64,000 nt of DNA from Metridium senile (taxonomy: Eukaryota; Cnidaria; Anthozoa; Actiniaria; Metridiidae), in the NCBI GenBank assembly GCA_949775045.1, contig OX459103.1:5629502-5693501 (forward strand), read 5' to 3'. The notes under the pieces are model-generated. The model was not told the origin of the DNA and searched no databases. It saw nothing but the letters and a program-made list of their open reading frames with translations. Made by a program: the position numbers and the translations under genes. Below, in pieces: positions 1-64,000 of the stretch. Numbering within the stretch: position 1 is the stretch's first letter; every line of letters starts with the position of its first letter.

Positions 1-500
1 TATTGTAATAACTTTTGTACCCTTATTGTAATTTAGCACAATTTATGATAAGGATGGCTGCCATTTTGAAAGTTGAGACTATTTGGGCAGCCAAACACAA
101 TGCTTCATTTCCGTTCACTTCATAAAGTATTCATTTAAAAAATTGTCATTATTTATTGTAATAACTTTTGTACCCTAATTGTAATTTAGCACAATTTATG
201 ATAAGGATGGCTGCCATTTTGAAAGTTGAGACTAATTCGACAGACAAACACAATGCTTCATTTCCGTTCACTTCATAAAGTATTCATTTAAAAAATTGTC
301 ATTATTTATTGTAATAACTTTTGTACCCTAATTGTAATTTAGCACAATTTATGATAAGGATGGCTGCCATTTTGAAAGTTGAGACTATTTGGGCAGCCAA
401 ACACAATTGTCTTTCTCCTCATAAACTATTCACCTTCGTTATTGACATTATTTATTGTGATAACTATTGTACGATAATTACAATTTAGCACATTATATGC
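1..500. repeat. 153-bp tandem repeat, about 3.3 copies
   Basis: Copies begin near 1, 154 and 307 with nearly identical sequence (start TATTGTAATAACTTTTG). A degraded fourth copy begins near 452. The period is 153 bp and the array runs off the left edge. It lies downstream of the last visible RERE exon, presumably in an intron of that gene. No coding potential is seen. Confidence 0.9.
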
Positions 501-740
501 CATTGTGTGTAAATAAAGTTAAGTTAAAGTTAATAAGTTCGGTTCTTTCGTCAACGTTGCCTCAATGTTGTACACAAGTTTATAATGCTGGTCATCCAGT
601 AACGTTGAAATCCCTCAGTACATGAACCGCATGGTCGAACAAAAGTGCTAACTCTATTCCATCCTATTGTCTACAATTCATTGTATTATCCCAACCTACA
701 GGTATTCTATTGAAACGACATTAAGTCAATAACCACAACA

Positions 741-1042
741 CAAAGAGAGAAAAAACGTTCACTTTTAGACTGAAAAACTGCTCATTTATTTGCACAGAAA
801 TACCACTAAATCAATTCCAGTTAAAACAGTTCAGGCGCTGGCCAGGAAATAAGAAAATATGAGATTAACGAGTGAAGTTTTTGGATAGAATTTAAAGCAC
901 CACACAAAGAGAAAAAACCTGTTCACTTTTAGACTGCAAAACTGCTCATTTTTTTTGCACAGAAACACCTCCAAATTAATTCCAGTTAAAACAGTTGAGG
1001 CGCTGGCCAGGAAATAGAAATTATATAAGATAAACAAGTTGA
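741..1042. repeat. Tandem duplication of a ~162-bp unit
   Basis: Two copies, starting near 741 and 903, share the block TTCACTTTTAGACTG and the block GGCGCTGGCCAGGAAATA. The copies differ by scattered substitutions and small indels. The flanking stretches 500-740 and 1,043-1,680 hold nothing I recognise, and I find no ELM2-encoding exon there. Confidence 0.85.
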
Positions 1043-1681
1043 GTTTATTGAAGATTTTGTGCTATTTTATAGCTGATTCAGTTTGAAAAACCTGTCGATA
1101 TTAACCCGTCAAACGGGTGTCATTATTCTTGACATTTGAAAACCCAACTGTCGTTTGTTAAGTGAGCACAAGTCAGTGTTGGTAGTCTTTTTGTAAAGGC
1201 ACATGCTCCACTAGTTATAGAATGGTTCAATGTCTTACCAAGTTACTCAATAAGCAGAAAAGAGTTGGTGGCAGATAGTAAATAACGTGGTCAATAATTT
1301 TTTTAAACATATTTTTTGCTGGTTTTCGCTATGTTCAGCAGCAAAAACTAAAAACTATTTATACTAATCTAATAACAAAATGGTGTATTTGTGGGCATAA
1401 AATGACAAGAGGAGTTGTAAACATTGTTGTTTTTTAGGGTATTTTCTCTTGAAATATTTAGTAAACAAAAAGACAAAATCAGCTTGTAAGAAACAAGCAC
1501 CACCCAAAATCGAAATGAATGCTGGTTTTGTGCTGGTAACGTATTGAAAATGACTGGTTATTAACATAATTGATTGTAGTACAATAAAAATACGCGAAAA
1601 CTAGTTTCATTTTTAGTTCTCTAGAAAACATGCATTACCAGCACAAACGCATTATTCTCGGATTGTTTCTTGTTGCTTACG

Positions 1682-1744
1682 GCCAACCTCGTTCCCAGGG
1701 ACCTATCCCTTCGCTTTTGGAGAGGCCCTGGGAACGAGGTTGGC
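1682..1744. mobile_element. ~63-bp palindromic mini-element
   Basis: The inverted ends GCCAACCTCGTTCCCAGGG and CCCTGGGAACGAGGTTGGC flank a short loop. A second member of the family lies at 60,670-60,729, where a clear 9-bp target duplication is visible. Here the flanks GCTTACGG and GCTTAAGC match at 6 of 8 positions, consistent with an older, decayed duplication. It lies in the intron after RERE exon 5. It is non-coding and far too small to be autonomous. Confidence 0.8.
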
Positions 1745-1798
1745 TTAAGCCGCGACGTTTTTTTATTAGGTGTAGTATATACATAGTGTAGAATATAC

Positions 1799-1906
1799 CT
1801 TGTTTCTGGATTATATCCCAACAAATAGAAGAAGCAATCTTCCTTAGCGATGTACTCTTTAAGATTCTCAGATATTTCCACAAATGGACGGACCTTGCAC
1901 TTGCCC
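1799..1906 (-). CDS. RERE: RERE coding exon 5 (end of BAH domain)
   Basis: A 108-nt exon from acceptor CTTCATCAG to donor ACAAG|GTATAT. It encodes [20 protein letters not shown] and then [16 protein letters not shown]. The final block marks the BAH-ELM2 junction in this family. It enters and leaves in phase 2. The following ELM2 exon is not in bases 1-1,796, so the gene continues beyond the left edge. Confidence 0.94.
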
Positions 1907-4900
1907 CTGATGAAGGATGAGAATGAATATTATTATATAACAACAACAACAAAAATAGATTATGAGGATGGGGAATATGATGATGATGATCATAATTAGT
2001 GATGATGATGGTGGTGATAATGGTTATGATGATGATGATATTTATAATGATTATGATTATGGTGATGATAATGACAAGAACATTGATGATGATGATTAGA
2101 ATAATTTAATGATAATCATAAAGATGAAACGACATTGTGATGATGATGGTGATGATGATGATTATAAGAATGATAATGATGACAACAATGATGACGATTG
2201 ATAATTATTATTATAATAACAATGATGACAACAATGATAATGGTGATAACAATAATAATTATGATGACAATAATGATGATGATAATAATACTAATAATGA
2301 TAATGATGACAACAATGATGATGATGATAATAATAATAATGATGATGATGATGACAATGATGATGATAATAATGATGACAACAATGATAATGATGATAAT
2401 AATAATAATAATGATGATGATGATAATAATAATGATGACAATAATGATGATGATAATAATACTAATAATGATAATGATGACAACAATGATGATGATGATA
2501 ATAATAATAATGATGATGATGACAATGATGATGATAATAATAATGACAACAATGATGATGATGATAATAATAATAATGATGATGATGACAATGATGATGA
2601 TAATAATAATGACAATAATGATGATGATAATAATAATAATGATGATGATGACAATGATGATAATAATAATGATGACAATAATGATAATGATAATAATAAT
2701 AATAATGACAATGATAAGTGTGTACCTAAGTGCAGCGGCAGGGTACACATCAGTTGCATCAGATATAAACAGCTCCCTCTCTTTGACAAACTCATCTTCT
2801 AAAATGTGGTCATTTGAACCTGGCAATTAAAAACAAGTTATTGTTGTGACATTGAAGCCCCTTTATATCATAATTGGATAAACTTAATCCTAATTTACAT
2901 AAACTTCATCTAAAGAAATTGCATAAATTCCTGATTTGTTTACATTAAAAAACTCATTAATAATTCATGACCATTTTGTCCAATCCGATGCTCCTTTCTG
3001 GTCAAGAGGAAAGCATTGTACACCGCATAATCTACATTTGAAACGAGGAGGGATTATGGTGTAAAATAGAAGAACAATAGAATGCAATAAAGCAATGAAG
3101 CATTATATAATGGCACATGTGTCATGATTATAATGCTTCATGTCCATAATTCAGATATTATAAAGTTCTATTATAAAGTTCTATTCTATTCTATAGAAAT
3201 TACACAAACAAAACACAATAACAAAAAATAATTAATTAAACTAATCAATATCAAGAAAACTACTATACCATTTTCTGTGTTTCTGTCTTGCACAAGTAGC
3301 TGATAGACAGACTCTGGGATCTCTGACGGCCTGTAATACCATCTTACAGTGACCACTAGGCTATCACGTTTACTCTGTATCAAACAAAAAAAATATCATG
3401 TTAGTTTAAGGACGTTTGCAGGCAAATAAGTTAACCATTTTTCTTCTTCAAACTTTGCATGGTGAGGTATGATCACCATACACATTTCAAGAGCAAATAA
3501 AAAAATTTGTAGAACAAAAACTAACGCAAGTAGGTTTGTGATCATTTTATTCTCGAATGATCACAAACCTACTTGCGTTAGTTTTTGTTCTACAAATAAC
3601 GACAAAAGCCACTTTAATCAAAATAAAAAATGGAACAAGAAAACATTATGTTAGCTTAATTAGTAAAATGAACAAGAAATATTATTATATGTACAACTAG
3701 TTATTTCACACAGTCCCTTGTTCATTACAGCCCCGAGGATGGACAATTAGTCCAAAAGCTTGGCTTATTAAAACTTTAGCATTTTACACATAGTGCATGA
3801 ATATAAATTTATTTTCAATATGATTCCATAACGTACCAAGACATTATTAATGTGATAATAAATATTCTGTAATTTATAGTAAGGATACTAATGTATATTT
3901 AAGATGCCATTATTTATGTGACATTTTTAGATTTCTAAAAATATACAATTCAACCTAATTTATAAACCAGCTAATATGGCAGTATGTCAAAATCTTGCTT
4001 GTTATTATATTCATGTCTATCACAGAAAATAATGCTATTTTAAACAGGATATTTGATACAGAACTTAACATTTATCAAAAAAACATGTATATTTAAACTA
4101 AAGCCTTGTATTTTTTTATACTCTCATTTACAAAGCCGCTACAAAGTCAACATATTGCTTCAATGTTATTTTGTAATGTATATCCAAAATAATATGCTAT
4201 TTTATTCAGAAATTATTATATTTGAAATAGAACTTAACATATATCAAAAAACATGCATATTTAAACTTCATTAACAAAGACGCTACAAAGTCAACATGTT
4301 GCTTCAATGTTTTTTTGTAATGTATATCCAAAATAATATGCCATTTTATTCAGAATTATATTTGAAACAGAACTTAACATATATCAAAAAACATGCATAT
4401 TTAAACTTCATTAACAAAGACGCTACAAAGTCAACATATTGCTTCAATGTTTTTATCAAGTTCATGTCTATCACACAAAATAATGCTATTTTACACAGGA
4501 TATTTTAAACAAAACTTAACATTTATCAAAAAAAACCTGCATATTTAAACTTCATTTACAAAGCCGCTACAAAGTCAACATATTGTTTCAATGATCGATA
4601 TTTGTCATTTATAATTATCAAAGAAAATAATGCTATTTTACACAGGGTATTTGATACAGTTACAACTGGGGCACAAAACAAAAACACTTAATCTATAATT
4701 ATACTAAATGACAATCATTATAATCTTCAAGGGTTTCCTAGGTTACTACAGTAATCTTAGAACATGTTCTTCCTTTAACCAAGGAGGTAACTTAAGTTTA
4801 TTTACCGTACTAAAGATACTTCAATCAATGTTTTTTATTAATATATTTTTTCCATTTTTTAATTTCCTTTATTTTACTCCGAGGATGGCCCTTGGACACA

Positions 4901-7900
4901 GTCGGAAACACCTGCCGCTGAAATTAGAAATCTTAATTTTTTAGTGTTAACTGCATCTTTTATCTTTTTTGATGATTACTTTTCTATATTTATCTAGCTA
5001 TTTATTCATCTATTTGTTATAATCTGATAATTTGATGTTGAAATCAGTGATCTTCTTCCACGGATTCATTCAAAATAAAGACATTACTTTTTAATTCCTA
5101 GGGTTTTTTTTGTTATTATTCTCATGCTCATTATCTTCCATATTGTTATTGTAATCATTTAGAAATATTTCCTATTTGTTACTTTATTATTTTGTTTCCA
5201 TATTATTGTAAGAGCACTAAGATTATGTAGTGCGCTAAGAATGAAATTCTATTATTAATCATCAATCATTGGTATATAGCTATTTACTTACAATTTATAT
5301 ATTTATTATTATTATCCATCCTTTAACTATTTATTACATATATTTACTTTAAATATTTTCCACTTTCCTTTTGAAACTTAAACTTTTAGCTATTTAATCC
5401 TCAATTGTATACAAATTTATGTAAAATATTTTTAAAACACTCTGCCTTGATAAGCACCCTACATGCAGGTGTGTTTTCAAAATTGTAAATTTATCTTTTT
5501 TCTATAAATAAATTTATTGTTGTTGTTTGTACTTTCATTTATTTGTATATTTATCAATTTATTTAACCGCTTTTTCCTTCATATGAAAACAAGCAGTCTT
5601 TTGCAATAATAATACTAATACTAATTATTATTAATTATAGTTAAATAATTATTAATTTTCATAATGACTTTTATTCAACTTCTATTAATATTGTACACCC
5701 TATTCCTTTTTGACACAGTTATTTCCCTTGAAGCTATAAGTGCTATATAATATATCACTAGTAGATCACTTAATCATCCATACTGGTATTCTATTTATTT
5801 CATTGCCATGGTATTTAAGAGGGATTATAAGCATTTGTCATGAGTATTATAGCCTGGATTATGTCTTTGGCACGCAACACAAAAACAAAGAATTGCACAC
5901 ATATATGAAAAGAGCAGGGATTACAACAAACAACATCAAACTTAAAACTTTAGTAAAATGAGTTTCACTAGTGAAAAGATATTTTAAAACCTTAGCACTG
6001 TCATGTGAAAGAACCACCTGAAATAGGCATGTTTGCAAAGTGTTGATGCTCTAGCTTAAATGCTAATGAAGTTATATGCTAAATGAAAAATGTAGAGATT
6101 TGTATGTAATTTTCTACTGAGGCCTTTGCTGTCTTGTTTTGGTGTTTTCTAATTTTTAAAATTCACACAGCTTCTTGCAAACATAAATGTTTTTTCCTCA
6201 AATTTTCAGAAAAAAGTAATTTTAAATATTGTGATAATTGGTGGCAGCCATGATTCATGTCACAGGCTATTCAATATACTGTAAATATACTTATTTGAAA
6301 GGCCTTTGTCCTGTGACACAATAAATTAAATTAAACTGACCAACAACTGTTATAAATTATAGTTCAGTATGCAAATGTTTTTCAACAATGGATTCAAGTT
6401 TAGGCTTTCTGGCAAAGTCTTTGTTTTGACCAAAGAGTTAATGACTTGAATCCCTTGCTCAAAAACATTTGCATAACACTATAATAACTGCTATATTGAG
6501 AAAAAGAATTAATGAGTGATATAATCATAGTCATCATGATCATTGTTAGTATTGTATTATCACTATTAATCATTATTCTTACCATCATCAATATCAATTT
6601 AACTTTTATACCTATCATTGTATTTATCAAAATATTTAAGCGACTTGTCAAAACTTTTACATAATAAAGCCTAGATAACTTATGGAGTCAAGATGAGTCT
6701 TTTTTATTTATTTTAAATATGTTTTCTAAATCTCTTTTACTTAAAATACCTATCATTATTTTAGATAATAAATTTATGTTTAATATTTAATAGCATTTGC
6801 TAATCAAACAATGCTGCATTATACAAAATACCATACATTAGAGCATTACATCCAACCCTTACTTAACTTGAAATTCTCTCATAACTCTAAATTTGGTCTA
6901 AAAACTTTCTCAAAATTACAGACAAAACCCTAATAAGCCAAAATTTCACTGAAACCGTACATTTTCATTGATCCAAGTAATGACCAGAATGGTTTTTGTA
7001 AAGGATTTCATAGTATAGCTGACATATCTTTTGGTCTGAAATCATTCTCAAAGTTACATCAGAGAAAACTCTAAGAAACCAAACTTTCACTGAAGCAGTA
7101 CATTTTTCATGGATCCAAGTTACAACCAGACGGGGTTTTTTTTGGAGAAGGGTTTCACATACAGTATACCCGATATACTCTAGTGGTTTAATATAAACTC
7201 TGTGGTTTCACAATTGAATGCAACAAAATAACAAAACCCTAATAAACCAAAATTTCACTGAAACCGTACATTTTCATTGATCCAAGTAACAACCAGACAG
7301 GAGTTTTTTGGGAGAAGGGTTTCACTGTATACCCAATGTTTTCTAGTGGTTTAATATAATCTGTGGTTTCACAATTGAACACAAGAAAACAATAACTTAG
7401 AAGCCCTAGGATAAACCACACTTAGACACATGTGTCTGCTTTTTAATGTTGTGGTTAGCGTTTCTCTCAAGTGCATTAAATTTATAATGGTCAACTAAAT
7501 CCTAAACAACTTGTAAGAAAAGTAAATGTAGTATAAATTTTGCTAAATCTTCACATTGGAAATGATATTGCAAACCATTTATTGGGATATTTGGACAACT
7601 TTATCTTATTGAAAATAGAAAAAAAATGTAAAAAAAATAAATAGTATTTTGCTAAATTATTAAATTGGAAATGATGTTACAATTAAACCACATATTGGAA
7701 TGTGTGTCTACTTTTGAACTTATAGTTAGTGGTTGGTCTAAAGTCTCAATAGTATATGTTAGATTTATAATGGGTAACCCAAGCTAGACTAGTATTAAAA
7801 ACAAGAAAATATATTAATAATCAAACTGTCATAGATAAGATAAACAACTTAAAATTTGGAAAAACGGCGAGTAAAAAAAAATCACAAAAATTAGGATGAT

Positions 7901-10900
7901 ATCACTTTGTCATATTTTGAAAAAAAAAAAACCCACAGTACAATGTATGTAAATGTTTTGGTTATTTTTTGTTTACAAAAACATTTTTTTCTTTATTTTG
8001 TTGTTGTTGTTGCCAAAAACATGTACTTATACTATGAAGAAAAAACGTGGTTGTATGTATATATGATTTAGGAAGTTTTAGTTAATTTTAAGAGTAAAAG
8101 TCTTAAGAAAATTATTTCTATATATTTTGTGGTTAGGATTTGTCGGTGTGGTGTATTGAGATTATGATGGTGCATATTACTTAATCCATAATGCTAAAAC
8201 AATCTTATGATAAAATATCAGAAAGCATAACATACCTACATATAATATATTATTGGACATTTGTGATTAATTCAAAGGTTAAAGTTACTAAATATTAGTA
8301 TATTTGTGTGTTTAATTTTGTATTGAGTCTTTCTCAGCAGGGTGTTCTAAATTAGTAATATGTAACTTAATCCTTTACGAAACTGGTGGAAATTTTTAGG
8401 GTAAATTGAAATATTATTAAATGACAATTCAAATGAAAGTTTTCACGTTTTGTTGAACAGATTAGGAGTCATAATCAAACTGTAAAAAATGAACATATCT
8501 CAGACATTTTTGAAGTTTGCTTGAACGACTACAGGACAATCCATCAAAGTTAAGACTGAAGTGTTTGATTAAATACATTAACAGCATTTATCTACTGAAG
8601 CATTGCCTTGAATGACCATAAAACAATACATCAATATTGAAGCTAGAGTTTTCAGCTCAAAACATTTGACTGTATTTTAATTTATCTTATCAAGCCTTGT
8701 CTAAGACCACAGAACAATACGTTCAGGTTGAGGATGGAGTTTTCAAATTAATAAATTAGACTGTAGTTTAATTTATCTTATCAAGCCTTGTCTCCCAAGA
8801 ACACACAACAATATGTTCAAGTTGAGGCCTGAGTTTTCAACTTATACATTAATTTACTGTATTTATTCAAGCCTTGTCCTGAATGGCCTTGAAATGGAAC
8901 AATAAATTTAAGTTCTAGGGCTTGAGTCGTTTCAATATCATACATAAACTTAATTTATTCTTTTGGAATGCTCAAGTACATAAATAGTTTTGCAATCAAT
9001 GTCTAAAATGTTGATGTATATGGAAATAGCCATCATTGGTCTTTCATGATTATGTATGCACTAGAAGTATCAAAACTCAGCAACTAAATCAATAATCATT
9101 GAAAAAACAAGTGTACAATTAAAATTTGTCATCAATCTAGTAACAAAGGACATGGAATTTGGTGAAAGTGTATGTCAAAATGCTAATTTACTAGCTTATC
9201 ACTTATGTTGTAGACCACAACAGACATAATAGATAATATAAGCCACAGCGGCAGATGATAAACAGCTTCATTTAAGAAGATTATTATGTTACAATCATAT
9301 GTTGATCAAGTATTAATACATGTTAAAGCGTTGATATCAAATTTCACTGATTACTTAACATGTAAATTCAAAATAAAAAGTTCATACATATGTTAAGTAT
9401 ATTTGTACAACTGGGACAGAAAATAAAACATATTTAACATAACAATTGTGTAAACTATTCTTATTAAACATATATGCAAACATGATTTTATACATGATCT
9501 ATTCAGATTGAAATATGTAAGTATTATTAACAATCATATGCCAATTATTAGTTAAATATATCCCAAATAAAATAACACATTTGTACTATTTATAATATAA
9601 TCGACTCGTGCTAATAAAACTACAATTATAATATAATAAAAATATATAATAAAAATATAAAATATATAAAATATAATAAAAATATATAATATAATAAAAA
9701 TGTAAAATATATATAATATAATATAAATGTAAAATATATATAATATAATAAAAATATAAATTATATAAATTATAATAAAAATATAAAATATATATAATAT
9801 AATAATAACATATATATTATAAAAATATCAAAATTGTGCAACTATTTTTTTACATTTGAATTGTCAATTCTCATGAAGAAACAAAACTATTATAATAATA
9901 TATTATAATGTCTGAGCATTTAGTTTAATTGTTGGTTCTTATTTGATTTGTCCCTATGCATCCATCAATAGCTTTCAAGTCTGCCGTTATTATGTAAATT
10001 TAAGTCAGATAAGACAATTATAAATCATGCTTTGTAAGTGTTTATAACTAATGATCTTACTCCTAGTGTCATGGTGTCAATCTATTTAAAGGTTCTAACA
10101 TAGAAAAAAGAGGAAAAAAAGAAAACATCAAATTTTCTCTTCAAAATTACCTTAATATTTTGGAGATATTTAATATATTTATTTTTTCAAAAGAAAAGCC
10201 CTTCATGATTATCACTATTGAACATGCCCCAATTATCAATATATTAGATAGAAATCCACAGTTATAATATTTATTACAAATTACATTCAAGTTGTAGATA
10301 AAAGAATATTGTAAAAAAAAGTTATTTTGTTCAAAAAAAATATCCTTCATTAAAAAACATGACTATACTCTATAGAAATCTAGTTATAATAATGATCACA
10401 AATTATATTCAAGTTGTAAATAAAAAAAAATTGTAAAAAAGTTATTTTCTTCAAAAAAATATCTTTCATTAAAAAATATGACTATACTGTAGATATACTA
10501 TAAAGAAATCTAGTTATAATATTGATCACAAATTATATTCAAGTTGTAAATAAAAAAAAAATTGTAAGAAAGTTATTTTCTTCAAAAAAATATATTTCAT
10601 TAAAAAATATGACTTTACTGTAGATATACTATAAAGAAATCTAGTTATAATATTGATCACAAATTATATTCAAGTTGTAAATAAAAAAAATTGTAAAAAA
10701 GTTATTTTCTTCAAAAAAATATCTTTCATTAAAAAATATGACTATACTGTAGATATACTATAAAGAAATCTAGTTATGATATTGATCACAAATTATATTC
10801 AAGTTGTAAATAAAAAAAATTGTAAAAAAGTTATTTTCTTCAAAAAAAAATATTTCATTAAAAAATATGACTATACTGTAGAAATACTATAAAGAAATGT

Positions 10901-13900
10901 AGTTATAATATTGATCACAAATTATATTCAAGTTGTAAATAAAAAAAATATTGTAAAAAAGTTATTTTGTTCAGTATAAGACACCTTTAAAAAAAATAAT
11001 GCTTTACTAGATATAAGTTTTTAAAACCAAAAAAAGATTCAAAATTTGTAACATTTTGCCCTCTTTTCCCTCAAGTTATTAAAGCAATCACCTTTGAAAC
11101 AAGCCAATTGAAAGCTACTAAATAATTAATGAATTAACACTGCATGCATAAACACACAACAATAACTTAAAGACCATTCAATGATCGAGCAGCCAAAGAA
11201 AGGGTTTTCAGGAGGACACTTCTATAAACACATTTTTAAAATTGATAAAGGTATCATCAATAAAGATCATAAAAAATGTACATGACTTTAGAGAGAGATA
11301 CATTTAACTCATACATTTTAAACAGTTGTAGTAGATAATTGACCTTCAAAGAGATCAGGAATCAGATTGGCTACCAATCATGGGATAACGATAGTGTTTA
11401 TTATAGGTAGCCTAGCTTTAATATATAATAATATAAATTAAGCAAAACTTAGATTAGCCCCCCTCCCGTCCCTCCTTCAAAAAATGACCTTTCCCTTAAA
11501 ACTAGCATATATTGATATACCAAAGATACAATATCAAGGCCATCACAATATAAACTGTTAGCAAGGTAGATATCATAATGAAATTTGTAGATCAAATAGG
11601 ATCTTGGGAGAAAATATATTAACAAGGAAAATATTTTTTCAGCAATATTTGAATGTGAAAGTTGAAAAAATATCAAAGATACAATATCAAAGCCATCACC
11701 ATATAAACTATTAGCATGATAGATATCAATGAGATTTGCTATGTCAAATAGGATCTCAGAGAAAATTCAATAACAAGGAAAAAAAAATTTCTGCAATATT
11801 TGAATGTGAAACTTGATTTTCAAGCAAAGACTATTAAGTAATCTTACTTTAAATAATCATTATTACAACGATTGTAATTGTTAATTGAGAAAAGCAGGAT
11901 AAAATAGGATTTTAGTATTTGATAACAATGAAAACACTTAGAAAAAAAACTGAAAAAAGTCTTGTGGTGTAGGGATCAGATAGGTAACCCCTTTTGCAGG
12001 GCCCCCATATGTGAAAGAAAATTTCAAAGAGGGGAAATAGCCTATACAAGTGAAAGGAAACAATTTACTACATGACATGTTGACAAGTGTCTATAAATTA
12101 CTGACAAAGATAATAAACAGTAAAGATGAAGCTATACACCCAACAAATAAATGATAGAATGAAAACAATAAAAGATATCAAAAATATGAAGGATTTTGTT
12201 TTGAAAACATGTCAAAATAGGATTTAAATAGAAGATAAGTTGATGGTTTTTCACAGCAGTAATTTGACAATCAAAGGAAACAATGGGTAAAAAAAAATAA
12301 ATAAATGATAAAATAAAATATATTGAAGATAAAAAGAATGGAAATAAATTTCCATAAAATCTGTTCAGAAAACATAGAATGAAATATTGAAGATTTTCTC
12401 AAAACATAAACCAAAGCTTGTAAACTACTATAATCTCTAGCTCATGACAGTGAATATTCAGTGGAATATCTAACAATATTTAAAATGAAATCAATAGTAA
12501 AAGGGGAAAAATTGTGTCCAAAATTGTTCAGGAAATGGCCTTACAAGGAAATTCTAATAAAGTTGAGTTTATGAGCTATCACAGCAATTAATTGCCCCTG
12601 TAACAAAATATGGTTTTAAAAGCCAGATTACATTACAAATACATGTTACTTTGATAAAATAGTAATAGAACGGCATTTCAATAGAATTGGAAAACAAAAT
12701 CATTGCAAGTCAACTAAAAATAAAGTGTCAAAATAATGTTTTTTTAATCGAAATGTTTTTTCTAATATATAGGTAAGATTCAGGTAAAATGATGAATGGT
12801 AAAACTATTTCAAAATTATTGGAAAATGCAACATCAATGACATTTTTATATCAAACAATTTCCAAGTTGAAAACAAATATATAATTGCTTAAAAATATAA
12901 TTTAGAAAAAGAAAAATGAAATGTTATTTTTATAATTTCCCCCTTGTAATATTTCATACAAAATTAAAAATAGGTAAGTAAACCTGTTTCAAAAATCAGT
13001 TTACAATTCAAAAAAAATCACAATATATATAAAAAAAAATTAAATAAAAAAAACACAAAAAACTATGCCCCTTTTCAGATCGAAAAAACGGAATTTAAAT
13101 GACACTGACTGCTGTAACTCAATGGTACAATGTTGATTATTATTTATGTAAACATACATTTCTAGCTAATAATATTAAGAGTCAACATGCGTACGTCTTA
13201 ATGGTTATGTGCCGTTTTGCATGTGAAATAGAGAATCGAAAATCAAGTGGCATTAACCATATATGATGAGTGGCTTATCTCAAAGACATTGAAAGCACGA
13301 TTCACAATTTACATCTGTGTTTAGCGAGTTACGATAACAAAGGTCTTGTAGTTGCAAGTCAAAACATGATTTTTTTGTTGACAGAAGTGTACTCGAGCGA
13401 ATAAGCTCGGCTTTTGTAAAATCAACATGAAATCGACAAGCCGTGAATTCCGAACAAGCGATCGTTTCTAGATTAAATTTACAATTACATGCGGTGAAGT
13501 TAAGGATTGCATATGATTGAAACTAAAACCCTACCATCCGGAATTCCTTGATTGAGCAGATAAAATAAGGCACATCGGGTCTTTGGCTGTCCACATAAAC
13601 ACAATCTAAAAGAAAAATAGAAAGTCAAATGAGAGTAGAAAATGTTTTTGAAATCGTTCTAGGGGTAATAATTTACGACCTGCTAGCTTAGTGTTTATTT
13701 CTTGTTTCGGCACCCCCATGTTAAACAAACCCTTCTTTTGTTTGAAAGTCGTGTTTAAAGACATGAAAATGTTATAAATTGTAGCAAACTAGGAGATTTA
13801 CAATCGAGAGTTAAAATAATAAATATTGGGAAAAACTTGCGGAAAATCAACACCATTGTTCCAAATGTAAATTTAGCGTAAATTCGATTTACATGCGATG

Positions 13901-14435
13901 AAGTTTACAATGTATTTCAATTATCATTCATATCATATACATATATATAGCCTTTTGATAGATTATACCAAAATGGTTTCGAAACTGAAAAACAGAGACT
14001 TAATACTACTTATATTGAAACACATACTTGAAAAAGAGGATTTTTAAAAATCATTATAAAAGAAAAAAAAATGGACCTGCTACAAAACTGGTACAAATTT
14101 ACACTTAATTTTACAACACTAAATCGTGTGTTAATGAAAACACACATAATTTTCCCTCCTCCGTTTCCGAGGAAAAACCTAACAGATTAAAATCTCATCA
14201 GCTAACCTCCTGGCTCATAGCAAACATCATCTTCTGATGTGAAAGTGAGACCATCAACTTTTTCGCTTCCCTTCATGCTGCTGTCACCATTGTCGCTTTT
14301 TGAGGATTTCGTGGATCGTCTTGCTTTCGTGCCCTCGGATCCTTTCAAATCGTCTTCTTTTTTAACATTAGAATTCATATTTAAGTCTACGGACCGTTTC
14401 AACCCAAGTACACCAGTTGAGTTGGAAGATTTCAT
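1799..14435 (-). CDS. RERE: Atrophin/RERE-like transcriptional corepressor, 5' part (5 coding exons, partial)
   Basis: Spliced gene on the minus strand. Exons 14,435-14,207, 13,605-13,535, 3,374-3,269, 2,819-2,726 and 1,906-1,799 join in phase with GT-AG introns to give about 203 residues. Residues 1-65 are a Ser/Lys/Asp-rich tail. The BAH domain then begins ([28 protein letters not shown]) and continues through [39 protein letters not shown] and [12 protein letters not shown]. These blocks match metazoan RERE/Atrophin better than MTA proteins, which also carry BAH-ELM2. RERE is a nuclear corepressor that reads chromatin through BAH and recruits HDAC1/2 through ELM2-SANT. The ELM2, SANT, GATA and atrophin regions would lie left of the window. 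An in-frame TAA 27 nt upstream fixes the start ATG. Family assignment is from recognition, not a search. Confidence 0.93.
1975..2715. repeat. GAT/AAT trinucleotide microsatellite filling RERE intron 4
   Basis: About 740 bp of mixed GAT, AAT and GAC triplets with hardly any other sequence. The run starts about ten bases after the exon 4 donor and ends about 70 bases before the exon 5 acceptor. Long frames on both strands (poly-Ile, poly-Asn/Asp, poly-Ser/Leu) are artefacts of the triplet repeat. Confidence 0.95.
2726..2819 (-). CDS. RERE: RERE coding exon 4 (BAH domain)
   Basis: A 94-nt exon from acceptor TTGCCAG to donor CTTAG|GTACAC. It encodes [20 protein letters not shown] and then [12 protein letters not shown], corresponding to the C-terminal half of the RERE BAH domain. 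It enters in phase 1 and leaves in phase 2. The microsatellite begins about ten bases after the donor. Confidence 0.95.
2820..3268. other. RERE intron 3, no recognised feature
   Basis: Intron of 449 bp between exons 3 and 4 with GT-AG ends. It holds a small local repeat (ATTATAAAGTTCTATT, 3,158-3,190) and nothing else I recognise. Confidence 0.7.
3269..3374 (-). CDS. RERE: RERE coding exon 3 (BAH domain)
   Basis: A 106-nt exon after an acceptor ending TTTGATACAG. It starts [20 protein letters not shown] and continues to QDRNTEN, ending AATG|GTATAG. It enters in phase 0, matching exon 2, and leaves in phase 1. The WYYRPSE block is a hallmark of the RERE BAH domain. Confidence 0.95.
3506..3596. 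repeat. Perfect 41-bp-arm hairpin
   Basis: The left arm 3,506-3,546 and right arm 3,556-3,596 are exact inverted copies around a 9-base loop. The arms include AACTAACGCAAGTAGG and its complement. Perfect arms in otherwise drifting intron DNA suggest recent origin or a foldback element. It lies in RERE intron 2. Confidence 0.9.
4055..4610. repeat. ~150-bp tandem repeat, about 4 copies
   Basis: GAACTTAACAT-type blocks recur near 4,061, 4,222, 4,371 and 4,515, each followed by CATATTTAAACTTCATT and GCTACAAAGTCAACAT. The period drifts from about 145 to 160 bp. The short frames across it repeat the same peptide and are not genes. It lies in RERE intron 2. Confidence 0.85.
4611..6600. other. RERE intron 2, AT-rich unique DNA
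   Basis: No exon is seen. The segment 5,170-5,265 (AAGAGCACTAAGATTATGTA, then ATTCTATTATTAATC) and the segment 5,445-5,530 (ending in TTTATTGTTGTTGTT) look like 3' tails of old retroposons, but neither has a recognisable body. The frame at 5,740-5,961 has no supporting feature. Confidence 0.5.
6618..6705 (+). mobile_element. LINE 3'-tail fragment
   Basis: About 85 bp closely match the 3' end of the decayed LINE at 51,473-51,550. Shared blocks are ATATTTAAGCGACTTGTCAAA, shortened here to its first 20 bases ATATTTAAGCGACTTGTCAA, and GGAGTCAAGATGA versus GGGGTCAAGATGA. A 5'-truncated insertion of the same family is the simplest reading. Confidence 0.7.
6925..7345. repeat. ~150-bp tandem repeat, 3 copies
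   Basis: CCAAAATTTCACTGAAACCG-type blocks followed by a GATCCAAGTAA(C/T) block recur near 6,938, 7,078 and 7,247, each followed by a GGTTTCA block. Non-coding, in RERE intron 2. Confidence 0.8.
7346..8515. other. RERE intron 2, no recognised feature
   Basis: AT-rich intron DNA with homopolymer A and T runs. No exon, RNA gene or mobile element is recognised. Confidence 0.6.
8516..8935. repeat. Degenerate ~100-bp tandem repeat
   Basis: Related blocks recur about every 100 bp from 8,520 to 8,930: TCAAGCCTTGTC, ACAATA(C/T)GTTCA and GTTGAGG...GAGTTTTCAA. Copies are diverged, so this is an old array. The following 8,936-9,600 shows nothing recognisable. Confidence 0.65.
9600..9835. repeat. Low-complexity ATAATAAAAATATA tract
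   Basis: About 230 bp built from ATAAAAATATA-type words with almost no G or C. Simple AT-rich DNA within RERE intron 2. Confidence 0.85.
10255..10970. repeat. ~130-bp AT-rich tandem repeat, about 6 copies
   Basis: The unit holds TTCAAGTTGTAAATAAAAAA, GTTATTTTCTTCAAAAAAAT and TATGACTATACTGTAGATAT in order, recurring about every 130 bp. Later copies are nearly identical, so amplification is fairly recent. Non-coding, in RERE intron 2. Confidence 0.9.
11508..11825. repeat. ~158-bp tandem duplication
   Basis: Two copies start near 11,511 and 11,669. Both begin with ATATCAAAGATACAATATCA-type sequence and end with a GCAATATTTGAATGTGAAA block. Confidence 0.85.
11826..13534. other. RERE intron 2, 5' part, no recognised feature
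   Basis: AT-rich sequence with A-runs and no repeat family or exon I recognise. GC content rises near 13,180-13,530 on approaching the exon. Confidence 0.55.
13535..13605 (-). CDS. RERE: RERE coding exon 2 (BAH domain)
   Basis: A 71-nt exon between acceptor CTATTTTTCTTTTAG and donor ATG|GTAGGG. With the last base of exon 1 it encodes [19 protein letters not shown] followed by KEFRM, the first strands of the BAH domain. It enters in phase 1 and leaves in phase 0. It is too short to stand out as an open reading frame and was found by looking for the continuation of exon 1. Confidence 0.93.
14207..14435 (-). CDS. RERE: RERE coding exon 1 (start codon, charged N-terminus)
   Basis: ATG at 14,435 with A at -3 and an in-frame TAA nine codons upstream. 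The exon encodes 76 residues plus one nucleotide, ending GCCAGGAG|GTTAGC (donor at 14,206). The tail is rich in Lys, Ser and Asp, with KKEDD and [11 protein letters not shown] stretches that suit a nuclear, disordered segment. Its last residues, [13 protein letters not shown], open the BAH domain. The exon probably starts at an acceptor near 14,585 (TTTGGTCTTTTCAG), leaving about 149 nt of 5' UTR. Confidence 0.92.
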
Positions 14436-14584
14436 CCTGCCTTTTTTCTCTGGTCCTTTTTAGATTTGAACAGCCCGTCACGCTGCCGTACTAATAGCCT
14501 TTGTTATGAATTGAACGAACGAACTGCTAAACTCTTCACTTTAGATTTTCACGTCCGGGGCACAAATCCACTTTCAAAAAGACC

Positions 14585-17500
14585 CTGAAAAGACCAAAGC
14601 ATTTTGAGTTGCTTGGCTGGTTTTAGTGTCCAAAAATGAATGTGCTTACAACGCCGACACCTCAAAAACATAGGAAAGTAATCTTTAATTTATTCACACA
14701 ATAAATAAGATATCCATGGTCTAATTCACAGTCCAACTCGTGTCTCAGCGGAGTATTTTTTTTACCTGTAAAAGAGTGCTTTAACTATTCATTCTCCATG
14801 AAAAAGCCTCCAAATAGTCAGAAGATATTCTGTGGAAGAGAAAAATTGCGTTAATCAAGTATATAATAATCGCGAGCGTTTAAAATGCATGTCGTGGTTT
14901 GGTGTTGATATGGTTTTGTGTTTTGTTGAAAAGGCTCGGTAAGGCCGACCCCACACACCACAAATCATGGCTCACCAAGAAATCTTTCGTATTCACCTAC
15001 GAAAAAATACTGTTTAACAAGTCGGTTAAGATAAATTTAACGCTCCATTTGTTAAATGTTCTGGTCTGTTTATCTAGCTCTCAGTTGACGACTCGGAGTG
15101 AATTTTGAAGTAGTGCCATTTCAAAAGAAACATACTACTAAATCCATTGTTCAAAACAGATTTACAAGACACATATTGACCCCATTCCTAAGAATTTACT
15201 CTACAAGATAAAAATAACATTCAAACGGAATTAAAACTTTGCCCTGTTACTGAAGTACCCTTGTAAATTCGCACTTCGCTTATTTAGCGGTTTCCTAGCA
15301 AGTTTTTGATGAAGGATTAAATTTGAGTTCGAGCAAGCAGTAAATGTTCGACATTATTTGCGTTGAAATGATTTTGAAGTAATACAAAGAGATATTAAGA
15401 AAGCTGGATAAAAATACGAACCCCGTTGGGTATTATAGTTTAAAGTTAATATCATCTAAATATCACTCATAGTAATAGCATTTGACTGGTGAATAAAATG
15501 ATTAGCATATGTTATTATCAATGAGAGTGCTTTGTCGAGCGGACATTGAAATTTGTCGATATGTATTGACTCTGAAGAAAAGGAATTTCCTTGACTATTT
15601 TCTAATATAGGTGACCTTGTATAGTCCCGTACTAGAGTAGACTTACAAAGTAGCTATCAAGAGGTATTTTAACGTGGTAATTTTACGGTCATACGAGGTC
15701 AGTTCAAATAAAAATGTCAGTGTGTGCTTGCAGCCTTGCACGACAGCGCGCTCACACCGACTCAAATAACACCGTAATTTTAGCTGTAAAACAGCCGAAT
15801 TTCAATCTAAACCTACCTCTGACTCTCCCCCGTGAAATAGCCTCCTAGAGTTGTTTAAAACCACGATATTTGAGTATTTTGGACAAGTGAAAAAGAGCGT
15901 GTACGTCCTTGTATAGTGTGATGTGTGAGTGATTGCTTAAAACAAGAGAACTGTAACCGGATAGTGAATACAGCCCGCTGATTGGTCAATCACAACTAAG
16001 TGTGTAAACTGACCGTCACACCTGCAGACTGTTTTGATTGGCATATAGTGGTTTTCATATCAACTCTAGACTAACACAAATCACATAATCATTACAATAA
16101 CATATTAAAATACCTTTTCGAAGGATTGTAGGACATCTTTAGGAGGAGGGGTGGAGGCAGAGAAGGTCTTATCCCACCTAACATATTCAGTGTTATTCAT
16201 TCTTATGATCACAGGTTCATACTGTGTTATGTCAATCAAATATAACAGCAAAAATCATCGCCTTTCGACGACAAACTCCCGTTAAATCTTCATGAACTTC
16301 AAACAATACTTTACTGCGTCGAAAAACACGCTTTTGAAGCAATATAAAGTTGCGAAAAAAGTATCTTTCCCAACGGATTTTCAATCGGTGCTCACTGGAG
16401 CTTGAAAAACGCGTGTGGCTTTTGTGTTCTGAAATATTACCAAAATGAAGCAAATTTGCCTTTCTTTGAATCACAAAAGTGCATTGCCAATGCAAATGGG
16501 TTCTTTCAACAACCCGTTACGAACTCGTTAACTAACTACATGCTCTAACTCGCTTAGAAAAGGCAAAAATGTTTAATATTCAACGTAAAAAAAATCGTAG
16601 CCATCCATGCAAAGATGACTTTTGAGTATTCTTCAGTAAAAACAAATTTTAGAAAAGTAAACGAAGATAAAAGTGAAATTGTTTATACAAATCCAATGAA
16701 ATTTGTTTTTCGTGCTTGATATGGTTTTGTCTAAAAACAGATTATTTAACATCAAAATATCCATACAAAATTCTTTTCACAATCGATTAAAAAGATCCCA
16801 AAAAGATAAATTATTAAAATAGAAATCTGTTTATACAAATTCATGAAGTTTTGTCTCTTTGTTATAGTAAAAAAGCCAGCTTTCTCTAATCTGTTTACAT
16901 GTGAAGAATATTTACAAAAGGTCATGATTAAATAACAATTGAGCTTGGACATTTTTGCGTTTTTTGTGTTTACAACATCCTCACCACATTCACTTTTAGT
17001 AAACCGCACTGAAAAACGTCCAAAATGACGATTTAAAAACTTCAGTTTCGTTGTTTATATTTGGTAAAAGCTGATAAAAGAAAACTCTATAGACATTGTT
17101 TAGAGACAGGAATTTCTAAATAACAAATAACAAATATTAACGTTTGAAAATTTGCTCTACAGGAGAAGTGCCGTTCTTCTGACAAATGCCACTCAAGAGC
17201 GATAATAATCAATTGTCATATCTAAAAACTAAACACTATCCGAACATTCAAGCAAATCGTTGTAAAATTAGCTCAAAATTAAGCGAATTTCTAGTTGCAG
17301 TTCGTTTTCACAACGGCTGAATGGAATTTGGTATATAAATGCGAAAATATGTTCCGCTATTGTGACGTGAAAACGATCCTCAAAATTGCTTGCGGTAAAA
17401 AAATTATTTGAAGATAATATTCTGCAATAAAAAATATCGTGTTTTGAGGTCGAATTTCGATTGTAATATTAAAACGAAAGGAGTACAAGTTTCACGGTGT

Positions 17501-18226
17501 TATAAGTAGATACAAAAGGATCAATTGACCCCAGTATTTGATGCTAATCCGTGCAAATACAAGCATATTATTCACCCACACAATATATAAGTCCAACTAT
17601 TCAAAATTTTGTCAATGTAATCCAAAAACTAAGTTCAGCTTTTCAAGAAGTTCTACATTTCAAACGGCTATTTCAGAATCACAACACTGCAATGTATTAA
17701 AATACCAAATGGCTTGAGCTTAATTATCGCTAATTACACGGACTCCATCGAAAGGGTTAAAAACTTATACTAGTCGCTAAAAATGTTAGAGTTCTCTTAC
17801 TATAAATCCCCCCAAAAGCAACTTGTTTCACTTTGTGTGTAGCGTTTCGGAGCTGCTTGCGTGTATTCATTGATATTAAGTTTATATCTCATGAAGCGAG
17901 TGTAACATTTCTCGTATATTGATCGATTAGTAAGCAATGAAAATCTTCCTAATGCAGCTGAAAAAACTACCTCATACTCACGTCAAATACTAACTTAATT
18001 CATTAAACTCGCAGTTCAAAAACATTTGGATCATTTCCACAACAAGTTTACCCTTAATAGTGACATTTATTGCGAAGCTGTGATACACAACTACCAAACT
18101 GACGGTTTGCGAAGTTATCTCGCCGCTAATATCGCTCAAAAAACAGCATTTTAATCAGTTTTCGGTCCACAGAAGCACCAAAGAAGCTCATAGTTATATT
18201 AAGTAGTAGTTTAGCTAGATATTTAC
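14585..18226. other. Presumed first intron of RERE
   Basis: Less AT-rich than intron 2, with scattered CpG. I see no conserved coding exon on either strand. The frames at 14,899, 16,232 and 16,752 lack recognisable domains or splice context. If the exon near 18,230 is real, this whole stretch is intron. Confidence 0.4.
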
Positions 18227-18345
18227 CTTTAGAAAGCGATGAAATTGGTCGATATTCTTTGCGAGATTCAGGACGTTTTTTTCACGAGTTCGTTTCGCTA
18301 CAATGAAGTTATCAATAACCCCTCAGGGGTCACTGGGTGATTGTT
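18227..18345 (-). other. RERE: Probable noncoding first exon of RERE
   Basis: On the minus strand a CpG-containing stretch ends TTTCTAAAG|GTAAATAT, a good donor, and begins just downstream of an ETS-type site. Spliced to the acceptor at about 14,585 it would give a 5' UTR for the RERE coding exon. The 5' boundary is a guess and transcript evidence is needed to fix it. No open frame of note is seen. Confidence 0.45.
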
Positions 18346-18375
18346 TCTCTACCGGAAGTGACATATGCCTAACAA
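18346..18375 (-). promoter_or_regulatory. Candidate RERE promoter with ETS-type site
   Basis: Minus-strand CACTTCCGGT (plus strand 18,351-18,360) is a consensus ETS-family site of the sort found at CpG promoters without a TATA box. It sits immediately upstream of the candidate noncoding exon. Assignment rests on motif and position only. Confidence 0.4.
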
Positions 18376-20305
18376 ATATCATTATAAAAACCACATTTTC
18401 ACTAACTCTTTCTTAAAAACAAACCAACAATTAGAAAATTCCACATAGCTTGAACATTAAAGTACAAACGTATTGGGTTTTAAGCAAATTCTGACTCTAT
18501 CATACATTTTTTTCGCTTGAGGTTGAATTTGCGTTGTCTGCCAGATTAAACAATGCCAGTGACATCAAAGTGACATTTAGAAAAAGCGGGGCTTGAACCT
18601 GAAGCTCTTGAAAGACAAGCAATCATATAAAAACAGTTTATTCTCGTCCTTTAGCAATAAATGTCGCTCTAGATCAATAATTTCGTTATAGTGGAGATCA
18701 CAATGATTCGAAAGTAGAAACTCAAAAAGGATTGTGCGTGTTCAAGCTCTTGGAATCCCTAGATTTTGAGTATGAATTTTGTAATCCATCGAATTAAATT
18801 GTTTCAAACAATGGTCAAATATAAAAATAAAATTTAAACGTATTGCGTCTAAACATTTAGAGAAAAAGGTATTCAGAAAAACCCTTTTCAAATATTTAAC
18901 ATTTGTATTGATAAAGTCATTTATTCCCATGATAAAAAATCCGCTTCGAAGTGATCTGTTCTAAATTCACTTAGGCAACATACTAATTCATTACAAGTAT
19001 GGTGATAATGATCGGCAAATAGGCGAATCAATAGATTGTCAATCTAGTTGCTTAAAGTAAAGTTTCCCGTTTACAAACTGGTAGATGTTTATCATGTTTC
19101 GCATATTTCGTTTATCTACATGAATGGAATTTTTTTTACAGATAGAGTTTTAGATGGGCAATATTGATGTGTTCTACGACAATTTGAACTATATGTTTCT
19201 AATTTACTTTGCATAAATATATCTTTTTGTGCTTGAGTGTTACATTTAAATATCGATTTCGCAGTGATTTCAGAAATTGAAATTGGAGATTTCGCATGTT
19301 CGCCTTTTTCGTTATGGTTTCGCATTTCGCTCCCTCTTACCCCTTCAATATTTTTTTGCCAAAACATATCATCTCCTTGAACAGATGTTTAATTATGCTA
19401 GTAGCTCCTTATCTTCTCCATCAGTAAAGAATAGAGGATAGACGAAATATACAGAATTCAAAAATAAAGTTCACAATTTGAAATCTGATGCCCATTCAAA
19501 AATAACATAGCTTGGCCTGAAAAAAGCGTGCGAAAAATTCGTTTATTTCGCGTGAAAACCCGCGTAAAATCGCATAAACGTATTATCATCTGCTCAGTTA
19601 TAATCGTATCATTAATCTTGTTCCCAAGGAGTTTTTGTTAATAAATAGATATTCTAAAAACAGCTTGTTTTGCCTTGGAAAAACAAACTGATTTAGCGAT
19701 GATACGATAGTGAAATCAGCAACAAATGTCGATTTCCTCACGGTCGGGTCAACCACGGATAGACGAACTACAATTCCTATTTTCATCCAAGTTTCGAGAG
19801 GCAGAAAATGCTTAATGTAAAATAAAGGTCACCGTGTGTGATTATAATCATTTGAGCCCCCCTGCTAATGCCCAACCACAAATTAAATCCTCAATAGCGA
19901 AGAACTAGCGCTAAAAACTCATAAATACACAGTCGAAATGCTTCAAATCGATTTCTAACCAAGAAAGTATTCGAAATCTATCGGCAAAATCGACAGTTTG
20001 TGAGAGAATTTGTGTTTCTGTTAGTCTCGGTTCATCGGATGTGTTTATCTATTTTGTAGATCATTATTGTGTTGACACATGAATAGTGTTTAGTGTTGAG
20101 ATAATCCTGTTGTCACGCCATAAATTCTTCCTGTCACGCAACGTTCCGTGACGAAGGAATTTTGAATAAAACTTGTCGATGAAGTGTTAAAGGAAGGGAG
20201 TGTCTTTGTAATACATAAATCACTTCGGATTTAAAAAAATCACTTCGTTTAATACCCTAAATCATGTAAATCGTCTAATTTGAATAAATTTATCTTACGG
20301 TAAAC
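18376..20305. other. Upstream region, no recognised feature
   Basis: Both strands were scanned. Short frames at 18,742, 19,116 and 19,598 show no known domain. Nothing identifies a divergent gene partner of RERE. Confidence 0.45.
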
Positions 20306-20307
20306 GC

Positions 20308-20640
20308 CACATTACATTGCATTACATAACATTACATTACATTATATTACATCACATTACATTACATCACATTACATCTCATGTATCTGTATTGCATTAT
20401 TTGACATCAAATTTCTGAAGCAATAAATTACATTACACTACATTATTATATAAATAACCACATAACATTAGCTTACATCACGTCACATCACACCACATCA
20501 CATCAAATTACACTGCATTACACTACATCACATTACTGAAGCAATAAACTACATCACATCACATCACATCACATCACATCACATCACATCACATCACATC
20601 ACATCACATCACATCACATCACATCACATCACATCACATT
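20308..20640. repeat. ACATT/ACATC pentanucleotide satellite
   Basis: A mixed ACATT/ACATC array becomes pure (ACATC)n at about 20,549-20,637, roughly 18 units. The stretch 20,641-21,179 beyond it holds nothing recognised. Confidence 0.95.
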
Positions 20641-21179
20641 ATGTGCAAAATTAGTTCAAGCATTATTGAATTGACATTTTTCATTTACCCTTTCTCCCAT
20701 GCATCAGCAAAATGTACGATTGAGGTTTCCTGTTTCGGAAATGTCTGTGGTGAAGGCTAAACAACTCATTGATTTCAATAAAAGAGTTTTGATAAAAGGC
20801 AAAAATAGTCTTACACTTTAGTCTTGTAAAAGAACAATTTTCCCAACAACTCTGTATATGATTGTATAGATTGTACCGATATGATTATAGAGACCCGTGA
20901 CTGGGACTTAACACGTACACTGCCAACCTCGATCCGTGTTACTGTAGAGTACAAAACGAGCTAGGGCGACTTCATCGAGTTGGTACTCGAATGGGGATCC
21001 TTCTCTCAAGCGGAACTAAAATGAACTGTATAGCCTCTAACAAATGTAAATATCTTATTGTCTTTCAACATGAACATGAGGCTAGTTGGTCAACTACCAT
21101 AGTTGGTCGCCATTTAAAGTAACGGGCGATAGTCTTCCATCGGAGCTCAGCTCAATGCCGGCTTGCTGCAATCACACTA

Positions 21180-21318
21180 TAAGGGGCTGTTTATATGATG
21201 GCAAATTGTCCCTGCTAGCCGGGGATAACTCTATTCTTTTGTGTTCCCCGGGGAATTCAAGACAATAGAGTTATCTCAGCCAGCAGGGACAACTCGCTTC
21301 CATATAAACAGCCCCTAA
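21180..21318. mobile_element. Palindromic mini-element (AGGGGCTGTTTATATG ends)
   Basis: The inverted ends AGGGGCTGTTTATATG and CATATAAACAGCCCCT enclose imperfect arms that pair along most of the length (TTGTCCCTGCTAGCC with CAGCAGGGACAA). About 139 bp, non-coding and MITE-like. No target duplication is obvious. Confidence 0.75.
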
Positions 21319-21368
21319 CATTACATTCAATATAGACATCATCACCACAACTACCCTGGTCCCAGATA

Positions 21369-21439
21369 TTTTCTTTTGGTTTCTCCTGTGATTCTCTGAG
21401 CCGCGAAGCTCAGAAAATCACAGGAGAAACAAAAGAAAA
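21369..21439. repeat. 71-bp inverted repeat
   Basis: TTTTCTTTTGGTTTCTCCTG pairs with CAGGAGAAACAAAAGAAAA around a CTGAGC/GCTCAG inner stem. Another small foldback sequence, separate from its neighbour at 21,180. Confidence 0.8.
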
Positions 21440-21678
21440 CCTCTAGGTTACACCACGCCGTACTTGCATTGTTAAACGTCAAAACCAGAGTGATTAAACA
21501 AACCATAGATTTAAAATAGTTTTCTGTTTATATTAATTATTTAAATATTTATTAACTTTGTTTATTTGATGTTTTACTTTTTTATAGGTTTAAATTGTCA
21601 ATTGGGATTTTCGTCCTGTAATTTTCACCTGTTCATCCAAATATTGTTATGTAATATCTTGTTATGACGATTTCTATT

Positions 21679-22010
21679 AAACTAAACTAAACTAAACTAA
21701 TTAAAAAACCCTCGTGCCCTCAAGCCCTATGCCAACTCACAGGGAGCCACTCACAGGGAGCAAAAACGCATCAAACAAGCTTAACTCATACATGTACACG
21801 ATGAAAAAATTTGTGGCAATAGCGGAGAGAACAACACACATGCGTAAGCACTAGAGAAAAATCCTCCTGTATTAATGATAAAGAGGGAACAACAGAACAG
21901 ACAAACTCAACTTAAATAAAATCATAAATAATCCATGCCCCAGCCGCGAATCCAACCTGGACCACAGCGGTGAGAGGCGCGAGAGCTAGCTTGACCATGC
22001 ACTCTACCAC
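21679..22010 (-). mobile_element. tRNA-derived SINE
   Basis: Read on the minus strand, the head has a box A-like TGGTAGAGTGCATGG (22,009-21,995) and a box B-like GGTTGGATTC about 40 bases on. A body of about 250 bp follows, with a (TTTAG)n tail at 21,679-21,702. Box B departs from GGTTCGANTCC, so this copy is probably not transcribed. A related 5'-truncated copy is at 56,246-56,531. Confidence 0.75.
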
Positions 22011-22089
22011 AAAGAAATTGTCGTTGGGATATTGATTGACGACAGCCAAAACACTAAATCGTAATGTAGTTTACAGTTTTTATTATAAT

Positions 22090-22345
22090 TACAAAAAAAA
22101 AAATATGTGCAGGAATTTTTTTTCGGAGACAAATGTCTGCAGGTTTTTTTTTTTTTTTCGGAGACAAATGTCTGCAGGGTTTTTTTTCTTGGGTTCAAGC
22201 CTTTTTTTGGGGTGCAGAATTTTTTTTTCTCACAATATTCCCCTGCAGGATTTTTTTTTTCTCACAATATTCCTATGCAGGATTTTTTTTGGGGGGGGGG
22301 GGGGGGGAATTGTCACCCCCCCCCCCCCCCCTCTCCGGGTTTTTC
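22090..22345. repeat. T-run repeat with long G-run and C-run
   Basis: Short units of a long T run plus CGGAGACAAATGTCTGCAGG, or CTCACAATATTCCC plus TGCAGG, repeat from 22,100. They end in about 18 G, a short spacer, and about 17 C (22,291-22,331). Phe-rich frames across it come from the T runs and are not genes. The G/C runs are prone to polymerase and assembly error. Confidence 0.85.
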
Positions 22346-22985
22346 TAATGGTCCGTCCCTAAAGATATGTATGTAACTGTATTCAATGACCAGAGTCTCC
22401 ACAGTTTTTGAAAAGCCCTTATGGGAACATGTAGGTATGTAACTGTATTCAATGACCAGAGTCTCCAAGATATGTATATATTATGGGTGCAGCGCGATGT
22501 AAACAACCTGAGTAATAGCAACGCATACATACTGGCGTCTACATTGGACTTACAGGCGGGCCGTCTCGTTATGCGGTCACCGGTGTCAACGCCCACTATG
22601 AGGGCTCGATGTGTATAAGTTGACCTCGACGATCATCGATCTGTCTGGGTGTTATAACGTAAGATATATATAACCCTATTAGTGTTGGTAAGGAGATCGT
22701 CAAAAATACTTTGGATGTTTTGTTAAACAATTGAAAAAAACGCGATTTGGGTGTTTTAACAAGTAAGCATGGGATTATAATGATAATGGTAATGATTAAT
22801 GTGATGATGGTGATAATATCGTATTTTTATAAGAAAACACCATACCAAGATGATCATATCATATATAGTAACTATATAGTAACTATTGAAATGCTCTAAA
22901 ATGGTTAAAATATACCACTCGCATAGCTTCTTCCACTCTTCAGATTATGTCGGTGCCCGACAAAAGCTTAAGATTTAATAAAAAA
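22346..22985. other. Short tandem duplication and unassigned DNA
   Basis: GTATGTAACTGTATTCAATG followed by ACCAGAGTCTCCA occurs twice, near 22,370 and 22,434. The rest, including a small ATG/ATA repeat at 22,775-22,815, holds nothing recognised. Confidence 0.6.
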
Positions 22986-22989
22986 AACA

Positions 22990-23365
22990 GTAGTATATGG
23001 CCTTAAATCATTATCATCATCTATCATCATGGTCATCATCATCATCTATCATTTAGCATCATCACCATCATCACCTTTATCATTACCATTATCATCATCG
23101 TCATCATCATTATGTTAATCATTCTCCTCCTCCTCATCATCATCACCATTTATCGTTCTCGTCATCACCATCACTGATCATCTATCATCATCGTCATCAT
23201 CATCATCATCATGATCACCATCAGAATCATTATCATGATCACCATCATTACCATTATCATCATCATGATCACCATCAGAATCATTATCTATCATATCATG
23301 ATCATAATCATCATCTATATCATCATTTTCATGATCATAATCATCATAATCATCATAATTTCTGA
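22990..23365. repeat. ATC-type trinucleotide microsatellite
   Basis: Interrupted (CAT/ATC)n tract with local duplication of CATGATCACCATCAGAATCA. Ile-rich frames across it are repeat artefacts. Confidence 0.9.
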
Positions 23366-23459
23366 GATCTTTAATATACGATTTTATACTAATTTTAAAA
23401 TTACTAATTACTTGTATATCTGTATGAACATTACCTTTTTGTAAATATATCCACTTATA

Positions 23460-23639
23460 GAGTGGTTTTCATTAACCCGTGAAACACACTTTAGCGTAAT
23501 ATGCTTTATTACACTTTATTACACTTTAACTTTAACTTTGTGTTTTATAATCATTTGTTCAATAGCACTGTTACACATTAATACACTTTATTACTCTTTC
23601 CCTATTACACTTTGTTTCACGGGTTAATGGAAACCACTC
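23460..23639. mobile_element. 180-bp MITE, TA target duplication
   Basis: The ends GAGTGGTTTTCATTAACCCG and CGGGTTAATGGAAACCACTC are inverted with one mismatch, extending to TGAAACA/TGTTTCA. TA dinucleotides directly flank both sides, as for Tc1/mariner-type insertions. The interior is rich in TTACACTTTA words. Non-coding. Confidence 0.85.
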
Positions 23640-23939
23640 TATCTTCCTATCATATCAACTTGTATTTTTTATATCAAAGGGCATCGAGAATTATTGGAAT
23701 GCACTAGAAATAAATAGAGGCTATTGCACGGTGGCAGCGAGCGAGAAAATCAAATTCATATCTTCAAGCCAACGTGTAATGTTCTTTCTTTATATGGACA
23801 AAAAAGGAAACGCGCGTACATACGGGACATCTGGTACATAACTTTTCATATCTTCACTAGTGAAAATATGGAAAATACGAGTGTTTTAGTTTCCGGTAAA
23901 ACACTATTCATATAATAAATTATCATATCTATTATATTA

Positions 23940-24082
23940 GAGTACAAACATTAAAAGAGTGCAACATAATTAATACTAAATAGTGATATTTTATGCTAAT
24001 TCTATTGTTTTCTATTGTTTAATTAGCACTATTTAGTACTAATTAGTACTACATGTGTTTCACGGGTATATTATTTGCACTC
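23940..24082. mobile_element. 143-bp MITE of the GAGTACAAACACT family, degraded right end
   Basis: The left end GAGTACAAACATTAAAAG and flanking TA match the copies at 37,533, 55,365 and 56,106. The right end has diverged to TTTGCACTC but is still followed by TA. The central arms (ACTAAATAGTG / CACTATTTAGT) still pair. Confidence 0.75.
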
Positions 24083-24236
24083 TACCATGCACATTCCTCC
24101 TTAACCGCCTAGTGGCGTAAATATATGTGTCTTTAGTTACGTGTCGTGGCTAGACTATAGAGCCGGATTAAAACATTGACAGTTTATCATATCAGTTGTC
24201 TGTTCAAGAACACATCACTTGATCACGGTTATATCC

Positions 24237-24478
24237 GTGCCCCTCGTTGTGACATCAAACATTCAAGTATTTACTGTCTGCCTAAGGGTCGGACCATTTA
24301 ATATTTGAGGGTGGGGTGGGTTGAATCCTCCCCACCCTCCCCCTAACATTAAATTAACCAATGACTGCCCCTCGTTTAAACATCAAACATCCAAGTATTT
24401 ACTATCTGCATAAGGATCGGACCATTTATTTCAGTGATGGTGGGGTGGGTTGAATTATCCCCCCTCCCCTCCCCCCAT
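24237..24478. repeat. ~130-bp tandem duplication containing a GGACCATT repeat
   Basis: Two copies of TGCCCCTCGTT...CATCAAACAT(T/C)CAAGTATTTACT...AAGG(G/A)TCGGACCATTTA begin near 24,239 and 24,369, each ending in GGTGGGGTGGGTTGAAT. Similar GG(T/A)GGACCATTAG sequence recurs at 25,957 and 44,226, so a dispersed family is involved. Confidence 0.75.
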
Positions 24479-24559
24479 CTATCGTTCAACGTCAAATCCT
24501 CCAAAAACCACCAGACAATCGTTGCATCGCAAATTTCAGTTTGATTTTTGGGTTTTTCT

Positions 24560-24647
24560 GATCTGTCAATCAGTTTCGGGGCGGAGATTACTTCAAATTA
24601 ACTAATAATTAACGTACAAGTTCCGCCTCCAAACTGATTTACAGATC
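24560..24647. repeat. 88-bp inverted repeat
   Basis: GATCTGTCAATCAGTTTCGG pairs imperfectly with CCAAACTGATTTACAGATC, enclosing GGGCGGA and TCCGCC. MITE-like, non-coding. Confidence 0.7.
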
Positions 24648-25010
24648 GTAGGGGCGGATCTAAGGGGTGTCCCTAGTGGCACCGGACACCCCCCTAGTGC
24701 CGCAATTACCCCTATTTTATTTAAGACATTTAGGGACCAGACATCCCCTACAAATTTCTGGACCCGCTCCTGGATCAGAAAAAAATTAAAATGAACTTGA
24801 ACCTCGCAATTTGCTAGTCACGATGTAACGATTATCACAATATTAACACTAGTTTTGCTTTAATCTCATGTAATTCTCAATAAGTGAAGAATGCACATTA
24901 CAAGCCTTGGTTCTTCAGCAATTACGTCATAGCCGGGGGCATTAAAGAGTTAGGAACACTCTTGTTCATAGCTAACTACATGCAGTTAATACAGGCATGT
25001 TCTTATGTCA

Positions 25011-25285
25011 ATGGAAACTAGCGAGTAAACTAGTATAGGCTGTGTTGGTGTTTGATATAAACGATAGGTAATATAATGAAATGTGTAACACCGTAAAAAA
25101 TAGAAACTAGCGAGTAAACTAGTATAGGCTGCGTCGGTGTTTGATATAAACGATAGGTAATAGAATGAAATGTGTAACACCGTAAAAAATAGAAACTAGC
25201 GAGTAAACTATAGGCTGCGTCAGTGTTTGATATAAACGATGGGTAATAGAATGAAATTTGTAACACCGTAAAAAAATGTTGACTT
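25011..25285. repeat. ~89-bp tandem repeat, 3 copies
   Basis: Units start GAAACTAGCGAGTAAACTA and end GTAACACCGTAAAAAA, near 25,013, 25,102 and 25,191. The same unit appears at 27,151, 61,072 and 62,090. Short frames here are repeat artefacts. Confidence 0.9.
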
Positions 25286-26060
25286 AACTTTACTGAACTT
25301 TACTGTGCTTATGTCATGTAAACTAAGAAATTACAAGCCTTTGTTTCGACTTTGTTCTCAGCTAAAACATGTGACGACATATTGTTATACAGAGCTGGGG
25401 ATACATTTGTCATGCGGTGTGCGTAAAGGCCTCTATACACACCAGGAGATAATTAAGTTGCTGCAGTTTCTCACTGCGAATGTCGCGTCGTGGCCTATTG
25501 CTTCTATTTAATTTGCGCTTCGAGTACCGTACACACGAATACTTCAGTTTCACGTTATCTAATATCGCTGTATTATTTGACAAAAGGCGCATTTGCACAG
25601 GCTAAGCCTCGAATTGTTGTAAAAACATTCCCAAATCCCAAGCAAAGCAAGGGGAAATTGTATTGCTTAACAATAGAAAACTCATTTGAATTTGCTCTGA
25701 ATTGAGGCTTTCCCTGTACAAATGCGTCTTTTGTACAACTAACAGTACAGCGGTGCCAGATAACACGAAACTGGAGTTTTCAGGCTAGACTGATATTGAC
25801 TTGTCGTCAATGTGTGTACCTGCCCTAGAGCCTAAGGGGACTTGACTTTTGACCGTAGCTAAATGGCTTTCCTGTACGAATTATATAACAAGCTTTACTA
25901 AGGTTCCTGTCTTTTTCAATTACCATGCAAATTTTACGACGCAAATAATTATAAGGGGTGGACCATTAGATATCCGAGGGGCTGCGCAATTATGCCCCAA
26001 TGCATGCAAAAATTCGACTGCACAACTTTTACCTAATACATACACTTTTGTATGACATAT
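25286..26060. other. No recognised feature
   Basis: Overlapping short frames at 25,305, 25,410, 25,490 and 25,849 show no recognisable domain and no splice pattern that joins them. A GGTGGACCATTAG repeat piece sits near 25,957. Confidence 0.5.
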
Positions 26061-26063
26061 TAC

Positions 26064-26695
26064 CGTTCGTATTGACAAGGTTTCTTGTATTTATCGAGCA
26101 TGAAAATCTCTTGTAAACGAGGAATGAAGAAACCTCAATACAACGGCCACTTTTATGAAATCCTTTGTTTTCTTGGTTAAAATGTCTTTGGTGTTCGAAT
26201 TAACGAGGTTCCTTGTATTTATCGAGATGATGAAAATCTCTTATAGACGAAGAATAAAGCCGGGAACCTCAATACAACGGCCACTTTTATGAAACTCTTT
26301 GTTTTCCGGGTTAAAAATGTTTTGGTGATCGAAATAACGAGGTTACGCAAATGTTTTATCAAGCAGTGTAAAACCTTCAAATTCCGGCCTCTTTTGTGAA
26401 AGTCTTTATTTTCCGGACGATTAAAAATGTTTTGGGGTTCGAATTACCGAGGTTACAGCAATGCTTTATCAAGCATCTTATTAAGTAAAACACAAGAAAT
26501 CTACAAACAAGACACTTCAATAAACATTTGTTCTCTCGATGAAAAACGTTTTGACGGTCCATGCACGAATCGAAGTTCATGTTTTATCAAGCTTAGGAGA
26601 AAACTTTATACAACAGGCACTAGCTTTTCTATTTTAATATTTGTGTTTTGGATTATAATAAAAGGGTCTCGAATTAGCGAGGTTCCCGTGATTTG
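26064..26695. repeat. ~130-bp degenerate tandem repeat
   Basis: (A/T)TCGAAT(T/A)A(A/C)CGAGGTT blocks recur at about 26,064, 26,193, 26,327, 26,436 and 26,668. The first copies share CTCAATACAACGGCCACTTT. An old array without coding potential. Confidence 0.75.
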
Positions 26696-27150
26696 ATCTA
26701 CTTGTAAATCTTAGCAAGTCAAGAATGGACATTACAAGCCTTGCCTCTTTAGCTATAAGAGCTATGACGTCATAGGGATGTACATCTATTGTTATAAACA
26801 CAGTCTATTATTACGGATCTCTGTAGGCAACTTTTTGTAGTAACAATATTAACTTCAACCAACCGTGCCGCGTTGCTATTTAGAAATAGTATTTTCCTGA
26901 CAACGACAACAATAATATCAATGATATTTGCTTCTTTTAAACACTGATATGATGGAAATGTTGCATAGTGATTGCATAGTACCCGGGTTATATATATTAT
27001 TTATAATATTTTTCAAAACAATAAAATGATAAACACGAATACTGAACGTCATCCGTTAAATGTTTACTCCGAATTAACGATTGCCGCCAGTATAATCCTT
27101 TTAACCAGATATAAGATATAGTGAAAGATGTACATTCATAATTATATCAA

Positions 27151-27414
27151 TGGAAACTAGCGAGTAAACTAGTATAGGCTGCGTCGGTGTTTGATGTAAA
27201 CGATATAGGTAATAGAATGAAAATTGTAGCACCGTAAAAAAATGTCAATTTCACTTTACTGACGTTTCGAACTCAGTTAGCTCTTCATCGGAGTAAACGT
27301 GTTAGAGTGACAGGATTTAACTCTTTTACTCCGACGAAGGGCTAAAGCTCAAAACGTAAGTAAATTTAAATTGACATTGTTTACGGTGTCACAAATTTCA
27401 TTCTATTACCTATC
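27151..27414. mobile_element. Foldback repeat with CGAAGGGCTAAAGCTC core
   Basis: The outer arms TAGGTAATAGAATGAAA and TTTCATTCTATTACCTA are inverted, with inner TTTACGGTG arms. The core carries CGACGAAGGGCTAAAGCTC, also present at 62,040. One arm continues into the GAAACTAGCGAGTAAACTAG unit seen at 25,011. Confidence 0.75.
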
Positions 27415-27859
27415 TAATTCTATCATGGTATATACATAAAAAAAATTCTTGGAATAATATATCATTACGTCATGCATTTAGCAATTGATTACTCCGACAG
27501 ATTGACGCCCGCAACGTCAGTAAGATAAACCTTTTAGATGTATATACTCCTTTTAACCAATCATAATGGAATATTCATAATTAAATTATATACAATATTT
27601 AAAAAAATACCGTGGAATAATATATAGCTACGCAATGAATTTATTGTTTACTCCGAACATCTCCGAAGGATTGACGTTGGCAAATAAACGCCAGTAAGGT
27701 TATAGCATTTTTGACGTTATATTTAATTATTATTTTTTCTACATATGATAATATGATCCTTTTAAGATCGACATAAAAATATCCATTGAATTTGCCCCTT
27801 TTGCTAATTGTTACCATTATAAACAACATTATAATTTGTATTACTTCCAACTATGTAGG

Positions 27860-28190
27860 CTATTTGCGAATATATAAACGAATTTAAAGTCTTGCAATCA
27901 ACTAGCTTTTATACTATAGTAATGATATCGATAATATTTGCTATTGTTTTCAATAATTTATATAAATGTAAAAAATTTCACATTCCTAATTGTACAATGT
28001 GTGTTTTTTTTTTAATTGAACTATTTGATCCTTGTATAAAATCAACAAACTGTACTGATGATATCGATGTCATTTGCTATTTTTTTACAATTATAAAGAT
28101 GTAAAAAATTCCACTATTCTAATGTTTTTAACATACAATGTTTTTAAATTAAACCATTTTACACCATTTGATTCTGAACGTCAATAAAAT
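27860..28190. repeat. Local repeat forming the target of the foldback element
   Basis: Blocks resembling TTTGCGAATATATAAACG...TCTTGCAATCAACT and ACTGATGATATCGATGTCATTTGC occur here. Related sequence resumes right of the element at 41,861-41,950 (TTTGCGAATACAAACGAATA, ATGATGTCGATTAT). An uninterrupted AATCAACAAACTG-TACTGATGATAT at about 28,043-28,066 is a paralogue of the empty insertion site. Confidence 0.75.
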
Positions 28191-28200
28191 CAACAAACTC
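28191..28200. repeat. Target-site duplication, left copy
   Basis: CAACAAACTC immediately precedes the terminal GGG of the foldback element. It is identical to 41,851-41,860. Because of the adjoining C/G bases the duplication could be counted as 9 or 10 bp. Confidence 0.88.
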
Positions 28201-28310
28201 GGGAATTAACACACTTGCAAAGTTTGCAAAATCATATACTAGTACTAGTAAAAAAAAGTTCGCAATTTATATGATTATGTATAAATAACTATATAAAATA
28301 TTCACTATAT
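28201..28310. repeat. Terminal inverted repeat, left unique part
   Basis: Starts GGGAATTAACACACTTGC, includes TTTGCAAAATCATATACTAG and one orphan AAAAAAAAGTTCGCAA half-unit, and ends TATTCACTATAT before the array. Compared with the right end it differs in the three bases after GGG and at one internal base (ACTATATAA versus ACTCTATAA). Confidence 0.9.
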
Positions 28311-31300
28311 ACTAGTAAAAAAAAGTTCGCAAATCTATCAACTTTAACAAATTGCGAACTTTTTACATGTATACTAGTAAAAAAAAGTTCGCAAATCTAT
28401 CAACTTTAACAAATTGCGAACTTTTTACATGTATACTAGTAAAAAAAAGTTCGCAAATGTATCAACTTTAACAAATTGCGAACTTTTTACACGTACCTAT
28501 AGGATAATATAATATACTAGTAAAAAAAAGTTCGCAAATCTATCAACTTGAACAAATTGCGAACTTTTCACTTGTATACTAGTAAAAAAAAGTTCGCAAA
28601 TCTATCAACTTTAACAAATTGCGAACTTTTTACATGTATACTAGTAAAAAAAAGTTCGCAAATGTATCAACTTTAACAAATTGCGAACTTTTTACACGTA
28701 CCTATAGGATAATATAATATACTAGTAAAAAAAAGTTCGCAAATCTATCAACTTGAACAAATTGCGAACTTTTCACTTGTATACTAGTAAAAAAAAGTTC
28801 GCAAATCTATCGACTTTAACAAATTGCGAACTTTTCACTTGTATACTAGTAAAAAAAAGTTCGCAAATCTATCAACTTTAACAAATTGCGAACTTTTCAC
28901 TTGTATACTAGTAAAAAAAAGTTCGCAAATGTATCAACTTGAACAAATTGCGAACTTTTTACACGTACCTATAGGATAATATAATATACTAGTAAAAAAA
29001 AGTTCGCAAATGTATCAACTTTAACAAATTGCGAACTTTTTACACGTACCTATAGGATAATATAATATACTAGTAAAAAAAAGTTCGCAAATCTATCAAC
29101 TTGAACAAATTGCGAACTTTTCACTTGTATACTAGTAAAAAAAAGTTCGCAAATCTATCAACTTTAACAAATTGCGAACTTTTCACTTGTATACTAGTAA
29201 AAAAAAGTTCGCAAATCTATCAACTTTAACAAATTGCGAACTTTTTACTTGTATACTAGTAAAAAAAAGTTCGCAAATCTATCAACTTTAACAAATTGCG
29301 AACTTTTTACACGTATACTAGTAAAAAAAAGTTCGCAAATCTATCAACTTTAACAAATTGCGAACTTTTTACACGTACCTATAGGATAATATAATATACT
29401 AGTAAAAAAAAGTTCGCAAATCTATCAACTTTAACAAATTGCGAACTTTTTACATGTATACTAGTAAAAAAAAGTTCGCAAATCTATCAACTTGAACAAA
29501 TTGCGAACTTTTCACTTGTATACTAGTAAAAAAAAGTTCGCAAATCTATCAACTTTAACAAATTGCGAACTTTTCACTTGTATACTAGTAAAAAAAAGTT
29601 CGCAAATCTATCAACTTTAACAAATTGCGAACTTTTTACTTGTATACTAGTAAAAAAAAGTTCGCAAATCTATCAACTTTAACAAATTGCGAACTTTTTA
29701 CACGTATACTAGTAAAAAAAAGTTCGCAAATCTATCAACTTTAACAAATTGCGAACTTTTTACACGTACCTATAGGATAATATAATATACTAGTAAAAAA
29801 AAGTTCGCAAATCTATCAACTTTAACAAATTGCGAACTTTTTACATGTATACTAGTAAAAAAAAGTTCGCAAATCTATCAACTTGAACAAATTGCGAACT
29901 TTTCACTTGTATACTAGTAAAAAAAAGTTCGCAAATCTATCAACTTTAACAAATTGCGAACTTTTCACTTGTATACTAGTAAAAAAAAGTTCGCAAATCT
30001 ATCAACTTGAACAAATTGCGAACTTTTTACACGTACCTATAGGATAATATAATATACTAGTAAAAAAAAGTTCGCAAATGTATCAACTTTAACAAATTGC
30101 GAACTTTTTACACGTACCTATAGGATAATATAATATACTAGTAAAAAAAAGTTCGCAAATCTATCAACTTGAACAAATTGCGAACTTTTCACTTGTATAC
30201 TAGTAAAAAAAAGTTCGCAAATCTATCAACTTGAACAAATTGCGAACTTTTCACTTGTATACTAGTAAAAAAAAGTTCGCAAATCTATCAACTTTAACAA
30301 ATTGCGAACTTTTTACTTGTATACTAGTAAAAAAAAGTTCGCAAATCTATCAACTTTAACAAATTGCGAACTTTTTACACGTATACTAGTAAAAAAAAGT
30401 TCGCAAATCTATCAACTTTAACAAATTGCGAACTTTTTACACGTACCTATAGGATAATATAATATACTAGTAAAAAAAAGTTCGCAAATCTATCAACTTT
30501 AACAAATTGCGAACTTTTTACACGTACCTATAGGATAATATAATATACTAGTAAAAAAAAGTTCGCAAATCTATCAACTTGAACAAATTGCGAACTTTTC
30601 ACTTGTATACTAGTAAAAAAAAGTTCGCAAATCTATCAACTTTAACAAATTGCGAACTTTTCACTTGTATACTAGTAAAAAAAAGTTCGCAAATCTATCA
30701 ACTTTAACAAATTGCGAACTTTTTACTTGTATACTAGTAAAAAAAAGTTCGCAAATCTATCAACTTTAACAAATTGCGAACTTTTTACACGTATACTAGT
30801 AAAAAAAAGTTCGCAAATCTATCAACTTTAACAAATTGCGAACTTTTTACACGTACCTATAGGATAATATAATATACTAGTAAAAAAAAGTTCGCAAATC
30901 TATCAACTTTAACAAATTGCGAACTTTTTACATGTATACTAGTAAAAAAAAGTTCGCAAATCTATCAACTTGAACAAATTGCGAACTTTTCACTTGTATA
31001 CTAGTAAAAAAAAGTTCGCAAATCTATCAACTTTAACAAATTGCGAACTTTTCACTTGTATACTAGTAAAAAAAAGTTCGCAAATCTATCAACTTTAACA
31101 AATTGCGAACTTTTTACTTGTATACTAGTAAAAAAAAGTTCGCAAATCTATCAACTTTAACAAATTGCGAACTTTTTACACGTATACTAGTAAAAAAAAG
31201 TTCGCAAATCTATCAACTTTAACAAATTGCGAACTTTTTACACGTACCTATAGGATAATATAATATACTAGTAAAAAAAAGTTCGCAAATCTATCAACTT

Positions 31301-32618
31301 TAACAAATTGCGAACTTTTTACATGTATACTAGTAAAAAAAAGTTCGCAAATCTATCAACTTGAACAAATTGCGAACTTTTCACTTGTATACTAGTAAAA
31401 AAAAGTTCGCAAATCTATCAACTTTAACAAATTGCGAACTTTTCACTTGTATACTAGTAAAAAAAAGTTCGCAAATCTATCAACTTGAACAAATTGCGAA
31501 CTTTTTACACGTACCTATAGGATAATATAATATACTAGTAAAAAAAAGTTCGCAAATGTATCAACTTTAACAAATTGCGAACTTTTTACACGTACCTATA
31601 GGATAATATAATATACTAGTAAAAAAAAGTTCGCAAATCTATCAACTTGAACAAATTGCGAACTTTTCACTTGTATACTAGTAAAAAAAAGTTCGCAAAT
31701 CTATCAACTTGAACAAATTGCGAACTTTTCACTTGTATACTAGTAAAAAAAAGTTCGCAAATCTATCAACTTTAACAAATTGCGAACTTTTTACTTGTAT
31801 ACTAGTAAAAAAAAGTTCGCAAATCTATCAACTTTAACAAATTGCGAACTTTTTACACGTATACTAGTAAAAAAAAGTTCGCAAATCTATCAACTTTAAC
31901 AAATTGCGAACTTTTTACACGTACCTATAGGATAATATAATATACTAGTAAAAAAAAGTTCGCAAATCTATCAACTTTAACAAATTGCGAACTTTTTACA
32001 TGTATACTAGTAAAAAAAAGTTCGCAAATCTATCAACTTGAACAAATTGCGAACTTTTCACTTGTATACTAGTAAAAAAAAGTTCGCAAATCTATCAACT
32101 TGAACAAATTGCGAACTTTTCACTTGTATACTAGTAAAAAAAAGTTCGCAAATGTATCAACTTGAACAAATTGCGAACTTTTTACACGTACCTATAGGAT
32201 AATATAATATACTAGTAAAAAAAAGTTCGCAAATGTATCAACTTTAACAAATTGCGAACTTTTTACACGTACCTATAGGATAATATAATATACTAGTAAA
32301 AAAAAGTTCGCAAATCTATCAACTTTAACAAATTGCGAACTTTTTACATGTATACTAGTAAAAAAAAGTTCGCAAATCTATCAACTTTAACAAATTGCGA
32401 ACTTTTTACATGTATACTTGTAAAAAAAAGTTCGCAAATCTATCAACTTGAACAAATTGCGAACTTTTCACTTGTATACTAGTAAAAAAAAGTTCGCAAA
32501 TCTATCAACTTGAACAAATTGCGAACTTTTCACTTGTATACTAGTAAAAAAAAGTTCGCAAATCTATCAACTTGAACAAATTGCGAACTTTTTACACGTA
32601 CCTATAGGATAATATAAT
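28311..32618. repeat. Left arm: array of about 64 hairpin units (62/81 bp)
   Basis: The basic unit ACTAGT-AAAAAAAAGTTCGCAA-(19-nt loop)-TTGCGAACTTTTTAC-(A/T)(C/T)GTAT is 62 bp and forms a stem of at least 13 bp. About 18 units are 81 bp because they insert ACCTATAGGATAATATAAT before the next ACTAGT. The same order of variant units recurs several times, a higher-order repeat. A loop variant CTATCAACTTGAAC is common in this arm. The copy count is my estimate from length. Confidence 0.95.
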
Positions 32619-33779
32619 TTATTTTTTTTCGGTCCGGTATCCTGTGATTCGTGCGCTGTGATTGGCTAGCGAGCGGGCCAGTTTTTCACGATCTGCCCGG
32701 TCCGCGGTATCCTGTTCGTTGGTTTTTGAAAAATTTGAAAAATCTTCTTTAATAGGTAATTGTTAATTATGGTAATATCTATCGATTAAAATAGTAGGAG
32801 ATCTATAATTCTGAATTCACCAAATGACACTGACAGAATGCGATAACCGACTGAGAGAAAATTAAAAGCTACGTGGCGAGCATTGTTTTTGCAAACATTT
32901 TGACAAGTAAAAGTTGAGAAAATCAAATCAATATTGCAAAAACTCACGAGAGAATACACAAAGTTTTTTGTAATTTCTAAAGAATATAAAGCTCGTTCAC
33001 ATACCTTAATAGTAGTTGAAAAATATACTTGTAGTTTTTATCATTCCTTGTAAACATAGTTAATCGATTATTAACTATATTGTAAACAACACAGCGGTGA
33101 ATTGAGCTATCTTTTGATGAGATATGTCGTTGCTTTTCAGTCACTTTTGAAATGCTATGAATTCACGAGAAGTTTATGTACAAAGTCTACAACGTTTTTG
33201 AAGTAAGGAAGTGTTCTTGTCTTTTTTTTCTGCACACAAAAGGATAAACAATCTTGAAAAAGGTCGATTTGCTTGATTCAAAGTCCTGTCAGCGATCCTA
33301 ATGCTTTCAACTTTCATCTTCTTCATAAATTACGACACAGACAAATTAATTCCTTCAACAGTTGTCGGTGGCTTCGACTAAATTTCTTATTTCTTATCAT
33401 TTATCGAAAAATAAGCTTCAGTAGGCTTTTTTCTTGATGCAAACGTCCACAAGAACGACGAATTTCAACTCGTTTCAACATCCATCTTGGTTCACTCAGT
33501 GTTCGACATCTATCAGCTAAAATCCTTTGTAAAACTTGTTTTTTGTTTCTTGACTTTCTTTGATGTTGAGATATAAACAAAACCCTTTCTCTTTAAACGA
33601 TATTTGATTTGGAATGATGGAGAAAGCTGCAGTAATTTAAAATATTTTGGCATTAAAATTTCTGTAAGTTTGTCGAGGCGCCGTCACACTGAATGAAAAC
33701 CGGTTTCTGACAACCCGCTCTTTTTCAGTAAAACTACTGGGAAGCCATTTGAAAGCAACGCGCGTCGTAAAATATCAAA
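32619..33779. other. Foldback core, left flank, no recognised gene
   Basis: Starts with a GC-richer block containing GTGATTGGCTAGCGAGCGGG and two GTATCCTGT words. An AT-rich stretch without open frames of note follows. Possibly a regulatory or structural part of the element. Confidence 0.5.
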
Positions 33780-33970
33780 AACATTATAATTACTCGGGAT
33801 TCCTGTGGAATCACCGAGTTTAGGATTCGGCATTATTTTTCTTTGGTCGTCGTCAAATTGCCGCGCACGCGCAGTATGGTCGAAGTTACGTCATTCACGT
33901 GATCAGAACTCTTGGCGTGGCGTCCATTTTGCTTCTCGCTATTGACAGTGGAGTAGTTAGTTTTCAAGGT
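33780..33970 (+). promoter_or_regulatory. Candidate promoter of the foldback-core gene
   Basis: Contains a small hairpin ACTCGGGATTCC...GGAATCACCGAGT (about 33,792-33,821), an NRF1-like GCGCACGCGCA (33,863-33,873), a CRE-like TTACGTCA (33,886-33,893) and an E-box CACGTG (33,896-33,901). The cluster lies just before the candidate start codon at 33,971. Motif matches are by eye. Confidence 0.5.
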
Positions 33971-34947
33971 ATGGATTCAACGTCTTTAAATACGCTCAAA
34001 TCGCTTACAAATTCACACACCATTCGCGGTATAGCCACACTAAAAGATGACGAGCGTTTTCGGAAAGGAGATTTAGAGAGACGCCGCGAATCTATCGTCA
34101 AACTGACTATGAAAGTGCCTATCGTGAAACTTAAACTATGTATTCAAAAGCGAATTATAATCAAACTTATACAAACTCTAAAACAACAAAGCTCAACTAC
34201 ATGTACAGAATGTGAACAAAGGTCTACCGAAGAAAAAACGAGGATTGCAAGCGGCATTTTAAGCGAAGAAGATTCAAGACTAGCGACTTGTGTTTACAGT
34301 CAACCAGACTCAAAGTAAGGCCGCCTAGCTTCTCAAAAATGATGACTTCTTTCAAATTAATAATGCTAAGTACCTTGCTTCTTTTATTATTTTTAATTCA
34401 AGGAAGTATTTTCTGTTTTTCCTATTTGATATTAGTCTTTATTAGGGTACAAAACAGTCAAGTTCTTCGACCGCTACACTCAAACTATTGTCATTTCATC
34501 GTTCAGTGATTGTGATATATTACTAGTTGTTTGACTGTATACAGGTATGAATGTATATAATGATGCAGAAGTCACAATAAAGATTACAAATAATACCAGA
34601 TTTCGTTATCCAAGGTTTGTTTGTTTATCATAGAATACGCTCAAATATAAGGTCTTCTGAGTTACATAATTATATTAACTGTGCAAAGGTCAAAATCGAG
34701 CATTATTCTTCAAAGTTCAAGGGGATTGGGACAGAAGCATTTATTTCTCAAAAAAGGTTCAAATGTAAAGCCAGTCGGTATATATCGTCCCTTTCTTGTA
34801 ATAGACCGATGTCTCTCTATAAGACTCAGTCACATGTAATGAATTACTGTAAGTGTAAACTATATTATGATGTAGAGAAGAATACTGGTCCTAAAAACAC
34901 ACTATATGTTGATCCAAGCAAGACAATAACAGCACCATATAGCAAAG
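33971..34947 (+). CDS. Foldback-core gene candidate (2 or more exons), unknown function, with degenerate 2A-like motif
   Basis: Proposed exons are 33,971-34,314 and 34,634-34,947. Exon 1 opens MDSTSLNTLKSLTNSHTIRG, is Lys/Arg/Glu/Ser-rich, and ends CTCAAA|GTAAGG. The acceptor TTTGTTTATCATAG at 34,633 restores frame exactly (phase 2). Exon 2 holds CKCKLYYDVEKNTGP (2A-like consensus DxExNPGP, with Thr for Pro, so probably inactive), then VDPSKTITAPYSKG. From memory, a VDPSKTI..PYS.GN block after a 2A peptide occurs in large mobile-element proteins of invertebrates. I cannot name the family. A donor AAAG|GTAATG follows at 34,948; without splicing the frame ends at 35,012. An acceptor near 35,169 (GTTTTACAG) would add about 16 codons. 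No catalytic domain is visible, so it may be a truncated relic. Confidence 0.5.
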
Positions 34948-35307
34948 GTAATGCTTTGACCTTTAAAATTACAACAATGTGCTGCAATGAGTTTATGTTC
35001 TTTAATTTATAATAACAAAAATGAAATTAATTCATCAAATGAGCTTGTAATGATCAGTTCTGATTGTCACAATCGGCATGACAGTCATTTCTCATGAAAT
35101 CAGAACTACCCACAAGTTTAAATGTGTTTAATACTGATATGAACTTCAATTTAGTGACAGTTTTACAGGTAATACAAAAAGAAACTGCAAATTATTCATA
35201 TCAGATATAGGTAGATAAACAAATTTCTGATGAAAGTGCGCTTTCAAGCAGGCGTCTATTTTCATGAATTGTACTTATAATTAAACGCGTAGCTAGAGCA
35301 TCAAAGA

Positions 35308-35698
35308 GAATCCCGAGTTCACGCAGTTATGCGTCTAGTTTAATATAGAGAGAGAATAAAAAAAATAAATAAGTTATTTACCGGCTAGAGGTGGACCGAG
35401 GTCCGTACATCCAAGACCTCGGGCAGTTTTTCACTATACGGACCTCCCAGCCGGTAAATAACATATATATACTAGTAAAAAAAAGTTCGCAAATCTATCA
35501 ACTTGAACAAATTGCGAACTTTTCACTTGTATACTAGTAAAAAAAAGTTCGCAAATCTATCAACTTTAACAAATTGCGAACTTTTTACTTGTATACTAGT
35601 AAAAAAAAGTTCGCAAATCTATCAACTTTAACAAATTGCGAACTTTTTACACGTATACTAGTAAAAACTAGACGCATAACTGCGTGAACTCGGGATTC
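35308..35698. mobile_element. Nested composite foldback within the core
   Basis: Perfect 34-bp inverted arms (35,308-35,341 and 35,665-35,698; GAATCCCGAGTTCACGCAG...) enclose two things. One is a palindrome at about 35,371-35,461 with TTATTTACCGGCT/AGCCGGTAAATAA ends and an ACCGAGGTCCGTA core. The other is a three-unit hairpin array. The arms share the CTCGGGATTC word with the promoter hairpin at 33,792. Confidence 0.8.
35471..35664. repeat. Short internal array of 3 hairpin units
   Basis: Three 62-bp units in left-arm orientation, including the GAAC loop variant typical of the left arm. They abut the nested inverted repeat, so a piece of left arm appears to have been copied into the core. 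Confidence 0.9.
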
Positions 35699-36689
35699 AT
35701 TGCGAATATGTAATCATTTTCTTGGATTAGCTTGAGATGATTTGAAGCAAAAAAAAGTTATTTTTTTGGTCGTCCTCCTTTTCTGTTTGGTCCGTTCCTT
35801 AAGTCCGTGATCCGCTTGCCTGTACTGCTTTTACCTGGATATCGATGTTCGGTTCGTGCAGTGATACATGCGAGCTGAAAGACTGTCTAAAAACAGTGTT
35901 ATTAAAGTTGTTCTTGCAAAATATACGCAAGAAAAAACAAGGTAGATACTAGTCACTAAAGCAATTGGTGTTATATTTGAGGCGATTTAATTTAGGCTGT
36001 TGGATGTAGTTTTCAGAGAGGCTGATTTCAGCTGTTTTATATTTGTTGTTGTTGAGCTTGACCTTGAGTTTTAAAATCGGTCACGTTATCTGACATATTG
36101 TAAACAAAGAAATATTACTTTCATCGTTCAACTGCTAGATAATAGGTTGAAGCGATTAAGTTTAAACTTAAAAGTTTTGCGTATAAGTTTGTTGTTCTTT
36201 GCCGAGAAGCTAAGCGCTCGGCAATCGCCAATCAATCGCGGATCTGAAGCTTGTACGAGCTAATAGTATAGTCAATAAAATTAAACTATTGACAGATAAA
36301 CTCGTTATTTTAATCAAAAATATAAAATAAATAATTACAAGAAGCAAAATATTTACCCTAAACATCACTAAAGTATTATACTGTTGTTGTCTTCACTTCT
36401 AGTGCGCTGTATCGTACTCTCTAAGAATGCTTACAATACAGTTAAATATCCAATAAACAGCTTCGTCCTTTGTAACTGGTTGTGAATCAATTCTATAGCA
36501 TTATGAGTTTATAGCAGGGACGATTTCTCGATAAATTCCATCATAATAAGTTGGCTCGCTTAATTAGCCCGTAAATTGCATGATCTGTATTAAAATTCAC
36601 AGTGACCCTTTCCGAAAACATTCGACATAAACTTAAGTGTAATTCCACTGCGAATCATGTGGAGTGAGCGCATAAAATATGAGAATATT
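35699..36689. other. Foldback core, right half, no recognised gene
   Basis: No conserved coding segment on either strand. Contains a small hairpin GCCGAGAAGCTAAGCGCTCGGC near 36,200, here noted by its arms GCCGAG and CTCGGC. Confidence 0.5.
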
Positions 36690-36870
36690 CCACCTAGAAA
36701 TCAATCCTTCGACGAATCAAATATCCATGTGCTCGTATTGGCCAGTCTACGCATGCGCTGTGACCATACGCATGCGCGGTGACGACTAGACGGCGTTTTG
36801 CGACCCAAGAAAAAAAACAAAAAAACATTGAAGCCCATTTTAAGACTCGGGTTTCCTTTGGAAAGCCCGA
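36690..36870 (-). promoter_or_regulatory. Second promoter-like block, opposite orientation
   Basis: Two NRF1-like GCATGCGC words (36,751-36,758 and 36,770-36,777), an ATTGGCC box near 36,738, and a hairpin ACTCGGGTTTCC...GGAAAGCCCGAGT at 36,846-36,872. In reverse orientation the layout parallels the block at 33,780-33,900: CTCGGG hairpin, T-rich stretch with a GGTCG word, then NRF1-like site. It could be a diverged inverted copy. Confidence 0.4.
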
Positions 36871-37071
36871 GTAAAAAGTTCGCAAATCTATCAACTTTAA
36901 CAAATTGCGAACTTTTTACATGTATACTTGTAAAAAAAAGTTCGCAAATCTATCAACTTGAACAAATTGCGAACTTTTTACACGTATACTAGTAAAAAAA
37001 AGTTCGCAAAACTATCAACTTTAATAAATTGCGAACTTTTTAAACGTACCTATAGGATAATATAATATACT
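36871..37071. repeat. Second internal array of 3 hairpin units
   Basis: Three units in left-arm orientation ending in the long-form ACCTATAGGATAATATAAT. They show private changes (CAAAACTATCAACTTTAATA, TAAACGTACC) not seen in the main arms. Confidence 0.9.
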
Positions 37072-37530
37072 ATCTACATGTATGATAAGAAATTAATGCA
37101 GATGATGTGGTCGGCTGTAACAATAATTATGATAAACTTACATACTTCAGATAAAATAATAACAAACCTTTCTTGCTTTTCACGCTGAGTTTCTTTCTTT
37201 TTCTTATAAGGTCGAAGGTAAAAGTTTTGCTTAATCGACATTTTGAAAGGCAACCCTTTCTTATTTAAAAACAAAAATTAGTTATGGTGGTGTTACACGG
37301 AGTCAATAATTTTGTTATATGTTAATGTTTCTGAGGGATAATGGGAGGGTCGATAAAAAAATGCCATCTACATGTAGTTGTTAAGTTGAAGGTTATTTCC
37401 TTCCTACAGAAAAGATGAACCTGCATGTTTAGCCTAAAATTGTGTTTAAAACATGTTTAGGCTAACTTAAAACCTAGGTCAGTTCTTATTCGTGGCCGGG
37501 TTTTTCCTGTATTCGATAACTTGTATAAGC
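37072..37530. other. Core DNA, no recognised feature
   Basis: AT-rich. The minus-strand frame at 37,074-37,274 is Lys/Phe-rich without a domain. Nothing supportable. Confidence 0.5.
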
Positions 37531-37532
37531 TA

Positions 37533-37673
37533 GAGTACAAATACTAAAAGTGTGCAACATAAATACCACTAAATACTGCTAAATTATGCAAATTCTTTTG
37601 TTCTCTATTGTTTAATCAACACTATTTAGTGGTAAATAGTACAAAGTATTGCACACTTTTAGTGTTTGTACTC
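37533..37673. mobile_element. 141-bp MITE, GAGTACAAACACT family, inside the foldback core
   Basis: GAGTACAAATACTAAAAGTG at the left and the inverse of GAGTACAAACACTAAAAGTG at the right, flanked by TA on both sides. The inner arms TACCACTAAATA and TATTTAGTGGTA pair. It is the same size as the copy at 55,365-55,505. Confidence 0.88.
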
Positions 37674-37760
37674 TATAAGTTATATACACCTACTTGCACC
37701 AAGGTTGCCATACAAAAATAGAACATTTGTCATAAAGAAAATAGAACATTTGTGATTTAG

Positions 37761-37865
37761 TGTGTATCGTTATTGTAATAAATGACAAAACTTATTGTGT
37801 ATCGTTATTGTAATAAATGACAAAACTTATTGTGTATCGTTAATGTAATAAATGACAAAACTTAT
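37761..37865. repeat. 35-bp tandem repeat, 3 copies
   Basis: Unit TGTGTATCGTTATTGTAATA-AATGACAAAACTTAT, three consecutive copies with one substitution. The following 37,866-38,182 holds nothing recognised. Confidence 0.92.
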
Positions 37866-38182
37866 GAGAAAACTTAAGATGTGTTAATTTGCTGTCTTTT
37901 ATTATAAAATACTGCATGATGAATTGTTAATTGCATGACAGAGTTTAGAGTGAAAACACTTATAATAATAATACTAATAGTGCTATCTTGTAAAAGTAAG
38001 TACTATTTCATGCTTTATTACTTATAGTAATATTAGGAGTACTATTTCACTTGTTTTGTGTTTGCACTGTAGGGGCATCATTTTTATTTACGCGCTATCG
38101 TCATTACCGGATATATGCATAGCCATTGTCTTTCAAAGATTGTCCTAAGTTGATCGATTTGCAAACTATCTTTTTTTTAATA

Positions 38183-41100
38183 GTATGCAAGTAAAAAGTT
38201 CGCAATTTGTTAAAGTTAATAGATTTGCGAACTTTTTTTTACTAGTATACAAGTGAAAAGTTCGCAATTTGTTAAAGTTGATAGATTTGCGAACTTTTTT
38301 TTACTAGTATACATGTAAAAAGTTCGCAATTTGTTAAAGTTGATAGATTTGCGAACTTTTTTTTACTAGTATATTATATTATCCTATAGGTACGTGTAAA
38401 AAGTTCGCAATTTGTTAAAGTTGATAGATTTGCGAACTTTTTTTTACTAGTATACGTGTAAAAAGTTCGCAATTTGTTAAAGCTGATAGATTTGCGAACT
38501 TTTTTTTACTAGTATACAAGTGAAAAGTTCGCAATTTGTTAAAGTTGATAGATTTGCGAACTTTTTTTTACTAGTATACAAGTGAAAAGTTCGCAATTTG
38601 TTAAAGTTGATAGATTTGCGAACTTTTTTTTACTAGTATACGTGTAAAAAGTTCGCAATTTGTTAAAGCTGATAGATTTGCGAACTTTTTTTTACTAGTA
38701 TACAAGTGAAAAGTTCGCAATTTGTTAAAGTTGATAGATTTGCGAACTTTTTTTTACTAGTATACGTGTAAAAAGTTCGCAATTTGTTAAAGCTGATAGA
38801 TTTGCGAACTTTTTTTTACTAGTATACAAGTGAAAAGTTCGCAATTTGTTAAAGTTGATAGATTTGCGAACTTTTTTTTACTAGTATATTATATTATCCT
38901 ATAGGTACGTGTAAAAAGTTCGCAATTTGTTAAAGTTGATAGATTTGCGAACTTTTTTTTACTAGTATACGTGTAAAAAGTTCGCAATTTGTTAAAGCTG
39001 ATAGATTTGCGAACTTTTTTTTACTAGTATACAAGTGAAAAGTTCGCAATTTGTTAAAGTTGATAGATTTGCGAACTTTTTTTTACTAGTATACGTGTAA
39101 AAAGTTCGCAATTTGTTAAAGCTGATAGATTTGCGAACTTTTTTTTACTAGTATACAAGTGAAAAGTTCGCAATTTGTTAAAGTTGATAGATTTGCGAAC
39201 TTTTTTTTACTAGTATATTATATTATCCTATAGGTACGTGTAAAAAGTTCGCAATTTGTTAAAGTTGATAGATTTGCGAACTTTTTTTTACTAGTATACG
39301 TGTAAAAAGTTCGCAATTTGTTAAAGCTGATAGATTTGCGAACTTTTTTTTACTAGTATACAAGTGAAAAGTTCGCAATTTGTTAAAGTTGATAGATTTG
39401 CGAACTTTTTTTTACTAGTATATTATATTATCCTATAGGTACGTGTAAAAAGTTCGCAATTTGTTAAAGTTGATAGATTTGCGAACTTTTTTTTACTAGT
39501 ATACGTGTAAAAAGTTCGCAATTTGTTAAAGCTGATAGATTTGCGAACTTTTTTTTACTAGTATACAAGTGAAAAGTTCGCAATTTGTTAAAGTTGATAG
39601 ATTTGCGAACTTTTTTTTACTAGTATACGTGTAAAAAGTTCGCAATTTGTTAAAGCTGATAGATTTGCGAACTTTTTTTTACTAGTATACAAGTGAAAAG
39701 TTCGCAATTTGTTAAAGTTGATAGATTTGCGAACTTTTTTTTACTAGTATATTATATTATCCTATAGGTACGTGTAAAAAGTTCGCAATTTGTTAAAGTT
39801 GATAGATTTGCGAACTTTTTTTTACTAGTATACGTGTAAAAAGTTCGCAATTTGTTAAAGCTGATAGATTTGCGAACTTTTTTTTACTAGTATACAAGTG
39901 AAAAGTTCGCAATTTGTTAAAGTTGATAGATTTGCGAACTTTTTTTTACTAGTATATTATATTATCCTATAGGTACGTGTAAAAAGTTCGCAATTTGTTA
40001 AAGTTGATAGATTTGCGAACTTTTTTTTACTAGTATACGTGTAAAAAGTTCGCAATTTGTTAAAGCTGATAGATTTGCGAACTTTTTTTTACTAGTATAC
40101 AAGTGAAAAGTTCGCAATTTGTTAAAGTTGATAGATTTGCGAACTTTTTTTTACTAGTATACGTGTAAAAAGTTCGCAATTTGTTAAAGCTGATAGATTT
40201 GCGAACTTTTTTTTACTAGTATACAAGTGAAAAGTTCGCAATTTGTTAAAGTTGATAGATTTGCGAACTTTTTTTTACTAGTATACAAGTGAAAAGTTCG
40301 CAATTTGTTCAAGTTGATACATTTGCGAACTTTTTTTTACTAGTATACATGTAAAAAGTTCGCAATTTGTTAAAGTTGATAGATTTGCGAACTTTTTTTT
40401 ACTAGTATATTATATTATCCTATAGGTACGTGTAAAAAGTTCGCAATTTGTTAAAGTTGATAGATTTGCGAACTTTTTTTTACTAGTATACAAGTGAAAA
40501 GTTCGCAATTTGTTAAAGTTGATAGATTTGCGAACTTTTTTTTACTAGTATACATGTAAAAAGTTCGCAATTTGTTAAAGTTGATAGATTTGCGAACTTT
40601 TTTTTACTAGTATATTATATTATCCTATAGGTACGTGTAAAAAGTTCGCAATTTGTTAAAGTTGATAGATTTGCGAACTTTTTTTTACTAGTATACGTGT
40701 AAAAAGTTCGCAATTTGTTAAAGCTGATAGATTTGCGAACTTTTTTTTACTAGTATACAAGTGAAAAGTTCGCAATTTGTTAAAGTTGATAGATTTGCGA
40801 ACTTTTTTTTACTAGTATACAAGTGAAAAGTTCGCAATTTGTTCAAGTTGATACATTTGCGAACTTTTTTTTACTAGTATACATGTAAAAAGTTCGCAAT
40901 TTGTTAAAGTTGATAGATTTGCGAACTTTTTTTTACTAGTATATTATATTATCCTATAGGTACGTGTAAAAAGTTCGCAATTTGTTAAAGTTGATACATT
41001 TGCGAACTTTTTTTTACTAGTATACGTGTAAAAAGTTCGCAATTTGTTAAAGCTGATAGATTTGCGAACTTTTTTTTACTAGTATACAAGTGAAAAGTTC

Positions 41101-41741
41101 GCAATTTGTTAAAGTTGATAGATTTGCGAACTTTTTTTTACTAGTATACGTGTAAAAAGTTCGCAATTTGTTAAAGCTGATAGATTTGCGAACTTTTTTT
41201 TACTAGTATACATGTAAAAAGTTCGCAATTTGTTAAAGTTGATAGATTTGCGAACTTTTTTTTACTAGTATATTATATTATCCTATAGGTACGTGTAAAA
41301 AGTTCGCAATTTGTTAAAGTTGATAGATTTGCGAACTTTTTTTTACTAGTATACAAGTGAAAAGTTCGCAATTTGTTAAAGTTGATAGATTTGCGAACTT
41401 TTTTTTACTAGTATACATGTAAAAAGTTCGCAATTTGTTAAAGTTGATAGATTTGCGAACTTTTTTTTACTAGTATACATGTAAAAAGTTCGCAATTTGT
41501 TAAAGTTGATAGATTTGCGAACTTTTTTTTACTAGTATACATGTAAAAAGTTCGCAATTTGTTAAAGTTGATAGATTTGCGAACTTTTTTTTACTAGTAT
41601 ATTATATTATCCTATAGGTACGTGTAAAAAGTTCGCAATTTGTTAAAGTTGATAGATTTGCGAACTTTTTTTTACTAGTATACGTGTAAAAAGTTCGCAA
41701 TTTGTTAAAGTTGATAGATTTGCGAACTTTTTTTTACTAGT
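38183..41741. repeat. Right arm: inverted array of about 54 hairpin units
   Basis: Same unit as the left arm in reverse orientation, with about 11 long (81-bp) units. A variant loop GTTAAAGCTGATAGA is frequent here and absent from the left arm. A few units carry GTTCAAGTTGATACA, the counterpart of a left-arm variant. Arm-specific variants show the arms have amplified partly independently. Confidence 0.95.
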
Positions 41742-41850
41742 ATATAGTGAATATTTTATAGAGTTATTTATACATAATCATATAAATTGCGAACTTTTTT
41801 TTACTAGTACTAGTATATGATTTTGCAAACTTTGCAAGTGTGTTAGTCCC
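41742..41850. repeat. Terminal inverted repeat, right unique part
   Basis: Inverse of 28,201-28,310, ending GCAAGTGTGTTAGTCCC. The near-identity of the two ends points to a recent insertion or to gene conversion between the arms. Confidence 0.9.
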
Positions 41851-41860
41851 CAACAAACTC
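41851..41860. repeat. Target-site duplication, right copy
   Basis: CAACAAACTC immediately follows the terminal CCC of the foldback element, an exact match to the left copy. Confidence 0.88.
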
Positions 41861-42900
41861 CACTGATGATATTTACACCCACCATTTGCGAATACAAACG
41901 AATATAAAATCTTCAAATCAACACACTGTTATGATGTCGATTATATTGACCGTTTGTAATGCGATGGTCACAGATAAGGCATATTTTATTCGAGATAACA
42001 GGTCTAACATAGACACTTATGGCCTGATATGCTGAGAACGAACAATGTAAACAATTCCACACACAACGCAGACACTAACCGTTTGCTCTACTCGCCGAAT
42101 ACACTGTTATACACAACCATAGCTTTATACGCTAACCAATACCACAAAGCTACGATTTTAAATTCGAGGCAAATATGCTTCGCATTGAGACGGCGTAAAA
42201 TGCCATATCACTTTCTATTGTTAAAGCTCCGATCAGCATGTTTTCTGTACATTTCGAGAGAACGCACTTGATGTGAATTCTACATCGTTTTTGAAATCAA
42301 CAAAAGTCTTAAAGTTCAAGTAACATAAACTGCGATTACTTACCGAGTTTTTCGTAGTCAAATCGAACGTTTGATCGAGTCACGTTTCGAAGAAGTGATC
42401 AGAATCTGGTTAAGCTTTCACAGTTGTAGTACAGAGATTGTGATAGCTTGATAAAGAGATTCCTTATGAAAGGGTCAAATATCCGAAAGCAATACAGGCC
42501 ACCCTCTGCCCTCAGGCAATTTATACTTGATGCCTAAATTTAAACAAATTAAAAATCTTTCAAAAAATTCTAGATATTTCCTATGTTGTAAAACTCATTT
42601 GAGCTCAAATAAATCGTTTCCAAGAGTTTTACGAGCCGATTTGGTGGGCTTTTTATCGTCTAAGTCAACATTGTTGTTTTCACAGATAATTGTCACTTTT
42701 GTCACGCAATTGACAATAGCTGGATGTCACGGTGCTGTCACGTTTCTGTCACGAACAGGAAATGATAAGACAAACATCTTGTCTTGTTAATTTTTGTCGT
42801 GACCTTTGTGTGTAATAGTAATAAAAGCACAGCAAAAACGGAACCGAGAAATAATAGACACTGCAAAACACGTTTTAGCGAAATCTAAAAATAGACTTTT
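41861..42900. other. Right flank of the foldback element, no clear gene
   Basis: The first ~90 bp resume the target repeat. Frames at 42,029 and 42,527 have no recognised domain. A consensus donor ACTCG|GTAAGT lies on the minus strand at 42,344/42,343, which could end an untranslated exon, but nothing else supports a gene. Confidence 0.45.
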
Positions 42901-42968
42901 GAGGTGTGGGATGGGAGGAGGTAGTGTGGAGGGGAGGGGAGGGAGGGGGGGGGGGGGGGGGGCGGGGC
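42901..42968. repeat. G-rich tract with ~18-base G run
   Basis: GGGAGGAGG-type sequence leads into an uninterrupted run of about 18-20 G near 42,945-42,962. It could form a G-quadruplex. The Gly-rich frame across it is an artefact. Confidence 0.85.
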
Positions 42969-43750
42969 GGTGTCAATTCTGGAAAAAAAATTAACTTCTG
43001 TAACGTAAAAACTGTCTGTGGTAGACAAAAATGTTAGTGCGTGGCTTTACCCTGTGTTGCTGTCGGTTTGCGGGCGGGCTCCACCGGCTACGATAGAGAC
43101 TTTGCATCGGAAAACATAGCTCCGTGATTTTGAACATTAGAAACCGGCTTTTAAAAACAAATACTGAAACATCCAGAGAAGCCTTTCACAGCACAGTATA
43201 TATATATGATTATATATTCTCAGACGACTTATAACCGGCCACAAAATGATATATATATCATTCAAAAAGTTCTTGAGGTTCTACTGTTCGCTCGATTTTG
43301 AATGCCCGAAAGATTACAGCGATAACAATCAGAAATCTTGAAAAGGACGCGTGTTTTTTTTTTTTTCACGCATAGCTATGTATTACACATCAAAATGCCC
43401 GTAAAAGAATGGTGTTCTTCAATCCATAGCTACGTTTTTGAAAGGGTTTGTTTAATTTTAAATATTGCCCATAACACAATCTCCCTTGTAAAAGTGATCA
43501 AACCGTTCGCTTTCAACTTCCAAAAGGACTTGTACTTTTTGAACGGAAAGTAGATAAAAATCATTTGATTAGCTCAATAAAGGATTAAGGTAGCTGTATC
43601 CATGGCTACTTTTCTGCAAATATTTCGAAAAACGATCGACAAACTACGAGGCCTTGTTTTTACCAGTTTGACTAGGCGCATTGAAGCCATGCAAATGTAA
43701 GCACGTGTTTTCCGATTCATACTCTAGCTAATCTTCTTGGTTTCGTAAGT
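42969..43750. other. No recognised feature
   Basis: Mixed-composition DNA. The frame at 43,338-43,553 has no recognisable domain. Confidence 0.5.
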
Positions 43751-43751
43751 C

Positions 43752-44032
43752 ATATTTATTGCTACTGGAACAAATCGTTCAGATACGCTGGGGCAAGCTT
43801 ATGTATGTTTTTAAACATCATTATATTCATCATCATTATATATCATTATATCATTATATTTATTGCTACTGGAACAAATCGTTCAGATACGCTGGGGCAA
43901 GCTTATGTATGTTTTTAAACATCATTATATTCATCATCATTATATATCATTATATCATTATATTTATTGCTACTGGAACAAATCGTTCAGATACGCTGGG
44001 GCAAGCTTATGTATGTTTTTAAACATCATTAT
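43752..44032. repeat. ~104-bp tandem repeat, 2.7 copies
   Basis: The unit starts TTATTGCTACTGGAACAAAT and contains GATACGCTGGGGCAAGCTTA, with copies at about 43,755, 43,859 and 43,963. Copies are virtually identical. Two overlapping frames repeat the same peptide because of this. Confidence 0.93.
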
Positions 44033-44214
44033 GGGCCGTATTAAGACTGGGATTGAGGAGAGAGGGGGAGGGGTGGTGGGCTTCTCTCCCCAAACCTTAG
44101 AACCCTAGAGCCGCCACGCAGGCTAGAGGAAAAGAGGCTCGTATTACCGCCGGGTCAAAAATACTGTCTAATGGCAACAACACATGTAATAGTCAAGTAT
44201 ACATAAGTGACACG

Positions 44215-44300
44215 CGAACCCTAAGGGGTGGACCATTAGGTGTTTGAGGGGGGTGGGGGCACGAATATTTTTTTTGTCATTGTTAATGTCCACGATTTGT
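44215..44300. repeat. Fragment of GGACCATT dispersed repeat
   Basis: AAGGGGTGGACCATTAGGTG followed by TTTGAGGGGGGTGGGGG. Related pieces are at 24,286, 24,417 and 25,955. Probably a degraded dispersed element. Confidence 0.55.
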
Positions 44301-44378
44301 TGTTTTTTTTCTTTAATGCTGTACTCGAATTTTTTTGGGGAATTTGCCCACAAATAGTTGTGGTCATATAATAAACAT

Positions 44379-44427
44379 CTTATTAACCGAGCTTGGCCTG
44401 TACAGACCTCCCGCTCGGTTAATAAGA
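44379..44427. repeat. Hairpin with TTATTAACCGAGC arms
   Basis: TCTTATTAACCGAGC pairs with GCTCGGTTAATAAGA across a 19-base loop. It resembles the palindromes at 35,371 and 49,768 in having a CCGAG-type inner stem and an AT-rich outer stem. Confidence 0.8.
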
Positions 44428-44429
44428 TC

Positions 44430-46690
44430 TTAATAATGATATGATAATGAAATGATTTGACATATTAATTATATATTTATATAATTTATGTTAATGATTA
44501 ATATATCATTTTCATATATCATGAATGATATGACAATAAACTTATGTGATAATGATATGACAATGATATACAATGATATAACAATATACTAATGAAAAAC
44601 TAATGATATACTAATGATATGACAATGATATACTAATGATATGACAATGATATACTAATGATATGACAATGATATACTAATGATATGACAATGATATACT
44701 AATGATATGACAATGATATACTAATGATATGCTAATGATATGACAATGATATATTAATGATATGACAATGATATACTAATGATATGACAATGATATACTA
44801 ATGATATGACAATGATATACTAATGATATGACAATGATATACTAATGAAATGCTAATGATATGACAATGATATATTAATGATATGACAATGATATACTAA
44901 TGATATGACAATGATATACTAATGATATGACAATGATATACTAATGATATGACAATGATATACTAATGATATGACAATGATATACTAATGATATGACAAT
45001 GATATACTAATGATATGACAATGATATACTAATGATATGCTAATGATATGACAATGATATATTAATGATATGACAATGATATACTAATGATATGACAATG
45101 ACATACTAATGATATGACAATGATATATTAATGATATGACAATGATATACTAATGATATGACAATGATATACTAATGATATGATAATGATATACTAATGA
45201 TATAACAATGATATACTAATAATATGATAATGATATACTAATGATATGATAATGATATACTAATGATATGACAATGATATGACAATGATATACTAATGAC
45301 ATGAAAATGATGTACTAATGATATAACAATGATATACTAATGATATGACAATGATATACTAATGATATGATAATGATATACTAATATGATAATGATATAC
45401 TAATGATATGACAATGATATACTAATGATATGATAATGATATACTAATGATATGATAATGATATGACAATGATATACTAATGATATGACAATGATATACT
45501 AATGATATGATAATGATATACTAATATGATAATGATATACTAATGATATGACAATGATATACTAATGATATGATAACGATATACTAATGATATGATAATG
45601 ATATGACAATGATATACTAATGATATGATAATGATATACTAATGATATACAAGTGACATTACAATGATATACTAATGATATGACAATGATATACTAATGA
45701 TATGATGATATACTAATGAAATGACAATGATATACTAATGATATGATAATGATATGATATACTAATGATATGATAATGATATACTAATGATATACGAGTG
45801 ACATTACAATGATATAGTAATGATATGACAATGATATACTAATGATATGATGATATACTAATGAAATGACAATGATATACTAATGATATGATATGATATA
45901 CTAATGATATGATAATGATATACTAATATGATAATGATATACTAATATGACAATATCTGACATGACGACTATATGCTAATATGACAATGATATGCTAATG
46001 ATATGACAATTATATACTAATGATATATTAATGATATGACAATGATATCCTAATGATATGACAATGATATATTAATGAAATGACAATGATATATTAATGA
46101 AATGACAATGATATACTAATGATATGACAATGATATACTAATGATATACTAATGATATGACAATGATATACTAATGACATGAAAATGATGTACTAATGAT
46201 ATAACAATGATATACTATTGATATGACAATGATATACTAATATGACAATGATATACTAATGACATGACAATGATATATTAATGATATGACAATATACTAA
46301 TGATATAACAATGATATACTAATGATATGACAATGATATACTAATGATATGATAATGATATACTAATGAAATGACAATGATATACTAATGAAATGACAAT
46401 GATATACTAATGATATGACAATGATATACTAATGATATGATAATGATATGACAATGATGTGATACTGATATACTAATGACATGAAAATGATATACTAATG
46501 ATAGGACAATGATATACTAATGATATGACAATGATATACTAATGATATGACAATGATATACTAATGATATGACAAGGATATACTAATGACATGACAATGA
46601 TATACTAATGATATGACAATGATGTGACAATGATATACTAATGACATGAAAATGTTGTACTAATGATATGACAGTGATATATTAATGGTC
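44430..46690. repeat. 2.3-kb minisatellite, 22-bp unit (two 11-bp halves)
   Basis: The dominant unit is ATGATATACTA + ATGATATGACA. Variants replace GACA by GATA or GCTA, or TGAT by TGAA. The array is most regular from 44,590 to 45,180 and more mixed towards the right. There is no coding capacity because 22 is not a multiple of three. Confidence 0.97.
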
Positions 46691-46945
46691 ATGATACGAT
46701 AATAAAGTCAGGAGTAAATGGGTTTGGGGAAAGTAATTAGCAAACAACACAAAAAAGCATTTTTATTTCCAACTTGAAAAATGAAATTGTGAGAAGAAAG
46801 AAAGAAGATAAAGTATGACAAAAAATAACAAACATTGCATAAACTGAACAGCATCAAGAAAACAACAACGAATGAAAATTTGAACACAAGATGAAACAGA
46901 CAAGAGGGGATGAGAAACTTCACATTTTGAGAAGAATTCAAGCTA

Positions 46946-47164
46946 AAAGCCCGGGCAAACGGTTTCAACATTTGTTTCAACATCGGTTCGATTTTGTTAA
47001 ATAGCAATATATGTTTAAACGCTTTTAAACTCTTTCAACATTGTTGAAACGTTTTGAATCGATGTTGAATTGATGTTGAAAGAGTTTAAATGCGTTTAAA
47101 CATTGCTTTTCAACAAAATCGAATGGATGTTGAAGCAAAAGTTGAAACTGTTTGCCCGGGCCTT
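46946..47164. mobile_element. ~219-bp palindromic MITE (CCCGGGCAAAC ends)
   Basis: The ends AAAGCCCGGGCAAACGGTTT and the inverse of AAAGGCCCGGGCAAACAGTT lead into long imperfect arms with TTCAACAT, AAATCGA and GTTTAAACG(C) words. The minus-strand frame at 46,708-47,007 runs into it and is not supported. No clear target duplication. Confidence 0.82.
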
Positions 47165-47493
47165 TAGTAAACCCCCTGGCAAATGAGAAGGAGACTGGAT
47201 CAAAGTGGTGAGCTGCAAAACAAGACTGTTAATGTGTGTGGTGTTGGCAAGTACATGGAATATTCTGTGGCTGTCTTACATTTGCTGTTGCTAAGTTGCT
47301 GAACTGTAAAACTATAAAATTGACCATCCATTTGATGAGGTTTTGCTTGTAATGTTCACTAAGAGTAGTTTCTTTTTGCACGGAATCCAGTAATTCTGAC
47401 ATTTGATATTAGCAATTTAAGATAGAGTTAACGTTATATAATATCATTTTAATATAATGGTAGTAGTATTTTGTGTAATAGTTTTACTAATTT

Positions 47494-47605
47494 AGCACTT
47501 AATGGCTGGTCCTGAGGGAAACAGTTAGTTTTGTTTCCCGAAAATCTCGAGATTCGAGGGGAAACAAAATCAACTGATTTCCCGAGGGATCAGTCATTAA
47601 GTGTT
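47494..47605. repeat. 112-bp palindromic element
   Basis: GCACTTAATGGCTGGTCC...GGGAAACAGTTAGTTTTGTT pairs with the reverse arm ending GGATCAGTCATTAAGTGTT, around a TCTCGAGA centre. The flanking 47,165-47,493 and 47,606-48,273 hold nothing recognised. Confidence 0.8.
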
Positions 47606-48273
47606 TTATTGTAGACCCTATTCAAACTAAGAAAAATGTTCTCTCCATTATGAAAATTTTTTATTTACGAAAAAAAATTTCGTTATGAATTACACATTCG
47701 TTGATTTATTACTCGCGCGGGAGTTAAAGAGATTTATTTCCCTCCACGTGACGTGCTCTCGACCAATAAGAAAACGAGTTTAAATCGGATACATAATAAA
47801 GTGATTTGTTTTACTTCCTATGTTTATTAGGAATGGTTTAGTGTTCACACATATAACTGCAGCAAATCTTACAAACTGATATTACCTATTTAATATACAG
47901 TTCACTATCAAATAATATTATTTAATATATTAATGCATAATCATATTTTATATTTTATTAATCATAATGTCTTTTTTTTATTCATTATAACATCAAATAA
48001 TTTATAGTATAGTGTATATTGATATTTTTGATAATGCTGGTGCTTACTTTTGGAATTCTTTAAATTGATTTCCATAAGTCAGTCCCAGTTCACTCTATTT
48101 CAGATATATTTTTTGCGAAAGTATTGACAAAGGGTTAACTAGTTTTAACTTAAAAATAGTTTAGAAATCAGCCCTGTGCCTGATTCTTAAATAACTAAGC
48201 CGCACCTTTTCATTGAAGCGAAACAAAGCTTGAGCTTGCAAGAATAGAGACATGTGAATAATTGTCCCATAAG

Positions 48274-48446
48274 GTGTTATATAGAGGATATTACATGGGC
48301 GCGCGGAGATATGAATTTTATCTTCGAGTGTTGATAAGATATCCCACGAGTGAGCGCAGCGAATGAGTGGGATATCTTTTCAACACGAGAAGATAAAATT
48401 CATATCTCCAAGCGCCCATGTAATGTTCTGTTTATTATATAACAGA
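48274..48446. mobile_element. ~173-bp palindromic element
   Basis: Arms GTTATATAG...ATTACATGGGCG and CGCCCATGTAAT...TATATAAC, with inner GAGATATGAATTTTATCTTC/GAAGATAAAATTCATATCTC and GATATCCCAC/GTGGGATATC stems around GAGCGCAGCGAATGAG. A core GAGCGCAGCGA(G) is shared with the P palindromes at 53,295. Confidence 0.85.
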
Positions 48447-49508
48447 TTGAAGAAAAAAATTTTTTTTTTTGAAAGTTGATTGGTTGAGAGTGATATCACA
48501 CATGTGCGATATCAATGATATCTTCATGACTAGGATAGGCTTTTTATCTAGTTGATATCACTCGGTATACCACTATATGTTATATAATAAAGATTATTAT
48601 GCAATTAAGTTTATGTATAATTTATTATTAAATAAAAATGTCTGTACTTGGGTACTGAGAAGAGCCTTTTATATCTGAGAGAATATCCTTGGTTGTTTGT
48701 GGGTGGCAACAATGAGCTTTTCAAACGGTTGATTTGTTTATTTTTGCGTTTTTGTGCCCTATTGTATTTCACCTTCCTCTTGGCTAATCATAAAAAAATC
48801 TCGCTGTTGTACCAATTTCCTCAAATTATTGTATTTTTTCACCTCCCTCTTCAGGTTATTCATAAAAAATAATAACATGAGGACCACTGTTGTACCAATT
48901 TCCTCAAATTTAATTTGCACTGGAATTGTGTCTGAAGCTAGCTATAGTCAGATATGACTATTAGCCAACACCTTCCTTTTCTACCAGTTTTACTACTGGA
49001 CTTTCTGTATATATATTTTTCACTTTCCTCTTGTTTATTCATAAAGAAATAACATGAGGTCCACTGTTGTACCAATTTCTGTAAATTTAATTTGCACTGG
49101 AATTGTTTCTGAGGCTAGTCAGATATGACTGTTAGCCCACACCTTCCTTTTCTATCAGTTTTATTACTGAACTTAGATCTTAAATCCTTTGGAGCCTGAA
49201 AGTTTCTTTATTAATTTACAGACTTTCTGTGTGTATATAATTATATTTTTCTTGTTGAGATTTAACTGGTTGAAAATGATGTAAATACACTTTAAAATAT
49301 ATACCAAACATTTGCTTTATTGTATATTGTATCCTATTTATTTTTGTTCCCTTTGGACTGTGGTTCTGAAAGTCGTGTCCTGTATATATTCACTGTTAGT
49401 ATATACATGATTCACAACCTCATAAGAACGCGCGCTCTCATTGGCTAGCTATCTCGGAATCTGAGACCATATTCACTGCTCAAGCTCGGAATATTGCTTC
49501 TCGGCAAA
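48447..49508. other. Local ~190-bp duplication and unassigned DNA
   Basis: ACCAATTTCCTCAAATTTAA and CACTGGAATTGT(G/T)TCTGA(A/G)GC with TCAGATATGACT recur at about 48,894 and 49,070, an imperfect tandem duplication. No gene is seen. The end (49,415-49,508) is CpG-richer with a CTCATTGGCTAGCT box and precedes the exon at 49,509. Confidence 0.6.
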
Positions 49509-49620
49509 ATGGCGTCTCGTTTTGAAACAATTACCGATGAAGAAATTGAAAAAATTCAACAAAACACAATTCCACAAAACACAAAGAAAGCTACAAAGTT
49601 TGGTTTAAGTGTTTTTCAAG
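49509..49620 (+). CDS. Orphan first exon, tyrosine-recombinase-derived (Crypton/DUF3504-like) protein
   Basis: ATG at 49,509 with A at -3 opens MASRFETITDEEIEKIQQNT and then IPQNTKKATKFGLSVFQ, ending TTTCAAG|GTAAAA (phase 1). The pattern MASRF..(T/S)(D/E)EEI..I...A/TIP.NTKKATKFG is, from memory, the start of many Crypton/DUF3504-type (ZMYM/QRICH1-like) proteins in cnidarians. In that family the next exon should encode a helical SAM-like domain and then the recombinase fold. None is visible downstream. A palindrome (49,768) and a LINE follow instead, so the exon is probably a gene relic or belongs to a gene interrupted by insertions. Read through, the frame stops five codons after the donor. 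Confidence 0.55.
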
Positions 49621-49767
49621 GTAAAACGGCATTTTAAACATAAAAACATTGAATTCATAGAAAACGAGGTTCAACGTTCGTGCGCCTTGTCACGCTTTGT
49701 AATGTTATACAAAAATTTTTGTTTAATTTTTTTTTGTTCGGTTGTGAATCATGGATTCATACTAAAA

Positions 49768-49879
49768 CAATTATTCACCTCGGGCTCAGTGATTATAAAT
49801 GAATCTTTACCTCGTGGCTCGAAGACTTGCCGCTCGGTAAAGATTCATTGATAACCACTTCGCCTTCGGCGAATAATTG
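49768..49879. repeat. 112-bp palindromic element
   Basis: CAATTATTCACCTCGGGCTC and AATGAATCTTTACC on the left pair with GGTAAAGATTCATT and CGAATAATTG on the right. The inner ACCTCG and GCTCGG words resemble the hairpin at 44,379. The overlapping frame at 49,609 is not supported. Confidence 0.82.
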
Positions 49880-49969
49880 CTAATTGTTATCCATAGTGGA
49901 TTGATCTTTATACCACTACATGACTGTGTGATTTCTTTCATAAAAAACATCATTATTCTTTCATTTATC

Positions 49970-51550
49970 ATAAAAACATGTAACAAGAAGTTTCTCCTGA
50001 AAATGTTTCCAAGGTTATCTCTCCCTTTGTTTGGCCGTAAATCTTGTGAATTTGATCCTGCAAAAATCTTGATGAACTGTAAACGATTACTTAATTCTAT
50101 CCATTACAAAAATAATCAATTTATCCTTGTCCTCTGCATTAATGCCATCCTCACTGAACTGACAAGCAACACTCCGAACTCTCATCAAAAATCTAGCCTT
50201 GTCTCATGAAGACTATTCCAATTTCAGGCCTCTAATTTGAAGTTTCTTTCTAAGATTGTTGAGAAAGTGGCTGCCACATAATTAAATGCACACCTTGGAA
50301 AAAAACAATCTTCAAGTGACATTTCAATCAGCCTAGCTATAAAAAAAAATGTGCCGTTGACAAACAACAATCCTTTTTTCTTGTCCTTCTGGACCTGTAG
50401 GCTGCTTTTGACACTGTAAACCATGAAATTTTGTTGAAAAGACTCTAAGAAATTTGGAATTAGAGATAAAGTGTAGTTTCAGTCCTACAAGAGTGAGAGG
50501 CAGTTCTGGGTAAGTGTTGAAGGTGACACATCTACTTCTCATTTCTTTAATTGTGGTGTTCCTCAAGGATCTGTTTTAGGGCCCATTATATTTTTCATTG
50601 ATATATTTCAGTCTCCAATTATTGAAATCATCAACTGCCATAATATAGACTGACACTTGTATGCTGATGAGACTCAACTTTCTATTTCTTTTCCACATCA
50701 TGCACTTAAACTTGAGGATTATGTCATTGTCATTGATGGTTACCAATAAATTAAAGTTGAATGGTGATAAAACTGAGATCATTGCTCTTTATGCAGCTTA
50801 TCGGCCTTGTCCATTTGCTGGCTCGTTTAATATTTCTGGTTTTGATGTTAGTACTTCCGCTACTGTCCACAATATTTTTGAGGAAAAACTGTCTCTTGAG
50901 GCTTACATCATAGTGATCTGTTAATCTTGCTTTTTTCAACTTCATAACATCTGAAAAGTTTGTAAATTTCTCAGTCTAAAAGCTTGTGAAACCCTTGTGC
51001 ATGCATTTGTATCTTCAAAACTTGATTTTTGTAATTCGTTACTTTATGGTCTCCCAAAAACTCTGATAAATAAACTATATAGCATGCACATGCAAAATGT
51101 TGCAGCTAGACTTATTAGTCTCTCTCGTAGATTTGAGCATATAACTTCTATTCTTTTAAATTTACACTGGCTACCAATGGAGCAGAATAATAAATTCAAA
51201 ATACTTTTAATGACTTTCAAATGTTAAACAGCTGTGCTTCTTCTTATCTTTCTGTATGTCCATGTGTCCCTTTTCGTTCATTGACATTTTTGTCATCAAC
51301 TCTATTGTCCAGACCATCATATAATCTAAGTTCTATGGTAAAAGGGCTTTTCGTTTGCTGGTCTAGTGTTGTGGAATGCTTTACAAGTAAATATCAGGCC
51401 TTTTTAAGAAAGCATATAATGTTTGAAAATACCTATTTTAATTTTTTGTCAAATGTATTTCAATCCTCTATTGTATTTATCAACATATTTAAGCGACTTG
51501 TCAAACCTTTAAATAATAAAGCTTTGATAATGGGGTCAAGATGACTCCGA
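49970..51550 (+). pseudogene. Decayed CR1/L2-type LINE reverse transcriptase
   Basis: Reverse transcriptase fragments in order but in shifting frames: EFDPAKILMNCKRLLNSI (50,049-), NFRPL and FLSKIVEKVAA (50,217-), AAFDTVNHEILLKRL (50,401-), GVPQGSVLGPI (50,555-), YADETQLS (50,660-) and FVSSKLDFCNSLLYGLPKTL (51,006-) with ITSILLNLHWLP. Stops and frameshifts break the frame, for example a TGA two codons before YADE. The catalytic YADD box reads YADE. The endonuclease region is absent or unrecognisable. The 3' tail (51,473-51,550) recurs at 6,618-6,705. The last intact frame, 50,997-51,227, covers the thumb/C-terminal region. Confidence 0.9.
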
Positions 51551-52660
51551 AACGTGAGATTTTTTGTGTTAGTCTTTATTTTAAGCTATGACAGACTGTC
51601 AAAAAGCCAACAGTGTGAAGTATACAAATTCAAATGTCATCTGTTTGATGCACTAGAGTATGAAGGTTACACAACACCAACTCCGTCAGCCACTATGCAA
51701 CTAACAGTAGGATATGGAGCTTACATTTCAGGATTCCATTCAAACTAGGGGCTCGCTTTTGAAACAATAACTTTATTGTGAACATTGCTTAATTACCCAA
51801 ATGCTTGCCCATTTGGTTGCAATGCCAGAAAATAGATATTTGCAGTCAGTGTCCATGTTGCTGTAGCATGCATTCACATTCTCACATCATGTGAAAAAGA
51901 AATGTTGCTTTGTGCCCAGTGATTAATAGTCAAAGTTCTCTTTAAAGATGATTTTCAAAGTCAAAAGCGAGGCATAAATGATCATTGCTGACAGAAGGTA
52001 GAATAAAAATGAAATGATTTTTATACTATTGCTTTCTCCTGTAGGGCCTCAGTCCCTCTTGGCCACTGGAGACAGGGCACCCAATATTCAGAAAATTAAA
52101 ATGATAAAATGAAAATTTCTTAAAGTCAGAAAAGCATGACAATAAAAGTTATCGAAAGAGTAGAAGAAATGAATGCCATGAACTGCCCATGCTGGCCATG
52201 TTAAAGTTATAGCACATATTGACATTTTACATCCAAAGGAAATGTGACGTGCCCAGTGACTCAGATTAGTCAGTAAACAATTTCCAAAAGCTGGAAAAGC
52301 AAGAGAAAACAAATGTAGAGAAAACAAAGCTTTTTGATGGAGCTTTTATGAGTACCACTTTATTCTTTTTTAAATGGAATTTCATCCAAAAGATAAAATG
52401 CTTTTCTTTTACTTTCTTTGTCATTCAAAAAAGATAATTCAACATTAAACTTATATGCACGTTTTAATCTCCATGTTCTTGGACTTTTCGTTTTTTAATT
52501 GAAATATCTATGATTTCGACAGTCAAAATGGCGTGGTACTGCTTTTGCACATATATTGTACAAGTAATTTCTTTCATATATACAACTTTCATTTAATTAA
52601 TACAACTTTCAACATACAATTTGCAACTTCATTATTTTTAAACACTTCTAACAATCGTTA
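51551..52660. other. No recognised feature
   Basis: Frames at 51,554 (plus) and 52,088 (minus) show no recognisable domain or splice context. Lower repeat content than the surroundings. Confidence 0.5.
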
Positions 52661-52773
<113 letters not shown>

Positions 52774-53294
52774 TATAATTATGACATGAATACTAACTAG
52801 ATAAATATTAAACTGTAATTATAAATAAAGCACACCTCTATTCAAACTTGCATTATACCGGGATTATACAAATAATAATATACATAAAAAAATTACTCGA
52901 TTCTGATTGGCTGATGAGCAGTGCATTTTAGAGGTAATTCAGTGCAAAAACAAGGTAATACAGTGCAAATTACATTCCGTACAGTGCAAATTACAAAAAA
53001 ATAAATCGCTTATGATAGGCTTTATTCCTAACTCATTTTAGTCACTAATGATTGACAGTAATTTAAAAAACACTTTAAGTGACAATTATTTCAAAAATCG
53101 TCGAAAATTTGTAAGAAAAATACAAAAACCTGACCAAGTTTTGAGTTGAAAGTTTTGAATTTTCCGCTTGAGCTCGAGCGCGCGCTTGCTTACGACATCA
53201 ACACGTCATTTTTGGCGCGCGCTACTAGCCGAAAACTGACCAAAAAAATTGAAAAAGAACTTGAGTTTGTTCATGTATATTATTAATAATAAGT

Positions 53295-53435
53295 ACTTAT
53301 TGACTGAGTGGGAGGGCCGTATGGGAAAATATTTGGCTCGCGGTCATGACGTACGGAACGAGCGCAGCGAGGTCCGTACAAATGACCAAGAGCCAAATAT
53401 TTCCCCGTACGGCCCGACCTAACTCAGTCAATAAG
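53295..53435. repeat. Palindromic repeat P, copy 1
   Basis: ACTTATTGACTGAGTGGGAG and GGGCCGTATGGGAAAATATT at the left, inverse at the right ending AACTCAGTCAATAAGT. The central GAACGAGCGCAGCGAGGTCC is like other palindromes of the window. About 141 bp, non-coding. Confidence 0.88.
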
Positions 53436-53440
53436 TTTTT

Positions 53441-53617
53441 TATCATATGACCCGTATTTTACACGGCGCGCGCCATTTTTGTTGTGATGTTTCGAGTAGC
53501 TGGTCCGTACGTGTTTGTACGGACCAGATGAAAAAAGCCGTACGGACCCCATCACGTGACATTTTCCCGAAGGTTTTCTTAAGAGCGCGCGCCGGGCAAA
53601 ATACGGGTCATATGATA
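53441..53617. repeat. Palindromic repeat Q, copy 1 (177 bp)
   Basis: The ends TATCATATGACCCGTATTTT and its inverse, with CGGCGCGCGC/GCGCGCGCCG next. The centre GGTCCGTACGTGTTTGTACG forms its own stem. The frame at 53,447 is an artefact of the conserved palindrome and recurs in copy 2. Confidence 0.88.
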
Positions 53618-53623
53618 ATAAGT

Positions 53624-53749
53624 ACTTATTGACTGAGTGGGAGGGCCGTACGGGAAAATATTTGGCTCGCGGTCATGACGTACGGAACGAGCGCAGCGAG
53701 GTCCGTACGTCATGACCGCGAGCCAAATATTTTCACGTATGGCCCGACC
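53624..53749. repeat. Palindromic repeat P, copy 2, left piece
   Basis: Near-identical to P copy 1 up to GGCCCGACC. It is then interrupted by the 3.8-kb element and resumes at 57,555 with TAACTCAGTCAATAAG. The inner arms TACGTCATGACCGCGAGCC are better preserved than in copy 1. Confidence 0.9.
53741..53749. repeat. 9-bp target duplication, left copy
   Basis: GGCCCGACC, identical to 57,546-57,554, and present once in the uninterrupted P copy 1 at about 53,411-53,419. Confidence 0.92.
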
Positions 53750-53829
53750 CAGGTGGTGTGCGACACGGGTTTGCAAAGCATGATAGGTAAAAATGTGAAA
53801 CACGCTCATTTGCATCTGACCGTCGTAAC

Positions 53830-54064
53830 TGTCAGAGCTCCCAGAGAAAACAAAATGGCGTCTTATCGTCCTAGTTTTTCAAGTCAGCTGTAATATTAGC
53901 TTCAATAACTTCTATCATTTGGAGAAGCTGGACTATAAGTACTTAAAATACATGGGTGCTAAAATACCAAGACCCTCACTTCACTATTTTAACGGAAACC
54001 TTGTTCAAATCGCTCATCAAAGGGTGATTTTCTCGTTGTGATCAACGTTACTACATCTACAAAG
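53830..54064 (+). other. Candidate 5' exon within the 3.8-kb element
   Basis: A CpG-containing stretch with a short frame MASYRPSFSSQL (53,853-53,891, stop after 12 codons) ends at a strong donor ACAAAG|GTAAGC. It could be an untranslated first exon left from an autonomous ancestor. No downstream exon is identified. Confidence 0.35.
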
Positions 54065-54479
54065 GTAAGCTTCCGTTTTCATTACTTTCAGTCTAAATTT
54101 AGCTCAGTTTTAAAGAAGACAAAATTATAGTAATTAAACGTTTATGTTGTTTATCAAAGTAATCTATATGTACGTTTATTAAAGATGAATTTTAGCGGGG
54201 TTTAGGGCTTGTAAGATTCCCTTTTTACGTGGCGTTTTATTGTGACAACATGACACAATTCGAAAAGTTATAATCTTGATTGAATTGAACCCTGTCCGTT
54301 TATTTCAACCCTGTCTACTTTTTCATACTACTTTGATTGCGACTTATGCCTTGAGTTTTTTAACATTAACTTAATACTTCTATCATGAAATAATAGAATT
54401 AGTGTCAGAAACATCAATCAACATGTAAATAATTCATTGTTATTTTATTTAATTATATTTATTATTATCATTTGCATAC

Positions 54480-55010
54480 AGCAGGAAATTGATGACATTG
54501 AAATAAACTTTTCTCAAGAGCAAGCTATAAAGATTATACTGGCATAGAAGACAGAAGATAGAATGTGTGGGCTGGTCTGCTCACATTGATAACATATCAG
54601 CAAAAAGATATACCAGCTAACACTTGATGCTCGACTTGCCTTTTATTATTGCCTTCTACTATTAGTAATGGATATTGCTGTGTGGTATGGAGTAATACAT
54701 CAAAAGAAAACCTCGAAAGGATCCGGCTACCATTTTAAAACCATATTCAGTATGTACGAGCTACTACAGTATACAAGGCATTAAATGGACCGTAAAGCTC
54801 CATCCTACATCACTGACCTAGGTACTGTTACCTTTCAACAAAGTACATAACATCAATACATGTTGATCAAAATTATAAGAACTTGAAACTACCACTTACC
54901 AACTCAAACTCTGGAACATGAACCTTTAGTTACCTTTTAGGTCATTTACTGATCACCGATGTCAAATATATGCACTACCAATATGGGATAAGGCTGCCAC
55001 TTCATTGTCA
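54480..55010 (+). pseudogene. LINE reverse transcriptase C-terminal fragment
   Basis: Broken translation yields CCVVWSNTSKENLERI (about 54,673-54,720), VYKALNGP (about 54,771-54,794) and YALPIWDKAA (about 54,972-55,000). Together they match the order seen in the thumb and C-terminal part of CR1/L2-like LINE polyproteins. Stops and frameshifts are frequent. It is a different region and copy from the LINE at 49,970. Confidence 0.6.
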
Positions 55011-55364
55011 TATATTTTTTTTATTGAATAAAATATAGATAAGAATGACATCAACAAAGGTAAAAAATTTGAGACAAGAATATATATTTAATTCTTGAGA
55101 AGTTACGAGAATTTCAAAAGTGTGAAAAACACCACAAAGAGGCTAGCAAGGAAACAGTTCACTGCTATATCTGTAATTTTGATTCCAAATAGCTTCACTT
55201 GAATTATATTTATGGCAATAAAACTTTCCAAAAATACATTTGTGCTTGCTCTTTCTGATGGTGGTGCTTATTTTTTAGGATTAGGTATCTATTTTTGAAA
55301 GTCAATTGGCATTCAGTCAATGTATATATAGTATTTATTTATCATCATTTGAACAAAAAATATA

Positions 55365-55505
55365 GAGTACAAACACTAAAAGTGTGCAATACTTTGTACT
55401 ATTTACCACTAAATAGTGTTGATTGAACAATATGTAACAAAATAATTTGTATAATTTAGCAGTATTTAGTGGTATTTATGTTGCACACTTTTAGTGTTTG
55501 TACTC
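55365..55505. mobile_element. 141-bp MITE, GAGTACAAACACT family
   Basis: The perfect inverted ends GAGTACAAACACTAAAAGTG are flanked by TA on each side, with inner TACCACTAAATA/TATTTAGTGGTA arms. The best-preserved family member, it sits inside the 3.8-kb element. Confidence 0.92.
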
Positions 55506-56105
55506 TATTATAAACAAGTAACAGTTGTTATGACACTAAAAGTTATATTTCATAGGTTTAGTGCCATCAATTGAATAACATAATAATATTACAAATTCTT
55601 ATGTATTGCTATTTCTTATTATTGAGCATTTTTTGAGTTCATATTTTTTTTCTTTCTAGGTATACAACATTTATGACATAAATTGTCTATATTATTAAAT
55701 GACTAATAAACTGCCTGTTGACTTCATAATTGGTGTTTGCAAGGCTGTAGGTTAAGAATTTTACACAAAATTGGTTGTAATTGATTGTACCGAAGAAAGA
55801 AAAATAATATAATATATAAAATAAAATAATATAAAAAGTAAATAAAAACAAAAGAATTAGGAAAAACTATATACAAGACAATGTCATATTGTCCATAAAA
55901 ATGTTATTTGAGTTGCATATCAATAATGGATACAATTTGGGAAACAATTTATGATAAAAAATCAAATAAGATTTGTTAAATGTGTCTTCAATTTAATAGT
56001 TTTAAAAGTGTTGATGGAGTCAAATTGCTTAATTTCTGTTGATAATAAATTCCATAGCTAATTAGGGGCCACAACAGTAATTTATGCAAGTAAAAGGGCT
56101 AGATA
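55506..56105. other. Unassigned interior of the 3.8-kb element
   Basis: AT-rich, no open frame or repeat family recognised. Confidence 0.5.
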
Positions 56106-56237
56106 GAGTACAAACACTAAAAGTAATGCAGTACAAAAATTGTAGAAAAAATTAGTGAAAAACTATGTCAATTATATCTACTGTTCAATTAATAGATGTT
56201 ATATTGCAAAGTATTGCACATTTTAGTGTTTGTATTC
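56106..56237. mobile_element. 132-bp MITE, GAGTACAAACACT family, diverged
   Basis: The left end GAGTACAAACACTAAAAGT and right end TTTTAGTGTTTGTATTC are flanked by TA. The interior has lost most of the pairing seen in other copies. Confidence 0.8.
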
Positions 56238-56245
56238 TAAATATG

Positions 56246-56531
56246 GTAATAATAATAATAATAACAATAATAATAATTTACAATTTATATAGCCCTATTT
56301 ACAATAACAGATCAATAGGACTTTACATATAACTACTCTCACACTCACTACCTCTACATTTAACCATTTTAACACATAACACTCCTCACATGTTGATTGT
56401 TACTGAGTGAGAAAAACCAAAGTACCTGGAGAAAAACCCTTGTGGCAATTAAGGGAGAGAACAACACATCAAACAAACTCAACTCATATGATCTGTGCCC
56501 GAGCTAGGACTCGAACCTGGATCACAGCGGG
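56246..56531 (-). mobile_element. tRNA-derived SINE, 5'-truncated
   Basis: Minus strand: perfect box B GGTTCGAGTCC (56,517-56,507), a body sharing GAGTTTGTTTGATG and TTGTTCTCTCC with the SINE at 21,679, then an (ATT)n tail at 56,246-56,275. The box A region is missing, since sequence changes at about 56,531. Its frame at 56,407 is not a gene. Confidence 0.8.
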
Positions 56532-57500
56532 GGTATTTGTTATAATATTATTATGTGATGGCTCAAATGTTAATCTTTTTAATTGCAAAATAACAATATA
56601 AACTCCTGTATATAGAAAAATAAATTTTATATTGCTGCTTACTCAGCCACTTGGGTTTGACAAAGTTCCTTCATCCCATTATGTGAAAAAATATGTTATG
56701 CAGTCAAGGTATCAGCAAGCAGCACTATAAGATATTTAACTCTTTATTACACAATTTGTCTACATTATATGTAGTCAATAGTACTTTTGAATACTTTTGT
56801 TTAATTTACAAGCAAGTTTAAAATATTTACATTATTGCATATTGTTTAAAATGAGAAGTAATTAACTTATATCAAATGTAATTATATCAAATTAAAAACA
56901 AGGACTATATTATATTCTTCCTCCTGCCAACTCTTCTTGATGATTCTTTTCTATTTTAATAAAGTAAAAATATTATACTGAGCAACTGGGATTTCATGCA
57001 AATGAACATATGGATTATCAAACGTAAAAAAACAACAATAAAAATGACAATTAAATTAGCAAAAGCATCTCTTCGGCATATCTCGAATCGGTATCTGTAT
57101 GAATAATTACCCAACTTCAAACCAAAATATCTCAAAAACTAGAAGAGGTCCATCCGGGTCCATCATGATTTTCAAAAAGAGAATTATTCACTTAACAACA
57201 TGGTGAGACAAAAAGTAAAGGACCTCTTCGATTTTTCCGGTAAAAGAGATAGTTTTACCAACAAAAATACAGTTAATGTAAACAAATCGGTTCGTGACCT
57301 TTTACGTTTCTTAACAAAAAAAAATACAAAAATATAACATACCTTTACGCTAAACTTGTCACATCGGATCAAGGTACTTCAATACCCATTCTCTCCAAGT
57401 AAGAAGACAAATAATTGTAAAAAAATATCATTTTTTTGAGGTTTTCTCTCACATCCGGTCAAATAGCCTCAATTTTCCGGCTGCACTTTGATCGGGCTTA
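56532..57500. other. Right part of the 3.8-kb element, no recognised gene
   Basis: AT-rich to about 57,050, then mixed composition. The minus-strand frame at 57,184-57,372 has no recognisable domain. Confidence 0.45.
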
Positions 57501-57545
57501 CGATTGGCCAATTGAGATCACATGGTCCGTGTCGTACACCACCTG

Positions 57546-57554
57546 GGCCCGACC
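57546..57554. repeat. 9-bp target duplication, right copy
   Basis: GGCCCGACC directly after the terminal CACCTG of the 3.8-kb element, followed by the remainder of P copy 2. Confidence 0.92.
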
Positions 57555-57570
57555 TAACTCAGTCAATAAG
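57555..57570. repeat. Palindromic repeat P, copy 2, right piece
   Basis: TAACTCAGTCAATAAG completes the P palindrome interrupted at 53,749. Confidence 0.88.
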
Positions 57571-57575
57571 TTTGT

Positions 57576-57752
57576 TATCATATGACCCGTATTTTGCCCA
57601 GCGCGCGCCATTTTTGTTGTGATGTTTCGAGTAGCTGGTCCGTACGTGTTTGTACGGACCAGGTGAAAAAAGCCGTACGGACCCCATCACGTGACTATTT
57701 TCCGAAGGTTTTCTTAAGAGCGCGCGCCGGGCAAAATACGGGTCATATGATA
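57576..57752. repeat. Palindromic repeat Q, copy 2 (177 bp)
   Basis: Nearly identical to Q copy 1 (53,441-53,617), same length and same order after P. It differs at scattered bases (GCCCAGCGCG versus ACACGGCGCG). Confidence 0.9.
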
Positions 57753-57754
57753 AG

Positions 57755-57912
57755 TAATCATATGGTTTCTCGTTCAATTTGGGATAATTCGCACTCGTGT
57801 GTTTTTCAAAGAGCCAAATTGCACTTGACCTACGGTCTCGTGCAATTTGTACTCTTTGAAAAACACATTCGTGCGAATTAATCCCAAATTGAACTCGAAA
57901 CCATACGATTAC
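57755..57912. mobile_element. 158-bp palindromic element
   Basis: GTAATCATATGGTTTCTCGT and TCAATTTGGGATAATTCGCA at the left, inverse at the right ending AACCATACGATTAC. Inner GTGTTTTTCAAAGAG/CTCTTTGAAAAACAC arms pair. Confidence 0.85.
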
Positions 57913-58298
57913 CTATACTAAACTAATATATACCCACCCAAATATCTACTATTAAATTGAAACCCATAAATCACCATAGTAAAAATATTACACAAAATAA
58001 TACTAAATATATTAAAATAATTTTATACCTATAACGTTAACTATATTTTGAAAAGCTAATATCAAATGTCAGAATTACTGCATTCCGTGCAAAAAGGAAA
58101 CTACTCCTGAACATTACAAGCAAAACCTCATTAAAAGAATGGTCACTTTTATAGTCCTACAGTTAAACAACCGGAGCAACAGCAAACGTAAAACAGCCAC
58201 AAAATACTTCATGTACTTACCAACGCTACACACATACAGCCCTGTTTTGTAGCTCACCACCTTGTTCTAGTCTCCTCTTCATTTGTCTGGGATGGTAT
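57913..58298. other. No recognised feature
   Basis: AT-rich. Contains a possible donor CAAGGTG|GTGAGC on the minus strand near 58,255, downstream of the gene candidate. Confidence 0.4.
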
Positions 58299-58751
58299 TC
58301 AGCTAGATATTCTCTCAAAACATGAAGTTTCAGATGATGCAGGCCCGAAAATGTTCAAATTTTCAGTCGAAGTTGTCGTCTTGATGTTGCTCAGTTTCTG
58401 CAGAACAAATACAAGTTTCGCTTTAAAATATACCACAATAGTAAAATTAATGAAACAATGATTGCTTAAGAGCGTATTAAAAGCAATAGTTGTCATTTCA
58501 TAAAAGAATTTGCAAAGGAATTAATATAAGCAAGAAAACTGCAGTCGACCTTTGAAACAACGTGGAATGACCGAATGTCACAAAAAGCAAATTTCTTCAT
58601 TAAAAATGAATTAAAAACAATTCCACATCTAAAATCTGCTTTTATAGTTAATGTTGGAATATTTTCGAGACATTTAAACTGCACTCACCATGGAAAAAAA
58701 GCGAAAATTCAAATCAGCTTCTCGTCTTGTCAAAGAGCACACAACAGCCAT
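58299..58751 (-). CDS. Weak two-exon gene candidate, unknown
   Basis: Proposed exons 58,751-58,689 and 58,397-58,299 join in phase 0. Exon 1 starts ATG with A at -3, encodes MAVVCSLTRREADLNFRFFS plus M, and ends CCATG|GTGAGTG, a near-consensus donor. Exon 2 follows TTTGTTCTGCAG, reads KLSNIKTTTSTENLNIFGPA, then 12 more residues and TGA. The 53-residue product matches nothing I know. Splice signals are good but the product is short, so it may be an untranslated transcript or the frame may be chance. The opposite strand also has an ATG at 58,690 with a 64-codon frame, equally unsupported. Confidence 0.3.
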
Positions 58752-59530
58752 TTTAACTTTCCCGCTTTTACGAAGTTTGCAATGGATCCTGGTACCTATC
58801 ACGTGTGATAATTTCAGGAACGGAAAACAATGGACTGGAATGGACTTTGGGATTCAAGTTGATGGAATACAAGTGCATATATAAATTTTTCATTTCAGTT
58901 TTAAATCAGTATAGTTCAATAATCACTCAATAAGCAATAATAATAATAAATTGCTGATTATGCACACCCAGGGCACTAGTACAGTCGTGTTCAAATTAAA
59001 GCTTATCGTAAATATACTAATATGGTCCTACTAGTTGTGATAAAAGTCTTTTTATTTCCAGCTGTTTTAAATGTAATATATGGATCAACAATTCAACTAA
59101 AAAACTATAGATATCGGTGTTTGATATAAAAACTAACTCAGTTTATAACGTGAACCGCGTTAGCTGTTTTTACTCGAAGACGGACTAATCGCCGTCTGGA
59201 CGGACATACTAATGGTAGCTTTAAAATATAACAAAGGTAATGTACACGAACCTTCAAGCTTATATATTCAGGAAATTTCTTATAAATTGACTTAAAACAC
59301 TCTAGCCCGAAATTCCCAATGTTTGCAATAGAAAATCAGTAACCGCTGTGAAAATTTTTCCATGCATGCTTAGTCGTTTGACCGCTGTGTTGCATCAAGA
59401 CGATTTGTCCGTTCTCAAGTGTGAAGATGGTCATTATAGATGATCCTCTTGGCTTTCACTTCCTCAAATACTTACCGGTGAAAACGTTTTCAATATAAAC
59501 AATTAGACTAAAGCTTGCCGGTGGTGTTCC
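58752..59530. other. No recognised gene; small hairpin
   Basis: A small stem AGACGG...CCGTCT lies near 59,180-59,198. Otherwise unassigned. Confidence 0.45.
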
Positions 59531-59978
59531 TATATATACACCCATTTCAAAAATTGTTGTCGCAGCCGAAGCTACAATCCACAATCCACACTCTGAACCC
59601 TGCAAAGGATGTCGGTAATATGAATTGAATGTGTGATTTATTACGTGCTTCTGGAATAAATATTTGTTTCATCTTCTATCACTGCAAAACTTGTTCAATG
59701 TTCATATACCACATACACTTACACTTACAACCAAAATATGCTATGAATAAATCAATAACAAGAGCTTGAGAAATATCGACATCCTTTAAATAAATATTTG
59801 TTTCATCATCTACCATTGCAACAACTTGCTTTGTTCATATAACACAAACACGTACGACCGAAATATGCTATGAATAAGTCGATAACAAGAGAAGAAGTAC
59901 CGACATCCTTTACAGGCTTCAGAGTGTAGACTGTAGCTTTGATTGCGACAACGATTATTGAAATAGGTGTATATATAC
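59531..59978. mobile_element. ~448-bp MITE, TATACACC(C/T)ATTTCAA family, copy 1
   Basis: Inverted ends of about 95 bp: ATATATACACCCATTTCAAA on the left, inverse of GTATATATACACCTATTTCA on the right. Then GTTGTCGC, GAAGCTACA and GCAAAGGATGTCGG (right arm GTAAAGGATGTCGG). The interior has a direct duplication (AAATATTTGTTTCATC, AACAAGAG). Confidence 0.85.
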
Positions 59979-60660
59979 ATATAGCCTTGTGTCAATAGGG
60001 TAATAATTGAAGCGAGCCACTGTGTGGTCTATCTCAGCAGCGGTTCGTTTGTAGGGCCTTATAATACTATTCTGTTATTCAATCGACTATATTTGCATTC
60101 ATTTTACTATTCTGATGTTCAATCGATCCTATTTGCATTTATTATTTAATTGTATTTCACTATGACGTCACAATTTATTTACGTGGAAGCGTAATCCTTT
60201 GTCATTCGAAATTTTCAGTATAATATTTGAATGTACATACTTTAAGCTATGTCATAAATTAAATTTTCCTTTGATATCGATCCATTTCTTTTGCTGCAGT
60301 TTGTCGTGTCTGGCAACCATGATCTTTAATATCAAAACAATAGAGTCAGAGTCAAACCAATTTGTATTCTAATATGAATTCTGGCTGCAAATTCAACATT
60401 TTTAATATACAGATTGTTTTGATGTGACGTTATCAGTGAAATAGGGCAATTCTGAAACTGATTTTTTTTTTTCATACATGGTAAAAATATCAGTAAAAGT
60501 TTAATTTGAAATAAGAGGTTTCCATTCGGATATCCAGTTAGTTATTTATCTATCCATTCAATATCTATTTGCTTTGCTATTACTGGTTACGACACCTGCC
60601 ATCATGCAATGCAATCACACCTGCAACTGATCAATGTCTGCTGATCAAAGTCTGGTTATG
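59979..60660. other. Short duplication, otherwise unassigned
   Basis: TACTATTCTG(T/A)T(A/G)TTCAATCGA recurs near 60,067 and 60,107. No gene or element is recognised in the rest. Confidence 0.5.
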
Positions 60661-60669
60661 ATATGAAAT

Positions 60670-60729
60670 CAACCTCGTTCCAAGGGCTCTCTCCCTTTGC
60701 TTCGGGAGACGGCCCTGGGAACGAGGTTG
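60670..60729. mobile_element. 60-bp palindromic mini-element with 9-bp target duplication
   Basis: CAACCTCGTTCCAAGGGC and its near-inverse GCCCTGGGAACGAGGTTG surround a short loop. The direct repeat ATATGAAAT lies at 60,661-60,669 and 60,730-60,738. Same family as 1,682-1,744. Confidence 0.9.
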
Positions 60730-60829
60730 ATATGAAATTTATGCAGTACACTTGCAATGTGAAACATTTTGAAAGGTGCTTAAGAGAGATTAGTTGCTGG
60801 TCTGTATTAGTATCAAGCCAAAAAATGTT

Positions 60830-60893
60830 TAATTATCATCATCGTCATCGTGATCATATTATCATCATCACCGTCGTCATCATCATTATTTTT
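60830..60893. repeat. CAT/ATC microsatellite
   Basis: Interrupted (ATC)n run of about 60 bp. The overlapping frame at 60,663 is not a gene, since it starts in the 60-bp palindrome. Confidence 0.85.
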
Positions 60894-61071
60894 CTGACTT
60901 TTCAAACTCTTATAGCTTCTTGCAAATTTAATCGTTTTTTCTCAAACGCTCACAAGTTATTGTTATGGTGAATGCCTATCATATGATAGCTTTCTCTTTC
61001 TTAAAACATCAATTTTAAAAATTATGATAATTAGTGGCGGACATTTATGAAAGTCGTTTGATCTCACGAAG

Positions 61072-61430
61072 GATAGGTAATATAATGAAATTTGTAACAC
61101 CGTAAAAAATGTTGACTTAACTTTACTTTTATTTCAGTTTATTTTTACTTTTATTTTTAGTAAAGTTAGTTTAGTAAAGTCAACATTTTTTACGGTGTTA
61201 CAAAATTCATTATATTACCTATCATTTAGAGCAGATTCCGTTTGACGGTGAAACGTTCAGTGCCGTATGCGTGCCTTGCCGCGACCGCGAATTATCTCAG
61301 TAGAATTTCTTGACGTTCCTTGCCGTGCCTTGACCGCGTTCGTGTCGTGAGCTTTTCATAGTCATACGAAATCTGCTCTATATCAAACACCGGCACAGCC
61401 TATACTAGTTTACTCGCTAGTTTCCATTTA
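61072..61430. mobile_element. Foldback repeat (TAGGTAATA..TTTGTAACACCG family) with a nested MITE
   Basis: The arms 61,072-61,223 (GATAGGTAATATAATGAAAT and its inverse, TTTTTTACGGTG inside) are followed by the tail ATATCAAACACCGGCACAGC...TTTACTCGCTAGTTTCC. That tail is the reverse of the unit at 25,011. A 150-bp MITE interrupts it at 61,229. Confidence 0.82.
61229..61378. mobile_element. 150-bp MITE nested in a repeat, TA duplication
   Basis: The ends GAGCAGATTCCGT and the inverse of GAGCAGATTTCGT are directly flanked by TA at 61,227-61,228 and 61,379-61,380. The surrounding repeat is continuous once the element and one TA are set aside. The interior is CpG-rich with repeated TTGCCG(C/T) words. 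Confidence 0.85.
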
Positions 61431-61500
61431 TATTTTCAGGAGCCCATTACGCTCCTGATATTTTTGATCTCATGAAGGGTGGCTATTTTTGTATAGCCTA

Positions 61501-61980
61501 GCTACACATATTTTCAAAAAAGGTTGTCATAAGCGATAGATCATCCCAAGATCCAAGAATAGCTAACGCGTTATTCTTATTTTCATCAAGAACATGGAGG
61601 TTAGTGTTGAGATATTCCGTGTTGTTTGTAGCCACTTTAAACCATTTTAAAGGCCTCGATTGTTCGTGTTAAGAAGGGGGGCGTAAAGGTTTGCGGTGAT
61701 GCGGTTTCGCGTTATTTTAAGTTGGTGCGGTTTTGCGTTTTTTTTTTCATTCATAACTGCGGTTTTGCGGTTTCGCATATCTTGCGGTTGCGGTTTTTAG
61801 CAAATTTTTGGTGAAATTGTGCGGTTTTTGTCGTATTTTTTTTTTGTGCGGTTTTGTGGTTTCCAATCTTCGCCCCCCCCCCCCCCCCCCCTCCCTTAAA
61901 CCCACCTTTATCTAGTTACATATGAATGACCTATCGCTTATCAACTTTAGTTCTGACAACCTTTTTTGAAATAGGTGTAT
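61501..61980. mobile_element. ~480-bp inverted-repeat element, copy related to the TATACACC family
   Basis: The left arm TTTTCAAAAAAGGTTGTCAT followed by AAGCGATAG pairs with right CTATCGCTTAT...GACAACCTTTTTTGAAA, then TAGGTGTATA. The ends resemble ACACCTATTTCAA of copies at 59,531 and 62,401. The interior contains the GCGGTTTT-rich tract. Confidence 0.65.
61678..61895. repeat. GCGGTTTT-rich low-complexity tract with C run
   Basis: TGCGGTTTTGCG or TGCGGTTTCGC words occur about ten times between 61,690 and 61,862, ending in a run of about 18 C near 61,873-61,890. Confidence 0.85.
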
Positions 61981-62028
61981 ATTTTTCCCGCTTCATATTT
62001 ACACTTTGTATCTATCTCTCTTAGTCTA

Positions 62029-62178
62029 ACTCTTTTACCCCGACGAAGGGCTAAAGCTCGAAACATCTTTTTTTTTTTTAATTAATATAGTTAAGTCAAC
62101 ATTTTTTACGGCGTTACAAATTTCATTCAAACACCGACGCAGCCTATACTAGTTTACTCGCTAAGTAGTTTCCATTTA
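62029..62178. repeat. Fragment of the GTAACACCG / CGAAGGGCTAAAGCTC repeat
   Basis: CGACGAAGGGCTAAAGCTCG, then TTTTTTACGGCGTTACAAAT and CACCGACGCAGCCTATACTA. It is the reverse of units at 25,011 and 27,151, with one arm only. Confidence 0.75.
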
Positions 62179-62400
62179 TTTGTCATGCAATCAAGTATAT
62201 ATTGCGGATTAAGAAACCAGATTTGTCATGTCTTTTGGGAATACTCTCGATGATTCTCCTGAACTATATGTTTAGAAATCGGCTTAGAAACAAAGTTGCT
62301 TAATAGTGACGTTTGAGAATGTTCTGGATACACTTTGTTTTTCTTTTTATGTTGTAGCTACTACACTGGCTGCTATCGACTGACAAATTAATAATGTATT

Positions 62401-62700
62401 TATATACACCTATGTCTAAAATCGTTGTCGCAGCCGGAGCTACAGTCCACACTCTAAAGCCTGCAAAGGATGTCGGTTACATGGACTTAATTTATGATTT
62501 ATAGGACCACACCAAGTTGTTGTTGTGAAAGATATAAATATAAATATTTATTTAAAAAACGTTCAATAAAACAAACACGTACAACCAAAATATGCTAGGA
62601 ATAAATCGATTACAAGAGAAGAAATAACGACATCCTTTGCCGGCTTCAGAGTGTGGACTCTGGCTTTGCTTGCGACAACGATTTTTGAAATAAGTGTATA
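62401..62700. mobile_element. ~300-bp MITE, TATACACC(C/T)ATTTCAA family, copy 2
   Basis: TATATACACCTATGTCTAAA and ATCGTTGTCGCAGCCGGAGC at the left; inverse of TATACACTTATTTCAAAAAT and CGTTGTCGCAAGC at the right. Shared GCAAAGGATGTCG blocks with copy 1. The interior is shorter than copy 1. Confidence 0.85.
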
Positions 62701-62861
62701 AACTTGAAACCCCAATAGGAGATTTGCATTATAGCATCATATACGTCCAGTAACAGAATGCTTTGCCTACTTTCTTCTGTTAAATAATTAGTGTCAACTC
62801 CTCTAGAATTCTCAAGAGCGAATATAAATCTGAATATCCTCTTTTTCACATAACCATAATG

Positions 62862-62962
62862 CCTTCTGTTTTTCGGGGGTAGCTAGTGTAATTCAAATTT
62901 GTTTGATTTGAATTACAATTGATTTGATTTGAATTACAATAGCTACCCCAAAAAGCAGAGGT
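62862..62962. repeat. Inverted repeat with duplicated TTTGATTTGAATTACAAT
   Basis: CTTCTGTTTTTCGGGGGTAG and GTAGCTAGTGTAATTCAAAT at the left pair with ATTTGAATTACAATAGCTAC and CCCAAAAAGCAGAGG at the right. The loop repeats the arm word once more. Confidence 0.8.
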
Positions 62963-63009
62963 CATTATTTTTAATGTGAAAGACAAGAAAATTCGCGCAA
63001 AGCATTCTG

Positions 63010-63280
63010 GTACCGGAAGTAAAATGACGTCCTCGTTCAAACGGCGTATCAAAGAGTGACATATTATTGGCTAATGAAGTTCAAATTAAGAATATGTCAC
63101 TCTTTGACTATCTTTCGCTCCCGCGTGCATGGTTTAGTAATAAATAGACGTCACTCGACGATGAATAGCGAGTGATATAACAGATGAAATAAAGCTCAGT
63201 GTGATTGAAAACCTGACCATGAAGAGCTAATGACTAAAAAGGGCACGCAGGGAAGACATTTTAAATAACAGTTATTTGAG
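63010..63280 (+). promoter_or_regulatory. Candidate promoter and untranslated first exon
   Basis: ACCGGAAGT (ETS-type, 63,012-63,020) and TGACGTC (CRE-type, about 63,026-63,032) precede a hairpin (63,048-63,105, CAAAGAGTGACATATTATT with its near inverse). A stretch then ends TTATTTGAG|GTAAGAACC (donor at 63,281). Short upstream ATGs stop at once. A plus-strand gene could continue beyond the right edge. Motif-based only. Confidence 0.35.
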
Positions 63281-63399
63281 GTAAGAACCGAACAGATACG
63301 AGTTTTGAAGTTCATGAAGCCATTAAAAGTCTTTTTAGACAAGAGAAAAAAGAAAGATTAAATTCATTTTGAGATAAAAGTGTTTTTAAACTATGAAAA

Positions 63400-64000
63400 A
63401 TAGATGTAATTTTGAGTAGAATGCTTCATATTAGGAAGAAGTGTTTTTTGTTTTAGGTAAGGAAACTAGATATGAAAAGAAAAGTTAATTTTAATGAATT
63501 TGAATTAAATATAGAAAATGTTTGTAAATAGGAAGTCGAAAATAATATCTATAATTTCGAAAACGAACTGGTTTTAGGTTTGGAAACTGATAAGTAAAGT
63601 TAATTTTAAAGAAAAACTGTTTTTAGGCAAGGAAAATTGGATTCAAATATAGAAAATGTTTGTAAATATGAAGTCGAAAATACATCTATAATTTCGAAGC
63701 GAAACTGACTTTTTGACAATTAAAAAAATAGTTATAATTTGAAGTAGAATATTTTGATCGAGTTGTTTTTTGGATGTCTTAAAAAAAAGAAGTTAAAAGA
63801 GGGTTTTAATTTGAAGTAGAATACTGTGATCGAGTTGTTTTTTGGATGTCTTAAAAAAAGGAGTTAAAAAAGAGTTAATTTGAAGTAGAATATTTTGATC
63901 GAGTATTTTTTTGGATGTCTTAAAAAAGGAGTTAAAAAGTGTTTTGATTTGAAGTAGAATATTGTGATCGAGTTGTTTTTTGGATGTCTTAAAAAAAGAG
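63400..64000. repeat. Degenerate, then ~73-bp tandem repeats at the right edge
   Basis: From about 63,740 a unit with GATCGAGTTGTTTTTTGGAT, GTCTTAAAAAAAG and TTTGAAGTAGAAT repeats about every 70-75 bp, at least 3.5 copies, running off the window. Before it, 63,400-63,720 holds longer, looser repeats (AGGAAGTCGAAAATA, ATATAGAAAATGTTTGTAAATA shortened to AGAAAATGTTTGTAAATA). Confidence 0.85.

Follow-up and report, generated by a model that had tools for sequence, protein, structure and literature searches.

The insertion described here is very probably a non-autonomous, foldback-type, cut-and-paste DNA transposon that depends on a trans-acting transposase, most likely a Mutator-like enzyme. It occupies positions 28201–41851 of the 64,000-nucleotide stretch that was analysed (the window) and is 13,651 bp long, one base more than first stated. 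A foldback transposon had been proposed for this locus from a sequence-only reading, and the same terminus, accompanied by a duplication of equal length, was found at further loci. As that reading had described, the insertion is flanked by direct repeats and bounded by near-identical inverted termini of 110 bp, which match at 107 positions (97.3%). The outer heptamers differ, being GGGAATT at the A-end and GGGGACT at the G-end, and each is followed by a shared terminus of ~100 bp. Many satellite units contain exact copies of a 23-bp motif, TACTAGTAAAAAAAAGTTCGCAA, found at positions 43–65 of the A-end terminus. The target duplication of the window copy is best taken as 9 bp, because a tenth letter (C) fits in only three of the six exact duplications of the family: those of the window copy, C3_12.9 and C4_2.57, in which it equals the final C of the right terminus, as opposed to those of C8_17.65, C11_5.28 and C16_0.59.

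Table 1. Features of the insertion, in window coordinates
Feature	Position	Strand	Basis
Left target-site duplication, AACAAACTC	28192..28200	+	Direct reading; exactly equals right copy
A-end terminus, begins GGGAATTAACACAC	28201..28310	+	Sequence comparison
A-arm, array of 62/81-bp hairpin units in a single orientation	28311..32621	+	Orientation motif, unit anchors
Region I, first part: nested dispersed-repeat copy	32622..33791	+	Repeat search; comparison with C11_0.87 and C4_2.57
Nested insert within region I	33792..35335	+	Missing from C11_0.87 and C4_2.57; Helitron-like ends
Region I, second part	35336..35457	+	Comparison with C11_0.87 and C4_2.57
Three satellite units, oriented as A-arm	35458..35667	+	Orientation motif
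Region II: Helitron-like insert, reversed	35668..36867	-	Ends; copy comparison
Three satellite units, oriented as A-arm	36868..37072	+	Orientation motif
Region III: non-coding core proper to the family	37073..38146	+	Whole or partial in many copies
MITE-like palindrome of 148 bp, nested within region III and present in high copy number	37531..37678	+	Genome search
G-arm, array of 62/81-bp hairpin units opposed to A-arm	38147..41741	-	Orientation motif, unit anchors
G-end terminus, inward reading GGGGACTAACACAC	41742..41851	-	Sequence comparison
Right target-site duplication, AACAAACTC	41852..41860	+	Exactly equals left copy

Genome-wide, the terminus occurs at 38 sites with no more than two mismatches (31 exact and seven with one or two), and a 30-bp terminus pattern at up to three mismatches gave 40 matches, versus none for a reversed-pattern control. 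Seventeen inverted pairs, 0.2–13.65 kb long, were read, together with the flanks of ten single ends (L024, L026, L027, L029, L030, L032, L033, L035, L039 and L040). Exact 9-bp duplications flank 6 of the 11 copies with both ends intact; one more matches at 7/9 positions, and the duplication is absent from the other four (C9_12.42, C5_7.5, C7_13.53 and C8_15.678). The element inserts as one unit, with 9-bp target duplications. The terminus is embedded in a repeat of ~215 bp in C5_18.58 (L038) and L041; the 17 inverted pairs include the former, and the 11 intact copies include neither. Four candidate single ends (L025, L028, L031 and L034) proved to be copies of another dispersed element carrying a terminus fragment and were left out of the counts. 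One could envision that the whole family is free satellite DNA, spread via recombination or extrachromosomal circles, with inverted arrays arising by chance and the termini being array edges; in its favour, the C15 array keeps one orientation over at least 13.4 kb (201 anchors, largest gap at most 142 bp) and has a single visible terminus. We regard it as highly improbable in view of the exact duplications, the two fixed and distinct ends, and the finding that 1,050 of the 1,137 units detected genome-wide sit in loci that were retrieved for a terminus or adjoin one.

The two opposed satellite arms of the earlier description span 31–4421 (4,391 bp) and 9947–13621 (3,675 bp) in element coordinates, and the orientation motif is found 64 times forward and never reversed in the first, versus 40 times reversed and never forward in the second. 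Unit anchors (65 in the first arm, 55 in the second) are spaced by 62 or 81 bp, except for one 67-bp step per terminus. The ~62-bp unit repeats the 23-bp motif of the terminus and also has an inverted copy of 13 bp of that motif (AAAAAGTTCGCAA), giving a hairpin with a perfect 13-bp stem and a 19-nt loop (−11.8 kcal/mol, z −6.2; equalled by 0/200 shuffles). The family has long terminal inverted repeats built of tandem subrepeats, and their lengths differ between ends and between copies. The sequence-only reading had also stressed folding at three scales. Palindromy of the unit and of the arms is real as sequence, but the importance of folding was not borne out: stems and loops are equally conserved (96.0 versus 95.8% among 163 distinct 62-mers) in a comparison limited to 62-mers that differ from one typed unit at no more than 12 positions, a limit that flattens contrasts. 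Most likely the unit is a pair of half-sites and does not work as a DNA hairpin.

To compare unit order, we scored shared five-unit words among 16 arms with 10 or more units. Words were shared in 11/60 same-type arm pairs (the other 49 having none in common), 2/54 cross-type pairs and 1/6 pairs from the same copy. The window G-arm shared 27/34 words with the C11 G-arm, as against 0/34 between the two arms of the window copy and 0–0.4 in 100 shuffles; the A-arm of C11_0.87 contains three words of G-type arms. These results bear on whether assembly created the inverted arms artificially, as a mirror duplication of one array. Array lengths may be wrong in any assembly of such repeats, but mirroring is exceedingly improbable, given that unit order differs between the arms of the window copy and that five of six copies share no word between their arms, that each arm matches same-type arms on other chromosomes, and that there are many independent inverted copies.

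The central ~5.5 kb, formerly taken to be a gene-bearing core, consists instead of a non-coding core of ~1.07 kb and satellite blocks, enlarged by nested repeats. Its longest stop-to-stop frames (164, 143 and 97 aa) all lie inside the nested insert, frames elsewhere being at most 83 aa; a Pfam scan of the 164- and 143-aa frames gave no match, nor did an Rfam scan of the window. The first part of region I has other copies at 94–99% identity and one piece at 79% (40 scored of 1,046 candidates), and in C11_0.87 and C4_2.57 it joins the second part directly. The insert that separates the two parts here lies in an A/T-rich site and ends with a 3′ hairpin (ACGCA-GTTA-TGCGT) followed by CTAG; it is labelled Helitron-like according to the Helitron end rule. 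Region II, which has a relative of ~81% identity in C1_30.8, would, judging by its ends, sit inside a satellite unit, and we infer that the three units preceding it belonged to the A-arm before the nested insertions. Compared with both C11_0.87 and C4_2.57, the window copy shows 100% identity in region III and in the first part of region I, 99.2% in the second part of region I and 99.0–99.6% in region II; this near-identity points to recent movement. When region III was used as a genome probe (40 scored of 2,252 candidates), matches to parts other than the nested MITE and the sequence just flanking it fell in family loci, with the sole exception of a 55-bp piece (82%) next to a C1 copy of the MITE.

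The sequence-only reading saw no transposase, which agrees with our searches as far as they reach. No autonomous copy tied to these ends was found by means of the terminus patterns, PF10551, the MULE loci or the region III probe. None of the 30 genome-wide PF10551 matches lies closer than ~0.68 Mb to any of the 38 termini. The terminus motif was absent from the nine MULE loci that were read (six, from three families, in near-identical pairs, and three more), in stretches of 5–7.5 kb that do not reach at least some element ends, as shown by duplicates that stay alike right up to the stretch boundary. The 17 inverted pairs contain 14 stop-to-stop frames of at least 100 aa, of which 13 had no Pfam match above the cut-off and one, a 273-aa frame in C1_30.8, matched Herpes_teg_N, which is not a transposase. 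From the single-end frames of at least 110 aa listed for L024–L036, nine were chosen for Pfam; they gave STING, PAN, reverse transcriptase and zf-RVT matches and no DDE transposase. Judged from these neighbouring STING genes, the host is probably a sea anemone. The assembly may lack an autonomous copy.

We favour a Mutator-like transposase because the duplication is 9 bp. P superfamily duplications can be 8 bp; those here, at 9 bp, lie outside the 7–8 bp of that superfamily. Mutator-like (MULE) target duplications are ~9 bp according to the available text of PMC6446971, in agreement with the six exact duplications. Alternatively, an element of the same kind could be moved by a P-type (Galileo-like) or other transposase. 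Galileo does combine foldback architecture with a P-type transposase (PMC3688188, in part), the foldback form is said in the accessible portion of PMC4079207 to arise repeatedly, and no Mutator-like gene was found tied to these ends here. This alternative nevertheless seems unlikely to us, as Galileo duplications are 7 bp (PMC2775673, in part), whereas 8–10 bp was taken as Mutator-like for Tetris (PMC4079207) and 9 bp for Tm1 (PMC3169594), as far as the parts of these papers at hand go.

Drosophila FB and sea-urchin TU have long inverted repeats of tandem subrepeats. Foldbacks from both groups are named in the text of PMC4079207 that was available. The insertion had been ranked the best candidate in the window for a new system; its architecture is, however, already known from Tm1 of nematodes and from Tetris and Galileo of flies, and the family is a member of that kind. 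As described in the available sections of PMC3169594, Tm1 (Mutator/Foldback, root-knot nematodes) resembles it in the variable-length composite inverted ends of tandem subrepeats, the mostly 9-bp duplications, the asymmetric outer motifs of 7 bp, each end generally having its own kind, and the mostly non-autonomous copies, some with nested insertions. Unlike the 62/81-bp hairpin units here, Tm1 subrepeats are 13–15 bp and are not termed hairpins in those sections; its main classes average ~0.4–1.2 kb, versus arms reaching 4–5 kb here; Tm1-A has a transposase-bearing copy with a MULE domain, whereas none was found here; and its heptamers and subrepeat, in a by-eye comparison of the printed motifs, differ in their letters from those of the GGGAATT/GGGGACT family. 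Tetris/DAIBAM (Drosophila virilis group) is likewise a non-autonomous foldback with tandem repeats in its arms, repeats that also build kilobase satellite arrays, 8–10-bp duplications and, so far as the consulted part of PMC4079207 reports, no autonomous copy found; it differs in its ~220-bp repeats, arms of at most 1,735 bp and a unique outer domain that can reach 866 bp. Galileo, also from Drosophila, shares the foldback form, natural inversions, exchanged duplications and chimeric copies (PMC2775673, in part), and its transposase sites lie within arm repeats, as we propose here (PMC3688188, in part); it differs in belonging to the P superfamily, with 7-bp duplications and a known transposase (both papers). 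Rehavkus, in the portion of PMC6446971 seen, has 9-bp duplications, a minisatellite near one end and kinship to Mutator-like elements, but its minisatellite precedes the 3′ end and its transposase has a PHD finger, whereas the present family has satellite in both arms and no transposase was found in it. Our literature search gave no paper whose title names palindromic subrepeats, and it surfaced no cnidarian foldback element, which only fails to show a precedent.

Why the two ends stay different is, like the way arms grow, poorly documented for foldbacks. Here, 10 of the 11 copies with both heptamers intact have one A-end and one G-end, and these include every unrearranged copy with intact ends. 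A-ends of inner type G-T-C occur in C3_12.9, C11_5.28, C12_3.6 and C8_15.636, and fully typed G-ends are C-A-A or C-A-C. Five A-ends (window copy, C4_2.57, C11_0.87, C8_17.65 and C9_12.42) are C-A-A yet still start with GGGAATT; the heptamer difference, therefore, persists even where the inner end has the other end's type. We infer the direction of this change, and copies that share a changed inner end may share an ancestor. The interpretation we favour is that a transposase acting in trans would read the heptamers as left and right ends and would bind the subterminal motif, of which the arms would be expanded stocks. The arms would lengthen and shorten through tandem duplication of unit blocks, and recombination between inverted, repeat-rich copies would produce mixed inner ends and short and chimeric copies; it would also invert chromosome segments and could leave free satellite arrays. 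A stronger version is that the heptamers are the true left and right tags, that recombination between arms can overwrite everything inside them, the remaining terminus included, that the unit is a paired transposase site, and that the arms are a self-extending platform seeding satellites and inversions; taken jointly, these proposals are tentative, and we would put them at somewhat below an even chance. If they are true, then such a foldback would exist in a probably cnidarian host group for which the literature search surfaced no precedent.

Foldback elements are known as agents of chromosome inversion. Two C8 copies ~40 kb apart have swapped duplications: reverse-complementing AGTAGGTTT, which lies to the right of C8_15.636, gives exactly AAACCTACT, which lies to the right of C8_15.678, and the left flank of C8_15.636 retains 5–6 letters predicted from the left flank of C8_15.678. 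One copy has A/A ends (one heptamer damaged) and the other G/G ends. Swapped duplications together with such ends are the signature of inversion by recombination, and the like-tagged copies would be the two products of one inversion. The pattern is that of Galileo inversion 2z3 (PMC2775673, in part), and DAIBAM is located at inversion breakpoints (PMC4079207, in part). The family is a usable natural series and not a new system: 17 inverted pairs of widely differing size in one chromosome-scale assembly allow arm change to be traced unit by unit, both products of one exchange are apparently present, and a transposon arm is tied to a long one-way satellite array.

The window copy and its relatives are, with good probability, a non-autonomous foldback DNA transposon, probably mobilized in trans by a Mutator-like transposase. 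The window copy spans 13,651 bp as a discrete insertion, with the 9-mer AACAAACTC on either side and ends that are inverted 110-bp copies of each other (97.3% identity). A single arm unit, folded as DNA, forms a hairpin whose perfect 13-bp stem closes a loop of 19 nt (−11.8 kcal/mol, z −6.2; none of 200 shuffles was as good). The sequence-only reading had described a foldback structure with a flanking duplication, inverted termini, opposed arms and a unit hairpin, all of which were borne out; the corrections are small, in that the duplication is 9 bp, not 10, and the element ends at 41851. An 11/44-bp repeat (TGACAATGATA) forms an array of 2.1 kb that lies about 2.7 kb beyond the element's right end.

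Features of the window copy and its surroundings
Feature	Coordinates	Description
Window copy	window 28201-41851	
A-arm	element 31-4421	orientation motif 64x forward, 0x reversed; 62-bp units, some lengthened to 81 bp
G-arm	element 9947-13621	orientation motif 40x reversed, 0x forward; 62-bp units, some lengthened to 81 bp
Region I	32622-33791 + 35336-35457	contains dispersed repeat
Region III	37073-38146	family's own non-coding core
MITE-like high-copy repeat	37531-37678	148 bp, nested in region III
11/44-bp repeat array	window 44547-46687	

A scan of 389 Mb in 169 contigs gave 31 exact and 7 near matches (1-2 mismatches) to a 21-bp terminus pattern, and 40 matches to a 30-bp pattern when 3 or fewer mismatches were allowed, as compared with 0 in the control. 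The 23 further matches to the 21-bp pattern at 3 mismatches are mostly background, because the reversed pattern gave 17 over all classes. Seventeen inverted pairs, from 196 bp to 13.65 kb long, were recovered; 15 (the window copy among them) were excised and masked, and two more, C7_13.53 and C5_18.58 (named by contig and Mb), were fetched. The termini are of two kinds, starting GGGAATT (A-end) or GGGGACT (G-end), and the 11 copies with both heptamers intact pair them as A/G in ten cases and G/G in one. Exact 9-bp duplications flank six of the 11 (the window copy, C3_12.9, C4_2.57, C8_17.65, C11_5.28 and C16_0.59), C12_3.6 matches at 7 of 9 positions, and comparison of the flanks found no matching duplication at C9_12.42, C5_7.5, C7_13.53 and C8_15.678.

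We coded each distinct unit as a letter and compared five-unit words among the 16 arms of 10 or more units, C5_7.5, C8_15.636, C8_15.678, C1_30.8 and C16_0.59 having been left out beforehand. Words were in common in 11 of the 60 pairs of same-type arms, in 2 of the 54 cross-type pairs and in 1 of the 6 pairs formed by the two arms of one copy. Sharing joined the window copy, C4_2.57, C11_0.87 and the G-arm of C9_12.42 in one group and C8_17.65 and C13_15.3 in another. The window A-arm has 8 of 29 words in common with the A-arm of C4_2.57 and 6 of 37 with that of C11_0.87; the corresponding values for the G-arm are 17 of 29 and 27 of 34, and the two window arms have 0 of 34 in common; shuffling (n=100) gave 0 to 0.4. 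The unlike unit order between arms, together with the matches across chromosomes, argues against an assembly mirror image. Three G-type words in the A-arm of C11_0.87 count against a full separation of the arm types. The arrays of the first of these two groups are alike at their edges and vary in the middle by block duplication, and C8_17.65 contains a 29-unit run twice in tandem. Genome-wide, unit cores at up to 2 mismatches numbered 1,137 (0 in the control), 1,050 of them within fetched loci. At C15:6214018-6227577, a one-orientation array of at least 13.4 kb (201 anchors, no gap above 142 bp) ends at a G-end, its opposite end lying beyond the stretch read; repeats of the fly element Tetris gave rise to satellites in much this way (PMC4079207).

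The ends were typed at three inner sites (C5_7.5 and C16_0.59 only partly). At the first site, every G-end that could be typed carries C, and the fully typed G-ends are C-A-A or C-A-C. The A-ends of C3_12.9, C11_5.28, C12_3.6 and C8_15.636 are G-T-C, and the damaged C9_11.76 is G-T-T. Those of the window copy, C4_2.57, C11_0.87, C8_17.65 and C9_12.42 are C-A-A, yet start GGGAATT. The simplest reading of these sequences is that the inner end may have been overwritten from the opposite end, with the heptamer retained; the events need not be independent, as a shared ancestor could account for several copies at once. On contig C8, about 40 kb separates C8_15.678, whose ends are G/G, from C8_15.636, whose ends are A/A with the left heptamer damaged; the right flanks of the two, AAACCTACT and AGTAGGTTT, are exact reverse complements. 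On the left of C8_15.636, GTGAAG runs straight into the terminus and accounts for 5-6 letters of GTGAAGACG, the 9-mer that C8_15.678 would lead one to expect; its other letters are absent, as are the outer G's. In this one assembly, the pattern is what reciprocal exchange between two parallel copies would predict. The exchanged duplications resemble those at inversion 2z3, where the same pattern served to show that the fly element Galileo made the inversion (PMC2775673).

The window core was dissected by comparison with C11_0.87 and C4_2.57. Among the 40 candidates scored out of 2,252, matches to region III are confined to family loci, except for those to the MITE-like repeat and the sequence right at its edges and for a single piece of 55 bp. 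The first 1,171 bp of region I have 94-99% copies on numerous contigs, as judged from 40 scored candidates out of 1,046. A 1,544-bp insert, missing from C11_0.87 and C4_2.57, splits region I in the window copy; the insert and region II both end in a short hairpin followed by CTAG, at A/T-rich sites, and are Helitron-like by the usual rule for Helitron ends. Three-unit satellite blocks at 35458 and 36868 have the orientation of the A-arm, to which they presumably once belonged. The core had been called gene-bearing; it is not so in the sense proposed, because it holds no frame above 83 aa outside the nested insert, whose two longest frames are without a Pfam match. At C4:2571717-2583729, region I is present twice together with an adjoining satellite block, so that the duplicated segment exceeds the arm units in size. 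In C1_30.8, an insert in region III (element 6107-6925) holds a 273-aa frame matching PF04843 (Herpes_teg_N, herpesvirus tegument N-terminal; E 4.5e-6), a type of domain found in large eukaryotic transposons.

This was the sole Pfam match over the cut-off among the 14 stop-to-stop frames of at least 100 aa in the 17 inverted pairs, none of which matched a transposase in a scan that an intron-split gene could escape. None of 30 genome-wide matches to PF10551, the family used to seek MULE transposases, lies closer than about 0.68 Mb to any of the 38 termini, and the terminus motif was not found in nine PF10551 loci, each read in part. One MULE-type locus (C1:44.15 Mb) shows, by eye, a Rehavkus-like composition: a 544-aa frame with SWIM-like cysteine/histidine patterns, another frame that resembles a PHD finger, and one that contains a repeated stretch. 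The 9-bp length of the duplication suggests that a Mutator-like enzyme is the mover, the argument also made for Tm1 of nematodes (PMC3169594) and Tetris (PMC4079207). The 23-bp motif TACTAGTAAAAAAAAGTTCGCAA occupies terminus positions 43-65 and recurs exactly in many units. In Galileo, mapping placed transposase sites both close to the end and within the arm repeats (PMC3688188); by analogy, the arm unit would be a putative binding site with an inverted partner. Conservation does not support the hairpin as such (stems 96.0%, loops 95.8%, linkers 83.9%).

The architecture is already known from Tm1, including the asymmetric heptamers and the 9-bp duplications (PMC3169594). Satellites in the arms and the failure to find an autonomous copy are reminiscent of Tetris (PMC4079207), and the inversion is reminiscent of Galileo. 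As far as our literature search reached, the family, the probable host group, the arm length and the palindromic unit are new.

Some terminus matches lie in other settings. Four copies of another dispersed element (C1:60.46, C5:20.59, C8:10.57 and C14:3.52 Mb), which starts GCATCCTGTAAACC and carries hairpin subrepeats of its own around ACACGGACTGAGTCCGTGT, share one identical fragment of the foldback terminus. At C5:18.58 and C1:49.00 Mb, the terminus sits directly within a repeat of about 215 bp, inverted around the terminus in the former and recurring farther along in the latter; possibly, another foldback family has acquired these ends. A truncated solo end at C13:8.92 Mb has two STING-like frames, of 377 and 231 aa, less than 6 kb away; this single locus makes a sea anemone the probable host. 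Among the matches listed for one of these proteins (120 of 197), an unnamed protein is the top match (59% identity), followed by Actinostola (55%), a Montipora coral (42%, same E-value class) and Actinia (54%), with Exaiptasia at 53-55%, Nematostella at 43% and other named corals at 38-43%.
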